Origin: Histomonas meleagridis | Lineage: Eukaryota > Parabasalia > Tritrichomonadida > Dientamoebidae | Reading direction: 5' to 3' | NCBI GenBank assembly: GCA_020186115.1 | Contig: WSYJ01000130.1 | Coordinates: 62,001 to 126,000 of the forward strand | DNA length: 64,000 bases | Shown here: positions 1 to 64,000 of the stretch, piece by piece | Layout of the letters: each line of letters starts with the position of its first letter | Position numbering within the stretch: the stretch's first letter is position 1 | Made by a program: the position numbers and the translations under genes | The notes under the pieces: model-generated | Databases searched by the model: none | What the model saw: only the letters and a program-made list of their open reading frames with translations | Told to the model about the DNA's origin: nothing

Positions 1-192
1 CATTCCATTTATGTTTATAAAAATCATTTTCGTACAATTTGTTTCTGTATTTGAAATTTTTTCATTAATTTAAATTATTTAAATTTGTCATAATTTTATT
101 TTATAAAAAACATTTTTTGGTATTGAACTAATAAAAAGAACAAATAGAGAATCAAACAATTTAAAATAATGAATTTGATTATCAAGTAAAAG

Positions 193-891
193 TTATTTTG
201 TTTCTGTTTGTTGTGATGAAATATTATTTGGAGAATTTATATTTAATATAATTGTTGGTTTTTCCATTGCGGGATTTGATTTTAAATTATTTTGAAGTGC
301 AAAAGGTTTAAATGAAATCATATTTAAATTTAAATTTTCATTTGTTTTATTATTATTATTATTTTTATTTTTGTAATTACGTTTTGTTTTATCTGGTAAA
401 ATAATTTCATTTCCATTAATATTAATCGAAATTCTTTTTGATATTGAAGAATTCCATCTGTTTTTAATTGCATTATCAGTTCGTCCAGGTAATAATTTGG
501 CAATATTTGACCATTTACTTCCAAACTTTTTATATTGTTCAAAGATGAAATTATCTTCTTCTTGTGTCCAAGGACTTTTAATAACATTTGGATCTAAATG
601 ATTTAACCAACGTTCACGACATTGTTTCGAACTTCGATTTGGTAACAGTGATGTAATTTGAGGCCAACTTCGTGGCCCATTTTTGTTTACATAATTTTTT
701 ATAATTTCATCTTCTTCTTTCGTAAAAGGTCCTTTAATAATCATCGGATTTAAACATTTTTCCCAACGTGCTGCGATTTGTGAAGGTGTTCGAGTTTTAA
801 GATGTTGAGAAATTAAATTCCATTGTTTCCCATGAATTTGAATCAAATCTTTTAAAATTTTATCTTCTTTTTCATCCCAATTTCTTCGCAT
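193..891 (-). CDS. Three-repeat Myb DNA-binding protein
   Basis: This 232-residue protein is predicted to be a nuclear sequence-specific DNA-binding factor. Three Myb repeats lie at about residues 1-50, 53-103 and 105-153. Regularly spaced tryptophans mark each repeat (W5/W24/W43, then W76/W95 with F56 replacing the first, then W108/W127/W146), as does the NRW-type third helix that reads DNA. The C-terminal third is Asn/Lys-rich low complexity with no recognisable domain. It is divergently transcribed from the SLC13 gene across ~570 bp. The mirror copy at 45754 carries a one-base insertion in an A run, so this left copy is the intact one. Trichomonads have many such short Myb proteins, some of which regulate adhesion genes; the target here cannot be read from sequence. 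Confidence 0.9.
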   Translation of the reverse strand: MRRNWDEKEDKILKDLIQIHGKQWNLISQHLKTRTPSQIAARWEKCLNPMIIKGPFTKEEDEIIKNYVNKNGPRSWPQITSLLPNRSSKQCRERWLNHLDPNVIKSPWTQEEDNFIFEQYKKFGSKWSNIAKLLPGRTDNAIKNRWNSSISKRISININGNEIILPDKTKRNYKNKNNNNNKTNENLNLNMISFKPFALQNNLKSNPAMEKPTIILNINSPNNISSQQTETK

Positions 892-1457
892 TTATATGTT
901 ATATTATAATATTTCTTTTTTCTTATTCTTTTTCAGTTAATTCGTTTTTCATTCAAAGTAACGGGTTTTTAGGAATAAAATTATCTGTTAATAAAAACAA
1001 AAAATTGGTTTTATTATGATTACATTTTTTTAAAAATTTAAGAAATATTTTATCATGAAATGATTGAGTTTGACAATTATTTTTGATTTTGAAAAATGAG
1101 TTATTTTATAAAATTAAATCAACATTTTACAAATTTTAGCAAAGATGAAATGAAGAAATGAAAGATTTTTCTAATGATTGAAGAAATCAATAAAAATAAG
1201 AAAATTCATAATTTCTTTGATTCATTTAATTTTAAAATTTTTTTTTTGTTGTTTTTCTCTTCTGTCATTTTGATGAAGCAGCTTAAAACGATGAAAACCA
1301 CCGGAATGTCTTTAAAAAGGTTGAAGTTTTTAAGCAAAGTGAACGGTTAAAATGAATTGTGAAAATTGTTTACGTTCAAATTTGAGAGAATTATTTTGAG
1401 TAGGTTAGGTCGGACATTTTTGGTATTTCAAAAAAAAATTTATCAACAAATAAAAAG
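892..1457. promoter_or_regulatory. Divergent intergenic region, Myb / SLC13
   Basis: This 566-base AT-rich region between two divergent genes must hold both promoters. No clear TCA-type initiator sits right next to either ATG. The GC-richer patch at about 1270-1345 contains short runs conserved in the mirror copy (45290-45380), where a few substitutions and an expanded AAC run are seen. No other gene is visible. Confidence 0.4.
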
Positions 1458-2637
1458 ATGAAACCAGAAACCAAAAAAAGTATTATCTGGTGGGTGAAAT
1501 TTCTTTTGCCTATTATCATTGCTTTCCCTTTCATATTTAATTTCATTGTGTTAGATAAAGCAAACTCAAATACTTCAAGATGTTTAGGAATTACGATTAT
1601 TACTGCTTTATATTGGATATTAGAACCTATTCCTATTGTAATTACAGCATTCTTCCCAATATTTTTAATCCCAATGTTTGGAATTTCTTCAGCTTCAAAT
1701 ATTGCATCTTCAATGTTTTCTGATACTTCTTTAGTATTTTTAGGAGGTTTTATCTTTTCTATTGCGATGGTTAAATGGAATTTACATTCAAGGATATCAT
1801 TAAAAACAGTTTTAATTTTTGGTTTAAAACCAAGAATTTTATTATTAGGTATTATGATAGTTACATCTTTTTTATCTATGTGGATATCAAATACGGCGAC
1901 AGCTTTAACTATGGTTCCAAATGCGTTAGCTATTGTTACTAAATTAGAAGAAATTACAGGAGATTCAAAATTAATTGAACCATTTTCGAAAACATTATTT
2001 TTAACGATTGCATTTTCTTCTTCTATTGGAGGGATGGCGACTTTAATTGGGACGCCACCAAATTTAATTTGTTCACAAACAGTTACGAATATATTTCCTG
2101 AATCACCTGGAATTGGATTTGCTCAATTTTTATTTTTAGCTTTACCAACATCAATCATCATATTAATTATAATTTATTTAATATTTGCTTTTATATTTAT
2201 GAGGAAATTAAAAATTAATGAAAATGTAGATGAAAGTTGTTTTAAAGATAATTATCAAAAATTAGGGAAAATGAAACCTGCTGAAATTATTATTGGTTTA
2301 TTATTTATATTATTAGCAATTTTATGGTTATTTCGATGTGATTTAAATTTCGGTTCTTTTACTATTAAAGGTTGGACGACTTTAATATTAGGTTCAAATG
2401 GTTCGAAAATTATTAATGATGGAACTATAGCTATTTGTATATCGATATTATTATTTATTATTAAAGTTCCACAAATTTCTCAAAAACAAGAAGAAAAACT
2501 TAAAGAATCTGAAGTTAATTTATCATTAGAACAAATAACACAAGAAAATAAAAAGATTAAACAAGAAATATTAGAAGAAAATGAATATAATTCAGAAGAT
2601 CAAGAATTAATTGAAGAAATATCAGAATTTGATGATG

Positions 2638-2668
<31 letters not shown>

Positions 2669-3251
2669 AGAAAATCAAAATGAAGATGAAATTATTAATA
2701 ATGATAATAAAGAATGGATTCCAATTCTTGAATGGGAATATGTTCAACAAAAAAATTCCTTGGACAATCATTTTTTATGTTTTCTGGAGGTTTTGCTTTA
2801 AATCAAGGTTTTACTGATTCTTTACTTGGTGAATGGCTTGGAAATCAATTACGTTCTTTAACGGATTTATCTTTATTTGTTTTATTAATTTGTATTTGTT
2901 TCGTGGCTTCAATTTTATCGAATATCGCATCAAATACTGCATGCGCAAATATATTTTTACCAATTGTAGCTAATTTAGCTAAAAAATGGTAAAAAATTTC
3001 ATCCTTATCTTTTAATGATTCCAACAGCTTTCGCAACTTCGTGTTGTTTCATAATGCCTGTCGCAACTCCTCCAAATTTAATTTGTTACGGTTCCGGCAA
3101 ATTAAAAATGAAAGACTTCTTAATATATGGTTCAATTATTAATATCATTAGTTTGTTCGTCGTTATTGGAGCTTCAATTATTTTAATCCCTCCTATTTTT
3201 AATGCTAATGAATTCCCTGATTGGGCAAACACAACAACAATCACAGAATAA
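1458..3251 (+). pseudogene. SLC13/DASS anion transporter, two frameshifts (left copy)
   Basis: Predicted multi-pass Na+-coupled di/tricarboxylate or sulphate symporter, about 597 residues if the frame is followed across the breaks. The family signatures are present twice, as the inverted-repeat fold requires: SNTATALT with TLIGTPPNL in the first half, and SNIASNTACAN with VATPPNL in the second. A long acidic, Asn-rich cytoplasmic insertion (encoded at about 2480-2720) separates the halves. The frame breaks at 2749-2755, where an A run has 7 bases against 6 in the mirror copy, and again near 2980-2985 (6 A against 5). The right copy is intact across both positions but broken in the first third, so the two copies together imply a functional gene. 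Substrate cannot be told from sequence. Confidence 0.85.
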
Positions 3252-3540
3252 TATTCGTCTTATATTATAATATTAATAATAAAAATAATTTTTTGAGTTT
3301 CTTGTTATATCCATCACTTTGTTGAGTTCATATTTTAATTTGAATATTAAATAATTGGAATTTGGAAATGTTTTAATAAACCTTATGATTCTTGTGTGCT
3401 TTTGTTCATAAGAAAATTGGAAAATTTATCAAAAATATCTGAATATTTTTTTTTATTGTTTTCTAATATTTCAATTTCATTAAGAAAAATTATATAGGTA
3501 TCAAATTCATTCATTCTGGTAATAACATTGATGATGACTT
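3252..3540. other. Intergenic, nothing recognised
   Basis: AT-rich sequence after the transporter stop. I see no open frame, RNA gene or element. Confidence 0.5.
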
Positions 3541-4275
3541 TTCTCAATTGATTTCTTTCTTTTCATTCACAAAGTTAACGGTGCACCCCGTTTCTATCGT
3601 TGTCACTTTTATAGCGGTTACTTGGAGGCCGTTTATGAAAGTGTTAAATGAATAATTCATCGATCTGAAGATGAAGAACGACATTTACGTCGTGACATAG
3701 GAAGTGCTTTAACTAACGCATGAGGGCAAATTGTTAAAGGTGGTTAAAGTTTCGTTTGAACAATATCTACAATAGTAAACTTGCCATCTTTCAATTCACA
3801 ACTTAAAAAGACTCCAGCGCCCGAAGAAACAGCCCTACCTAACAACAAAGGTATCAAGGGCAAAATCAAAAAACCAGTTGTAAATCTGATTGAAAGTTCA
3901 GCCTATTCACTTGAACAAACACGCAAAGAAATAATTAGAGAGAAGTCCATTAATGTTTCATGACATGCTAAATTCTTTCATATGGGTTGAATATTGTCAT
4001 TTTGTGAATTTGAATCACAAGCGCAATATTTAATTCCAAACATATCACCGCGAAATTCCGCTTTGGGATGAACATTTACTTTTACTTATAGGTCCTAATT
4101 TAAGTCCTGTTGGTATCTTTGATCATTTCGTTGTTATTTACTCTCCAAATACTGAAGAGATTAAAACATACTTTAAGATATCGGAAACTGAGCAAATAAC
4201 ATTTCGATGCGGATATACAGAAATTAGAATTATATCAAATGGTGAAAAAAGTTATTGGAAGCAAGAGCGTTGCAA
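3541..4275 (+). pseudogene. Decayed unknown reading frame with TGA codons
   Basis: This block is GC-richer than its surroundings and reads as protein-like sequence interrupted by stops in frame 1. Short open segments include RFYRCHFYSGYLEAVYESVK, then a segment with EERHLRRDIGSALTNA, then a 60-codon open piece (3781-3963) with KTPAPEETALPNN and REKSINVS. A second frame (about 4095-4262) reads LSPVGIFDHFVVIYSPNTEE. Most interruptions of the first frame are TGA, several where Trp would fit; at least one is TAA. I do not recognise the family. The only start for the 60-codon piece is TTG, so it is not a credible gene by itself. The mirror copy is at about 42340-43090. Confidence 0.45.
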
Positions 4276-5025
4276 CTGATTTCCAATCAAGGAAAAACTC
4301 AGCTGTTATTTCAAATGGTAATTTGAATAAAAATTTCATGAAAGTAATCAATAAATCTAAAATTAGTTTTTCGAGTTGTTTATATTAAATAGCTGCAGAT
4401 TTTGTTTTATTGGTCATGAAAGAATTGATTTTTTGAAAGCACTTTCCTTATGGTTGAACAGAGAGGAAGAGCTGGGAACATAATAGTTGTGCTACATAAA
4501 ATGTATTATTTATTAAAATTGGTACTATGCTTTTAATTTTGTTAAGTTCTGTGAGAGATAATATATAGAAAGAGATAATTATTAAACTGTAATAATTAGA
4601 ATACTTCTGATTTGTATTATTAGAAAAGAGGAATGATTTTTAAGGAAATCATAAAATATTCAAAATATCTAATTTATGAACTATTATTAAATTATAATTA
4701 TAAAATTTAACAAAAAAAATATTTATGTAAAAGAAATAGGGGAATATAAAAAATTAGGAAAGAAAAAAAGCAAGAGAAGAAAGAAGAAAAAGAGAAAAAA
4801 GAAAGAAAAAAATTAATAAAATAAAAATAAAAATAAAAAAAAGAATCATTTTAGCATTTGAGGGAGTTCGCCGTTTGACATGATATAGGAAAAAAATGGC
4901 CAGCGCGAAGCGACCCTTAAGTCAAGCAATTAAACCGTTACTTTATGAAAGTGTTCATTTTTTAAATATTATGTTTAATCGTGGGATTTATCAAAAAATT
5001 AGTAGAACACTTACCATAGTCTAAA
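4276..5025. other. Intergenic with purine-rich tract and ankyrin-core fragment
   Basis: Bases 4738-4850 are an A/G-rich tract. Bases 4915-4960 read as a short remnant of the ankyrin core (AIKPLLYESVHFLN resembles the conserved SLYERCSFVN stretch), so a small piece of an ankyrin gene has been fused here. Nothing else is recognised. Confidence 0.4.
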
Positions 5026-6721
5026 TTAAATGGCACCTCTTTCACGAAGTATTTGTTTTATTTCTCCGAAACCCAACCGTTTAGCAATTTCAATAGCTGT
5101 TTCAAATTATTAAAACATATTCCGAATTATTAAAACATATTCCAAATTATTAAAACATATTCCGAATTATTAAAACATATTCCAAATTATTAAAACATAT
5201 TTCAAATTATTAAAACATATTCCAAATTATTCAAATAAATAGTTTTGCATTAACATCAATTCCTTTATCTAAGAGTAATTTTACTATTTCTATATTATTA
5301 TTTCTTACTGCTATATGAAGTGCTGTTTCAAATTATTAAAACATATTATAAATTATTAAAACATATTCCAAATTATTAAAACATATTCCAAATTATTAAA
5401 ACATATTCCAAATTATTCAAATAAATAGTTTTACATTAACATCAATTCCTTCTTTATCTAAAAGTAATTTTACTATTTCTATATTATTATTTCTTACTGC
5501 TATATGAAGTGCTGTTTCAAATTATTAAAACATATTATAAATTATTAAAACATATTCCAAATTATTAAAACATATCCAAAATTATTAAAACATATTCCAA
5601 ATTATTCAAATAAATAGTTTTTGCATTAACATCAATTCCTTCTTTATCTAAGAGTAATTTTACTATTTCTATATTTCCTGATTTAACTGAATATGGTAAA
5701 ATTGTATTTGGAATTTGTTGACTTCGTATATCACTTTCTATTATGAATGTATTTCCTTTTGATGCTATTTCTTCTATAATTTCATTATTCATTTTCATTC
5801 CTTCTTTTTCTAAAAACATGAAGATTTCATAATTATTAAATTCTATACATTTTTTTCCAAGATATATTAAATTTTCTTCACTTAAATTACAATTATCTTG
5901 ACTTTCGATATTGGAATTCGATTTTGGAAAAGAAAACATTGAAAATAAATTTTTTCTGTCATTAGAAATTTTTCCAATTTTATTTTCATAAAGGTAACGA
6001 AAAATTTTATTTCGATGAAATCCTATCGCTGTTTCATATGCTTCTGTAAATGATGAATTGTTTTGTTCACATAAATGAATAATTTCTAAGTTTCCACCTG
6101 CAATTGCATATTTTAATGTGTTTTTAATATTAGAATTATTTAATAATATATATTTAAAACATTTAATGGAGCCAAAAAATGCACAATAATCAATTAATGA
6201 AACATTTTCAGTATTAACAAACGAACATCTTTCATAAAGTGATGGCTTAATTATTTGATTAAAGTCAAATTCATTATGTGATGATATTTCTTGAAGCTTT
6301 TCTAAATCATCATTTCGTAGTACTTTCGCAATTTCTAATGGATTAACTCCTTCTTTTACATATTGCATATGAAGTTTCCAGTCATCTTTTGATAATTCAT
6401 CAAGTGCTGAAATAAATTCTTCAAGGAATTGTGGTCTTGGAAATTTGTTCTTCAAATCATTTATTTCTTCCTTTGTATTATATTGAGAAAAATATAATGT
6501 TTTTCATCTTCTTTTTCTTTCAACGTTAATAAATATTTAATATATATATTTTCATTATTTGATTGTGAAACAAAAGCTGAATAGATAAGTCTGGAAACAA
6601 GATAGTTAAATGTATATGGCAGCCTATCTACAAATAAATAAATTGTTGCTTGAACTGATGTTTCGAAATTTTTTTCGTTGAGATTAAAGACAATTGATTC
6701 TAATGATTTCGAGAGTTCCAT
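5026..6721 (-). pseudogene. Ankyrin protein ANK1, left copy (149 bp deletion)
   Basis: Ankyrin/DUF3447-type protein of the trichomonad expanded family; function unknown, presumably protein binding. I place the start at 6721 (MELSKSLE), 43 bases after the initiator-like TCACTT; the longer frame from 6769 would need a TTG start. The conserved core (SLYERCSF, SLIDYCAFFGS, YAIAGGNLEIIHLCEQN) is present, followed by cassettes of 29 codons (TALHIAV...GIDVNAK) and a last cassette ending RERGAI-stop at 5026. A ~149 bp stretch present in the right copy is missing at 6499/6500 and breaks the frame. Spacers between cassettes consist of 20 bp units whose number differs from the right arm. Confidence 0.75.
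5096..5250. repeat. 20 bp tandem repeat inside ANK1 spacer
   Basis: About seven copies of a unit like AATTATTAAAACATATTCC separate the last two cassettes; the right copy has about three. Shorter runs of the same unit lie at about 5335-5420 and 5525-5610, again longer than in the right arm. Confidence 0.85.
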
Positions 6722-6760
6722 CAATAAAATAATTTCAAATTCTTTTTGGCAGCAGATAAA

Positions 6761-6766
6761 AAGTGA
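6761..6766 (-). promoter_or_regulatory. Initiator-like TCACTT of ANK1 (left)
   Basis: TCACTT fits the trichomonad initiator TCA-Y-W-W (A is +1), 43 bases upstream of the ATG at 6721. It is identical in the right arm. Confidence 0.5.
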
Positions 6767-6769
6767 CAA

Positions 6770-7348
6770 ATTAATTCAAATCACCTGAATTTGGTTTACA
6801 TCAGCGTCACTTTTATGATTAGTGTACGATAGATATATCCCTTCAGAAAATTTGTGATCACTTTTTCATATATACACTTAAAAAAAAATTTATAACGACC
6901 GTTATCCAGAATATAAAAAATGGTATAATCCTATTTCCAAGGCATAACGGTAATTTCCATTGAATTATTGTATAGTTTATGCTTTCAAATTTTTAATTTT
7001 TTTTTCGATTAGTGACTCTTTACGCCAAGTGAAATTAAATTAATAAAATTGAATAAAATAAGTGCCGTTTTGTGACATATAAAATTAAATCAAAAAATTG
7101 AATACGATAATTGTCGTTTTGCATTGATCAAAATTGAATACAAAAATTCAATTACATAAATCATTTTGTATATTCAAAAATTTTATTATAGTTATTCATC
7201 AATAAATGTATATATATTAATGTATATATTAATAAATTGAAAGATTAATTATATGTAATTAGGTATAAGATATAATATCATCATATTGGTTTTAGTGAAC
7301 TTAAATAGCAAAATAAAAAAAATCATATAATTATCACATAAGCAAATA
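6770..7348. other. Intergenic, short direct repeat only
   Basis: AT-rich. A ~50 base stretch ending in GCCGTTTTGTGACATA (about 7040-7085) is followed by a diverged second copy (about 7090-7145). No gene seen. Confidence 0.4.
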
Positions 7349-8153
7349 AACTGATGTTCAAAAATGGAGACTACTTTTGTAATAAAGTCACTTTTTCTAT
7401 GTAAATTCAAAAGGAAGTAACGGGCTCATATATTGGAATGATTTTGTAAACCATTCAAAAATAGTCTCCGTTTTTGAACAATGGTCATTCTTTTTCAGCA
7501 AATCGGGCTAAAATACAACATCAATCATACAAATATCTAAATCATAGGCCTCTGTTACAATGTCCATGTTGGTTGCCAATTTTTGAAGATCGGATCCATG
7601 ATTAAATTTTCATCGATTGGAGGAAACTATATATGGGAATCAAGATGATCATTCGCTTCGACCTGTGCAGAAAAATGATACCTGTTTTTAGTTTCTGTTC
7701 CACTTCTATTGATCTCTGATCCAATTTTTTTCCATTGATTGTCAAATTCTCGGTGCCTTTTTTATATAGTTTCGTCTTGATCCTTCTTCCAAAATCTCAT
7801 GTTAGCTGTGTCAACTTTATCTTTATCTCTGACAGCATTTCGATGGCTTGAAATATATTGACTGATACTTTCACCACCAACGTCAATTACCAATTTACAT
7901 CGACGAATAAAATCATTTACAAGTCTGTTAATGATTTCCTTACCTATGTTTTTCCATATATCCTGCAGAATTGGAATTAAATTTTCTTAAGGATTTATGA
8001 TTTCCTTTATCTGATTTTCGCTATTAACTAAAACATTTGCACCTGCATCAAGGATTTGAGGATTTCCCATTTTTTTAATGTCAATTGAATAAATCTATGA
8101 ATATGTTAGATTTACCCTTTTTTACCCATAGTCTCCATTTTTGAACATCAGTT
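7349..8153. mobile_element. Tc1/mariner-type element, 805 bp, 25 bp perfect TIRs (left)
   Basis: It begins AACTGATGTTCAAAAATGG and ends with the exact reverse complement. The 25-base terminal inverted repeats are perfect and flanked by TA on both sides (7347-7348, 8154-8155), the target duplication of the Tc1/mariner superfamily. On the minus strand (about 7835-7980) a broken frame reads IWKNIGKEIINRLVNDFIRR followed by CKLVIDVGGE, which resembles the C-terminal end of Tc1-like transposases (W..I..E.I..L..S..RRC..VI...G). The catalytic part is absent, so it is an internally deleted, non-autonomous copy. A second TIR-like block (TAGTCTCCGTTTTTGAACAA, about 7464-7483) lies inside the left end. 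Confidence 0.8.
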
Positions 8154-8652
8154 TATCAAAATCTACATTTCTGATTTTATTTCATTTTATTTTACGAAAT
8201 AGTAGTGTGAACAATAACAAACTACTATTATATTGTGTGAAGAATATCAAATAATAAATAAATTATGGTGTAAATTATATTTTTCATCAGTGATTTAATA
8301 AATTAAATGAATTTTTTTATAAGTTTCTGGTATGATTTATGTGAATATCAAGATTATTAATAATATATTATTACTATTATATATATTATTACTATTATAT
8401 ATATTATTACTATTCTACATATTATTACTATTATATATATTATTACTATTATATATATTATAAATACTACGTAGGAGTGTACGTACAATACATTAGAAAT
8501 TCGTATAATGTTCTATTATATAAAAAATCAAATTTCAATATCTACATGATAGATGATAAATCTTATTTCTATATTCCTTATTTAATTTGTATATTTATTC
8601 TTAGCACATTATATTAACCTTATATGCTATTCACGTTTTGAGTGGTGAAAAA

Positions 8653-8694
<42 letters not shown>

Positions 8695-8771
8695 CAACGT
8701 TATTATGTAATAATATTAAAAGATGTTTATTAATTTAAATGAAGAAGTAACCATCCACCCAAACATTAATA
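8154..8771. repeat. AT-rich intergenic with microsatellites
   Basis: Bases 8355-8465 are five or six copies of a ~21 base unit (ATTATTACTATTATATATAT). Bases ~8653-8690 are a TA microsatellite that is nearly twice as long in the right arm (37757-37826). No gene. Confidence 0.75.
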
Positions 8772-9065
8772 ATGTATCTCATGGAAGCATTTGTCGAATA
8801 CTTAGAAATGAACAACAGAATAGTGAGCATCCCTTCATAAGAAACTTCAAATGATAACCATTTTGATTCTTCTTATGCTTTATTGAGCATTTCAGACGAA
8901 ATAAATCACGAATTAGATGGTTTAGGACTTACAAATCCATCGCCCAAAAATGACGATTGCTATGAGACACCAACCAATTTCATTAACTTTTTAAATAACT
9001 CGAAAGGAAGAAACATCACTGAATTTAATGATTTAAAGACAACGATAAAAAATGAATCAATTTAA
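8772..9065 (+). pseudogene. Small unknown ORF, left copy with nonsense change
   Basis: This is the counterpart of the intact 97-codon frame at 37382-37675. Here one codon is TAA where the right copy has GAA (TCATAAG against TCAGAAG, about 8837-8839), a substitution rather than a homopolymer indel. The 60-codon remainder (MSISDEINHELDGLGLTNPS; first codon TTG) is identical in style to the right copy. Family not recognised. Confidence 0.5.
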
Positions 9066-10254
9066 AATATTTGCCCATTTTCATGAAGCGATTCGAATCT
9101 ATATATAAAAAATGTCAATGTATATTATTGGTAAGATATCATAATTAATTTGTTGAATTTTGTTCTATATTTATGATTAAACATACATAAAACATTGTTG
9201 TATTGATATAATTAATGTTGTAAAGTGTTTTATCCTTATTGTTAATCAGAGTTAATTATAAAAATGCACCCATAAGCGAAACATATCCTATCTCTAAATT
9301 CTGATAAGTAATAGCGCGATTACGAATCCATTGTAATTTAAGATTATCTGTATATGATATAAGATATTAAAATAATTGTTTTATGATATCAATTTTGGCG
9401 GGGATAATATTATTGGCGGGTTTTCCAATTTTCGGCGGGGTTTTCCCACGGATGCGACCGTTTATGACGACCGTTATGCCCTGAATATACAATTCCTCAT
9501 AAAAAATGTATAAAAAGAAAAAGCAATAAATTGATTAGCATAACTTATCGGTATATATGAGCAATATTCATTTATCATTTAGAGTACCAAATCTGAATGA
9601 AATAGCGAATACAAAATATTTTCTTAAATTACATTGATAAAGTGAAGTGTATTATTTCATACAACTAATTAGTTGTATGCAAACTAAAGAAGTAAATTTA
9701 TCTTTATCCAGAATTACTTAATTGATCCTATATTTTGAAAAACACTCATAATATGTATTAATGAAACAAAATAGTGTCTTAAAAATATAATCCTTTGCGC
9801 TTAATTTGGACTTAAGTCTCAAGTTTTATAAAAAAAAACATATGTATTATAAATCTAATCAGAATATATGCAAGAAAATCTTAGTGCATTGGTTCATCAA
9901 ATATTTCATTTAGTATGAAACAATATGCTTTTGCACGTACAAAAATAGGCACACACATTATTGATCTTGGAATGACATACGAAAAGATTAAACTTGCCGC
10001 ACGTATGCAGTTGAAGAACCACGTGGTGTTCTCGTAATTTAAGGTAAACCATATGGCCAACGCGTAGTTCATAAGTTTTTACGATTCCTTGTATGTCTTT
10101 GTATTCATAAATTAAATGACCAAAAAACTGTTTTCTCCGAAAAATCTTTTATCGCCATTTTATGGTCTTGTTTCAAGAAACTCAGGCGAATTCAAATATT
10201 AAAAATATTTACAATATAAAATACTTCACTCTTATAAAAGTTTTTACATAAGTA
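9066..10254. other. Intergenic; GGCGGG block and 22 bp palindrome
   Basis: Bases ~9399-9445 contain three GGCGGG-type words, very unlike the AT-rich surroundings, followed by GACGACCGTTATGCCCTGAA. A similar CGACCGTTATCCAGAATATA occurs at 6895, so these may be ends of an older element. Bases 9658-9679 are a perfect palindrome. Around 9890-10070 the plus strand shows a short protein-like run (SMKQYAFARTKIGTHIIDLG) closed by stops. No gene is supported. Confidence 0.4.
9658..9679. repeat. Perfect 22 bp palindrome
   Basis: CATACAACTAA followed by its exact reverse complement. It is conserved in the right arm (about 36765-36787). Confidence 0.8.
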
Positions 10255-13200
10255 TTAGAGCATTTCAAGTGATTTAACAATTTCTGTATGATAATATTTA
10301 GAGTTCTGTTTCAAATATTTTAAATAAATTCTAAATATAGGATGTCCGGTAGAAATGTTAGCATCTTAATATATAGACAATTAATTTAATTAATATTATT
10401 ATATTATAATAGAGCACTTTGCATACAATATAAATATATATATATATATATATATAATATTTATTTAATATTTCAGACAATTTGGGATATTTTGGATTTT
10501 TCGTCAAAAAAAATTGAGGAATTTATTTTCTGTCACATTTTGAACACACAAAAAATGATTGACCAAGATAGTGTCGCAAGATATCTCAGCCTAAAAGGAT
10601 GGACAGCTGTTAAAATATATAATGATATGAAGGAGACTTCAGGTGCTTCCTGTAAACCATATCAAAGTATTACTAGAGCAATTAGATTAGGAACAATTGG
10701 AACAAATAGCAATGAGTCTAAAGAATTAATCAATTTCACTGGACCATCGGACACCGATGAAAAAATTTTGGATATGCTTGATGAATTCCCTTTTTTTCAG
10801 TCAGGCAAATAGCCCATAAAACAAATATCCCAAGGTCAACTGTTTACGATCACCTAATCAAAATTGAATTCGTTTGCAGACACCTTCATTGGGTACCCCA
10901 TTCTCTTACACCAGAGCAAAAAAAAGTGCGGGTTCGATTATGTACTAAACTATTAAAAGTCATTATAACTGCAAAAAAAGATTGCTAGAGGCATTTTGTT
11001 ACAGGAGATGAATCATGGTTTTATTTAAACTATGATTATCAGAGAGGATGGGTACAAATAGGGGATAACCCAGGAGAAATTGTATCAAAGAAAATTACTT
11101 CTCAAAAATCTATGTTGTCAATATATTTCAATCCAAATGGTTTTGCTCTCGTTAACTGTGTTCCTAAAGGTCAAAAAGTTTAATGCACACTACTACGTGA
11201 ATAATATTTTATCTAAACTTGTTCAAAGATTCAATGATGGTTCTGATAAAAATTTAATTTTGCACGTTGACAATGTAAAACCGCATACTGCTCGCATCAC
11301 CACAAATTTTATTGACTCGAACCAGATGAAAAGAGCTACACATCCCCCATATTCACCTGACGTAGCACCATTAGATTTTTGTCTTTTGAATAATGTCAAA
11401 GAAAAGCTCAAGGGTTATTCATTTGAAACCCCTGAAGAGTTAAGACATCAGGTTCATCGAATATTCAATGACATTTCGAATGATGAATTGAACCGTGCTT
11501 TTCTAAACTGGGAAAAGAGATTACAAAGAGTTATTGATACCAAAGGTGAATACATTCACTAAAGAAAAAAATAATATTTTTTGTTTTTATTTATTCTCTT
11601 TCTATGTTGAGATGCTAACACTTCTACCGGACACCCTATATTATTTTGAAATAAAATTTTATTAAAATAAAATTTAAATAAAATAAATATATATTTTTTG
11701 CATTAATATCAATATCTTCTTGTTCAAGAAGTAATTTAACTATTTCTGTGTAACCATTTTCAGATGCTTTCATAAATGCTGTTTCAAATATTTTAAATAA
11801 ATTCTAAATATTATTTTGAAATATAAAATTATTAAAATAAATTCTAAATAAAACAAATATATATTTTTTGCATTAATATCAATATCTTCTTGTTCAAGAA
11901 GTAATTTAACTATTTCTGTGTAACCATTTTCAGATGCTTTCATAAATGCTGTTTCCAATAATTCAAATAATTTTCATGCATTATTTTGAAATATTAAATT
12001 ATTAAAATAAATTTTATCTTTGGCATTAATATCGATTCCTTCTTGTTCAAGAAGTAATTCCACAATTGATATAACATTTTCTTTAATTGCTAACATAAGT
12101 GGTGTGTTAATGATTTAAAACAATATCCAAACATTTTTATAAAATATAAAATTGTTAAAATAAATAAAAAATATTCGAAATGAATATCTTTAGCATTTAT
12201 ATTAATTCCTTCTTGTTCAAGAAGTAATTTGACTGAGTCAATATCATTATTCCTGATTGCTAAATGAAGAACTTTTCCAAATGATTAAAAAAATACTTCA
12301 AACTATTGAAAGAAATATAAAATTTCTTAAAGAAATATAAAAAATATTAGGATAAACTTCAATATGTCAAAACAAACATCACATTATTAAAACAAATACA
12401 GAAATTAACTAAAGAAACTATAAATTTTCAACATAAATTTCAAACTATTAAAACAAATATCATTTTTATTAAAATGAATTTCAAATTGTTGAAACACATT
12501 TCAAATAGTTAAAACGCACAGAAAATTTTTTCATTAAATATATTTTGCATTAACATCAATTCCTTCTTGTTTCAAGAGTAATTTTACTATTTCTATATTA
12601 TTATTTATAACTGAGTCAATATCTATATACTTGATTGCTAAATGAAGTGCTGTTCCAAATAATAAAAAAAATATATCAAATTATTAAAATAAATTTCAAA
12701 CAATTAAAGCAATTATAAAGTTATTAAAATAAATATGAAATTTTTGAAACAAATATAAAACCATTAAAATAAATATAAAATTATTAAAGTAAGTATTAAA
12801 TTATTATAATAAATTTCAAACGAATAAAGCATATCCAAAATTGTATAAACTAATATCAAATCAATAAAAGAAATACTAAAATATTAAAATAGATCCAAAG
12901 TTATTAAAATAAATATGAGATTACTAAAACAAATATATCTTTCATTGATGTTGATTCCTTTTTGTTTCAATAGTATTTTTAACATTTCTATATTACGGTA
13001 GGAAATAGCCAAGTGAAATGCAGTACCAAATTATAAAAAGAAATATAAATTTTTTTAAAGTAATATATAATTATTTAAAGAAATTACATATTATTAAAAC
13101 AAATATGAAATTATTAAAACAAACATTAAAATAATAAAATAAATATCAAATTATTAAAATTAACATCAAGTCATTAAAATAAATATTAAACTATTAAAAA

Positions 13201-14555
13201 CAATACAAAATTATTAAAATAAATCTCAAATTATTAAAATAAATTATATATTAATAAAACAAACATCAAATTATTAAAATTAACATCAAGTAATTAAAAT
13301 AAATATTAAACCATTAAAATCAATCCAAAATTATGAAAACAAATCTTGATTCATTTAAATAAACATATTTTTGCTTAATATCAATTACTTTTTGTTTTAA
13401 TAGGAATCTAACATGATATATATTACCGTTTTTTATTAATTTAACAATAATTTTCTTGCTATCAATATCTAATCCGTTTTTTTGTAAATATAAAAGTGTT
13501 TTATAATTAAAATATGAGACACACATTTCACCCAATTTTTTTGATTTATTATCATCCAAGTTCTCTAATTTGTTTTCATAAATATATTTAAAGATATTAT
13601 TTTTATGATATTTAATTGCTATTTTAATTGATCCTTGAAATGATGAATGATTTTGTTCACATAAATGAATGATTTCTTCATTTCCACCTGCAACTGCATA
13701 TTTACCTGAATTATCTATTTTTGCATCATTCATAAGTAAATATTTAAAACATTTAACAGCAGAAAAAAATGCTGCATAATCAATTAATGTAATATTATTT
13801 TGATTAATAAATGAACATTTTTCATAAAGTGATTTTGGAATTGTTTGATTAAAATCAAAATTTGTTTGTGATGATATTTCTTGAAGTTTTTCTATTTCAT
13901 CATTTCGAATTATTTTCGCAATTTCATTCGGATTATGTCCTTCATTAATTAATTGCTTATGGAGAGCCCATTTATTATTTGAAAGTTCTTCATAATTATC
14001 CAAAAATGTTGATTCAAGCTGATCATAGTGATCTTTTCTTTTTTTGTTCTTTTTGTGTGTTTTATAGTGCGCAAAAAGCATGGAACCAATATAAACATCT
14101 TTAACATTGATTAAATTTTGTTCAATCATTTTCTCAATTAAATAATCAGTTTCCTGTGAAAATATCCTCCCAGTTATATATTCAGTAAAAATGGATATGA
14201 TTTTGGGATAACTTTTATTTAATTTTTCTTCTTCTGTTTGAATTGATTTCAAATATTTTACATATATATCACATGTATTATTTGTTTTTATGCAAAATAC
14301 CTTGTAAACAAAATTACATATGATCAAATTAAATGAATAAGGACAACTTGAATCAAATAATTCAATTGTTTGTTTAACTGAAAAATCAAGGTTTTCTTCA
14401 TTTACATGTAAAATAATTTTTTTGAGAGAAATAAAAAACTTACATAGGTCCTCAAAACACCTTATATCTGCGTTAATCGGGTTTATTGTTTTTTTAGAGT
14501 TTGAATCATGTTCCATTAATAAAAAATATGAACTGTTTATTTGAAACTTCTTCAT
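10255..14555 (-). CDS. Ankyrin protein ANK2 with cassette array, split by mariner (left)
   Basis: The first coding block (14555 to about 13370; 411-codon open frame) is intact. It has an N-terminal helical region, the family core (SLYEKCSFINQ, TLIDYAAFFSAVKCFKYLLMN, YAVAGGNEEIIHLCEQNHSS) and degenerate ankyrin units. Downstream on the same strand follow cassettes at about 12948-13030, 12540-12655, 12190-12275, 12010-12110, 11865-11955 and 11690-11785, and a damaged last cassette ending EMLK-like then stop at 10255. All full cassettes are open, each in its own frame. A 1301 bp mariner lies in the spacer before the last cassette. An initiator-like TCACAT precedes the ATG. Whether the cassettes are expressed with the first block is unknown. 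Confidence 0.7.
10338..11638 (+). mobile_element. Mariner element, 1301 bp (left)
   Basis: The terminal inverted repeats of ~30 bases (TAGGATGTCCGGTAGAAATG against TAGGGTGTCCGGTAGAAGTG) are flanked by TA duplications at 10336-10337 and 11639-11640. The neighbouring ankyrin spacer keeps the unoccupied sequence (CTAAATATTATTTTGAAAT), which confirms the exact insertion point. Length is typical for mariner. It encodes a DD34D transposase with inactivating changes. Confidence 0.93.
10492..11562 (+). pseudogene. Mariner DD34D transposase, broken (left)
   Basis: DNA transposase of the mariner family. There is an N-terminal helix-turn-helix region, then the catalytic motifs TGDESWFYL (first Asp), ILHVDNVKPHTA (second Asp) and PPYSPDVAPLDF (third Asp). 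Exactly 34 residues lie between the second and third Asp, the mariner signature. Upstream of 10555 there is no in-frame ATG, only TTG at 10492. The frame is lost near 10797 (seven T against eight in the other copy), there is a stop at about 10984-10986 (KKDC-stop), and a further base change at about 11177-11181. Unlike the right copy it keeps all three catalytic Asp codons, so this is the less deleted copy. Confidence 0.85.
12290..13370. repeat. Minisatellite-like spacers within ANK2
   Basis: Long AT-rich spacers between the early ANK2 cassettes are built from a degenerate ~20-22 base unit (AAATTATTAAAATAAATATC), repeated many times at about 12295-12535, 12660-12940 and 13030-13370. They look like expanded versions of the short spacer found elsewhere in the family. 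Confidence 0.7.
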
Positions 14556-14573
14556 TTAATTTTTAATGGATTA

Positions 14574-14579
14574 ATGTGA
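14574..14579 (-). promoter_or_regulatory. Initiator-like TCACAT of ANK2 (left)
   Basis: TCACAT on the minus strand fits TCA-Y-W-W and would give a ~22 base leader before the ATG at 14555. Confidence 0.45.
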
Positions 14580-14658
14580 CACTTTGTGATTCAAATTAAA
14601 GATCTTAAACATTTGCGCTTACTTGGTGTATTAATGAGGTAAGCCAACTACCAAATGT

Positions 14659-17304
14659 CTAATTCTCAATTATTTCCCAAGACATGACAATAGTTTTGTT
14701 TTACTTTTTCATTATAAAGTTTAATTATTTTGGCATTTCCTTGTATAGATGCTACATAAAGTGCTGTTTGAAATAATTTAAATAAGTTTCAAATATTATT
14801 TTGAAATATAAAATTATTAAAATAAATATCAAATAAAATAAATATTTTTTAGCATTAATATCAATTCCTTCATGATCAAGAAGTAATTTAACTATTTCTG
14901 CATTGCCGAAACAAGATGCATTAATAAGTGCTGTATTAAACAATAGAAATAATTCCAGAAAAAAAAAAAAAAATTTTAATGTATTAAAATAAAAATTAAA
15001 AGAAACATATAAATATCTTGAGCATTAACATCAATTCCTTCTTGTTTAAGAAGTAATTTAGCAATTTCTATTGATCCATTTAAAGATACTTTCATAAGCG
15101 GTGTTTGAAATTATTTAAATCATCCCCAAATATTATTTTTTAATATCAATTTATTATAATAGACATTAAACAAAATAAATAAACATTCTTTTCATTGACA
15201 TCAATTCCTTTTTGTTCAAGAAGTATTTTAACTATTTCTATGTGATAATAACTCAATGCTTTCATAAGTGCTGTACAAAATTTTTTGAATAATTTCCAAA
15301 TATTATTTTGAAATATGAAATTATTAAAATAAATATCAAGTAAAATAAAAAAAATATCTTTAGCATTAATATCAATTCCTTTTTGTTCTAGTAATAATTT
15401 AACGATTTTTAAGTAATTATTTTGAGCTGCTAGCATAAGTGCTGTTTCAAATATTTAAAATGATTTCCAATTTTATGCTTAAAATTCTATATTAATGGCA
15501 TTAACATCAAACAAAACAAATAAATATTTTTTGTATTTATTTCAATTCCTTCTTTTTCAAGAAGTAATTTAATAATTTCAGTGTTACCACATCTAAATGC
15601 ATTCATAAGTGCTGTTTCAAATATATTTAATAATTTTTATATTTTATTTTGAAACATAAAATGATTAAAGAAAATTTTATATATAAACAATGAATATTTT
15701 GAGTATTTATTTCAATTTCTTCTTTTTCAAGAAGTAATTTAACTACATCTGTATGACCTTGTTTTGATGCAAGCATAAGTGGTGTTTTGGATATGTTAAA
15801 TAATTTTCAAATTTTAATTTTATATTTCGATGAAACGTTTAAATAAATATTATATAAAACTAAAAAAATCCTTTAGTATTAATATCAATTTCATTTTGTT
15901 TAAGAAGTAATTTAACTATCTCAACATTACCCGTTTCAGATGCAAAAGAAAGAGCTGTTTTAAATATTCTAAATAAATTCCAAATATTTTAAAGTCATAA
16001 TATATTAAAACGAATATTATATTAAACAAATTAACATATTTAGCATTTATATCAATTCCTTTTTGTTCAAGAATAAATTTCACAAGTTCAATATTATTTG
16101 ATACTGAACAATAGATCATTATATCTTTTGGAATTTGATTTTTTAGCAGAAAATATTGGAAAATATATAAGTTATCAAGTTTTGCTATTTTATATAATAT
16201 GTCATCATTAATTTTTATGCATTCTTGCTCTAAAAATAAAAGAATTTCATAATTTCCGCTTTGAACACAATAATATCCCAATTTATCATTTAATTGTTCT
16301 AATTTATTTTCATAAATATAATGAAATATATCGTTTTTATGAAATTGGATTGCTGTTTGATATGCATCTTCAAATGATGAATGATTCTGTTCACATAAAT
16401 GAATGATTTCTAAATTCCCACCAGCAATTGCATATTTGCCTGTGTTATTTACGTTTGCACCATTTAGCAACAAATGCTTAAAACATCTAACAGCAGAAAA
16501 AAATGCTGCATAATCAACAAGTGAAACATTTTTTTGATTAATGAATGAACATCTTTCATAAAGTGATGGCTGAATTGCTTGATCAAAATTAAAATTATTT
16601 TGTGATGATATTTCTTGAAGTTTTTCGATTTCATCGTTTCGGATTATTTTTACAATTTCATTTGGATTAACTCCTTCTTTAATTAATTTCTTATGAAGTT
16701 CCCAATCATTCATTAAAAGTTTTTTGTAATTTATTAAAAAAGCATCGCTAAATGGATCATAATAATATTTTTGAATATTTTCTTTTTCTGTTTTAAAGTG
16801 TGCAAAATATTTGGATTTAATATCGTTGGTAATGTTTGCACTTACTAAATTATGTTCAATCATTTTCTCAATTAAATAATTTGATTCTTGTGAATTAATT
16901 TTTTTTATATTATCACAAAAAACATTAATAATTGGAGTGATGTTTTGATTAATTTCTTTTTCTTTTGTTTGAATTGTTTCTAAGTAACTCAAATAAAGAT
17001 CACTTATATTTCTTTGTGAATAAAATGCAAAGTAAACCAAATTACAAATCAATAAATTATATGAATATGGAAAATTCATGTCAAATAATTCCATTGTTAG
17101 TTCAACTACTGTAGCAAGATTTTCTTTACTTAAGTTAAATATTTTTTTTTCAAGTGAAACAAGTGTTTCCATAGAAATACTTTGGTTTTTCGAATTTTTA
17201 TTTTCTATTTTGAAAGTTTTTGTTGTTTTTGTGCAATCTTGCATTATAAACCATTCCGATAATTCAATACCTTCCATTGGTACTTTTTGTATAAGCATTT
17301 TCAT
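14659..17304 (-). CDS. Ankyrin protein ANK3 with nine-unit cassette array (left)
   Basis: The first block runs from ATG 17304 to about 16045 and is intact here, while the right copy has many one-base indels. It has the family core (SLYERCSFINQKN, SLVDYAAFFSAVRCF, YAIAGGNLEIIHLCEQNHSS) and ends in an ankyrin unit GIDINAK. Eight more 29-codon cassettes follow, at about 15870-15965, 15700-15790, 15535-15620, 15360-15445, 15185-15275, 15015-15105, 14845-14940 and 14659-14770. The last has its own tail (KLYNEKVKQNYCHVLG) and stop. Spacers measure 80, 86, 83, 83, 84 (83 in the right arm), 83, 83 and 80 nt. Read as plain DNA the frame stops shortly after the first block (15916), so the product is either a ~420-450 residue protein or a longer one if the spacers are removed. 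Confidence 0.75.
14959..14973. other. A15 tract replacing 15 bases of spacer
   Basis: The right arm has AATATTGTTTAAAAA (reverse complement of 31645-31659) where this arm has fifteen A, with no length change. Confidence 0.75.
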
Positions 17305-18317
17305 GTGTAAAAAAAATTTCGAATTTATTAATGATAATGGTTTTAATTACACCTCGGTGAAAAACATACATGTGAGTGAAAATAGGATTATTGCGATAAT
17401 TACATAATTAAAGTTAAATCAAATGTATTAAATTCATATAATTAACATATGTATTATATATATATATATATATAATTAAATAAGTTCTCTATGAATGATG
17501 TTACAGTAATTATTCTAAGATGTGAGTCTACAGGTTTTTCACTATTAATTTAATTAATATATTTTGTTATTCTATTTATTAATATCCATATTTAATTAAA
17601 ATCCTTTGTACATTATCAAATTCTTTCAGTTTGCATTACGTCAATTCACGAACGAAATTAGGAATTTCTGGAAAAGAACATAATAAAAATAATGGTTTTG
17701 TATGTAACACGGAGTACATTACGTTGAACCCATCTTCTCAATCTCATATATGAGGAAGACAAGAAATGGATCAATTAGGTAAAAAATATTGAGCTTGGAC
17801 AAATAAAGAAGAAAAAAACTTAAATATTTAAGCAGCGGCTTTGGCGGTGATCTCAATAAATTAATGAAGCATTCTCATTATCGCTCTCCAGAGTCAATAA
17901 AAAAGAAAATAACAAGAATGAACGTTAAGGAAAATTCTTAACTTTACTTGGCTATTTTTTTGTGAGAATAATTGGTCGGAACCGCTCTGGCGAAACTTAA
18001 TGGAAATACAAAAAGTTTCTTGAAAATTCTATGATGAAAATAAAAAAAAATCATGATTCTATATGTAAATTTATAAATGCCACTAGAGGGGTCAATTTTG
18101 TTAGATTATTCACCTGCTAGTTCATAAAAACAGTTCAGACACAGGATAACCAATTTTGGAAAAATCACACAGCTTGATGGCACTTTTCATGAAAAATTTA
18201 AATAGTTTATTATCTTCAATTGAAAGGTTTATTTACTTAATTATGAAAGATCCACTTTTTGAAGCCTTCATGAACGAAATTAGGAATTTCTGAAAAAAAC
18301 ATAATAAGTGACCGTTA
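17305..18317. other. Intergenic; TA microsatellite and possible SANT-like relic
   Basis: Bases 17456-17475 are TA repeats. At about 17795-17930 the plus strand reads AWTNKEEKNL, then GGDLNKLMKHSHYRSPES and IKKKITRM, across frame breaks. This loosely resembles a Myb/SANT domain, but it is too damaged to claim. No intact gene. Confidence 0.35.
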
Positions 18318-19860
18318 ATGAAAAACAAACCAGAAAGAGAGAAAACCAATAATAAAAGCATAATCAAAAATCTATTTTTACAAAGAATAGAGCAAATATT
18401 ATTCAATTTAATTCCAAAAAATCTTGAAAAATCTATACATGAAATATTGGCTGAAATTGGTCCAAGTTTTCCTTATTCTTCTAATTTAATTGTTTGTCGT
18501 TTTATATATTCTTGTATTTTCTCAAAAATAAATGATTTTAAAATGTATTTTGATTTTTTTAAGAAAACAACAGAATTTGAAAAAGAAAATTATCAAAACA
18601 TTCCAAACATTAATGATATTTTGAGTAAATATATTCCCTGTTTAACTTCTGATGAATCATATTATATACTTGAAAAAATGTTAGAACAAGATTTAATTAA
18701 AACAAAAGAAGAAATATATAACCTATAAGATGAGTTTTTTTAATCTTTCTATGAAAATTATGAAGAATTATCAAAGAATGATTGGAAACTTCATGAGAAG
18801 TTAATCAAAGAAGGTGTTAACACAAATGAAATTGTGAAAATAATTCGAAATGATGAAATAGAAAAACTTCAAGAAATATCATCATAAAATGATTTTGACT
18901 TTAATCAAACAATTGAACCATCACTTTATGAAAGATTTTCTTTTGTTAATACTGAATATGTTTCACTAATTGATTATGCAGCATTTTTTTTCTTTTATTC
19001 AATGTTATAAATATTTACTTATGAATAATGCAAACAATGAAAACACAGGTAAATATTGTATTTACAAGTGGAAATGAAGAAATAATTCATTTATATGAAC
19101 AAAATCACTCAACATTTGAAGATCCATATGAAACAACAATTAAAATTCATCGAAATGATATCTTTAAATATGTTTATGAAAATAGATTATTTAAAATTAA
19201 TTATCTAAGTGGATTAGGAGTTAAATGTGTTAGTTATAGTAACTATGAAATATTTTCAATTTTAGAAGAAGAATGAATGAAAATAAATTCAGATATTATC
19301 AAAAAATCATCAAAAATTTGGGACATTTTTAAGTTAAATCTTTTTATTGATTAAATTCTACATGATATTTTGGTTGATGTAATACATTCACAGAATATTG
19401 AAACTATTAAATTAATACTTGAACAAAAAAGTATTGATAATAATTGCAAAGATATTTATTTGTTTTAAATAAAATTTATGGTAATGAAATACTTAAAATT
19501 GTATTTTAAAGTTGAGGCAGTCGGTGGTATTTTTTTTTTTTTTTTTTTTTTTTGAATAAAGTAATAAAAATTTTACATTCTATGTTTGCGCCACAAAATT
19601 TTTATCTGATATAATAAAGACAAAACCGCCGCCACAATCTATCGGCCGCAATATTTAATATACGTTAACATACATAAAAAATGATTCGTCCGCCGCAAAC
19701 AAATGACAATATATACGGAAGTAATACCAATAAAATTTAAGTAATGATTTGATAATTTAAGACAATATTTGGAAATTATTCAAACTATTTAATCCATACT
19801 TATGAAAGCATCTGAAAATGGTTATTTAGATATTGTTGAATTAATAATTAATTAAAATTT
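18318..19860 (+). pseudogene. Ankyrin pseudogene ANK4 (left)
   Basis: A decayed member of the same family: start MKNKPEREKTNN at 18318, core SLYERFSFVNT and SLIDYAAFF, then a damaged cassette (about 19370-19450) and, after an intruding fragment at 19479-19731, another cassette (LMKASENGYLDIVEL, about 19800-19850). Several stops, for example TAA after the EISS motif (about 18885), are shared by both arms, so this gene was dead before the arms duplicated, unlike the arm-specific breaks elsewhere. Confidence 0.75.
19479..19731 (+). repeat. Copied 5' end of the coiled-coil gene inside ANK4
   Basis: This ~253 base stretch is the upstream region and first 17 codons of the coiled-coil gene whose full copy starts at 26937. 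It is flanked by AAAATTTA on both sides (19471-19478 and 19732-19739). Removing it with one AAAATTTA leaves an ANK4 spacer of ~82 bases, close to the 83 usual in this family. In this arm the ATG at 19681 opens a frame of only 19 codons, ending TAA at 19740. A T24 run (about 19530-19553) is T5 in the right arm. Confidence 0.85.
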
Positions 19861-20530
19861 GATCACAACAAGATGCATTTCGATTGATATGAAATTTTAT
19901 TCTTTGAGAAATTAATATATGGAAAATGAATGAGGAAAACATATAGATGTTTATATCAAATATAGAAGCTATTTTATTGCTTTTTGGATTAATTTGATTA
20001 TTTTTTTAAATAATTTTTGAATTTGGTTTAAACAAATTTTTTGCAAATAAAATTCTATAACTTTTAATATCTGAATATAAGTGCATTAAATCTGTCGTAT
20101 CAAATATTAATTTTTTTTTGCTATTTATTTGAAACTAAAAATGATTTGCAATTGCAACATCATCTTAAATTCGAGCCTATAAATCAATGAGCGAAATTAA
20201 TGTGGTTCAAAATTAAGTAAAAATAGATTTTAATAACAATGCTTTCTGTCATAAATTACAGACCTTTTGTGAAGTGTGCAAAGCAAACATAATTGAATTT
20301 TTATCGCAGAAATACAACAACTTTTGATTTTTTTACAGTGAAAGTGATCGTTTCCGATTTCATCATTTCATTGGAGAGCATTGAAAAATTCATAACATAA
20401 TTTCACTTTTTACGATATCAGAAATTTCTGAATTTTCACTGAATTTTGCCGCAGATTGACTTAAACCGCCGACTACAACACTTCATCAAAAATTTCACAG
20501 TATTTTTATGTTTTTATTTCATTACAACAA
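19861..20530. other. Single-copy intergenic region inside the loop
   Basis: AT-rich sequence between the ANK4 remnant and the 3' end of the SP-RING-like gene. No ORF, RNA gene or element recognised. Confidence 0.5.
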
Positions 20531-22672
20531 TTATATTCCATACAAATCATTATCTTCCAACTCACCGAATACGGGCGAAGTTGTGTTAGAGTTTTCTGTT
20601 AATTGACAAGACCAAATTCTTGGCGAAGCATTTAATTTTTTCCAATCTATATCTGTATCATCATTCAAATGTGAATATGCATATCCAAAAGCCTTAAACT
20701 TAGCTTCATTATATCTTGCAGTTTCTTCATCAGATGATTTTTGTTGATGTTGCAATATTTCTTTCTGTGCATTATCCTTCTCCAATTCCTTATCTTTACC
20801 ATCCTTCTCTTTTATCTTTATGACTTCTTTCTCGATTTCATCATTCTTCTTCTTTCTTTCTCTTTTCTTCTTCGGCCCTTTACGGACGACTTCACCTGTG
20901 ACTTCACCGGCCACTTTTTTCCTTTTCCTTTGTTGCTTTGTCTCCTGTGGCAGCAACCTTTGGATCTGCATCTGCATTTGCATTTGCATCTGTGGGTGCA
21001 TTGGAATGGGCATAGCTGCTGGCGAGGGCATTGCCATAGCGGGCGAATGCATCACCATAGCTGCGGGTGAAGGCATCACCATAGATGCTGGCGAATGCAT
21101 TGATACAGATGAAGATGGAGGTGGAGGCATTGCCATTGGCGCAGGCGAGTGCATTGCCATAGATGAAGACGAAGACATAGCTATAGATGAAGACGGTGGC
21201 ATTGCCATTGGCGCAGGCGAATGCATTGAAACAGATGCAGGTGAATGCGTTGCCATAGATGAAGAAGAAGACATAACTATAGATGAAGACGGAGGCATTG
21301 CCATTGGCGCAGACGAACGCATTGAAACAGATGAAGACAGTGGCATTGCCATTGGCGCAGGCGAACGCATTGAAGCAGATGAAGACGAATGCGTGGCTGT
21401 AGAAGAAGGTGGAGGCACTGCCATAGGCGCAGGCGAAGGATCTTCACCTTTTTCAAGAGAAACGTTTCTCCTCCGAGGAGGCCTTTTAGGCGGTGGGCGT
21501 TTTGCACCAATATGTATTGGGACTGGAATCGAAGGTACTGGGAAAGGCGCTTTTTGTTGCTTTTGTGATATGTGAGTTACGTCAAATGTTATCTCGTTAA
21601 TTAATATCGAACGATTACACTTTGGACACGAAGAAACTCCGGTTTCTATTACCTGCGCTATGAATTTTTCGACATCGAAAGACTGAACTGGTTTCTTGCA
21701 TCCACAAACAAGCGGATATCCATAATAAGGCCCTTCGATAGAACTACAATCTATGGCTTGTTTCTTCATCAACTCTTGAATTATGTTATTTTTTGGTATG
21801 ACAACAGTTATCGAAAACCAACATAGTGTATTTGGAGATTCAAGTTGAACTAATATCTTCGATTGGTTATGTATTTTCGAACGACGGCCAAAGAAGTAAT
21901 ATAACTTTTCTTCGCCAAATGTTACGGGAGTAATTTCTGTTTCATCTATTTGAACATTTGCTTTTGGTAGAATACAGTTTGGAACAGTAAATAGTTGACC
22001 AATAACATACGGATCGCTCTCGCATGGCGTCAATGGAAGGTTATACGTGAATACATTAGAGATATATCGAAGAAATTGAATATGACGTTTGGATTCTGGA
22101 AGCTGTCTGAATATAAATGGAATTTTGGGCTCAAAGAAAAAAGATAATTGTTCTTGTGTGCCCTTTTGAAGCAATTCGAAAAACGATATTAACGAAGGAT
22201 AGATATTATTATTAGACATTTTTTCGATTTCTGGAAGAATGACCGAAAAGAAGCAATCCACAGATGCTTCACGAGAAGGAGCGGAGATATTAAAAACCTT
22301 TTCGATAATTGATAAACGGTCATTTGATAATGAAGAAATAATTCTGTTAATGGCATTCTTGCTTTGAGCTGGAGTCAAAGGAGTTGGAATATTACTTCCA
22401 GTAAATTTTTCGTTTGATTTTTTTGGGGCTTTTCTTGTTTTTGCTGGATGTGTCGGCTGAGGTTGTATACGAATATTCTGAGGAAATGGTACTGGTTGAA
22501 GTTGTGGACGTCCTTTAAATGGAGGAATCATTTGGTATGGATAATATTGTGAAGGGATCGGATTTGTTTGCCAATATTGAAAAGGATGTTCGGCATTGCC
22601 CAGAGGATGTTGTGGAGTGGTTTGGTTGGTGGGAAAAATAGGTTGGGCGATTCTGTTTTTCCGCAAAGTCAT
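20531..22672 (-). CDS. SP-RING-like zinc finger protein with Met/Pro/Ser repeat
   Basis: A 713-residue protein, start MTLRKNRIAQ. The N-terminal 90 residues are Pro/Gln-rich. Residues ~100-310 are globular and could correspond to a PINIT-type region. Residues ~315-355 carry a Cys cluster (VCGCKKPVQSFDVEKFI ... CPKCNRS) that resembles the SP-RING of PIAS/Siz SUMO ligases in its FD-x-E-x-F and CPxC parts but lacks some zinc ligands. Residues ~413-573 are a Met/Pro/Ser/Ala repeat (units like SPAPMAMPPSSS), followed by a strongly basic, probably nuclear-localising stretch and a helical C-terminus. It is GC-richer than its neighbours. A role in SUMO conjugation is only a suggestion; the frame itself is certain. 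Confidence 0.7.
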   Translation of the reverse strand: MTLRKNRIAQPIFPTNQTTPQHPLGNAEHPFQYWQTNPIPSQYYPYQMIPPFKGRPQLQPVPFPQNIRIQPQPTHPAKTRKAPKKSNEKFTGSNIPTPLTPAQSKNAINRIISSLSNDRLSIIEKVFNISAPSREASVDCFFSVILPEIEKMSNNNIYPSLISFFELLQKGTQEQLSFFFEPKIPFIFRQLPESKRHIQFLRYISNVFTYNLPLTPCESDPYVIGQLFTVPNCILPKANVQIDETEITPVTFGEEKLYYFFGRRSKIHNQSKILVQLESPNTLCWFSITVVIPKNNIIQELMKKQAIDCSSIEGPYYGYPLVCGCKKPVQSFDVEKFIAQVIETGVSSCPKCNRSILINEITFDVTHISQKQQKAPFPVPSIPVPIHIGAKRPPPKRPPRRRNVSLEKGEDPSPAPMAVPPPSSTATHSSSSASMRSPAPMAMPLSSSVSMRSSAPMAMPPSSSIVMSSSSSMATHSPASVSMHSPAPMAMPPSSSIAMSSSSSMAMHSPAPMAMPPPPSSSVSMHSPASMVMPSPAAMVMHSPAMAMPSPAAMPIPMHPQMQMQMQMQIQRLLPQETKQQRKRKKVAGEVTGEVVRKGPKKKRERKKKNDEIEKEVIKIKEKDGKDKELEKDNAQKEILQHQQKSSDEETARYNEAKFKAFGYAYSHLNDDTDIDWKKLNASPRIWSCQLTENSNTTSPVFGELEDNDLYGI
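20955..21440. repeat. Coding minisatellite (Met/Ala/Pro/Ser)
   Basis: An imperfect tandem repeat with words such as GGCATTGCCATAGGCGCAGG, GC-rich against the local background. It encodes the low-complexity region of the SP-RING-like protein and, because of its composition, leaves the opposite strand open for 251 codons. Confidence 0.85.
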
Positions 22673-23370
22673 CGAGAATTTGTTCGAGTCGTTGCACCGA
22701 CTTTTTCAGTAGTAAATAATTGTTAATCTTTTATCAAAATTCTTTTCAGTACAAGCCTGACAATTTTCTGAGTGCCCAAAATACGATTTCTAAGCGAAAA
22801 CCGTTGGTCAGTTACGTACCGGCTCTTTCTTCTACGAAAATATTTCACAATAAAAAAAATAAATTTTACAATGAACGAGTGATATAATGGAAGATTTTGT
22901 AGATAAACTTATCAAAAAAATGAGATGGATTATTAATATACAAAAAATTATGGTGAAATGATTAGAAACACTCAAAGTGGGCGAAAAATTATCTTCCGCG
23001 TTCAAGATCAAAAGTGACCTCTTCGATAACGCATCCCGTCAGATTGACACTTTTATTTAAAGTTTCCCAAAAAAAATGAATTTTTATAAAATTTTGATGT
23101 TATTTTTGGATGTTCTTCACTATTATTAAGTTTCTTTAAGTGTACAATGCCCATTTAATCATAAGAAATAATGAATGTAATATCAATTTTAAAAAAATAA
23201 AATTTAAAGAATTAAAATTAATAAATAAAGAAATAATTCGTTGAGTGAATAATTTTTTAATAACAAAACTTTAAGTAGAAATTCTACAGTAACCCTGTCA
23301 AAAAATGCAAATACAAAAACTTTATTTTTAATAGAAATTTTGTGGTGTAAAATAACGTATTTATTTTATT
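22673..23370. promoter_or_regulatory. Intergenic, upstream of SP-RING-like gene
   Basis: Holds the 3' end of the coiled-coil gene and the promoter of the downstream gene. A GC-richer stretch lies at ~22775-22845; the rest is AT-rich. No specific site identified. Confidence 0.35.
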
Positions 23371-26300
23371 TTATTTTCCTAAAACAGAATAACCAATACA
23401 AAGTAACAAAAATGTTGAAAGCAAAAACATTCTTCTCTTTTTCTGTGCGTAATTTGCATATTTCTGTGCTATATCACTAAATTCATAAAGATATAATAAT
23501 TGTTTATGTTCTAAAATACTTTCATCAAATTTTTGTAATTGATTTCCATTTTGTAATTTCAATTCTATTTGATGATGTTTTTCTTTAAGTTTTTTGATTT
23601 TCTTTGTTTGCTCATTTAAATCATTTTGTAAACCATCAATTTGATCATCTTTAAACTTTTCATTAATTTTTTGTTCTTTTTCTTTGTTCAATTCATCTTT
23701 AATATTTTGGTTATTTTCTTTAAGTGAATTGATTTCATTTTCAAGTTTTTTAATTATTTCATTTTGTTCATTTTTTTGTTTTTCAAGTTCTTGAATTTTA
23801 TTTTCTGCTTTTTCCTTTAATAATTGCATATCAAATGCATCTTTTTGTAGTTGCAAAATTGATTGCGAAGAACCAATGTTTTGCGATTTAAGTGAATTAA
23901 ATTGTTCTTCAAGAAATTTCGAATGTGATTCACTTTTTTCTATGAGTTCTTTTAATTTATCAATTTCGTTACTTTTCATCAAAAGTTCTTTTTCCATTTC
24001 TTTAAGTTTTATTTCATTATCATCAAAACTTTTTTGCAAATTATTAATTTGTTGAGTTTTATCATCGTTATCATTTAGGATTTGTTGAGTTTTTTCTTCA
24101 TTATTTTGGTGATCATTTTCAATTTGTTGTATTTCTTTTTGTAATTCTTTACATTGATTTTCTGATATTTGTAATTTTTCTAAATTTTCTTTGATTTCGT
24201 TTTCTAATTCTTTGATTCTTTGTTGCTTGGCATTTAATTCTTGTTCTAATTCTTCAATGCGTTTCTTATTAGCATTTTCTATTTCATCGTTTTGTGTATT
24301 TTGATTTTCTCTGATTTTGTTGATTTCTTGTTTTAATCCTTCGAGATATTTTTTATTGTTATTTTCTGTTTCTAATTCTTTATTAAGTTTAATTTGGATT
24401 TCGTTTAATTCGTCAATTTCATTTTCTAACTCTTCAATTTTTTGTTGTTTATTATTTAGTTCTAGTTCTAATACCTCAATGAGTTTCTTATTAGCATTTT
24501 CTATTTCATCGTTTCGTGCATTTCTATTTTCTCTAATTTTATTAATTTCTTGTTCTAATTCTTCAAGATTCTTTTGGTTTTCCTTTTCTGTTTCTAATTC
24601 TTTATTAAGTTTAATTTGTATTTCATTTAATTTGTTAATTTCGTTTTCTAATTCTTCAATTTTTTGTATTTTTGAATCTAGTTCGTTTTCTAATTCTTTA
24701 ATGTGTTCTTTATTATTATTTTCTGTTTTTAATTCTTTACTAAGTTTACTTTGAATTTCGTTTAATTCGTTAATTGCATTTTCTAATTCTTCAATTTTTT
24801 GTTGCTTCGCATTTAATTCTTTCTCTAATGCTTCAATACGTTTTTCTTTGTTATTTTCTTCGATTTCATCATTTTTAGCTTTTTGTTTCTCTATTAGTTC
24901 ATTGATTTCTCTTTCTAATTCTTTTATATGTCTTCTGTTTGCATTTTCAGTTTCCAATTCATCATTTCGAATATTTTCTTCTTTCAATCCTTTGATTTCA
25001 TCTTTTAATTTTTTGATTTCTTGTGCTTTTTCATTTAATTCATTTTCTAATTCTTTAATATGTTCGAGATTTTCATTATCAGCAATTGTCATATTGTTTT
25101 GTAGTTCATTAATTTTCTCTTCTAGTTCTACTATCCTTTGAATATTGGAATTAATATCTTTTTCTAATGAGTCGATTATTTGTTGCTTGTTTGCTATTTC
25201 GCCCTCTAATTCTGCTATACGCTTTTGTTTATCATTTTCATCATTTTGATTTTTCATATCACTAATTTCTCTTTCTAATTCTGTAATACGCTTTTGTTTA
25301 TTATTTTGATCATTTTGATTTCTTAAATCGTAAATTTCTTTCTCTAACTCTTTAATTCTCCTTTGTTTATTATTTTCTTCAAAACTTGAATTTTGATTGT
25401 TTTCATTTTGGTTTCTTAAATCATTAATTTCTCTTTCTAACTCTTTAATGCGCTTTTGCTTATCATTTTCATCATTTTGATTTCTTAAATCATTGGCACT
25501 ATTTACTTCAAAGTTATCATTTTCATCATTTTGTTTTCCTAATTCATAAATTTCTCTTTCTAACTCTTTAATGCGCTTTTGCTTATTATTTTTATCATTT
25601 TCATTGTTTTGATTTCTTAAATCATTAATTTCTTTTTCTAATTCTTCAATACGCTTTTGTCGGTTGCCATCTGTTACCAAATTATCATTTTCATCATTTT
25701 GATTTCTTAGCTCAGAAACTTCTCTTTCTAATTCTGCAATACGCTTTTGCTTATTATTTTTATTATTTTCATTATTTTGATTTCTTAAATCAGAAATTTC
25801 TCTTTCTAATTCTGCAATGCGTCTTTGCCTATCACTTTCTGATGCAAATTTGTTGTTTTGATTCATCAATTCATTAATTTCTTTCTCTAACTCTTTAATA
25901 TGTTTTTCTTTATCATTTTCTGTTATAAATTTATTATTTTCTTTATTTCGATTTCTTAAATCAGAAATTTCGGTTTCTAATTTTTCAATTTGTTGAATTT
26001 TGTTATTTAGTTCCTTTTTCATTTGTTTATTTTCCATTAGTATTTGATTGTATTGATTTTCTATATTTTTGATTTTAGTTTCTTCTCCTTCCAAAAAATG
26101 CTTGACTTCAATATTCTCTTGTTCGAGCTTGCTTATCTGACCATTTAAATGCTTAACTAAGCCTTCATATTGAATTTTTTCTGCTTCGATTTGATTGGTA
26201 TTTTTTTCCATTGCATTTTGGAATAAATTTTTCTCTGATTCCAAATTTTGTTTGTCAGATTTCAGCTCATTGATCATTTCTTCAAGTTCAGAAATGCTTT

Positions 26301-26937
26301 TTTGCCTTGATTTATTCTGCTGATTTAATTGAATGATTAGGTTTTGATTTTTTTGGAGTTCAAATTTAATTATGTTGATCTCGTTTTCTTTTTCTATAAG
26401 CAATTGTTTTTGTTGTTTGCTTTTTCCTGAGATTTTTGTGTATTTTTTAAAAAGAACATTCAATTGAGATTGAAGTTTTTTCTTTTCATTTTGTTCATCT
26501 GTGAATGAAAGACCCAAAGAAATACGTTCTTTAAGTTCTTCTATAGTCCAATTATTACCAAGAAATTCTTGTATAACATCTGATACAGATTTCATTTTAT
26601 TTTGAAATTCGATAAGTTTCTCATAGTTGGATAGTTTTTCAACAATTGATTGCCATCCTCCATATTTATCAATTTCATTAAATTGTTTTTCAATAATATC
26701 AACATTTTCTTCCATACGTCCACAAACCCAGGAATATATATCTGTTTGCTGATCATTTCCATTGTATATACCTTCTGAGTGAATTGCTTTTTCTGTTCTT
26801 TGTAATTGTAATCTTATCTTTTCGAAAGAATGGCATATCTGAAAAGTAAAATATGTTAAATCATCAATTTGCTTCATTAAATTTTCATTGGTATTACTTC
26901 CGTATATATTGTCATTTGTTTGCGGCGGACGAATCAT
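23371..26937 (-). CDS. Large tail-anchored coiled-coil protein (golgin-like)
   Basis: This 1188-residue protein is almost entirely Glu/Lys/Asn/Gln heptad repeat from about residue 150 on. Residues ~320-580 contain about a dozen near-identical units of ~22-31 residues (KQKRIAELEREISDLRNQN type). A second, looser repeat (EELENEINELNEIQ type) follows. The chain ends with a basic KKRR and one hydrophobic segment (MFLLSTFLLLCIGYSVLG), a classic C-terminal tail anchor. A giantin/golgin-like tether on Golgi or ER membrane is plausible from architecture alone; sequence identity cannot be claimed from coiled coil. The promoter and first 17 codons lie in the right arm of the inverted repeat, the remaining 1171 in the loop. 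Confidence 0.85.
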   Translation of the reverse strand: MIRPPQTNDNIYGSNTNENLMKQIDDLTYFTFQICHSFEKIRLQLQRTEKAIHSEGIYNGNDQQTDIYSWVCGRMEENVDIIEKQFNEIDKYGGWQSIVEKLSNYEKLIEFQNKMKSVSDVIQEFLGNNWTIEELKERISLGLSFTDEQNEKKKLQSQLNVLFKKYTKISGKSKQQKQLLIEKENEINIIKFELQKNQNLIIQLNQQNKSRQKSISELEEMINELKSDKQNLESEKNLFQNAMEKNTNQIEAEKIQYEGLVKHLNGQISKLEQENIEVKHFLEGEETKIKNIENQYNQILMENKQMKKELNNKIQQIEKLETEISDLRNRNKENNKFITENDKEKHIKELEKEINELMNQNNKFASESDRQRRIAELEREISDLRNQNNENNKNNKQKRIAELEREVSELRNQNDENDNLVTDGNRQKRIEELEKEINDLRNQNNENDKNNKQKRIKELEREIYELGKQNDENDNFEVNSANDLRNQNDENDKQKRIKELEREINDLRNQNENNQNSSFEENNKQRRIKELEKEIYDLRNQNDQNNKQKRITELEREISDMKNQNDENDKQKRIAELEGEIANKQQIIDSLEKDINSNIQRIVELEEKINELQNNMTIADNENLEHIKELENELNEKAQEIKKLKDEIKGLKEENIRNDELETENANRRHIKELEREINELIEKQKAKNDEIEENNKEKRIEALEKELNAKQQKIEELENAINELNEIQSKLSKELKTENNNKEHIKELENELDSKIQKIEELENEINKLNEIQIKLNKELETEKENQKNLEELEQEINKIRENRNARNDEIENANKKLIEVLELELNNKQQKIEELENEIDELNEIQIKLNKELETENNNKKYLEGLKQEINKIRENQNTQNDEIENANKKRIEELEQELNAKQQRIKELENEIKENLEKLQISENQCKELQKEIQQIENDHQNNEEKTQQILNDNDDKTQQINNLQKSFDDNEIKLKEMEKELLMKSNEIDKLKELIEKSESHSKFLEEQFNSLKSQNIGSSQSILQLQKDAFDMQLLKEKAENKIQELEKQKNEQNEIIKKLENEINSLKENNQNIKDELNKEKEQKINEKFKDDQIDGLQNDLNEQTKKIKKLKEKHHQIELKLQNGNQLQKFDESILEHKQLLYLYEFSDIAQKYANYAQKKRRMFLLSTFLLLCIGYSVLGK

Positions 26938-27120
26938 TTTTTATGTATGTTAACGTATATTAAATATTGCGGCCGATAGATTGTGGCGGCGGTTTTGTCT
27001 TTATTATATCAGATAAAAATTTTGTGGCGCAAACATAGAATGTAAAATTTTTATTACTTTATTCAAAAATACCACCGACTGCCTCAACTTTAAAATACAA
27101 TTTTAAGTATTTCATTACCA

Positions 27121-28280
27121 TAAATTTTATTTAAAACAAATAAATATCTTTGCAATTATTATCAATACTTTTTTGTTCAAGTATTAATTTAATAGTTTCA
27201 ATATTCTGTGAATGTATTACATCAACCAAAATATCATGTAGAATTTAATCAATAAAAAGATTTAACTTAAAAATGTCCCAAATTTTTGATGATTTTTGAT
27301 AATATCTGAATTTATTTTCATTCATTCTTCTTCTAAAATTGAAAATATTTCATAGTTACTATAACTAACACATTTAACTCCCTAATCCACTTAGATAATT
27401 AATTTTAAATAATCTATTTTCATAAACATATTTAAAGATATCATTTCGATGAATTTTAATTGTTGTTTCATATGGATCTTCAAATGTTGAGTGATTTTGT
27501 TCATATAAATGAATTATTTCTTCATTTCCACTTGTAAATACAATATTTACCTGTGTTTTCATTGTTTGCATTATTCATAAGTAAATATTTATAACATTGA
27601 AAAAAAAAAAAAAAATGCTGCATAATCAATTAGTGAAACATATTCAGTATTAACAAAAGAAAATCTTTCATAAAGTGATGGTTCAATTGTTTGATTAAAG
27701 TCAAAATCATTTTATGATGATATTTCTTGAAGTTTTTCTATTTCATCATTTCGAATTATTTTCACAATTTCATTTGTGTTAACACCTTCTTTGATTAACT
27801 TCTCATGAAGTTTCCAATCATTCTTTGATAATTCTTCATAATTTTTACATGAAAGATTAAAAACTCATCTTATAGGTTATATATTTCTTCTTTTGTTTTT
27901 AATTAAATCTTGTTCTAACATTTTTCAAGTATATAATATGATTCATCAGAAGTTAAACAGGGAATATATTTACTCAAAATATCATTAATGTTTGGAATGT
28001 TTTGATAATTTTCTTTTTCAAATTCTGTTGTTTTCTTAAAAAAATCAAAATACATTTTAAAATCATTTATTTTTGAGAAAATACAAGAATATATAAAACG
28101 ACAAACAATTAAATTAGAAGAATAAGGAAAACTTGGACCAATTTCAGCCAATATTTCATGTATAGATTTTTCAAGATTTTTTGGAATTAAATTGAATAAT
28201 ATTTGCTCTATTCTTTGTAAAAATAGATTTTTGATTATGCTTTTATTATTGGTTTTCTCTCTTTCTGGTTTGTTTTTCAT
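27121..28280 (-). pseudogene. Ankyrin pseudogene ANK4 (right)
   Basis: Mirror copy of 18318-19478, with the same shared stops plus extra changes. At 27600-27615 a run of 16 A replaces 16 bases that contain C and A in the left arm. ANK4 is truncated at AAAATTTA (27121-27128), where the upstream region of the coiled-coil gene begins. Confidence 0.75.
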
Positions 28281-29301
28281 TAACGGTCACTTATTATGTT
28301 TTTTTCAGAAATTCCTAATTTCGTTCATGAAGGCTTCAAAAAGTGGATCTTTCACTAATTAAGTAAATAAACCTTTCAATTGAAGATAATAAACTATTTA
28401 AATTTTTTCATGAAAAGTGCCATCAAGCTGTGTGATTTTTCCAAAATTGGTTATCCTGTGTCTGAACTGTTTTTATGAACTAGCAGGTGAATAATCTAAC
28501 AAAATTGACCCCTCTAGTGGCATTTATAAATTTACATATAGAATCATGATTTTTTTTTTATTTTCATCATAGAATTTTCAAGAAACTTTTTGTATTTCCA
28601 TTAAGTTTCGCCAGAGCGGTTCCGACCAATTATTCTCACAAAAAAATAGCCAAGTAAAGTTAAGAATTTTCCTTAACGTTCATTCTTGTTATTTTCTTTT
28701 TTATTGACTCTGGAGAGCGATAATGAGAATGCTTCATTAATTTATTGAGATCACCGCCAAAGCCGCTGCTTAAATATTTAAGTTTTTTTCTTCTTTATTT
28801 GTCCAAGCTCAATATTTTTTACCTAATTGATCCATTTCTTGTCTTCCTCATATATGAGATTGAGAAGATGGGTTCAACGTAATGTACTCCGTGTTACATA
28901 CAAAACCATTATTTTTATTATGTTCTTTTCAGAAATTCCTAATTTCTGTTCGTGAATTGACGTAGTCTGAAAACTGAAAAGAATTTGATAATGTACAAAG
29001 GATTTTAATTAAATATGGATATTAATAAATAGAATAACAAAATATATTAATTAAATTAATAGTGAAAAACCTGTAGACTCACATCTTAGAATAATTACTG
29101 TAACATCATTCATAGAGAACTTATTTAATTATATATATATATATATATATAATACATATGTTAATTATATGAATTTAATACATTTGATTTAACTTTAATT
29201 ATGTAATTATCGCAATAATCCTATTTTCACTCACATGTATGTTTTTCACCGAGGTGTAATTAAAACCATTATCATTAATAAATTCGGAAATTTTTTTACA
29301 C
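28281..29301. other. Intergenic, mirror of 17305-18317
   Basis: Contains the TA microsatellite at ~29132-29151 and the same SANT-like relic. No intact gene. Confidence 0.4.
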
Positions 29302-31952
29302 ATGAAAATGCTTATACAAAAAGTACCAATGGAAGGTATTGAATTATCGGAATGGTTTATAATGCAAGATTGCACAAAAACAACAAAAACTTTCAAAATA
29401 GAAAATAAAAATTCGAAAAACCAAAGTATTTCTATGGAAACACTTGTTTCACTTGAAAGAAAAATATTTAACTTAAGTAAAGAAAATCTTGCTACAGTAG
29501 TTGAACTAACAATGGAATTATTTGACATGAATTTTCCATATTCATATAATTTATTGATTTGTAATTTGGTTTACTTTGCATTTTATTCACAAAGAAATAT
29601 AAGTGATCTTTATTTGAGTTACTTAGAAACAATTCAAACAAAAGAAAAGAAATTAATCAAAACATCACTCCAATTATTAATGTTTTTTGTGATAATATAA
29701 AAAAATTAATTCACAAGAATCAAATTATTTAATTGAGAAATGATTGAACATAATTTAGTAAAGTGCAAACATTACCAACGATATTAAATCCAAATATTTT
29801 ACACACTTTAAAACAGAAAAAGAAAATATTCAAAAATATTATTATGATCCATTTAGCGATGCTTTTTAATAAATTACAAAAAACTTTTAATGAATGATTG
29901 GGAACTTCACAAGAAATTAATTTAAAGAAAGGGAGTTAATCCAAATGAAATTGTAAAAATAATCCGAAACGATGAAATCGAAAAACTTCAAGAAATATCA
30001 TCACAAAATAATTTTAATTTTGATCATAGCAATTCAGCCATCACTTTATGAAAGATGTTCATTTACATTAATCAAAAAAATGTTTCACTTGTTGATTATG
30101 CAGCATTTTTTCTGCTGTTAGATGTTTTAAGCATTTGTTGCTAAATGGTGCAAACAGTAAATAACACAGGCAAATATGCAATTGCTGGTGGGAATTTAGA
30201 AATCATTCATTTATAGTGAACAGAATCATTCATCATTTGAAGATGCATATCAAACAGCAATCCAATTTCATAAAAACGATATATTTCATTATATTTATGA
30301 AAATAAATTAGAACAATTAAATGATAAATTGGGATATTATTGTGTTCAAAGCGGAAATTATGAAATTCTTTTATTTTTAGAGCAAGAATGCATAAAAATT
30401 AATGATGACATATTATATAAAATAGCAAAACTTGATAACTTATATATTTTCCAATATTTTCTGCTAAAAAATCAAATTCCAAAAGATATAATGATCTATT
30501 GTTCAGTATCAAATAATATTGAACTTGTGAAATTTATTCTTGAACAAAAAGGAATTAGATACTAAATGCTAAATATGTTAATTTGTTTAATATAATATTC
30601 GTTTTAATATATTATGACTTTAAAATATTTGGAATTTATTTAGAATATTTAAAACAGCTCTTTCTTTTGCATCTGAAACGGGTAATGTTGAGATAGTTAA
30701 ATTACTTCTTAAACAAAATGAAATTGATATTAATACTAAAGGATTTTTTTAGTTTTATATAATATTTATTTAAACGTTTCATCGAAATATAAAATTAAAA
30801 TTTGAAAATTATTTAACATATCCAAAACACCACTTATGCTTGCATCAAAACAAGGTCATACAGATGTAGTTAAATTACTTCTTGAAAAAGAAGAAATTGA
30901 AATAAATACTCAAAATATTCATTGTTTATATATAAAATTTTCTTTAATCATTTTATGTTTCAAAATAAAATATAAAAATTATTAAATATATTTGAAACAG
31001 CACTTATGAATGCATTTAGATGTGGTAACACTGAAATTATTAAATAAAAAAAAAAAAAAGAAGGAATTGAAATAAATACAAAAAATATTTATTTGTTTTG
31101 TTTGATGTTAATGCCATTAATATAGAATTTTAAGCATAAAATTGGAAATCATTTTAAATATTTGAAACAGCACTTATGCTAGCAGCTCAAAATAATTACT
31201 TAAAAATCGTTAAATTATTACTAGAACAAAAAGGAATTGATATTAATGCTAAAGATATTTTTTTATTTTACTTGATATTTATTTTAATAATTTCATATTT
31301 CAAAATAATATTTGGAAATTATTCAAAAAATTTTGTACAGCACTTATGAAAGCATTGAGTTATTATCACATAGAAATAGTTAAAATACTTCTTGAACAAA
31401 AAAGGAATTGATGTCAATGAAAAGAATGTTTATTTATTTTTGTTTAATGTCTATTATAATAAATTGATATTAAAAAATAATATTTGGGGATGATTTAAAT
31501 AATTTCAAACACCGCTTATGAAAGTATCTTTAAATGGATCAATAGAAATTGCTAAATTACTTCTTAAACAAGAAGGAATTGATGTTAATGCTCAAGATAT
31601 TTATATGTTTCTTTTAATTTTTATTTTAATACATTAAAATTTTTAAACAATATTCGGGAATTATTTCTATTGTTTAATACAGCACTTATTAATGCATCTT
31701 GTTTCGGCAATGCAGAAATAGTTAAATTACTTCTTGATCATGAAGGAATTGATATTAATGCTAAAAATATTTATTTTATTTGATATTTATTTTAATAATT
31801 TTATATTTCAAAATAATATTTGAAACTTATTTAAATTATTTCAAACAGCACTTTATGTAGCATCTATACAAGGAAATGCCAAAATAATTAAACTTTATAA
31901 TGAAAAAGTAAAACAAAACTATTGTCATGTCTTGGGAATAATTGATAATTAG
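29302..31952 (+). pseudogene. Ankyrin protein ANK3, right copy with many indels
   Basis: Same gene as 14659-17304. The first block is open only to ~29660, then broken repeatedly by single-base insertions, several in non-homopolymer sites (near 30025, 30149 and 30213). The cassettes themselves mostly stay open. One cassette has a run of 14 A (31046-31059) in place of codons present in the left arm. The last cassette ends KLYNEKVKQNYCHVLG then a short tail and stop at 31950-31952. Confidence 0.75.
31046..31059. other. A14 tract replacing 14 coding bases
   Basis: The left arm (15553-15566, reverse complement) reads TACTTCTTGAAAAA; here all fourteen are A, length unchanged. This removes the codons for LLLEK in one ankyrin cassette. 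Confidence 0.8.
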
Positions 31953-34900
31953 ACATTTGGTAGTTGGCTTACCTCATTAATACACCAAGTAAGCGCAAAT
32001 GTTTAAGATCTTTAATTTGAATCACAAAGTGTCACATTAATCCATTAAAAATTAAATGAAGAAGTTTCAAATAAACAGTTCATATTTTTTATTAATGGAA
32101 CATGATTCAAACTCTAAAAAAACAATAAACCCGATTAACGCAGATATAAGGTGTTTTGAGGACCTATGTAAGTTTTTTATTTCTCTCAAAAAAAATTATT
32201 TTACATGTAAATGAAGAAAACCTTGATTTTTCAGTTAAACAAACAATGGAGTTATTTGATGCAAGTTGTCCTTATTCATTTAATGTGATCATATGTAATT
32301 TTGTTTACAAGGTATTTTGCATAAAAAACAAATAATACATGTGATATATATGTAAAATATTTGAAATCAATTCAAACAGAAGAAGAAAAATTAAATAAAA
32401 GTTATCCCAAAATCATATCCATTTTTACTGAATATATAACTGGGAGGATATTTTCACAGGAAACTGATTATTTAATTGAGAAAATGATTGAACAAAATTT
32501 AATCAATGTTAAAGATGTTTATATTGGTTCCATGCTTTTACGTACTATAAAACACACAAAAGAACAAAAAAGAAAAGATCACTATGATCAGCTTGAATCA
32601 ACATTTTTGGATAATTATGAAGAACTTTCAAATAATAAATGGGCTCTCCATAAGCAATTAATTAATGAAGGACATAATCCGAATGAAATTGCGAAAATAA
32701 TTCGAAATGATGAAATAGAAAAACTTCAAGAAATATCATCACAAACAAATTTTGATTTTAATCAAACAATTCCAAAATCACTTTATGAAAAATGTTCATT
32801 TATTAATCAAAATAATATTACATTAATTGATTATGCAGCATTTTTTCTGCTGTTAAATGTTTTAAATATTTACTTATGAATGATGCAAAAAATAGATAAT
32901 TCAGGTAAATATGCAGTTGCAGGTGGAAATGAAGAAATCATTCATTTATGTGAACAAAAATCATTCATCATTTCAAGGATCAATTAAAATAGCAATTAAG
33001 TATCATCAAAATAATATCTTTAAATATATTTATGAAAACAAATTAGAGAACTTGGATGATAATAAATCAAATTTAGGTGAATGTGTGCTCTATATTTTAA
33101 TTATAAAACACTTTTATATTTACAAAAAACGGGATTAGATATTGATAGCAAGAAAATTATTGTTAAATTAATAAAAACGGTAATATATATCATGTTAGAT
33201 TCCTATTAAAACAAAAAAGTAATTGATATTAAGCAAAAAATATGTTTATTTAAATGAATCAAGATTTGTTTTCATAATTTTGGATTGATTTTAATGGTTT
33301 AATATTTATTTTAATTACTTGATGTTAATTTTAATAATTTGATGTTTGTTTTATTAATATATAATTTATTTTAATAATTTGAGATTTATTTTAATAATTT
33401 TGTATTGTTTTTAATAGTTTAATATTTATTTTAATGACTTGATGTTAATTTTTTAATAATTTGATATTTATTTTTATTATTTTAATGTTTTGTTTTAATA
33501 ATTTCATATTTGTTTTAATAATATGTAATTTCTTTAAATAATTATATATTACTTTAAAAAAATTTATATTTCTTTTTATAATTTGGTACTGCATTTCACT
33601 TGGCTATTTCCTACCGTAATATAGAAATGTTAAAAATACTATTGAAACAAAAAGGAATCAACATCAATGAAAGATATATTTGTTTTAGTAATCTTACTAT
33701 TTATTTTAATAACTTTGGATCTATTTTAATATTTTTAGTATTTCTTTTTATTGATTTGATATTAGTTTATACAATTTTGGATATGCTTTATTCGTTTGAA
33801 ATTTATTATAATAATTTAATACTTACTTTAATAATTTTATATTTATTTTAATGGTTTTATATTTGTTTCAAAAATTTCATATTTATTTTAATAACTTTAT
33901 AATTGCTTTAATTGTTTGAAATTTATTTTAATAATTTGATATATTTTTTTATTATTTGGAACAGCACTTCATTTAGCAATCAAGTATATAGATATTGACT
34001 CAGTTATAAATAATAATATAGAAATAGTAAAATTACTCTTGAAACAAGAAGGAATTGATGTTAATGCAAAATATATTTAATGAAAAAATTTTCTGTGCGT
34101 TTTAACTATTTGAAATGTGTTTCAACAATTTGAAATTCATTTTAATAAAATGATATTTGTTTTAATAGTTTGAAATTTATGTTGAAAATTTATAGTTTCT
34201 TTAGTTAATTTCGTATTTGTTTTAATAATGTGATGTTTGTTTTGACATATTGAAGTTTATCCTAATATTTTTATATTTCTTTAAGAAATTTTATATTTCT
34301 TTCAATAGTTTGAAGTATTTTTTAATCATTTGGAAAAGTTCTTCATTTAGCAATCAGGAATAATGATATTGACTCAGTCAAATTACTTCTTGAACAAGAA
34401 GGAATTAATATAAATGCTAAAGATATTCATTTCGAATATTTTTTATTTATTTTAACAATTTTATATTTTATAAAAATGTTTGGATATTGTTTTAAATCAT
34501 TAACACACCACTTATGTTAGCAATTAAAGAAAATGTTATATCAATTGTGGAATTACTTCTTGAACAAGAAGGAATCGATATTAATGCCAAAGATAAAATT
34601 TATTTTAATAATTTAATATTTCAAAATAATGCATGAAAATTATTTGAATTATTGGAAACAGCATTTATGAAAGCATCTGAAAATGGTTACACAGAAATAG
34701 TTAAATTACTTCTTGAACAAGAAGATATTGATATTAATGCAAAAATATATATTTGTTTTATTTAGAATTTATTTTAATAATTTTATATTTCAAAATAATA
34801 TTTAGAATTTATTTAAAATATTTGAAACAGCATTTATGAAAGCATCTGAAAATGGTTACACAGAAATAGTTAAATTACTTCTTGAACAAGAAGATATTGA

Positions 34901-34969
34901 TATTAATGCAAAAATATATATTTATTTTATTTAAATTTTATTTTAATAAAATTTTATTTCAAAATAATA

Positions 34970-35971
34970 TAGGGTGTCCGGTAGAAGTGTTAGCATCTCA
35001 ACATAGAAAGAGAATAAATAAAAACAAAAAATATTATTTTTTTCTTTAGTGAATGTATTCACCTTTGGTATCAATAACTCTTTGTAATCTCTTTTCCCAG
35101 TTTAGAAAAGCACGGTTCAATTCATCATTCGAAATGTCATTGAATATTCGATGAACCTGATGTCTTAACTCTTCAGGGGTTTCAAATGAATAACCCTTGA
35201 GCTTTTCTTTGACATTATTCAAAAGACAAAAAATCTAATGGTGCTACGTCAGGTGAATATGGGGGATGTGTAGCTCTTTTCATCTGGTTCGAGTCAATAA
35301 AATTTGTGGTGATGCGAGCAGTATGCGGTTTTACATTGTCAACGTGCAAAATTAAATTTTTATCAGAACCATCATTGAATCTTTGAACAAGTTTAGATAA
35401 AATATTATTCACGTAGTAGTGTGCATTAAACTTTTGACCTTTAGGAACACAGTTAACGAGAGCAAAACCATTTGGATTGAAATATATTGACAACATAGAC
35501 CCGCACTTTTTTTTGCTCTGGTGTAAGAGAATGGGGTACCCAATGAAGGTGTCTGCAAACGAATTCAATTTTGATTAGGTGATCGTAAACAGTTGACCTT
35601 GGGATATTTGTTTTATGGGCTATTTGCCTGACTGAAAAAAAAGGGAATTCATCAAGCATATCCAAAATTTTTTCATCGGTGTTCGATGGTTCAGTGAAAT
35701 TGATTAATTCTTTAGACTCATTGCTATTTGTTCCAATTGTTCCTAATCTAATTGCTCTAGTAATACTTTGATATGGTTTACAGGAAGCACCTGAAGTCTC
35801 CTTCATATCATTATATATTTTAACAGCTGTCCATACTTTTAGGCTGAGATATCTTGCGACACTATCTTGGTCAATCATTTTTTGTGTGTTCAAAATGTGA
35901 CAGAAAATAAATTCCTCAATTTTTTTTGACGAAAAATCCAAAATATCCCAAATCGTTCGAAATATTAAATA

Positions 35972-36013
<42 letters not shown>

Positions 36014-36103
36014 TGTATGCAAAGTGCTCTATTATAATATAATAATATTAATTAAATTAATTGTCTATATATTAAGATGCTAACATTTCTACCGGACATC
36101 CTA
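34970..36103 (-). mobile_element. Mariner element, internally deleted (right)
   Basis: Same insertion as 10338-11638, with TA at 34968-34969 and 36104-36105 and the same terminal inverted repeats. It is 1134 bp long: a 176 bp internal stretch (left coordinates 10934-11109) is missing, partly offset by a longer TA microsatellite near its 5' end. Confidence 0.92.
35046..35941 (-). pseudogene. Mariner transposase, catalytic deletion (right)
   Basis: The N-terminal part is intact here (eight-T run keeps the frame through PFFSVRQIAHKTNIPRS). The deletion removes the TGDESW motif with the first catalytic Asp, and a T insertion disrupts the frame after VAPLDF. It cannot encode an active enzyme. The first codon of the long frame is TTG. 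Confidence 0.85.
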
Positions 36104-36186
36104 TATTTAGAATTTATTTAAAATATTTGAAACAGAACTCTAAATATTATCATACAGAAATTGTTAAATCACTTGAAATGCTCTAA

Positions 36187-37381
36187 TACTTATGTAAAAA
36201 CTTTTATAAGAGTGAAGTATTTTATATTGTAAATATTTTTAATATTTGAATTCGCCTGAGTTTCTTGAAACAAGACCATAAAATGGCGATAAAAGATTTT
36301 TCGAGAAAACAGTTTTTTGGTCATTTAATTTATGAATACAAAGACATACAAGGAATCGTAAAAACTTATGAACTACGCGTTGGCCATATGGTTTACCTTT
36401 AAATTACGAGAACACTACGTGGTTCTTCAACTGCATACATGTGGCAAGTTTAATCTTTTCGTATGTCATTCCAAGATCAATAATGTGTGTGCCTATTTTT
36501 TGTACGTGCAAAAGCATATTGTTTTCATACTAAATGAAATATTTGATGAACCAATGCACTAAGATTTTCTTGCATATATTTTGATTATATTTATAATACA
36601 TATGTTTTTTTTTATAAAACTTGAGACTTAAGTCCAAATTAAGCGCAAAGGATTATATTTTTAAGACACTATTTTGTTTCATTAATACATATTATGAGTG
36701 TTTTTCAAAATATAGGATCAATTAAGTAATTCTGGATAAAGATAAATTTACTTCTTTAGTTTGCATACAACTAATTAGTTGTATGAAATAATACACTTCA
36801 CTTTATCAATGTAATTTAAGAAAATATTTTGTATTCGCTATTTCATTCAGATTTGGTACTCTAAATGATAAATGAATATTGCTCATATATATACCGATAA
36901 GTTATGCTATTCAATTTATTGCTTTTTCTTTTTATACATTTTTTATGAGGAATTGTATATTCAGGGCATAACGGTCGTCATAAACGGTCGCATCCGTGGG
37001 AAAAACCCCGCCGAAAATTGGAAAACCCTGCCAATAATATTATCCCCGCCAAAATTGATATCATAAAACAATTATTTTAATATCTTATATCATATACAGA
37101 TAATCTTAAATTACAATGGATTCGTAATCGCGCTATTACTTATCAGAATTTAGAGATAGGATATGTTTCGCTTATGGGTGCATTTTTATAATTAACTCTG
37201 ATTAACAATAAGGATAAAACACTTTACAACATTAATTATATCAATACAACAATGTTTTATGTATGTTTAATCATAAATATAGAACAAAATTCAACAAATT
37301 AATTATGATATCTTACCAATAATATACATTGACATTTTTTATATATAGATTCGAATCGCTTCATGAAAATGGGCAAATATT
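36187..37381. other. Intergenic, mirror of 9066-10254
   Basis: Contains the palindrome (about 36765-36787) and the CCCGCC-type block at ~37003-37050. No supported gene. Confidence 0.4.
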
Positions 37382-37675
37382 TTAAATTGATTCATTTTTT
37401 ATCGTTGTCTTTAAATCATTAAATTCAGTGATGTTTCTTCCTTTCGAGTTATTTAAAAAGTTAATGAAATTGGTTGGTGTCTCATAGCAATCGTCATTTT
37501 TGGGCGATGGATTTGTAAGTCCCAAACCATCTAATTCGTGATTTATTTCATCTGAAATGCTCAATAAAGCATAAGAAGAATCAAAATGGTTATCATTTGA
37601 AGTTTCTTCTGAAGGGATGCTCACGATGCTGTTGTTCATTTCTAAGTATTCGACAAATGCTTCCATGAGATACAT
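37382..37675 (-). CDS. Small unknown protein, 97 aa (intact copy)
   Basis: Starts at ATG 37675 (MYLMEAFVEYLEMNNS), acidic and Ser/Asn-rich, no transmembrane segment or recognisable motif. An overlapping upstream frame beginning MFINLNEEVTIHPN also looks protein-like over ~43 codons, so the true gene could be a frameshifted fusion of the two. The left-arm counterpart has a nonsense change. It lies between the mariner and the Tc1-like element, so it may belong to an older mobile element. Confidence 0.4.
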   Translation of the reverse strand: MYLMEAFVEYLEMNNSIVSIPSEETSNDNHFDSSYALLSISDEINHELDGLGLTNPSPKNDDCYETPTNFINFLNNSKGRNITEFNDLKTTIKNESI

Positions 37676-37752
37676 TATTAATGTTTGGGTGGATGGTTAC
37701 TTCTTCATTTAAATTAATAAACATCTTTTAATATTATTACATAATAACGTTG

Positions 37753-37756
<4 letters not shown>

Positions 37757-37826
<70 letters not shown>
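37757..37826. repeat. TA microsatellite
   Basis: About 70 bases of TA, against ~36 in the left arm. Confidence 0.9.
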
Positions 37827-37828
<2 letters not shown>

Positions 37829-38323
37829 TCACCACTCAAAACGTGAATAGCATATAAGGTTAATATAATGTGCTAAGAATAAATATACAAATTAAATAAG
37901 GAATATAGAAATAAGATTTATCATCTATCATGTAGATATTGAAATTTGATTTTTTTATATAATAGAACATTATACGAATTTCTAATGTATTGTACGTACA
38001 CTCCTACGTAGTATTTATAATATATATAATAGTAATAATATATATAATAGTAATAATATGTAGAATAGTAATAATATATATAATAGTAATAATATATATA
38101 ATAGTAATAATATATTATTAATAATCTTGATATTCACATAAATCATACCAGAAACTTATAAAAAATTCATTTAATTTATTAAATCACTGATGAAAAATAT
38201 AATTTACACCATAATTTATTTATTATTTGATATTCTTCACACAATATAATAGTAGTTTGTTATTGTTCACACTACTATTTCGTAAAATAAAATGAAATAA
38301 AATCAGAAATGTAGATTTTGATA

Positions 38324-39130
38324 AACTGATGTTCAAAAATGGAGACTATGGGTAAAAAAGGGTAAATCTAACATATTCATAGATTTATTCAATTGACATT
38401 AAAAAAATGGGAAATCCTCAAATCCTTGATGCAGGTGCAAATGTTTTAGTTAATAGCGAAAAATCAGATAAAGGGAAATCATAAATCCTTAAGAAAATTT
38501 AATTCCAATTCTGCAGGATATATGGAAAAACATAGGTAAGGAAATCATTAACAGACTTGTAAATGATTTTATTCGTCGATGTAAATTGGTAATTGACGTT
38601 GGTGGTGAAAGTATCAGTCAATATATTTCAAGCCATCGAAATGCTGTCAGAGATAAAGATAAAGTTGACACAGCTAACATGAGATTTTGGAAGAAGGATC
38701 AAGACGAAACTATATAAAAAAGGCACCGAGAATTTGACAATCAATGGAAAAAAATTGGATCAGAGATCAATAGAAGTGGAACAGAAACTAAAAACAGGTA
38801 TCATTTTTCTGCACAGGTCGAAGCGAATGATCATCTTGATTCCCATATATAGTTTCCTCCAATCGATGAAAATTTAATCATGGATCCGATCTTCAAAAAT
38901 TGGCAACCAACATGGACATTGTAACAGAGGCCTATGATTTAGATATTTGTATGATTGATGTTGTATTTTAGCCCGATTTGCTGAAAAAGAATGACCATTG
39001 TTCAAAAACGGAGACTATTTTTGAATGGTTTACAAAATCATTCCAATATATGAGCCCGTTACTTCCTTTTGAATTTACATAGAAAAAGTGACTTTATTAC
39101 AAAAGTAGTCTCCATTTTTGAACATCAGTT
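38324..39130. mobile_element. Tc1/mariner-type element, 807 bp (right)
   Basis: Mirror copy of 7349-8153, with the same perfect 25-base terminal repeats and TA duplications (38322-38323, 39131-39132). The transposase C-terminal relic lies on the plus strand at about 38500-38640, followed by a broken stretch with HREFDNQWKKIGSEI that could be a fragment of another Myb-like frame. Confidence 0.8.
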
Positions 39131-39713
39131 TATTTGCTTATGTGATAATTATATGATTTTTTTATTTTGCTATTTAAGTTCACTAAAACCAATATGATGA
39201 TATTATATCTTATACCTAATTACATATAATTAATCTTTCAATTTATTAATATATACATTAATATATATACATTTATTGATGAATAACTATAATAAAATTT
39301 TTTGAATATACAAAAATGATTTATGTAATTGAATTTTTGTATTCAATTTTGATCAATGCAAAACGACAATTATCGTATTCAATTTTTTGATTTAATTTTA
39401 TATGTCACAAAACGGCACTTATTTTATTCAATTTTATTAATTTAATTTCACTTGGCGTAAAGAGTCACTAATCGAAAAAAAAATTAAAAATTTGAAAGCA
39501 TAAACTATACAATAATTCAATGGAAATTACCGTTATGCCTTGGAAATAGGATTATACCATTTTTTATATTCTGGATAACGGTCGTTATAAATTTTTTTTA
39601 AGTGTATATATAGAAAAAGTGATCACAAATTTTCTGAAGGGATATATCTATCGTACACTAATCATAAAAGTGACGCTGATGTAAACCAAATTCAGGTGAT
39701 TTGAATTAATTTG

Positions 39714-39719
39714 TCACTT
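39714..39719 (+). promoter_or_regulatory. Initiator-like TCACTT of ANK1 (right)
   Basis: Same element and spacing as in the left arm. Confidence 0.5.
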
Positions 39720-39758
39720 TTTATCTGCTGCCAAAAAGAATTTGAAATTATTTTATTG

Positions 39759-41612
39759 ATGGAACTCTCGAAATCATTAGAATCAATTGTCTTTAATCTC
39801 AACGAAAAAAATTTCGAAACATCAGTTCAAGCAACAATTAATTTATTTGTAGATAGGCTGCCATATACATTTAACTATCTTGTTTCCAGACTTATCTATT
39901 CAGCTTTTGTTTCACAATCAAATAATGAAAATATATATATTAAATATTTATTAACGTTGAAAGAAAAAGAAGATGAAAAAGATAAAAACAAAAGTAAAAC
40001 TGAAGCTAATCTTGTCCAAATCTTTTGTAAATATTTTAATGGGAATAGAAAAACAAGAATCATATTTCCTTCTTGAAAAGATGATCGAAGAAGAAATAAT
40101 TGAACCATCTTCAGTAAAGAACATGAACACATTATATTTTTCTCAATATAATACAAAGGAAGAAATAAATGATTTGAAGAACAAATTTCCAAAACCACAA
40201 TTCCTTGAAGAATTTATTTCAGCACTTGATGAATTATCAAAAGATGACTGGAAACTTCATATGCAATATGTAAAAGAAGGAGTTAATCCATTAGAAATTG
40301 CGAAAGTACTTCGAAATGATGATTTAGAAAAGCTTCAAGAAATATCATCACATAATGAATTTGACTTTAATCAAATAATTAAGCCATCACTTTATGAAAG
40401 ATGTTCGTTTGTTAATACTGAAAATGTTTCATTAATTGATTATTGTGCATTTTTTGGCTCCATTAAATGTTTTAAATATATATTATTAAATAATTCTAAT
40501 ATTAAAAACACATTAAAATATGCAATTGCAGGTGGAAACTTAGAAATTATTCATTTATGTGAACAAAACAATTCATCATTTACAGAAGCATATGAAACAG
40601 CGATAGGATTTCATCGAAATAAAATTTTTCGTTACCTTTATGAAAATAAAATTGGAAAAATTTCTAATGACAGAAAAAATTTATTTTCAATGTTTTCTTT
40701 CCAAAATCGAATTCCAATATCGAAAGTCAAGATAATTGTAATTTAAGTGAAGAAAATTTAATATATCTTGGAAAAAAATGTATAGAATTTAATAATTATG
40801 AAATCTTCATGTTTTTAGAAAAAGAAGGAATGAAAATGAATAATGAAATTATAGAAGAAATAGCATCAAAAGGAAATACATTCATAATAGAAAGTGATAT
40901 ACGAAGTCAACAAATTCCAAATACAATTTTACCATATTCAGTTAAATCAGGAAATATAGAAATAGTAAAATTACTTTTAGATAAAGAAGGAATTGATGTT
41001 AATGCAAAAACTATTTATTTGAATAATTTGGAATATGTTTTAATAATTTTGGATATGTTTTAATAATTTGAAACAGCTCTTCATATAGCAGTTAGAAATA
41101 ATAATATAGAAATAGTAAAATTACTTTTAGAGAAAGGAATTGATGTTAATGCAAAATATATTCATTTGAATAATTTAGAATATGTTTTAATAATTTGAAA
41201 TATGTTTTAATCATTGGAAACAGCACTTCATATAGCAGTTAGAAATAATAATATAGAAATAGTAAAATTACTTTTAGATAAAGAAGGAATTGATGTTAAT
41301 GCAAAATATATTCATTTGAATAATTTAGAATATGTTTTAATAATTCGGAATATGTTTTAATAATTTGGAATATGTTTTAATCATTTGAAACAGCTCTTCA
41401 TATAGCAGTTAGAAAATAATATAGAAATAGTAAAATTACTTTTAGATAAAGAAGGAATTGATGTTAATGCAAAATATATTCATTTGAATAATTTAGAATA
41501 TGTTTTAATAATTCGGAATATGTTTTAATAATTTGAAACAGCTATTGAAATTGCTAAACGGTTGGGTTTCGGAGAATTAAAACAAATACTTCGTGAAAGA
41601 GGTGTCATTTAA
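39759..41612 (+). pseudogene. Ankyrin protein ANK1, right copy (two frameshifts)
   Basis: Lacks the left arm's 149 bp deletion, so it retains the full first block, but the frame shifts near 40040 (between FCKYF and MGIEKQESYFLLEKM) and near 40696 (one T fewer than the left arm). Cassettes follow at about 41071-41157, 41220-41310 and 41390-41480, with spacers of 63, 63, 83 and 63 bases (multiples of a 20 base unit plus 3). The last cassette is TAIEIAKRLGFGELKQILRE, then RGVI-stop at 41610-41612, a typical ankyrin C-terminus. Confidence 0.78.
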
Positions 41613-42339
41613 TTTAGACTATGGTAAGTGTTCTACTAATTTTTTGATAAATCCCACGATTAAACATAATATTTAAAAAATGAACACTTTCATAAAGTAA
41701 CGGTTTAATTGCTTGACTTAAGGGTCGCTTCGCGCTGGCCATTTTTTTCCTATATCATGTCAAACGGCGAACTCCCTCAAATGCTAAAATGATTCTTTTT
41801 TTTATTTTTATTTTTATTTTATTAATTTTTTTTTCTTTTTTCTTTTTTTCTTCTTTCTTATCTTGCTTTTTTTCTTTCCTAATTTTTTATATTCCCCTAT
41901 TTCTTTTACATAAATATTTTTTTTGTTAAATTTTATAATTATAATTTAATAATAGTTCATAAATTAGATATTTTGAATATTTTATGATTTCCTTAAAAAT
42001 CATTCCTCTTTTCTAATAATACAAATCAGAAGTATTCTAATTATTACAGTTTAATAATTATCTCTTTCTATATATTATCTCTCACAGAACTTAACAAAAT
42101 TAAAAGCATAGTACCAATTTTTAATAAATAATACATTTTATGTAGCACAACTATTATGTTCCCAGCTCTTCCTCTCTGTTCAACCATAAGGAAAGTGCTT
42201 TCAAAAAATCAATTCTTTCATGACCAATAAAACAAAATCTGCAGCTATTTAATATAAACAACTCGAAAAACTAATTTTAGATTTATTGATTACTTTCATG
42301 AAATTTTTATTCAAATTACCATTTGAAATAACAGCTGAG
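41613..42339. other. Intergenic, mirror of 4276-5025
   Basis: Pyrimidine-rich tract at about 41790-41885 and the ankyrin-core fragment at ~41690-41720. No gene. Confidence 0.4.
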
Positions 42340-43090
42340 TTTTTCCTTGACTGGAAATCAGTTGCAATGTTCTTGCTTCCAATAACTTTTTTCACCATTT
42401 GATATAATTCTAATTTTTGTATATCCGCATCGAAATGTTATTTGCTCAGTTTCCGATATCTTAAAGTATGTTTTAATCTCTTCAGTATTTGGAGAGTAAA
42501 TAACAACGAAATGATCAAAGATACCAACAGGACTTAAATTAGGACCTATAAGTAAAAGTAAAAGTTCATCCTAAAGCGGAATTTCGCGGTGATATGTTTG
42601 GAATTAAATATTGCGCTTGTGATTCAAATTCACAAAATGACAATATTCAACCCATATGAAAGAATTTAGCATGTCATGAAACATTAATGGACTTCTCTCT
42701 AATTATTTCTTTGCGTGTTTGTTCAAGTGAATAGGCTGAACTTTCAATCAGATTTACAACTTGTTTTTTGTTTTTGCCCTTGATACCTTTGTTGTTAGGT
42801 AGGGCTGTTTCTTCGGGCGCTGGAGTCTTTTTAAGTTGTGAATTGAAAGATGGCAAGTTTACTATTGTAGATATTGTTCAAACGAAACTTTAACCATCTT
42901 TAACAATTTGCCCTCATGCGTTAGTTAAAGCACTTCTTATGTCACGACGTAAATGTCGTTTTTCATCTTCAGATCGATGAATTATTCACTTAACACTTTC
43001 ATAAACGGCCTCCAAGTAGCTGCTATAAAAGTGACAACGATAGAAACGGGGTGCACCGTTAACTTTGTGAATGAAAAGAAAGAAATCAAT
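42340..43090 (-). pseudogene. Decayed unknown reading frame (right copy)
   Basis: Mirror of 3541-4275. The 60-codon open piece is at 42674-42856. TGA codons at the same positions persist, so they predate the arm duplication or are shared by both sequences. Confidence 0.4.
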
Positions 43091-43387
43091 TGAGAAAAGT
43101 CATCATCAATGTTATTACCAGAATGAATGAATTTGATACCTATATAATTTTTCTTAATGAAATTGAAATATTAGAAAACAATAAAAAAAAAAATATTCAG
43201 ATATTTTTGATAAATTTTCCAATTTTCTTATGAACAAAAGCACACAAGAATCATAAGGTTTATTAAAACATTTCCAAATTCCAATTATTTAATATTCAAA
43301 TTAAAATATGAACTCAACAAAGTGATGGATATAACAAGAAACTCAAAAAATTATTTTTATTATTAATATTATAATATAAGACGAATA

Positions 43388-43967
43388 TTATTCTGTGATT
43401 GTTGTTGTGTTTGCCCAATCAGGGAATTCATTAGCATTAAAAATAGGAGGGATTAAAATAATTGAAGCTCCAATAACGACGAACAAACTAATGATATTAA
43501 TAATTGAACCATATATTAAGAAGTCTTTCATTTTTAATTTGCCGGAACCGTAACAAATTAAATTTGGAGGAGTTGCGACAGGCATTATGAAACAACACGA
43601 AGTTGCGAAAGCTGTTGGAATCATTAAAAGATAAGGATGAAATTTTTTACCATTTTTAGCTAAATTAGCTACAATTGGTAAAAATATATTTGCACATGCA
43701 GTATTTGATGCGATATTCGATAAAATTGAAGCCACGAAACAAATACAAATTAATAAAACAAATAAAGATAAATCCGTTAAAGAACGTAATTGATTTCCAA
43801 GCCATTCACCAAGTAAAGAATCAGTAAAACCTTGATTTAAAGCAAAACCTCCAGAAAACATAAAAATGATTGTCCAAGGAATTTTTTGTTGAACATATTC
43901 CCATTCAAGAATTGGAATCCATTCTTTATTATCATTATTAATAATTTCATCTTCATTTTGATTTTCT

Positions 43968-43998
<31 letters not shown>

Positions 43999-45184
43999 CA
44001 TCATCAAATTCTGATATTTCTTCAATTAATTCTTGATCTTCTGAATTATATTCATTTTCTTCTAATATTTCTTGTTTAATCTTTTTATTTTCTTGTGTTA
44101 TTTGTTCTAATGATAAATTAACTTCAGATTCTTTAAGTTTTTCTTCTTGTTTTTGAGAAATTTGTGGAACTTTAATAATAAATAATAATATCGATATACA
44201 AATAGCTATAGTTCCATCATTAATATTTTGCGAACCATTTGAACCTAATATTAAAGTCGTCCAACCTTTAATAGTAAAAGAACCGAAATTTAAATCACAT
44301 CGAAATAACCATAAAATTGCTAATAATATAAATAATAAACCAATAATAATTTCAGCAGGTTTCATTTTCCCTAATTTTTGATAATTATCTTTAAAACAAC
44401 TTTCATCTACATTTTCATTAATTTTTAATTTCCTCATAAATATAAAAGCAAATATTAAATAAATTATAATTAATATGATGATTGATGTTGGTAAAGCTAA
44501 AAATAAAAATTGAGCAAATCCAATTCCAGGTGATTCAGGAAATATATTCGTAACTGTTTGTGAACAAATTAAATTTGGTGGCGTCCCAATTAAAGTCGCC
44601 ATCCCTCCAATAGAAGAAGAAAATGCAATCGTTAAAAATAATGTTTTCGAAAATGGTTCAATTAATTTTGAATCTCCTGTAATTTCTTCTAATTTAGTAA
44701 CAATAGCTAACGCATTTGGAACCATAGTTAAAGCTGTCGCCGTATTTGATATCCACATAGATAAAAAAAGATGTAACTATCATAATACCTAATAATAAAA
44801 TTCTTGGTTTTAAACCAAAAAATTAAGACTGTTTTTCTTGATATCCTTGCATGTAAATGCCATTTAGCCATCGCAATTGCGGAGATAAAACAAAAAAAAA
44901 ATACTAAAGAAGTATCAGAAAACATTGAAGATGCAATATTTGAAGCTGAAGAAAGTTCCCAAACATTGGGATTAAAAAATATTGGGAAGAATGCTGTAAT
45001 TACAATAGGAATAGGTTCTAATATCCAATATAAAGCAGTAATAATCGTAATTCCCAAACATCTTGAAAGTATTTGAGTTTGCTTTATCTAACACAATGAA
45101 ATTAAATATGAAAGGGAAAGCAATGATAATAGGCAAAAGAAATTTCACCCACCAGATAATACTTTTTTTGGTTTCTGGTTTCAT
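43388..45184 (-). pseudogene. SLC13/DASS anion transporter, broken 5' third (right copy)
   Basis: From about 44758 to the stop at 43388 the frame is open for 456 codons and contains both SNT motifs, both TPPNL motifs and the acidic Asn-rich loop. The first third (45184-44760) has several shifts: an extra T after NSNT, changes around the ILEPIPIV segment, and loss of frame after TVLIF. Bases 44892-44901 are A10 where the left arm has CTCCTAAAAA (reverse complement of 1737-1746), and nearby residues differ (WHLHARIS against WNLHSRIS), showing real substitutions too. Confidence 0.85.
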
Positions 45185-45753
45185 CTTTTTATTTGTTGAT
45201 AAATTTTTTTTTGAAATACCAAAAATGTCCGACCTAACCTACTCAAAATAATTCTCTCAAATTTGAACGTAAACAATTTTCACAATTCATTTTAACCGTT
45301 CACTTTGCTTAAAAACTTCAATATTTTTAAAGACATTCCGGTGGTTTTCATCGTTTTTCGCTGCTTCATCAAAATGACAGAAGAGAAAAACAACAACAAC
45401 AACAAAAAATCAAAATCATATGAATCAAAGAAATTATAAATTTTCTTATTTTTATTGATTTCTTCAATCATTGGAAAAATCTTTCATTTCTTCATTTCAT
45501 CTTTCTTAAAATTTGTAAAATGTTGATTTAATTTTATAAAATAACTCATTTTTCAAAATCAAAAATAATTGTCAAACTCAATCATTTCATGATAAAATAT
45601 TTCTTAAATTTTTAAAAAAATGTAATCATAATAAAACCAATTTTTTGTTTTTATTAACAGATAATTTTATTCCTAAAAACCCGTTACTTTGAATGAAAAA
45701 CGAATTAACTGAAAAAGAATAAGAAAAAAGAAATATTATAATATAACATATAA

Positions 45754-46453
45754 ATGCGAAGAAATTGGGATGAAAAAGAAGATAAAATTTTAAAAGATTT
45801 GATTCAAATTCATGGGAAACAATGGAATTTAATTTCTCAACATCTTAAAACTCGAACACCTTCACAAATCGCAGCACGTTGGGAAAAATGTTTAAATCCG
45901 ATGATTATTAAAGGACCTTTTACGAAAGAAGAAGATGAAATTATAAAAAATTATGTAAACAAAAAATGGGCCACGAAGTTGGCCTCAAATTACATCACTG
46001 TTACCAAATCGAAGTTCGAAACAATGTCGTGAACGTTGGTTAAATCATTTAGATCCAAATGTTATTAAAAGTCCTTGGACACAAGAAGAAGATAATTTCA
46101 TCTTTGAACAATATAAAAAGTTTGGAAGTAAATGGTCAAATATTGCCAAATTATTACCTGGACGAACTGATAATGCAATTAAAAACAGATGGAATTCTTC
46201 AATATCAAAAAGAATTTCGATTAATATTAATGGAAATGAAATTATTTTACCAGATAAAACAAAACGTAATTACAAAAATAAAAATAATAATAATAATAAA
46301 ACAAATGAAAATTTAAATTTAAATATGATTTCATTTAAACCTTTTGCACTTCAAAATAATTTAAAATCAAATCCCGCAATGGAAAAACCAACAATTATAT
46401 TAAATATAAATTCTCCAAATAATATTTCATCACAACAAACAGAAACAAAATAA
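45754..46453 (+). pseudogene. Three-repeat Myb protein, frameshifted (right copy)
   Basis: Identical start and repeats to 193-891, but A6 instead of A5 at about 45960-45967 shifts the frame in the second Myb repeat. The rest of the gene, to the stop at 46451-46453, is preserved in the shifted frame. Confidence 0.88.
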
Positions 46454-46599
46454 CTTTTACTTGATAATCAAATTCATTATTTTAAATTGTTTAATTCTTT
46501 ATTTGTTCTTTTTATTAGTTAAATACCAAAAAATGTTTTTGATAAAAATATTAAGTTGGACTTAAATAATTTAAAATTTCAAATGCAGAAACAAATTGC

Positions 46600-46929
46600 A
46601 TTAGATTGATTAATTAATTAAAAAAAGTAGGATTGTACATATTAAATTAAACCATTTTCCATATTTTAGAACATTTTGTTTTAATTGTGGATGTTGAAAT
46701 TGAGATTAAATAACCTTTAATAATTAATTAATAAATATCAAATCCATTAATATATCATCGAAAGATACTTATAGCTTATGAGTGATCATTTTTCTAAATT
46801 GGACAGAAAATGCTTCTTGCGCTATAAAAATTAACTTATTAAAAATTGAATGCTTTTCCATCCTCCAAAAGTCCATTTCACATGACATTTACATCAAATT
46901 TATAAGAAAAAGTGGGCAAACCGTCTGCT
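46600..46929. other. Single-copy intergenic, promoter of ARPC1
   Basis: First sequence outside the inverted repeat. AT-rich; no gene before the ARPC1 initiator. Confidence 0.4.
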
Positions 46930-46935
46930 TCACTT
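46930..46935 (+). promoter_or_regulatory. Initiator TCACTT of ARPC1
   Basis: Matches the trichomonad core promoter TCA-Y-W-W with the +1 A at 46932, seven bases before the ATG. The very short leader is typical and decides the start codon. Confidence 0.7.
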
Positions 46936-46938
46936 GCA

Positions 46939-48021
46939 ATGGCTTATTCCCTTGATTTCTGCGATGCACCAATCTCATGCCATGCCTGGAACAAGGATGG
47001 AACAATGGTTGCTCTTTGCCCAAACACTTCTGACCTTTTAATTTATAAGGTTAATGGAAAGACAACAGAACTCGTTTATACTCTCAAAGAACATACTCAA
47101 CTAATCAGCAGCTGCGACTGGAATCCAGTTGACGACTCAATTGTTACATGCTCTCATGATCGTAATGCTTATGTTTGGAAGCTTTCCGATGATAAGAAAG
47201 AATGGAAGAAACAATTGGTTCTTTTGAAGTTAGATAGAGCTGCAACATTCGTTAGATGGTCACCAGATGGTACAAAGTTTGTCTGTGCCACAGGATCCAA
47301 GAAATTACGTGTTTGCCAATACGATGCAGCACAAAATTGGTGGCAATCAAGAACATATGATCACAAGCACCCAACATCACTCACAGTTGACTTCATGCCA
47401 GATGGTGAACATGTTATTTGCTCTTGCACTGATCGTCATATGACATATTTCACAACTGATGACAAAGAAGCTAAGAAGGCAAGCGGCGGCGGAAAGAAAT
47501 TAGAGTATGCACTTCAAACTTACTCATGCCAAGGATGGTGCAACGCAACAGCAAGATCTCCAGATGGTGAATGGATTGCTTTTACTTCACAAGATTCATA
47601 CATTAGATTCGTCAAAGCCAGCGAAATCGACCAAAAAGATGCTCCTGTTAGACAACACAATATCAATGGTCTTCCATTACTTTCACTTTGCTTCATCAGC
47701 AACACAGCTTTAGTTGGCGGTGGCTTCGATTGCGCTCCACGTCTTTTCGTTTTGGAAGGAGATGATTGGACCGATCTTGGATTAATTGATATCCCAGAAA
47801 TCCGTGAAAAGGCATCTGGTGCTGCATCAAGTGGATTTGCATCAAAGGCTGCTGCTTTCGGTGGAAAGGCTGTAACTAAAAGCGAAGGAATTCATAACAA
47901 CATAATTCTTGGAATCCGCGTTGTTAAAGATCAGTTCACAACATGTTCAAATGACGGTAAGCTTGGTATCTGGCCATTTGCAGCACTCAAGAACCACTTC
48001 AAAGGCAAGAATCTCTTCTGA
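46939..48021 (+). CDS. ARPC1: Arp2/3 complex subunit 1 (ARPC1/p40)
   Basis: A 360-residue WD40 protein, the beta-propeller subunit of the Arp2/3 complex that nucleates branched actin filaments. Near the N-terminus, APISCHAWNKDGT matches the family's highly conserved PISCHAWN-D motif. The order of blades (LKEHTQLISSCDW, VTCSHDRNAYVW, RAATFVRWSPDG, WSPDG/RSPDGEW, LCFISNTALVGGGFDC, FTTCSNDGKLGIW) follows human ARPC1, and length is close to the usual ~370. A longer frame from GTG 46912 is not credible; ATG 46939 with its adjacent initiator is. Codon use is more GC-rich than in its neighbours, as for a highly expressed gene. Confidence 0.96.
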   Translation: MAYSLDFCDAPISCHAWNKDGTMVALCPNTSDLLIYKVNGKTTELVYTLKEHTQLISSCDWNPVDDSIVTCSHDRNAYVWKLSDDKKEWKKQLVLLKLDRAATFVRWSPDGTKFVCATGSKKLRVCQYDAAQNWWQSRTYDHKHPTSLTVDFMPDGEHVICSCTDRHMTYFTTDDKEAKKASGGGKKLEYALQTYSCQGWCNATARSPDGEWIAFTSQDSYIRFVKASEIDQKDAPVRQHNINGLPLLSLCFISNTALVGGGFDCAPRLFVLEGDDWTDLGLIDIPEIREKASGAASSGFASKAAAFGGKAVTKSEGIHNNIILGIRVVKDQFTTCSNDGKLGIWPFAALKNHFKGKNLF

Positions 48022-48296
48022 GTAAATGATATCATCAGAACAAACCTTGTGAAATATTTTGTTAGTATTTTTGAATGGAAATTCATCGTCAAATTTAACC
48101 ACACTTGTTTTTGTAAACATAAAAATGTTATTCAGTTATATGGTATTGATTTGGTAATATTCTTATTCCAAACATACGATGGTAGGTAAGTTGTTGTTTG
48201 AACATAATGAAAAAAAGATTCTTTGAATTCAATAATCGATTTTTTATTGAGATGCAACTCTTTTTTTTAATGAAATCTCCTCGCAAATAACGTTTG
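48022..48296. other. Intergenic between ARPC1 and ANK5
   Basis: Convergent 3' ends. No feature recognised. Confidence 0.4.
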
Positions 48297-49827
48297 TTAA
48301 TTTTTATCAAGTTTCTTTTTAATTAAATCAATTATTTCTGTGTGGCCTTTCTCTGATGCATAGGTAAGTGCTGTTTTAAATAACATAAATAATTTGCGAG
48401 TATTGTTTTGAATTTCTAAAATATTAAAATAAAATTTAAATAAAACAAATAAATATTTTTAGCATTAATATCAATTCCTTCTTGTTCAAGAAGCAATTTA
48501 ACTATTTCTGTATAACCTTTTTCAGCTGCTATCATAAGTGCTGTTTGAAATAATTTAAATAATTTCCAAATATTATTTTGAAATAAAAATTTAATTTTTA
48601 AATAAACTTGAAGTAAAATAAATAAATATCATTAGCATTAATATCAATTCCTTTTTGATCTAAAATATATTTAACAAGTTCAATATTTTGAACCTTTAGT
48701 GAAAATAATAAAATATTTTTCGGAATTGGATTTTCTTTAAGAAAATATTTAACAAGATAAAGATTTCCAAGTTCTGCTGCTTTATTAATAATATATTCAT
48801 TAATTTTTAATCCGTTATCTAATAAAAACGCAAAAATTTCAAAATTCCAAACACAAATGCATATCAATGCCAAATCCTCTAATCGATCCATTTCCACGAT
48901 ATTATTATCATGAAGATAATGAAAGATCTCATTTCGATGGAGTAACACTGCTGTTTCATATGCATAATCAAATGATGCATGATTTTGTACACATAAATGA
49001 ATTATTTCTAAGTTTCCACCTGCAACCGAATATTTACCTATGTTTTCTAATTTTGCATTATTCATAAGTAAATATTTAAAACATTTAACTGCAGAAAAAA
49101 ATGCTGCATAATCAATTAATGAAACATCTTCTAGATTAACAAAAAAACATCTTTCATAAATTGATGGTTCAATCTTTTGATTAAAATCAAAATTTGCTTG
49201 TGATGATATTTCTTGAAGTTTTTCGATTTCATCATTACGAATTATTTTAGCAATTTCACTTGGGTTATGCCCTTCTTTAATATATTGTTTATGAAGTTCC
49301 CAATCATTCTTCGAAAGTGCTTCATAGTTATTAAATATTTGTTGAAAATCACATTTGTTCTTTTGCTTTTCAATTTCTTCTTTGGTCATATAATGTACAA
49401 AAAAAGGATTTGAACTGTTTTCCAATATTTTTGGATCAAGAATATTTCTTTCAATCATTTTTAGAAAAAGATAATTTGAATCTTGGGTTTCATTACGAAA
49501 AAATTCATAAAAAACTTCAGAAATTTTTGGTTTGATCTTTTTAGTTTCTTGAAATGTATCAATTTCTTTCATAAAATCAAACCATATATCAAAATCATTA
49601 ATTGAAACACTGCTGTAAAAATAGATAAATTGAGTTATTACTTGGTTAAAAGAATATGGATAATTGTAATCAAACATGGCAATAATTGATTGTAATGATT
49701 GCGAAAAGTTATCTTTATTTAACCCAAATATAATGCGTTGAATTGATTCAATAAGTTCGAATTCATTTAGTTTTGGCTTTGTGTTTTCATTAGAATTGCT
49801 TGGGTTTGTTGTTACAGTAATTTCCAT
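48297..49827 (-). CDS. Ankyrin protein ANK5 with two extra cassettes
   Basis: Single-copy, with an intact first block. I choose ATG 49827 (MEITVTTNPSN) because TCACAT sits ten bases upstream; the open frame reaches 49878. The core motifs are present (SIYERCFFVNLEDVSLIDYA, AFFSAVKCFKYLLMNN, YSVAGGNLEIIHLCVQNH). The block ends in GIDINAN. An 86 nt spacer (stop at its 11th codon) leads to a full cassette TALMIAAEKGYTEIVKLLLE, then an 83 nt spacer leads to a last cassette TALTYASEKGHTEIIDLI with a KKKLDKN tail and stop at 48297-48299. As plain DNA the product would stop at 48598. Confidence 0.75.
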
Positions 49828-49930
49828 GAAAATGTGAAAGAACGTTAATTTCATACAAATTTTGTTGTGAAAACGCATTCACTTTTTAAATGCATATATG
49901 GACATTTGAAAATTTTTGCTGTTTTTTCCC
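49828..49930. promoter_or_regulatory. Compact divergent promoter of ANK5 / ANK6
   Basis: Only ~100 bases separate the two ATGs. Minus-strand TCACAT (49832-49837) fits the initiator for ANK5. For ANK6 the nearest plus-strand match is TCACTT at about 49879-49884. Confidence 0.5.
49832..49837 (-). promoter_or_regulatory. Initiator-like TCACAT of ANK5
   Basis: Fits TCA-Y-W-W; the +1 A would leave a leader of about eight bases before the ATG at 49827. Confidence 0.55.
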
Positions 49931-52449
49931 ATGGGAAGCAATCAAAGTTATGCAGCAACAAAATATAAAGGAAATTTTCAGGCACTTCAAGAGATTGAAC
50001 AAATAATTTCTAATGTAAATGATGAAAATATTAATCAATCTGTAGAATCTTCTTTATTTTATTATTCTAAAGAGTTTCCATTTTCATATAATTTTATTAT
50101 ATGTAGTATTTTATATTTATGTTTTGAATTAAAACATTGTAATAGATTATTCTTTGAGTATTTGAAAAAGCTTAAAACAAAGGAAATCGAAATATATAAC
50201 AATCCAAATATCATAAAAATTTTACCACAATTTTTAATTAATATAAAAACCCAAGAAGCATATTATCTTCTCAATGTAATGATTGAAAATAATATGACTG
50301 ATCCACAGATTGTTCAAACCCAGAAGAATCCATATTTTGCGCCATATATTATGTTAAATGAAAGATATATACGTTTTTTGTTTAATATGAATGGAATTAA
50401 TGATAATTATGAAGAACTTTCAAAAAATGATTGGGAACTTCATAAAAAACTGATTGAGGAAGGAGTAAATCCATTAAAAATTGCAAAAATAATTCGAAAG
50501 GATGAAATAGAAAAACTTCAAGAAATATCATCAGAAACAAACTTCGATTTTAATCAAACAATTCCAAAATCGCTTTATGAAAGCTGTTCATTTATTAATC
50601 ATAAAAATGTTACATTAATTGATTATGCAGCTTTTTTTGGATCAATTAAATGTTTTAAATATTTATTAATGAATGGTGCTAATATTAAATATACAGGCGA
50701 ATATGCTGTTGCAAGTGGAAACGAAGAAATCATTCATTTATGTGAACAAAATCATTCATCTTTTTATTATTCATATGATGCAGCGATTAGATTTCATAGA
50801 AATGATATATTTAAGTATCTTTATGAAAATAACATGGAAAAAATTCATAGTTTAGAAGAATTAGGAAAGAAATGTGTTTTATATCATAACTATGAAATTC
50901 TTTCATATTTAGAAAAAGAAGGAATGAAAATTAATGAATCACTTATCATTAAATCTATTGAGACAGGAAATATATTTATCTTACAATATTTCCTTGCAAA
51001 AAATCCACACACCATAAAGTTAACAGAAATTAAAACATTTTCTGGGAATAAAGAAATTTTTTACTTCCTTATTAATAATAAATGTATTGATTATACTCAT
51101 GTTTTTTAGTCATATTCAAAATTTGTTAAAACAATTTAATGATTTAAAAAAATATTCGAAATATATTAATAATTTTTCAAAATGCATTTTTAAATGCGTC
51201 TCGTTTAGGATACACTGAAATTGTGGAATTAATTCTTGAGCAAAATCGAATTGATGTCAATGTTAAAGATATTATTTTGTATTATTTAAATTCTTTTAAA
51301 ATAATTTTATAATAAATAATAATATATGGAAATTATTTTATATATTTTTTTCAGCACTTATTTTAGCATCATCAAGTAACTACACTGATATTGTTAAATT
51401 ACTTCTTAACCAAGAAAGAATTGATTTCAATGAAAAAGATATTTAATATTATTTTAAAAAAGTTTCTATTATTGATAAAATATTTTAAAATAATATTGGG
51501 AAATTATTTACAATTTTTAATACAGCACTTATATTTGAATCTTTACATGGTAATACTGAAATTGTTCAAATGCTTCTTAAAAAAGAAGGAATTGATTTTA
51601 ATGCCAAAAGAATTTTTTTGTTTCTTTTTGTATATAATTATTTCAATTAATATTACTCAATATTTTTTGGAAACTCTTCAAAGTATAATGGACACCACTT
51701 ATCATTGCATCTTTAAATGGGTACACTGATATTGTTAAGTTACTTCTTGAAAAAAAAGGGATTGATATCAATGCTAAAGATAATTGTTTAATACATTTGA
51801 AATATATTTTGATAAAATAATATCTCATAATAATATTTGGTAATTATTCAAGATATTTAATACGGCGCTCATCGAAGCATCTTTAAATGGACATTTTGAA
51901 ATTGTTAAAGCCCTTCTTGAACATAAAGAAGTTGATATCAATGCCAAAAAGATTTGTGTATTTTGTTTAACATTTATTTCAAAAATTTAATATTTTAAAT
52001 TAATATTTGGAAATTATTCAAATTATTTAATACAGCACTCATAAGTGCTTCTTTAAATGGACATATAAAAATAGTTAAAATGCTCCTTAAACATAAAGGA
52101 ATTGATATCAATGTAAAAAATTTTTGAACATTTTATTTAACATTTTTTTGAACAATTTAATAATTGAAAATATGATTTGGAAATTATTAAAAACTTTTAA
52201 TACTGCACTTATAACAGTTGCTCGAACAGGCCATCTTGAATTAGCAAAGTTACTTCTTGAGCAAAAAGGAATTGATATTAATGCAAAAGATGGTCATATA
52301 TTTGATTTAACATTAATTTATATAATTTTGGATTTCAAAATAATGTTTGGAAATCAATTAAATTATTCAAAACAGCAATTTCAAATGCAGAACAAAAGGG
52401 TCACAGTAAAATTGTTAAATTAATTCTTGAACATGAAGAAAATAAATAA
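49931..52449 (+). CDS. Ankyrin protein ANK6 with eight-unit cassette array
   Basis: Single-copy. The first ATG is 49931 (MGSNQSYAATK), which fits the N-myristoylation pattern MGxxxS. The first block runs to 51109 and contains the family core (SLYESCSFINHK, TLIDYAAFFGSIKCFKYLLM, YAVASGNEEIIHLCEQNHSS). Eight further ankyrin cassettes follow, ending TAISNAEQKGHSKIVKLILE, then HEENK-stop at 52447-52449. Spacers are about 80, 83, 84, 83, 83, 83, 83 and 83 nt. The cassettes differ in sequence (NGHFEIVKALLEHKEVDIN, TGHLELAKLLLEQKGIDIN) with synonymous changes such as ACA/ACT/ACG, indicating age and selection on the protein. Plain translation would stop at 51109. Confidence 0.75.
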
Positions 52450-52482
52450 CAAACTTTATTTGATATTGTTCTAACTTAATTA

Positions 52483-52863
52483 ATGAATGCACTTTTTAAA
52501 AAATGGACGTTAAAAACAAAAATGGACAGAACAGAGAGCGAGCTTATAAAAATTAATCAATACAGAAAGAAAAAACATTTAGTACTTGATCGAGAAAAGT
52601 GGGTGATTCAGCCTGAGTGTCAACAACCAGACACAACAAACTTTCACTTTATTAATTATGATCCAGATTTAGGACCAATTGATTTGTCGAACTTAAGCTT
52701 TAAAGTTGATCCGAAGAAAGATACTGCCATCGTTTCGATTCCTCTTTCGTTTACAGAGAAATCAAGAACAAAGTTAGTAGCACACGATGACCTAACAAAA
52801 GGCTTTGATGTTCAAGCTTATATGAGACCTCACAGTACGTCCTCATTTCCACAAAAGAAATAG
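52483..52863 (+). CDS. Unknown protein, 126 aa
   Basis: Starts MNALFKKWTLKTKMDRTESE (an inner ATG gives 113 residues). Soluble, charged, basic N-terminus and a middle with FINYDPDLGPIDLSNLSFKV. No family recognised. It lies only 33 bases after the ANK6 stop and 75 bases before the next gene, all on the same strand; trichomonad genes are usually transcribed singly, so this compactness need not mean an operon. Confidence 0.6.
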   Translation: MNALFKKWTLKTKMDRTESELIKINQYRKKKHLVLDREKWVIQPECQQPDTTNFHFINYDPDLGPIDLSNLSFKVDPKKDTAIVSIPLSFTEKSRTKLVAHDDLTKGFDVQAYMRPHSTSSFPQKK

Positions 52864-52938
52864 ACTATTTTTTGTAAATTTAATTAAAACCCTCGTTTTT
52901 TCATGTGACATTTCATAGCAAAAACAAAAATCTTTAAA

Positions 52939-53247
52939 ATGTTCATCGAAGATACTCAAAATAGCGATCAACAGGATAACCCGCATAAAACTATTCGTGT
53001 TTTCATTAGAGATCGCTCTTTTGATGTAAATATTGCTGATGGGTCACAAACCATCGATTGGCTTGCAGACGTTGTTTTATTTATGTATAAAAGAAATCAA
53101 TTCGAAAAATTAAATTGCCGTGGCGTTAAGCACAATGGCGTGATGTTAAATATGAAGGAAACAATTTCTTCACAAATTTCTAATGATGACGGTGTCTATA
53201 TTTTACTAGAAGGTGATGAAGATGTTGATTATATGTTTGGTGATTAA
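52939..53247 (+). CDS. Unknown small protein, 102 aa, possibly ubiquitin-like fold
   Basis: MFIEDTQNSDQQ start. The body reads as alternating strands and one helix (TIRVFIRDRSFDVNIADGSQ, WLADVVLFMYKRN, VYILLEGDEDV), which could be a beta-grasp/ubiquitin-like fold. There is no diglycine end; it finishes DVDYMFGD. Composition is normal for a real gene. Family not identified. Confidence 0.6.
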   Translation: MFIEDTQNSDQQDNPHKTIRVFIRDRSFDVNIADGSQTIDWLADVVLFMYKRNQFEKLNCRGVKHNGVMLNMKETISSQISNDDGVYILLEGDEDVDYMFGD

Positions 53248-53481
53248 TTATCTCTAAGTTAACTCAAAAAAATTTATTCAAAAAATACAAATACATTTCC
53301 AACCAACAATAATCATATATTAAATATACGATTTTTGTAACTTATACCTTAAGGTAAAAAGTGATATACCAGTGTCCAATTCAGAAAAATGAATTTACAA
53401 AAATCATCAATTGATAACAAATCCATATTTGCATCTTAATTTCCCACAAAATCAAATAAACGAGATTTAAAATTTATTTAA

Positions 53482-54468
53482 TTATTTTTGAGGTATGTTT
53501 TGATCAAAAAATTCTTGCCATGACATATATTCATTTCCTTCATCATCTATTAAATAAGGTTTGCTTGTGTCTTCATTTACATTATTGTATACATTTTTTT
53601 CGTTTTGATATGATCCGAATGAAAAACAATTAATTTCAAGTGATTTAATAACTGAATCTTGAAGTTCTGCAACATCTGAGAAGAAAAGTTTATTTTTTGC
53701 TTCTTCTGGGCAATTTAAGAAATGACCAACTTTACGAAGTGCTGTTTTTGCAGGTCCAAACAATGCTAAAAATGCACAGAATTGTATGTAATCGATTTGT
53801 TTGTTTTTTTGTGGATCGAAAAAGAAAGTTAAAGTTTCATTTGCATTCGAAGTTGTTTGATTTGGTAACTTAAAAATTTCAACTGCTTTGTGGATAAACT
53901 TATTCGCGTCAACTGTTGATTCATATGGAAAATGTTTTTTCCATATTAAATATGATTTCTTCCAAAATTTTTGAGTTTCTTCATTTGATATTCCTCCAAT
54001 TTGAAATAACGGTTGTTCTTTCATTAACTCTAAATATTTAGTGAACTCGTATATTGCTATTTCTTTCTTTTCATCCATCATATTTGCAAAATCATTTACT
54101 TCATGTATTCCATTTAACCACGCATTCTTAACAACTTTATCTATTTCAATAATTGGATGCTTTTTCTTTTTTGGTCTTTTTGATTTTCTAATTTGTGATC
54201 TTTGACTTTTAGTATATTTAGATAATTCTTTTCTTTCTTCTAATTGTTTCTCATAAATTTTAGTGTTTCTTTCATTTATTTCAAGAAAGCTTTTTGTATT
54301 ATTATATTTTTTATCTCCTTCATCGTTATCTTCGAAATGAATATAATATGTTGTGTCTCTAATTTTTCTGATTTGAGCTTTCCAAAGATCTGTTTCATTC
54401 TCGTCTATAACATATATTTCTTCACCCTTTCTAAATTGATGTTTTTCGGGTTTAATACTTATAGACAT
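53482..54468 (-). CDS. Tudor/chromo-barrel-like plus EF-hand-like protein, 328 aa
   Basis: The N-terminal ~65 residues (FRKGEEIYVIDENETDLWKA ... YYIHFEDNDEG) have the pattern of a Tudor-knot or chromo-barrel, domains that bind modified histone tails or other peptides. A basic stretch (SKRPKKKKHP) could be a nuclear signal. Residues ~110-250 are helical with one degenerate EF-hand-like loop (FDPQKNKQIDYIQFCAFL). The C-terminal part ends YMSWQEFFDQNI. I cannot name the family; a chromatin-linked role is inference from the N-terminal domain and basic stretch. Confidence 0.65.
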   Translation of the reverse strand: MSISIKPEKHQFRKGEEIYVIDENETDLWKAQIRKIRDTTYYIHFEDNDEGDKKYNNTKSFLEINERNTKIYEKQLEERKELSKYTKSQRSQIRKSKRPKKKKHPIIEIDKVVKNAWLNGIHEVNDFANMMDEKKEIAIYEFTKYLELMKEQPLFQIGGISNEETQKFWKKSYLIWKKHFPYESTVDANKFIHKAVEIFKLPNQTTSNANETLTFFFDPQKNKQIDYIQFCAFLALFGPAKTALRKVGHFLNCPEEAKNKLFFSDVAELQDSVIKSLEINCFSFGSYQNEKNVYNNVNEDTSKPYLIDDEGNEYMSWQEFFDQNIPQK

Positions 54469-54580
54469 TAATTTTTAAAGAGCGGTATAATTTTTAATGT
54501 TAAAATATGTCATTTCGCTCCTATAAAAAATTAAAAATAATATGACGTTTTTAATTTCTTTCAATTGATGAAAAATTGAT

Positions 54581-57097
54581 ATGAAATATTATGGTCGGAT
54601 AAACAAAAGTATGAATGAACCTTTTTTCACCAATCTTTCTCTTTCAGGAATAGTTGCTGATGCATTGCATCTAAGCGATTTATTTGTTCATTTTCATACC
54701 GAGAGTAGTGAAACGATAAATTTTAAGGAAGAGGAATTAAAGATAATTTTACCATTTTTATTTTTCCATCCACAATTACTTCGCTTATATAGGTCACAAA
54801 TCAACTCTTTTCAGTACACTTCTTTTCGCTTAACTCAAATGAGAGAACTTTTTGAGTCACCTATTCTTGATAATTCTTATTTACCAAATACATTCGAAGA
54901 ATGTCGTGACTCAAGTACAAGGCTTCTTTTTCTACTGAATAGTCTTGAAAACGGTCATGATTTATCTGTTTTTCGACTTCATCAATATGACCAATATTTT
55001 TCAGATGCAATTCCAATTTTATATGCACGCTTTAGTGATCAATTCCCAATGGCAACTTTTATTTCAGCATCTGTTCAAGTAGGTGACATGTCAATTTTAT
55101 CTTTATCATTTTGTTTTCCGAATTTCATATGTCCAATTTTCCGAGCGGGATTACGATTTAACACCTCTCCGACCTTAATTTCTTCCTTAGTTTCGCTTTC
55201 ACCTAATCATCGAACAACCCTTCTTCATTATATCCAATCATTTCATCAAATTTATACATTTTTATCCATTAAACTATTTCCTGATACGTGTCCTCTTTTA
55301 ATTATTCCTCATTTAGGGAAAATTCATTCTAATTCGGGAATCGAAGAAATCAAACAAGAGCTTTACTTAATTCGAGAACGAAGTAATTTATCGCCCAAAT
55401 ATTATTTAGCATATTCTATGTGTTGTGGTATCTTAAGTAGTATCACAGAAGAAGATTTAAGTGTTTTAACCAAATGTAAAGACGACATTTTATTAATTTG
55501 CTTATCATTTTTAGTTGACAATGTCTATTCTAATGTTTTTAATGATTTTATTCGACGCTTTCAGAAGACATCTGAGTCCACATCATTTATGTTATGTTCC
55601 ATTTGTGACAAGAAATTAAATCGCAACGAAATCTTATTAGAAAAGATCCAAAAACATTTCGGCAATAATATAAATTGGGAAATTAAATCGACATTTTCGA
55701 ATTATTTTTTCAAGCAATTCGATATAAGTCAATTTGATATTTCATCATTTGGCGATGGTAATTCATCATTATATATAATTGGTACAATGATTGATGATAT
55801 TGGTGCTTTTAAATCCATTGAATATATTCCACAAATATTTAACTCATTAACATATTTAGATCCTCCAACAATAGAATCGATTAATTCGATCATAGGAAAA
55901 CTTGGCAAAACTATAATTCCTGATAAACAAACAACTTATAATGAGTTCTATCGAGCTATAGATATTTGTTTTTATAATGTTAATTTCGATGATATAATTT
56001 CCATATTAAATAATCCTTCGCCTGCAATAGCTTATACAATATTACTATTAAAAGTCGAAGAAATTACTAACGCTAATCGAATGGCATCAACAAAACATAT
56101 TCATGACGTACCAATACGTTTTATATATTATTCCTCTTTGAATTTCGAAGGAGCGAAATCGATTTTTTTGTATTTTTCAAATTTGTGTTTTAAATTTGCT
56201 TCGAATCATTTGGTTAAATCTCAGTTTATGACAATGGATAAAACATTTTTCTTAAATATTGGATCACATGAATTATATTTACAAAAGTTAAAAGAAAGCC
56301 CTTTGGCTATTAATGAATTAAGATATAATGAATGGAAAGTGTTTCATTTCGTGAGACCATTTCAATTCGTAATGGATACTTTCGAAGCTTTAAAAGGTCC
56401 AATTGAAGTTAATCAACTTCATGAAGCTTTTGATTTCCCAAATGAATATTTAGAAAATAGATTTTTGTTGAGTATAATTTTTCATTGTATAATTGATATT
56501 TCTTGTTTTTATGAGAAAAAGAATTTACATGATATTGAACCAAATTCTTCTGCGACAATTTTGTTGTATAAAGTTTTCGATATTTTAAAAAATGATAAAA
56601 TTGATCATAACGTAGTTTGCCAATTTTTATATGATTTCCTTTCGATATCGCCTGTTCTGGTGGAAACTATTTTGTTTCAAGGGTTTGATAGAAGTTTAAT
56701 GAATTTCTTCGCTAAGAATATTCGGTTCTTCGACTTCTTTTGGCCAAATATTAAACAATTTATGGGAAGCGAAAGCATATCAAAAGAGAAGAAGACGTTT
56801 ATTTTCGAGTTTATGTCGTATTTAGCGATGTATTGTAACAACAGAAAAAGTAGACAGGTCTGCATTGAAATATTGAGTAGGATCACAAAATTTGTGAACG
56901 TGGATGAAAACAACATTTCAATGATTTTGGAGGCTATTACACGAATTTTTAACGTCTTCCCGGAAATTGTTCAACAAATAAATAATGCTTTGTTCCAAAT
57001 TAGAGATGAAATGGTAACGTTAAATCCAAGCCAAGAAATTATAGCACTAATTAATTTAACATTGGATAATATAATTGCATGTACTATCTCAAATTAA
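54581..57097 (+). CDS. Large unknown helical protein, 838 aa
   Basis: Starts at ATG 54581 (MKYYGRINKSMNEPF); an inner ATG at codon 11 is possible. Predominantly alpha-helical with short hydrophobic helices throughout, suggestive of an alpha-solenoid (HEAT/ARM-like) scaffold, no signal peptide or transmembrane segment. One CxxC appears (LCSICDKKLN). No catalytic motif recognised. Shares a ~110 base divergent promoter with the Tudor-like gene. The frame is intact over 2.5 kb, so it is a real gene. Confidence 0.75.
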   Translation: MKYYGRINKSMNEPFFTNLSLSGIVADALHLSDLFVHFHTESSETINFKEEELKIILPFLFFHPQLLRLYRSQINSFQYTSFRLTQMRELFESPILDNSYLPNTFEECRDSSTRLLFLLNSLENGHDLSVFRLHQYDQYFSDAIPILYARFSDQFPMATFISASVQVGDMSILSLSFCFPNFICPIFRAGLRFNTSPTLISSLVSLSPNHRTTLLHYIQSFHQIYTFLSIKLFPDTCPLLIIPHLGKIHSNSGIEEIKQELYLIRERSNLSPKYYLAYSMCCGILSSITEEDLSVLTKCKDDILLICLSFLVDNVYSNVFNDFIRRFQKTSESTSFMLCSICDKKLNRNEILLEKIQKHFGNNINWEIKSTFSNYFFKQFDISQFDISSFGDGNSSLYIIGTMIDDIGAFKSIEYIPQIFNSLTYLDPPTIESINSIIGKLGKTIIPDKQTTYNEFYRAIDICFYNVNFDDIISILNNPSPAIAYTILLLKVEEITNANRMASTKHIHDVPIRFIYYSSLNFEGAKSIFLYFSNLCFKFASNHLVKSQFMTMDKTFFLNIGSHELYLQKLKESPLAINELRYNEWKVFHFVRPFQFVMDTFEALKGPIEVNQLHEAFDFPNEYLENRFLLSIIFHCIIDISCFYEKKNLHDIEPNSSATILLYKVFDILKNDKIDHNVVCQFLYDFLSISPVLVETILFQGFDRSLMNFFAKNIRFFDFFWPNIKQFMGSESISKEKKTFIFEFMSYLAMYCNNRKSRQVCIEILSRITKFVNVDENNISMILEAITRIFNVFPEIVQQINNALFQIRDEMVTLNPSQEIIALINLTLDNIIACTISN

Positions 57098-57141
57098 TTT
57101 TATTAAATAAAAATTATTGTTAGAGAACTTGTGCTTATCAT

Positions 57142-57369
57142 TTGGTGTTAACTCATTTTCATTCATTTTACCATCGGGTTTCTGGTCTTGAATTGAGATT
57201 TGGAATTTATTTTCTTTGGCTAAGGTTCATTTTGGGGTTTATAAAAAGAGATCAAAACAGACATTTTGGTGCTTGTTACAAAGGTAACCTACAAATTGTC
57301 CAACTTTGTAAAAAAGGTGTTCCAATTGAAAATGATAGAACCGCTTTTCAGTGGACATGCGAAATTTAG
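57142..57369 (+). pseudogene. Ankyrin gene fragment
   Basis: The second half (FGACYKGNLQIVQLCKKGVP, then IENDRTAFQWTCE) resembles ankyrin units of the type YACxxGNLEIVQLLxxKGVPI. The first part is unrelated. A short relic, not part of the cassette family above. Confidence 0.5.
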
Positions 57370-57452
57370 TTATTGCTTCAAGAGTTTATCACCCTATTTA
57401 TAAATATTAAAAAAAATTATAATTTATTTGAAACTATTTAAAACAAAAACAA

Positions 57453-57920
57453 TTAACCAACTCGAAGGATTATATTCCACCCTTCAGGCGATTCAAATGG
57501 CATTGAAAGTTCCCCAATGCATATGTTCCATGATATATCTTCGATTTCTTGAGAAATTGATCCCAATGAAATCCATTGCGTTTCATTAGGTTTCCCACCA
57601 AGATCTTCTGAGTTTGCAATAGCAAGTTCATCAAAACTTTGATTCTCTCTTGTAATTTTTTCGAATATTGTTTCTATTTTTTGTTTCGCTTCTTCACTTG
57701 AAATTGTTGTTTTTTGCCCATTTGGTAATGTTGGGTCAATAGAATACTTGTGTTTAATTAAAATTTTTTTTATCGCAACTAATGGAGGCCATTTTGAAGT
57801 CATACCAGGGTAAGGCATTGGGCGAATCCACGTTGACTCACTTGTGACCTTATTAAAATAGTAAATATGTCCAGAATATTCTTTGCATTCCCTGAGTTCC
57901 CACTCGTAAGGAAGGTCCAT
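57453..57920 (-). CDS. Pin1-type WW + parvulin prolyl isomerase
   Basis: A 155-residue homologue of Pin1, which isomerises phospho-Ser/Thr-Pro bonds. WW domain at residues 3-34 (LPYEWELRE ... IYYFNKVTSESTWIRP), with the phosphate-loop Arg14 kept and Arg17 replaced by Lys. Parvulin domain at residues ~48-155 (AIKKILIKH ... SFDELAIANSEDLGG ... LGSI ... LSMPFESPEGWNIILRV). Relative to human Pin1, His59 aligns with Lys, Cys113 with Asp (as in non-phospho parvulins) and His157 with Asn; the double Arg that binds phosphate is not evident. Fold assignment is firm; catalytic activity and phospho-preference are open. Confidence 0.9.
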   Translation of the reverse strand: MDLPYEWELRECKEYSGHIYYFNKVTSESTWIRPMPYPGMTSKWPPLVAIKKILIKHKYSIDPTLPNGQKTTISSEEAKQKIETIFEKITRENQSFDELAIANSEDLGGKPNETQWISLGSISQEIEDISWNICIGELSMPFESPEGWNIILRVG

Positions 57921-58474
57921 ACGAGCCTAAATTAACGTTCATTTAATTCGGTACCCCCAAATTAAAAAGTGTATGAATTATAAACGGTCATATTGAAAAC
58001 TTCGAATCCGGTTTTCTTTATTATTTAAAGAAATATTGATTTCAATAAAAATTTAAACTTACCAATTGGCAGATACCAATATAATGTGATAACTCATAAA
58101 AATTTACAAAAATTCTACAGAGAATAATATATCACAGGCCTTAACGTTCAATTGCATGAAATTGACAATTATGCATAGAAAAATTTGTGAATTTATTCAA
58201 AAAGATTCTATCGTAAAAAAATGAAAATTTCTCCAAAAAGATGCATCTTTGAAAAATTCTATGACCTTAAGGTTAAGTCGTAAAAATATTCTAATAGATT
58301 ATCATATGCTTCTTTGACAAAAATAATTCAGTGAGTAATTGAAACGTATAGTTAGGTATATATATAAGCTTGAAACATACGGGAGTGCTTAATAATTCTA
58401 TGAAGAGCTTTTTTAGATTGAAAAAAATAAAATTAGATATAGGCATAAGAGAATAATCAAAAAACAGTAAAAAT
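57921..58474. other. Intergenic
   Basis: AT-rich. A 67-codon frame at 58291-58494 is hydrophobic by composition and overlaps the Hsp70 relic; I do not call it. Confidence 0.4.
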
Positions 58475-58803
58475 TTTACATAAAATATCTTCAAGCTGTT
58501 TGCTTATTTGAGTAAGTAACAATGATGGAGGATTTTCTCGTGTTGGTATAACGATTTCAAATCTAAATTTGAAATTTCCAATGATCCTTCTAATGATACA
58601 TTAAATTCCGATTTGGAGAGCTCATATGGATTTGTTTCATTTCCCATATGCATTCTATAACGCACGTATACAAAAGGGATTCTTTAAATCTTGATACATC
58701 CACTAGCTAGAACATCAATATCACCGTTTTTAAATACAGTACTCCTAATAAATGTTGTGCCAAAATCAATGCAGAGTACAAATTTCCTATTTTTTTTATT
58801 CAT
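58475..58803 (-). pseudogene. Hsp70-family N-terminal fragment, broken
   Basis: From ATG 58803 the minus strand reads MNKKNRKFVLCIDFGTTFIR, then STVFKNGDIDVLASGC, matching the first ATP-binding strand of Hsp70 (IDLGTT...V..NG....I.N). A TAA follows IKI after ~44 codons, but the frame continues recognisably (RIPFVYVRYR), then shifts by one to IVIPTRENPPSLLLTQISKQ and LEDIL, the equivalent of the EE(V/I)...L..L segment. Beyond that nothing is recognised. A truncated pseudogene. Confidence 0.65.
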
Positions 58804-59161
58804 TAAATAATGAAGTCATAAATGAACGTTACCTCTGGTGTCAAATTGGCATTAATTATTGAATCGATTTTTGTTAGAGTTACAATGAAAGTGTCAATAT
58901 CAAGTTTATAAAACTTCACAAAAATAATTTTTTTTTTTTTGCCATTATATAATAAACCTTATTCTTTTAGTAAATTATATGATGCAAATCGAAAAGAATT
59001 AGTGTGTACAATATCTTTTTGATTTTTATATGCATTGGCATACCCAAAAATTGATTTTAAGCCTGTTTTGAAAAAATTAGATTTACATTCCCTTATTAAC
59101 AAATAATCTAAATATATTATTTATTTGAAATCTATTCATTTTAGTAATCCCTAATATTCCA
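58804..59161. other. Intergenic
   Basis: AT-rich, with a run of ~14 T at 58928-58941. No gene. Confidence 0.4.
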
Positions 59162-61126
59162 TTATTCAGCATCGTCAAATCCAAAGAGATTATCTTCTGG
59201 CTTACATTCAAAACAAATGACTGCGATTATGTCTTTAATTGCATTCTTGAAGTCTTTCTTTTGTTGACTTTGAAGTGTTTCATACAACCTTTTAATGAAC
59301 TTGGGAAAATATGTATTAAATCTATTGATTTGTTGTTCATTTTGTGGATTAAATATTTGAAGCCACATGGAAATCGATTCTATCATTTTGTTATGTTGAA
59401 ATATGTGGATAAGTAATTTCCAATAATATTTCATAATAACTTTCGGAATGTTGTTTCTCATTTTAATAAAATCAATTAATATACACAGAAGATCTAAGTC
59501 ATATTTCTTCAAAATTTTGCACTTCGTTTGTATTATGAATCTTTCGATAGCTTTGATGATATTAATGTTTTCAATTGTTTCATAATTATTAAGAAATGAA
59601 ATACATTTACTCATTAAATAATCAATACGCCCCAATGCATTATTAAAATGTGAAGAAAGTAAAATTGCTTCACTAATTAATAATGGAATATCCATTTGTA
59701 TTGCAGGAACAATTAAATCATTAAATATTTGATCCCAATATTGTTCACATTGTGGGAAATTATCACGTAATCGACTTAAGAAAGTGAAATAACATGGTAA
59801 TATTTGTTTCCTATCAATGAATAACTTGAATATTCTATCAAAATTTTTGTTCGAAATATCAGGCATGTTTAAATCCAAAAATAGTTTAACAAGATCTTCT
59901 GGAACATTTTGATCTGGAATTATTTCACTTGCTTTTCTCACAAACACTTCATAATTAATTAAAACTAATGGTTGACGAATATTCTCTATACATATATCCA
60001 AATTAAATTTTTCATTTAATTCTAAGATTTCATAAAGCTTTTTCCATTCTAATAAAATCATTCGAACTTCTTCAATAGGAAATTCATTAGCATTCATCAA
60101 ATTCACTTTTTCGATGAAAGAATAATATATTCTTTCACCAAAACAATTCATGAAATCCTTAAATTGATAAGTTTTAATATGTTTTATTAAAAAATTTGCA
60201 ATTTTCTTCCAAAATTTCCAAAATTCGGAACATAATGGGAAAAATTTTATGAAATAATTTATCAAATAATTTATTATACTTTTATTTGGAGTTGCACTCC
60301 ATCTTTCGAAAATCATCATAAAATGTTTACTTGTAATTTTACCGAGGAAAAATTGTATATCAGATGAAGAAATAAATGGAACATCAAGGACAAAGCATAA
60401 TTTCTTTTGGAAAAATTTATTGAAGAATTTTAATGAATCTAATCGTTTGTAAAATACTATATAAACGAAACGAAGAAAATGAGGCGAATTAATGAATTGT
60501 TTCCATAACTTAGAGAAAATATAAAAAATGATGTTCTCATTACACCATTTATAGAAGGAAATACTATTGAATAGAGTTGAAATGGTTAATTCAGGAAAAT
60601 GCTGAATTTGTTTTAGGATAACATTTCCATTGCGAATATGATTTCTAAGCTCCAATCGACGTGTATGTGTGATGCGTGGCGAATTATCAATTACATTAAT
60701 AAAGCATGATAATATTGAAAATGATACATCTATGGGAATGTTTGGATGTTTCAAATGTGGTGGACGAATAATCTGATCAAATTCAACCCAATCTGGCATT
60801 TCATAGAGAGCAATATAATATAATGAGTTAAAATAGTATATATTCAATATTGTCTTTGAATTATTCGTAGTTATACTCTTTATTAGGTAATCTTTAATTT
60901 CAATTTTTCCTTCTGAATCAATTTTTCCCCATATATTTGGGAGGAATTTATCTAATATACATGCAGCCTTCTCAGGTGGTTGCGTTGTGATTCTATGTAT
61001 TAAGTGATAATTACCTAATTGATCAGTTACAAAATTATCTTCAATTCTATTAGACTCATCATCAGAGACATTAAAAGGAACAGGAGTGTCAATTGTTTCA
61101 AAGATAGACGCTTGGATTGATGGCAT
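59162..61126 (-). CDS. Unknown large protein, 654 aa
   Basis: Starts MPSIQASIFETIDTPVPFNV. Helix-rich, aromatic-rich (many Phe/Tyr/Trp), with repeated patterns of the form L..F...W..., consistent with an alpha-solenoid. No signal peptide. An acidic C-terminus (NLFGFDDAE). A truncated relative of its last ~75 residues lies directly upstream at 61344-61646, so the gene was tandemly duplicated. Family not recognised. Confidence 0.72.
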   Translation of the reverse strand: MPSIQASIFETIDTPVPFNVSDDESNRIEDNFVTDQLGNYHLIHRITTQPPEKAACILDKFLPNIWGKIDSEGKIEIKDYLIKSITTNNSKTILNIYYFNSLYYIALYEMPDWVEFDQIIRPPHLKHPNIPIDVSFSILSCFINVIDNSPRITHTRRLELRNHIRNGNVILKQIQHFPELTISTLFNSISFYKWCNENIIFYIFSKLWKQFINSPHFLRFVYIVFYKRLDSLKFFNKFFQKKLCFVLDVPFISSSDIQFFLGKITSKHFMMIFERWSATPNKSIINYLINYFIKFFPLCSEFWKFWKKIANFLIKHIKTYQFKDFMNCFGERIYYSFIEKVNLMNANEFPIEEVRMILLEWKKLYEILELNEKFNLDICIENIRQPLVLINYEVFVRKASEIIPDQNVPEDLVKLFLDLNMPDISNKNFDRIFKLFIDRKQILPCYFTFLSRLRDNFPQCEQYWDQIFNDLIVPAIQMDIPLLISEAILLSSHFNNALGRIDYLMSKCISFLNNYETIENINIIKAIERFIIQTKCKILKKYDLDLLCILIDFIKMRNNIPKVIMKYYWKLLIHIFQHNKMIESISMWLQIFNPQNEQQINRFNTYFPKFIKRLYETLQSQQKKDFKNAIKDIIAVICFECKPEDNLFGFDDAE

Positions 61127-61343
61127 AAGAAACCTGAAAACACTGAAAGCTATTAAAAAACGTCATCCATTGAAAATTTCAATAAAAATGCGGTTGTTTC
61201 AGCTGAAACGTTGTGCCATACACAGTTTTCATTTTGGGGCGCCCCTGTAATGATGTGGGAAAAATAAGTCAAGAAACATAGGCTTTTGTTTATACTCAAA
61301 AATGAGATTAAGGCAACACCCAAACAGGGCTTACATTCCTTTT

Positions 61344-61646
61344 TCACAATTCTTTTGATGTTTTCTTTATAATTTTCATCTGATGAAAGTGAAGTGTTAT
61401 TTTTCTTTTAAATTTTTCTATAAGCACTCTCAAATTTTTTGTTTTTTTTGTTGTGTTTAAACCAAAACGAATGACTGAAATTCTGTCTTTGATCGTATTC
61501 TTGAATTCTTTCTTTTGTTGAAGCTGAAGTATTTCATACATCCGTCTAATAAATTTGGGAAAGTATGGATTAAACTCATCGATTTGTAGTGCATTTTGTT
61601 TATTAAATATTTTAAGCCATTCGGAAATCGAAATTGATTTGATCAT
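61344..61646 (-). pseudogene. Truncated paralogue of the 654 aa protein
   Basis: Residues 2-67 (KSISISEWLKIFNKQNALQ, YFPKFIRRMYEILQLQQKKE, FKNTIKDRISVIRFG) match the end of the neighbouring protein (ESISMWLQIFNPQNEQQ, YFPKFIKRLYETLQSQQKKD, FKNAIKDIIAVICFE). Upstream sequence shows only a few more related codons before stops. The tail after the match is unrelated and basic. Confidence 0.75.
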
Positions 61647-61883
61647 TTCGTTGTATTGAACTAAATATATAAGTCATTGTTTTTCTTGAATCCATGTTTT
61701 GAGGAAATTGAATATTGCATTGAAAAATTGGTTTACAAAATATAAAAATCCGATACGATCAATTTCTTTTGGAGCACACAAACATTTGTGCAAGACAAGT
61801 TTTGCAACATTTAACTTAGTTTTGTGTCTTGTTTTTTCATACACATGTAACAATCATTATTATTTTATATTCAACGAATTAGT
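61647..61883. other. Intergenic
   Basis: Nothing recognised apart from a few residual codons of the paralogue at the left edge. Confidence 0.4.
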
Positions 61884-63220
61884 ATGATTTTTTTGATATT
61901 TTCTCTTTTTACATTTGAAATATTTGATGATGAAACAAAAACACTTACATTACAAAAACCAGAAGAATTTGGTAATTTAAAAGAATATGAAAATGTAACA
62001 ATATTTTTGATTATAGAGGGTGAAATTACGACAATACCAGAGTATACATTTTCAATTTGGATTAATTTAGCGTCTGTTAAAATTGGAAACTTAGTAACTT
62101 TAATTGGTAAGTCCGCATTTGCTAATTGCGAAAATTTACTAAATGTTACTTTTGGTGAAAATGTTAGGATAATTGAATAAGATGTTTTTTCTAATTGTAC
62201 TAAATTATCAAATGTTATTTTTAATGAAAACCTGATTACAATCAGTAATCGCTCATTTTATCAATGTTCGTCACTAAATAGTATTAGTTTATCAAATTCG
62301 ACAACTACTATTGGAGGATATGCATTTTATGCATGTGATAAACTTTCACACGTTATTTTGGGGAAAAATATAACTACAATTTGCACTCAAGCATTTTATA
62401 AATGCAAAAGTTTAACAGAGATTATTTTTAATGAAAATTTAATTGAAATTGACCGATTTTCATTTGCTTCATGTAAATCACTTGAAAAAATCAAATTACC
62501 AAATTCACTTTCTTTAATGAAATTTGCCATTTTTCTTTTTGCACGAAATTAACAGAAGTAATTTTTGGAAATAAATTAACGAAAATTGATTGTCAAACCT
62601 TTAGCTATTGTTATTAACTTAAAAAGATCGAAATTCCAAATTCAGTAAAATATATCGATGAAGAAGCTTTTATTTATTGCTATATATTATCTGTAGTTAT
62701 TTTAAGTGAAAGTGTGGTTTCAATTGCTAAGAAAGCATTTAGTGAATGCACAAATCTAAATTGCCTTTATTATTATGGTCACTCAGAACATAATGTTAGT
62801 GATGATGCTTTTATGGATTCTCCTATCAAATATGTAATGACATTAGGTTCTTATAATTCAACAAAATTTGGTAAATTTAATGTAACAAAAGGAACAACAA
62901 TCGAAAATTGTAACCCATGGTCAACACATACATTTACACAATCGAACTCTTTTACACAATCTAATACATTTACACAATTGAATACATTTACACAATCGAA
63001 TACATTTACACAATCGAATACATAAACACAATCATATATACCCACAAAAGCACCCTCATTTACTCAATCGAATACATCTTCTGTATCTTATACAAATTCT
63101 AATTCAATCACGAATTCAAATATTTCATCAAATTCATTTCCATCAATATCGAGTTCAAAAACTATAGCACTTGCTTTTGTTTTAAGTATTTCTTCTTTGC
63201 TAATATTGTTTTTGTTTTAA
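61884..63220 (+). pseudogene. BspA-like leucine-rich repeat surface protein, broken
   Basis: Predicted signal sequence MIFLIFSLFTFEIF, then TpLRR-type repeats of about 23 residues with the pattern IG.SAFANCENLLNVTFG.N. The frame closes at a TAA (about 62178-62180) but repeats continue in the same style (FYQCSSLNSISLSNS, FYKCKSLTEIIFNENL), with more breaks near 62545 and 62615. The C-terminus has a repeat of 18 bases encoding TFTQSN (62932-63023, ended by TAA), a Ser/Thr/Asn stalk and a hydrophobic anchor (IALAFVLSISSLLILFLF) with stop at 63218-63220. BspA-like proteins are abundant on trichomonad surfaces; this copy cannot be made as it stands. Confidence 0.85.
62932..63023. repeat. 18 bp tandem repeat, TFTQSN
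   Basis: Five units of ACATTTACACAATCGAAT type in the stalk-coding part of the BspA-like gene. Confidence 0.85.
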
Positions 63221-63552
63221 ATATCATTTATATTTTTGAATTCATATAAACATAATAATATTCACTAATATCATTTCTAAAACATAAGTATAAGGTAGTA
63301 GAACACCAAAGATTTTTGAAAAAACCTACACCTACCTATTTACAAAAAGTGAATTAAATTATTTTCTTATTTTCTATTTTTATATGAAATAATTATGTAT
63401 TTTCTTTATAAATTATGAAAATTGTCAATAATATCTGATTATTCGAGTTAAAAAAGTTAAAATAAAGAATTAATTAAATTTGTCTATATTGACAAATCCA
63501 AATTCCCCTGAACTTTCATATTCAGGATTATCAATGAACCCATACTCATTTT
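63221..63552. other. Intergenic
   Basis: AT-rich; no gene recognised. Confidence 0.4.
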
Positions 63553-64000
63553 TTATCTCATAAATTCTTCGTTGATTATTGCTCGTTCTGGGTCTGTGGA
63601 GAAATCAATATTAAAACCAGCAATTTCAAATGCTGAACGATTGTTTTCTGAAATCGTTGCTTTTTCAATTGACTTCAATGCCCTTGCAATTCGATCTATA
63701 ATTGTTCCTTTATTATATTTTGATGTTACTCTCAGCATCTCTTTTTTGAAGACTCCGAACGTAACAAAATCTAACGGTTGAAAGATGTGTGATGAATGTG
63801 GAGGCATAGTAATCAGTCTAATAATTTTTAATATTATTTTCTGCGAGCTTTTGAAGCAACTTGTCATCAAGTTGTGATGTGCAATTGTCATAAAGTATAA
63901 CTGCAGGTTCATTTTCATGTAATTCATTTTTTCTGATTTCTTTAACGTACTTCAGTATAGCTTGATCAATGTATTTAGAAAATAAACTTCCATTGACATA
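63553..64000 (-). pseudogene. pogo/CENP-B-type DDE_1 transposase, C-terminal part, runs off window
   Basis: Entering from 64000, the minus strand reads NGSLFSKYIDQAILKYVKEI, then AVILYDNCTSQLDDKLLQKL, which carries the second catalytic Asp (LYDNC-S). After a one-base frameshift near 63828 it continues LITMPPHSSHIFQPLDFVTF, then GVFKKEM, with the third Asp, and ends at 63553. This is the DDE_1 endonuclease pattern of pogo/Tigger-like elements. The first catalytic Asp and the start lie outside the window. Confidence 0.8.

Follow-up and report, generated by a model that had tools for sequence, protein, structure and literature searches.

Genes of the DUF3447/ankyrin family in Histomonas meleagridis consist of an N-terminal open reading frame (ORF) followed by 29-codon cassettes, with a related AT-rich spacer between each pair. 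The sequence evidence presented below suggests that these spacers, which number in the thousands, are probably noncanonical introns located at the repeat borders of a single gene family, and we infer that they are excised at the RNA level and the flanking exons joined. The first exon would encode the DUF3447-type N-terminal domain, each of the following exons would supply one ankyrin repeat, and a short terminal exon would carry the stop codon. The AT-rich spacers would be cut from the RNA as pieces of ~71–80 nt, most simply of 77 nt in phase 0 (ATTTATTTG...AATTATTT); they have neither GT-AG ends nor the branch/3' motif typical of the organism's known introns. The removal could be the work of a spliceosome whose recognition is relaxed or special, or of a separate cut-and-ligate pathway.

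Organization, abundance and lengths of the spacers

The window, i.e. the whole 64,000-nt stretch of DNA analysed here, was scanned with profiles, which recovered the cassette arrays at the positions proposed in an earlier sequence-only reading. The plus-strand gene begins with an N-terminal ORF, the putative first exon (49916–51109; DUF3447, PF11929 at 33.7 bits), whose in-frame stop falls inside the first spacer. Seven cassettes follow (51184–51270, 51354–51440, 51525–51611, 51695–51781, 51865–51951, 52035–52121 and 52205–52291) and then a terminal cassette of 24 codons plus TAA (52375–52449). The spacers between them measure 83 nt (51271–51353), 84 nt (51441–51524) and again 83 nt in the five remaining cases (51612–51694, 51782–51864, 51952–52034, 52122–52204 and 52292–52374). 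The ATG of the next ORF lies 33 nt beyond the terminal cassette. On the minus strand, an N-terminal ORF (48598–49878; DUF3447, ankyrin) that includes the first cassette (48714–48628) is followed by a spacer of 86 nt (48542–48627), a cassette (48455–48541), a spacer of 83 nt (48372–48454) and a terminal cassette with TAA (48297–48371). Both array ends were placed correctly in the earlier reading, at the in-frame TAA codons 52447–52449 (+) and 48299–48297 (−). Its view that the final cassette of each gene has a stop of its own agrees with the observation that a stop ahead of codon 29 is present in 16 of the 39 cassettes detected last in their arrays vs. 8 of 329 internal ones.

Three more loci of the window, all on the minus strand, belong here. 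A further gene of the same build (14678–17304, N-terminal ORF 15916–17304) has spacers of 80, 86, 83, 83, 84, 83, 83 and 80 nt; a partial array detected by the profile scan (11693–12272) has spacers of 83, 66 and 83 nt; and a gene of a second sub-family (5240–6769) has spacers of 103 and 102 nt built of tandem units of ~20 nt. PF11929 scored above the cut-off (26.9) in three N-terminal ORFs of the window (34.9, 33.7 and 35.0 bits). Genome-wide, a 27-nt spacer core was found in 3,855 copies at no more than two mismatches, and a pattern combining the spacer 3' end with the first codons of the next cassette had 2,072 matches across the 43.3 Mb of the genome; the reversed controls gave 0 matches in both searches. 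Viral contigs contained 0 matches to the spacer core.

The sequence-only reading had counted 22 spacers in four arrays (83 nt in fifteen, 80 nt in three, 86 nt in two, 84 and 66 nt in one each) and had noted that most are of the form 3n+2. In these arrays (14.7–16.1, 11.7–12.3, 48.3–48.7 and 51.2–52.4 kb) we recounted 20 spacers lying between cassettes: 83 nt in thirteen cases, 80, 86 and 84 nt in two each and 66 nt in one. The two extra spacers were not reproduced and probably result from the choice of arm and from spacers ahead of first cassettes. Spacers of 63, 63, 81, 82, 102 and 103 nt also occur in the window. In keeping with the intron reading, some 66- and 86-nt spacers have an extra variable codon ahead of the spacer start. 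When the window was combined with 37 other loci, 244 of 331 spacers were 83 nt long, and the 87 others fell into all three classes (51 of 3n, 23 of 3n+2 and 13 of 3n+1), these shares being those of loci mostly picked for carrying the spacer and not of a random genome sample. The 3n+2 excess therefore reflects the dominance of one modal length; as a general or functional rule, 3n+2 was rejected. A distribution of the remaining spacers over all three lengths modulo 3 is what would be expected if the spacers are removed.

Coding constraint in cassettes and stop tolerance of spacers

Cassettes and spacers differ in their stop codons. In a set of cassettes located by the preceding 27-nt spacer core alone, with no coding filter, the cassette frame contained 7 stops in 3,762 codons vs. 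120.3 expected from column composition, while the other two frames held 330 (328.5 expected) and 343 (310.3 expected); 183 of the 198 cassettes in this set were open for 31 codons. The 27-mer replaced an earlier anchor, a 20-nt motif at 4 mismatches, which was too loose: its 469 matches included 385 frame-0 stops within the first 20 codons. A mirror test anchored at the spacer 5' end, with a motif at 4 mismatches, was weak (17 stops vs. 29.2 expected).

Neutral change was simulated with the substitution spectrum of the spacers, whose divergence is ~0.30 substitutions per site; codon 7, where the column consensus TAA inflates the count, was left out. Over 200 runs the simulation gave 101.9 cassette stops (sd 10.1, lowest 75), compared with 3 observed in 226 units. 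Thus, the cassettes stayed readable while the spacers diverged. These figures, together with those of the unfiltered set, make it highly improbable that we are dealing with decaying pseudogene arrays or a functionless, satellite-like spread, an idea that would suit the high copy number, the recent duplications and the fact that the single public model examined leaves the downstream cassettes unannotated.

Spacers, as the earlier reading had stated, do carry in-frame stops: among 129 units, 46 show a downstream-frame stop at or beyond spacer position 17, and in 88 the upstream frame is closed by a stop no later than position 38. Counting against the intron reading, the downstream frame is mildly poor in stops (70 vs. 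100.7, of which 12.6 belong to the exonic codon). A near stop-free cassette frame combined with stop-tolerant spacers indicates that the cassettes behave as translated exons and the spacers as removed sequence. The proposal of gene-like cassettes with skipped spacers is therefore backed by the scarcity of cassette stops, the terminal stops and the stop tolerance of the spacers; the overall interpretation given in the sequence-only reading is partly supported.

Could the ribosome itself pass over the spacers? Bypassing or frameshifting at every spacer would require a single −1 shift for the 83-nt type, whose consensus contains no stop in the frame of the downstream cassette. The stops found in that frame in 46 units disfavour such a −1 shift, as they do a 17-nt mini-intron within the 83-nt type that would leave 66 nt translated. 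Moreover, spacers of 63 and 103 nt would require other shifts, the take-off triplet (GAT/AAT before the spacer in 195 of 220 units) and the landing triplet (TTT before the next exon in 194 of 220) do not match, and a single protein could require as many as a dozen skips, so that translational skipping appears very improbable.

A more serious question is whether the cassettes downstream of the first are a silent store, with only the N-terminal ORF and the first cassette translated, the rest serving as gene-conversion donors and the spacers providing homology. Several observations are in keeping with this. The spacers are alike across the genome, somewhat more so than synonymous sites (divergence 0.304 vs. 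0.405), and dN/dS is 1.31 at variable codons vs. 0.56 at structural codons. The public H. meleagridis protein model P0014, which matches at 100% over 506 aa, ends within the first spacer, 3 nt past its start. The four additional cassettes behind that model, set at 83-nt gaps, fit the intron reading, whereas an overall dN/dS of only 0.79, and of 1.04–1.15 for pairs with close spacers, speaks against it. Against a silent store stands the failure to find a spacer-free expression copy: a strict genome-wide pattern for directly joined cassettes, which demands fixed codons and which divergent joins would escape, matched at 1 place, out of frame. In addition, last cassettes tend toward a stop of their own, and near stop-free donors would demand very frequent conversion. 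On balance we consider a silent store unlikely and continue to favour translated exons separated by introns. The one joined site resembles a deletion that left a single ATTT.

In the protein databases, no joined cassettes occurred among the matches listed (in one search, the best 120 of 1,620). Spacer-like sequence is translated within the database proteins P0002, P0012 and P0015 (z of 10.0, 12.2 and 4.0, respectively); similarity to the spacer in P0001, P0008 and P0016 was not significant.

Borders and splice signals

Stop mapping places the removed piece at ~71–80 nt, which is close to the 74–83 nt per unit of the sequence-only reading. Cuts of 71–80 nt produced 0–4 junction stops in 220 units, and every listed 68-nt cut produced at least 10, which disfavours repeats of 34 residues separated by 68-nt introns, an arrangement hinted at by an intron-free junction in P0001. 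Variation in the codon that directly follows the conserved end of the spacer resembles that of coding codons, and 0 stops occur there vs. 16.0 expected (n = 220); two to three codons deeper into the spacer, stops are at or near expectation. The reading phase is fixed at the 3' end of the spacer. For the spacer at 51612–51694, the simplest cut would remove 51612–51688 and leave 51689–51694, an x-T codon pair, to the next exon, with a border uncertain by ~6 nt.

The spacers do not look like canonical parabasalid introns, which have GT-AG ends and a CTAAC branch fused to the 3' splice site. No frame-keeping GT-AG cut was found in 242 of 308 spacers within −12 to +30 nt of the 5' end and −30 to +12 nt of the 3' end, and CTAAC, CTAAT or CTGAC was present in only 9 of 308. 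With a phase-0 cut, 10 of 282 spacers start with GT, 2 end with AG and 0 do both. The codon before ACA is never a stop, which makes the AG of ACAG an unfitting 3' site. It is accordingly quite unlikely that these are ordinary GT-AG spliceosomal introns whose positions were misplaced here, even though at least one frame-keeping GT-AG cut is permitted in 66 of 308 spacers and the genome holds candidate U2 and U6 genes together with a canonical intron type that looks functional. Textbook parabasalid introns do exist in it: for three that were located by the fused CTAAC/3' motif and tested as controls, the joined ORFs were 411, 391 and 500 aa long vs. 280, 206 and 304 aa for the longest unspliced ones.

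Pairing of the spacers with the U6 candidate was no better than that of shuffled sequences, the RNAalifold consensus of 126 units was empty (no hairpin or covariation), pairing of the spacer ends over at least 8 nt occurred in 27 of 282 cases vs. 20 of 282 after shuffling, and no inverted repeats were found in the spacers. Taken together, neither GT-AG ends nor RNA structure or end pairing indicates a known splicing route. The first 4 nt equal the last 4 nt in 152 of 282 spacers, being ATTT in 151, a raw count in AT-rich sequence. ATTT at both ends, and the deletion-like joined site described above, might also be read as traces of removal at the DNA level by programmed elimination. That lone site is out of frame, however, and we know of no such process in parabasalids; DNA-level removal is therefore scarcely credible, and removal from the RNA remains the reading that we prefer.

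Significance and comparison with known systems

A broader proposal, which we offer tentatively, is that H. meleagridis removes several thousand AT-rich introns outside the GT-AG/branch-site rules of its own canonical introns, that each of these introns may have been copied along with its exon as a module of one repeat, that single genes would hold up to a dozen or more of them, and that the family may form a large modular ankyrin repertoire with fast-changing surface codons. In the available text of PMC8529796, H. meleagridis is described as poor in introns, no gene having more than one. If the spacers are introns, this organism would contain an unrecognised intron class in thousands of copies, its annotation would lack the downstream exons of a large gene family, and duplication of a single exon-intron module would be shown as a way for repeat proteins to grow. 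We found no description of these spacers in the open-licence literature on Histomonas introns and ankyrins, noncanonical introns and parabasalids, and nothing on DUF3447 in trichomon* organisms.

Modular units and variable surface codons are known both from repeat-protein genes with one repeat per exon and from silent antigen cassettes. In the Histomonas genes, the interrupting sequence lacks known splice signals, and the strict genome-wide search gave no expression site. Closer in kind of organism are the type A introns of Trichomonas vaginalis and T. stableri, which measure 56–196 nt according to the portion of PMC12316389 available, a range to which the spacer length is similar. The same portion gives one intron per gene for types A and B, and no more than two in T. 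stableri, in contrast with up to a dozen here. The spacers also differ from both types in having neither GT nor a fused branch/3' motif ending in AG.

Euglenids and diplonemids belong to a eukaryotic supergroup other than that of Histomonas. Their nonconventional and noncanonical introns, respectively, occur beside canonical ones, and the mechanism of their removal is unsolved, as far as the available part of PMC12621601 describes them. Like these introns, the spacers lack GT-AG ends and share a genome with canonical introns, and the short flanking direct repeats described there have a counterpart in the ATTT/ATTT borders (PMC12621601, same part). The strong pairing of intron ends reported in that part was not found in Histomonas spacers. 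Furthermore, the euglenid and diplonemid introns are, in the same text, varied in sequence, spread over many genes and supported by RNA, whereas the Histomonas spacers are one related sequence at the repeat borders of one family, seen here in genomic DNA. The introner elements of Amoebophrya, as presented in the accessible sections of PMC7789003, are likewise repeated noncanonical introns of a parasite with short direct repeats at their borders; they have inverted repeats and have spread in the manner of mobile elements. The Histomonas spacers, in contrast, showed no inverted repeats, and their copies seem to have multiplied together with the exons. Such spacers, if they are indeed introns, would offer a simple and repetitive natural test bed for the recognition of noncanonical introns, a question that is open in euglenozoans and Amoebophrya alike.

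Cassette arrays and their spacers

The ankyrin genes were modelled as an N-terminal ORF matching DUF3447, followed by 29-codon cassettes, the proposed exons, and closed by a terminal cassette that carries a stop of its own; the terminal stop at 52449 is followed by 33 nt and then the ATG of the next ORF. At 53482-54468, an IBP39 initiator-binding protein domain (PF11422, 94.8 bits) was found, a domain known from trichomonads. The NCBI protein P0014 of H. meleagridis matches the genome with 100% identity across 506 residues; this public model stops 3 nt inside its first spacer, and 4 further cassettes lie downstream at 83-nt gaps. The GC content of the window is 25.5%. The genome description of the virulent strain gives 28.66% GC and 43.4 Mb, its authors describing introns as scarce and at most one per gene (PMC8529796).

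The modal spacer length is 83 nt. The 20 cassette-to-cassette spacers in four window arrays measured 83 nt (13 cases), 80, 86 and 84 nt (two each) and 66 nt (one), and other window spacers 63, 81, 82, 102 and 103 nt. By eye, the spacer consensus has an internal periodicity of ~20 nt, and 20-nt steps separate the lengths 63, 83 and 103. Most 66-nt spacers lack the first 17 nt. Some 3-nt length differences arise because an extra variable codon precedes the spacer proper, as in many 66-nt and some 86-nt spacers. One-base variants (84 and 82 nt) are often located in homopolymer runs, and sequencing error may account for them.

A second ankyrin sub-family (5240-5702 and 40926-41477) has spacers of ~20-nt tandem units of the AATAATTTGGAATATGTTTT type, whose length differs between the window arms. 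These arms form an inverted duplication of ~20 kb (69-19740 and 26877-46575, centre near 23.3 kb), the longest pieces of which are 98.3-98.5% identical. Because gap openings outnumber mismatches in its largest piece (67 against 39), the duplication may be a fold-back or a poorly polished assembly arm. Several left-arm ORFs have frameshifted copies in the right arm, and each arm carries one Mariner-like transposase ORF, identified by eye (10492-11562 and 35215-35941).

In the genome searched (121 contigs, 43.28 Mb), a 33-nt pattern of the spacer-end plus cassette-start type gave 2,072 matches, and the 27-nt spacer core AATATTTGGAAATTATTTAAATTATTT, with up to 2 mismatches, gave 3,855; both reversed controls gave 0. 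The core recovered 4 of 36 window spacers, 91 of 153 at loci from contig C1 and 116 of 138 at the remaining loci; since it overlooks many divergent spacers, the count of 3,855 probably underestimates their number. Across all the DNA retrieved, codons fitting x-T-A, where x is the variable codon right after the conserved spacer 3' end, followed 214 of 222 core matches, in loci picked for having the spacer, which leaves room for core copies elsewhere; the other 8 were mostly diverged or shifted cassette starts (by eye). At one junction (G000:C86:303266-303295) the spacer is seemingly deleted, with one ATTT left and a frame shift.

Coding constraint on the cassettes

Are the cassettes translated, or are the downstream ones an untranslated store of donors for gene conversion? 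Since a profile scan favours open frames, the stop test was redone on exons located solely by the preceding core (198 unique exons, codons 0-18, expectation from column composition). The cassette frame contained 7 stops in 3,762 codons against 120.3 expected, while the other two frames contained 330 (328.5 expected) and 343 (310.3 expected). Of these exons, 183 were open for 31 codons; another 11 ended at codons 19-30, the behaviour expected of terminal exons, and the remaining 4 stopped earlier. Among profile-found units, there were 3 stops in 6,328 codons (69.6 expected), and a simulation putting the spacer substitution spectrum on the cassettes yielded 101.9 stops (sd 10.1) against the 3 seen. 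The cassettes are thus under coding constraint. A silent store, the main rival, accounts for the likeness among spacers, but leaves the terminal exons unexplained and would need very frequent conversion to keep the cassettes almost entirely open.

Pairwise cassette dN/dS was 0.79 overall; the 20 structural codons gave 0.56, the 9 variable codons 1.31, and pairs with close spacers 1.04-1.15. The fold is therefore retained, with rapid change at surface codons. In C1 and other loci, the fast-changing codons at the repeat surface are cassette codons 4, 7, 8, 10 and 11 and the x codon; the positions varied in designed ankyrin libraries resemble them.

An initial protein search gave 35 matches: most were ENA entries, 3 were named as H. 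meleagridis, and others came from Tritrichomonas and Trichomonas. Compared with shuffles, the tails of P0002 (z 10.0), P0012 (z 12.2) and P0015 (z 4.0) resembled translated spacers, while those of P0001, P0008 and P0016 showed no significant likeness; P0001 contains a spacer-free junction. H. meleagridis paralogues (44-53%) are about as different as these proteins, whose likeness therefore gives no measure of the distance of their source organism. With an exon-joined query, no Histomonas-named protein was among the matches listed (best 120 of 1,620).

Stops and borders of the spacers

Judged by their stop content, the spacers appear untranslated. Stop counts in the three frames of 129 spacer units were at or near column expectation, except for a mild deficit in the downstream frame (70 against 100.7 expected) that partly reflects the first exon codon; in 46 of the 129, that frame is interrupted by a stop at position 17 or later. 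Among 220 unique 83-nt spacers, the second spacer codon on the 5' side had 11 stops against 12.8 expected, and therefore the exon ends within ~6 bases of the spacer start. In the same set, the x codon after the conserved ...ATTATTT had 0 stops against 16.0 expected and encoded N, K, E, D, W, R, Y and others. Position conservation was 0.957 and 0.945 at the ends, 0.916 in the core (53-66) and 0.84-0.90 elsewhere.

In the set of joins tested, removal of 71-80 nt left 0-4 junction stops, and removal of 68 nt left 10-13 or more. Equivalent cuts are indistinguishable by this measure, with D-x, D-I-x and D-I-F-x as candidate linkers before T-A-L. Cuts also taking out the x codon produced no junction stops either, but they leave the stop-free x codon unexplained.

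Putative excision and comparison with known introns

The best fit to these data is that the spacers would be cut out at the RNA level as noncanonical introns, with ATTT...ATTT as the ends to be cut; both excision and its exact borders are putative. The canonical-type intron pattern GTATGT...CTAACACACAG had 3 genome matches (reversed control 0), whose excision gives ORFs of 411, 391 and 500 residues against longest unspliced frames of 280, 206 and 304; at least one of these genes reads, by eye, as a protein kinase. Two U2 candidates (80.5 and 79.3 bits) exceeded the Rfam cut-off, and one U6 candidate (43.7 bits) was slightly under the 44-bit cut-off. Within the tested range, a frame-keeping GT-AG was present in 66 of 308 ankyrin spacers and not found in 242, and branch-like CTAAC, CTAAT or CTGAC occurred in 9. 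RNA structure, covariation and end pairing were looked for in the spacers and none was found. At the sequence level, the ankyrin spacers are distinct from the known intron type of H. meleagridis. Although the end pairing described in the accounts of euglenozoan and Amoebophrya noncanonical introns is absent from Histomonas spacers, these introns provide the nearest comparison (PMC12621601, PMC7789003).
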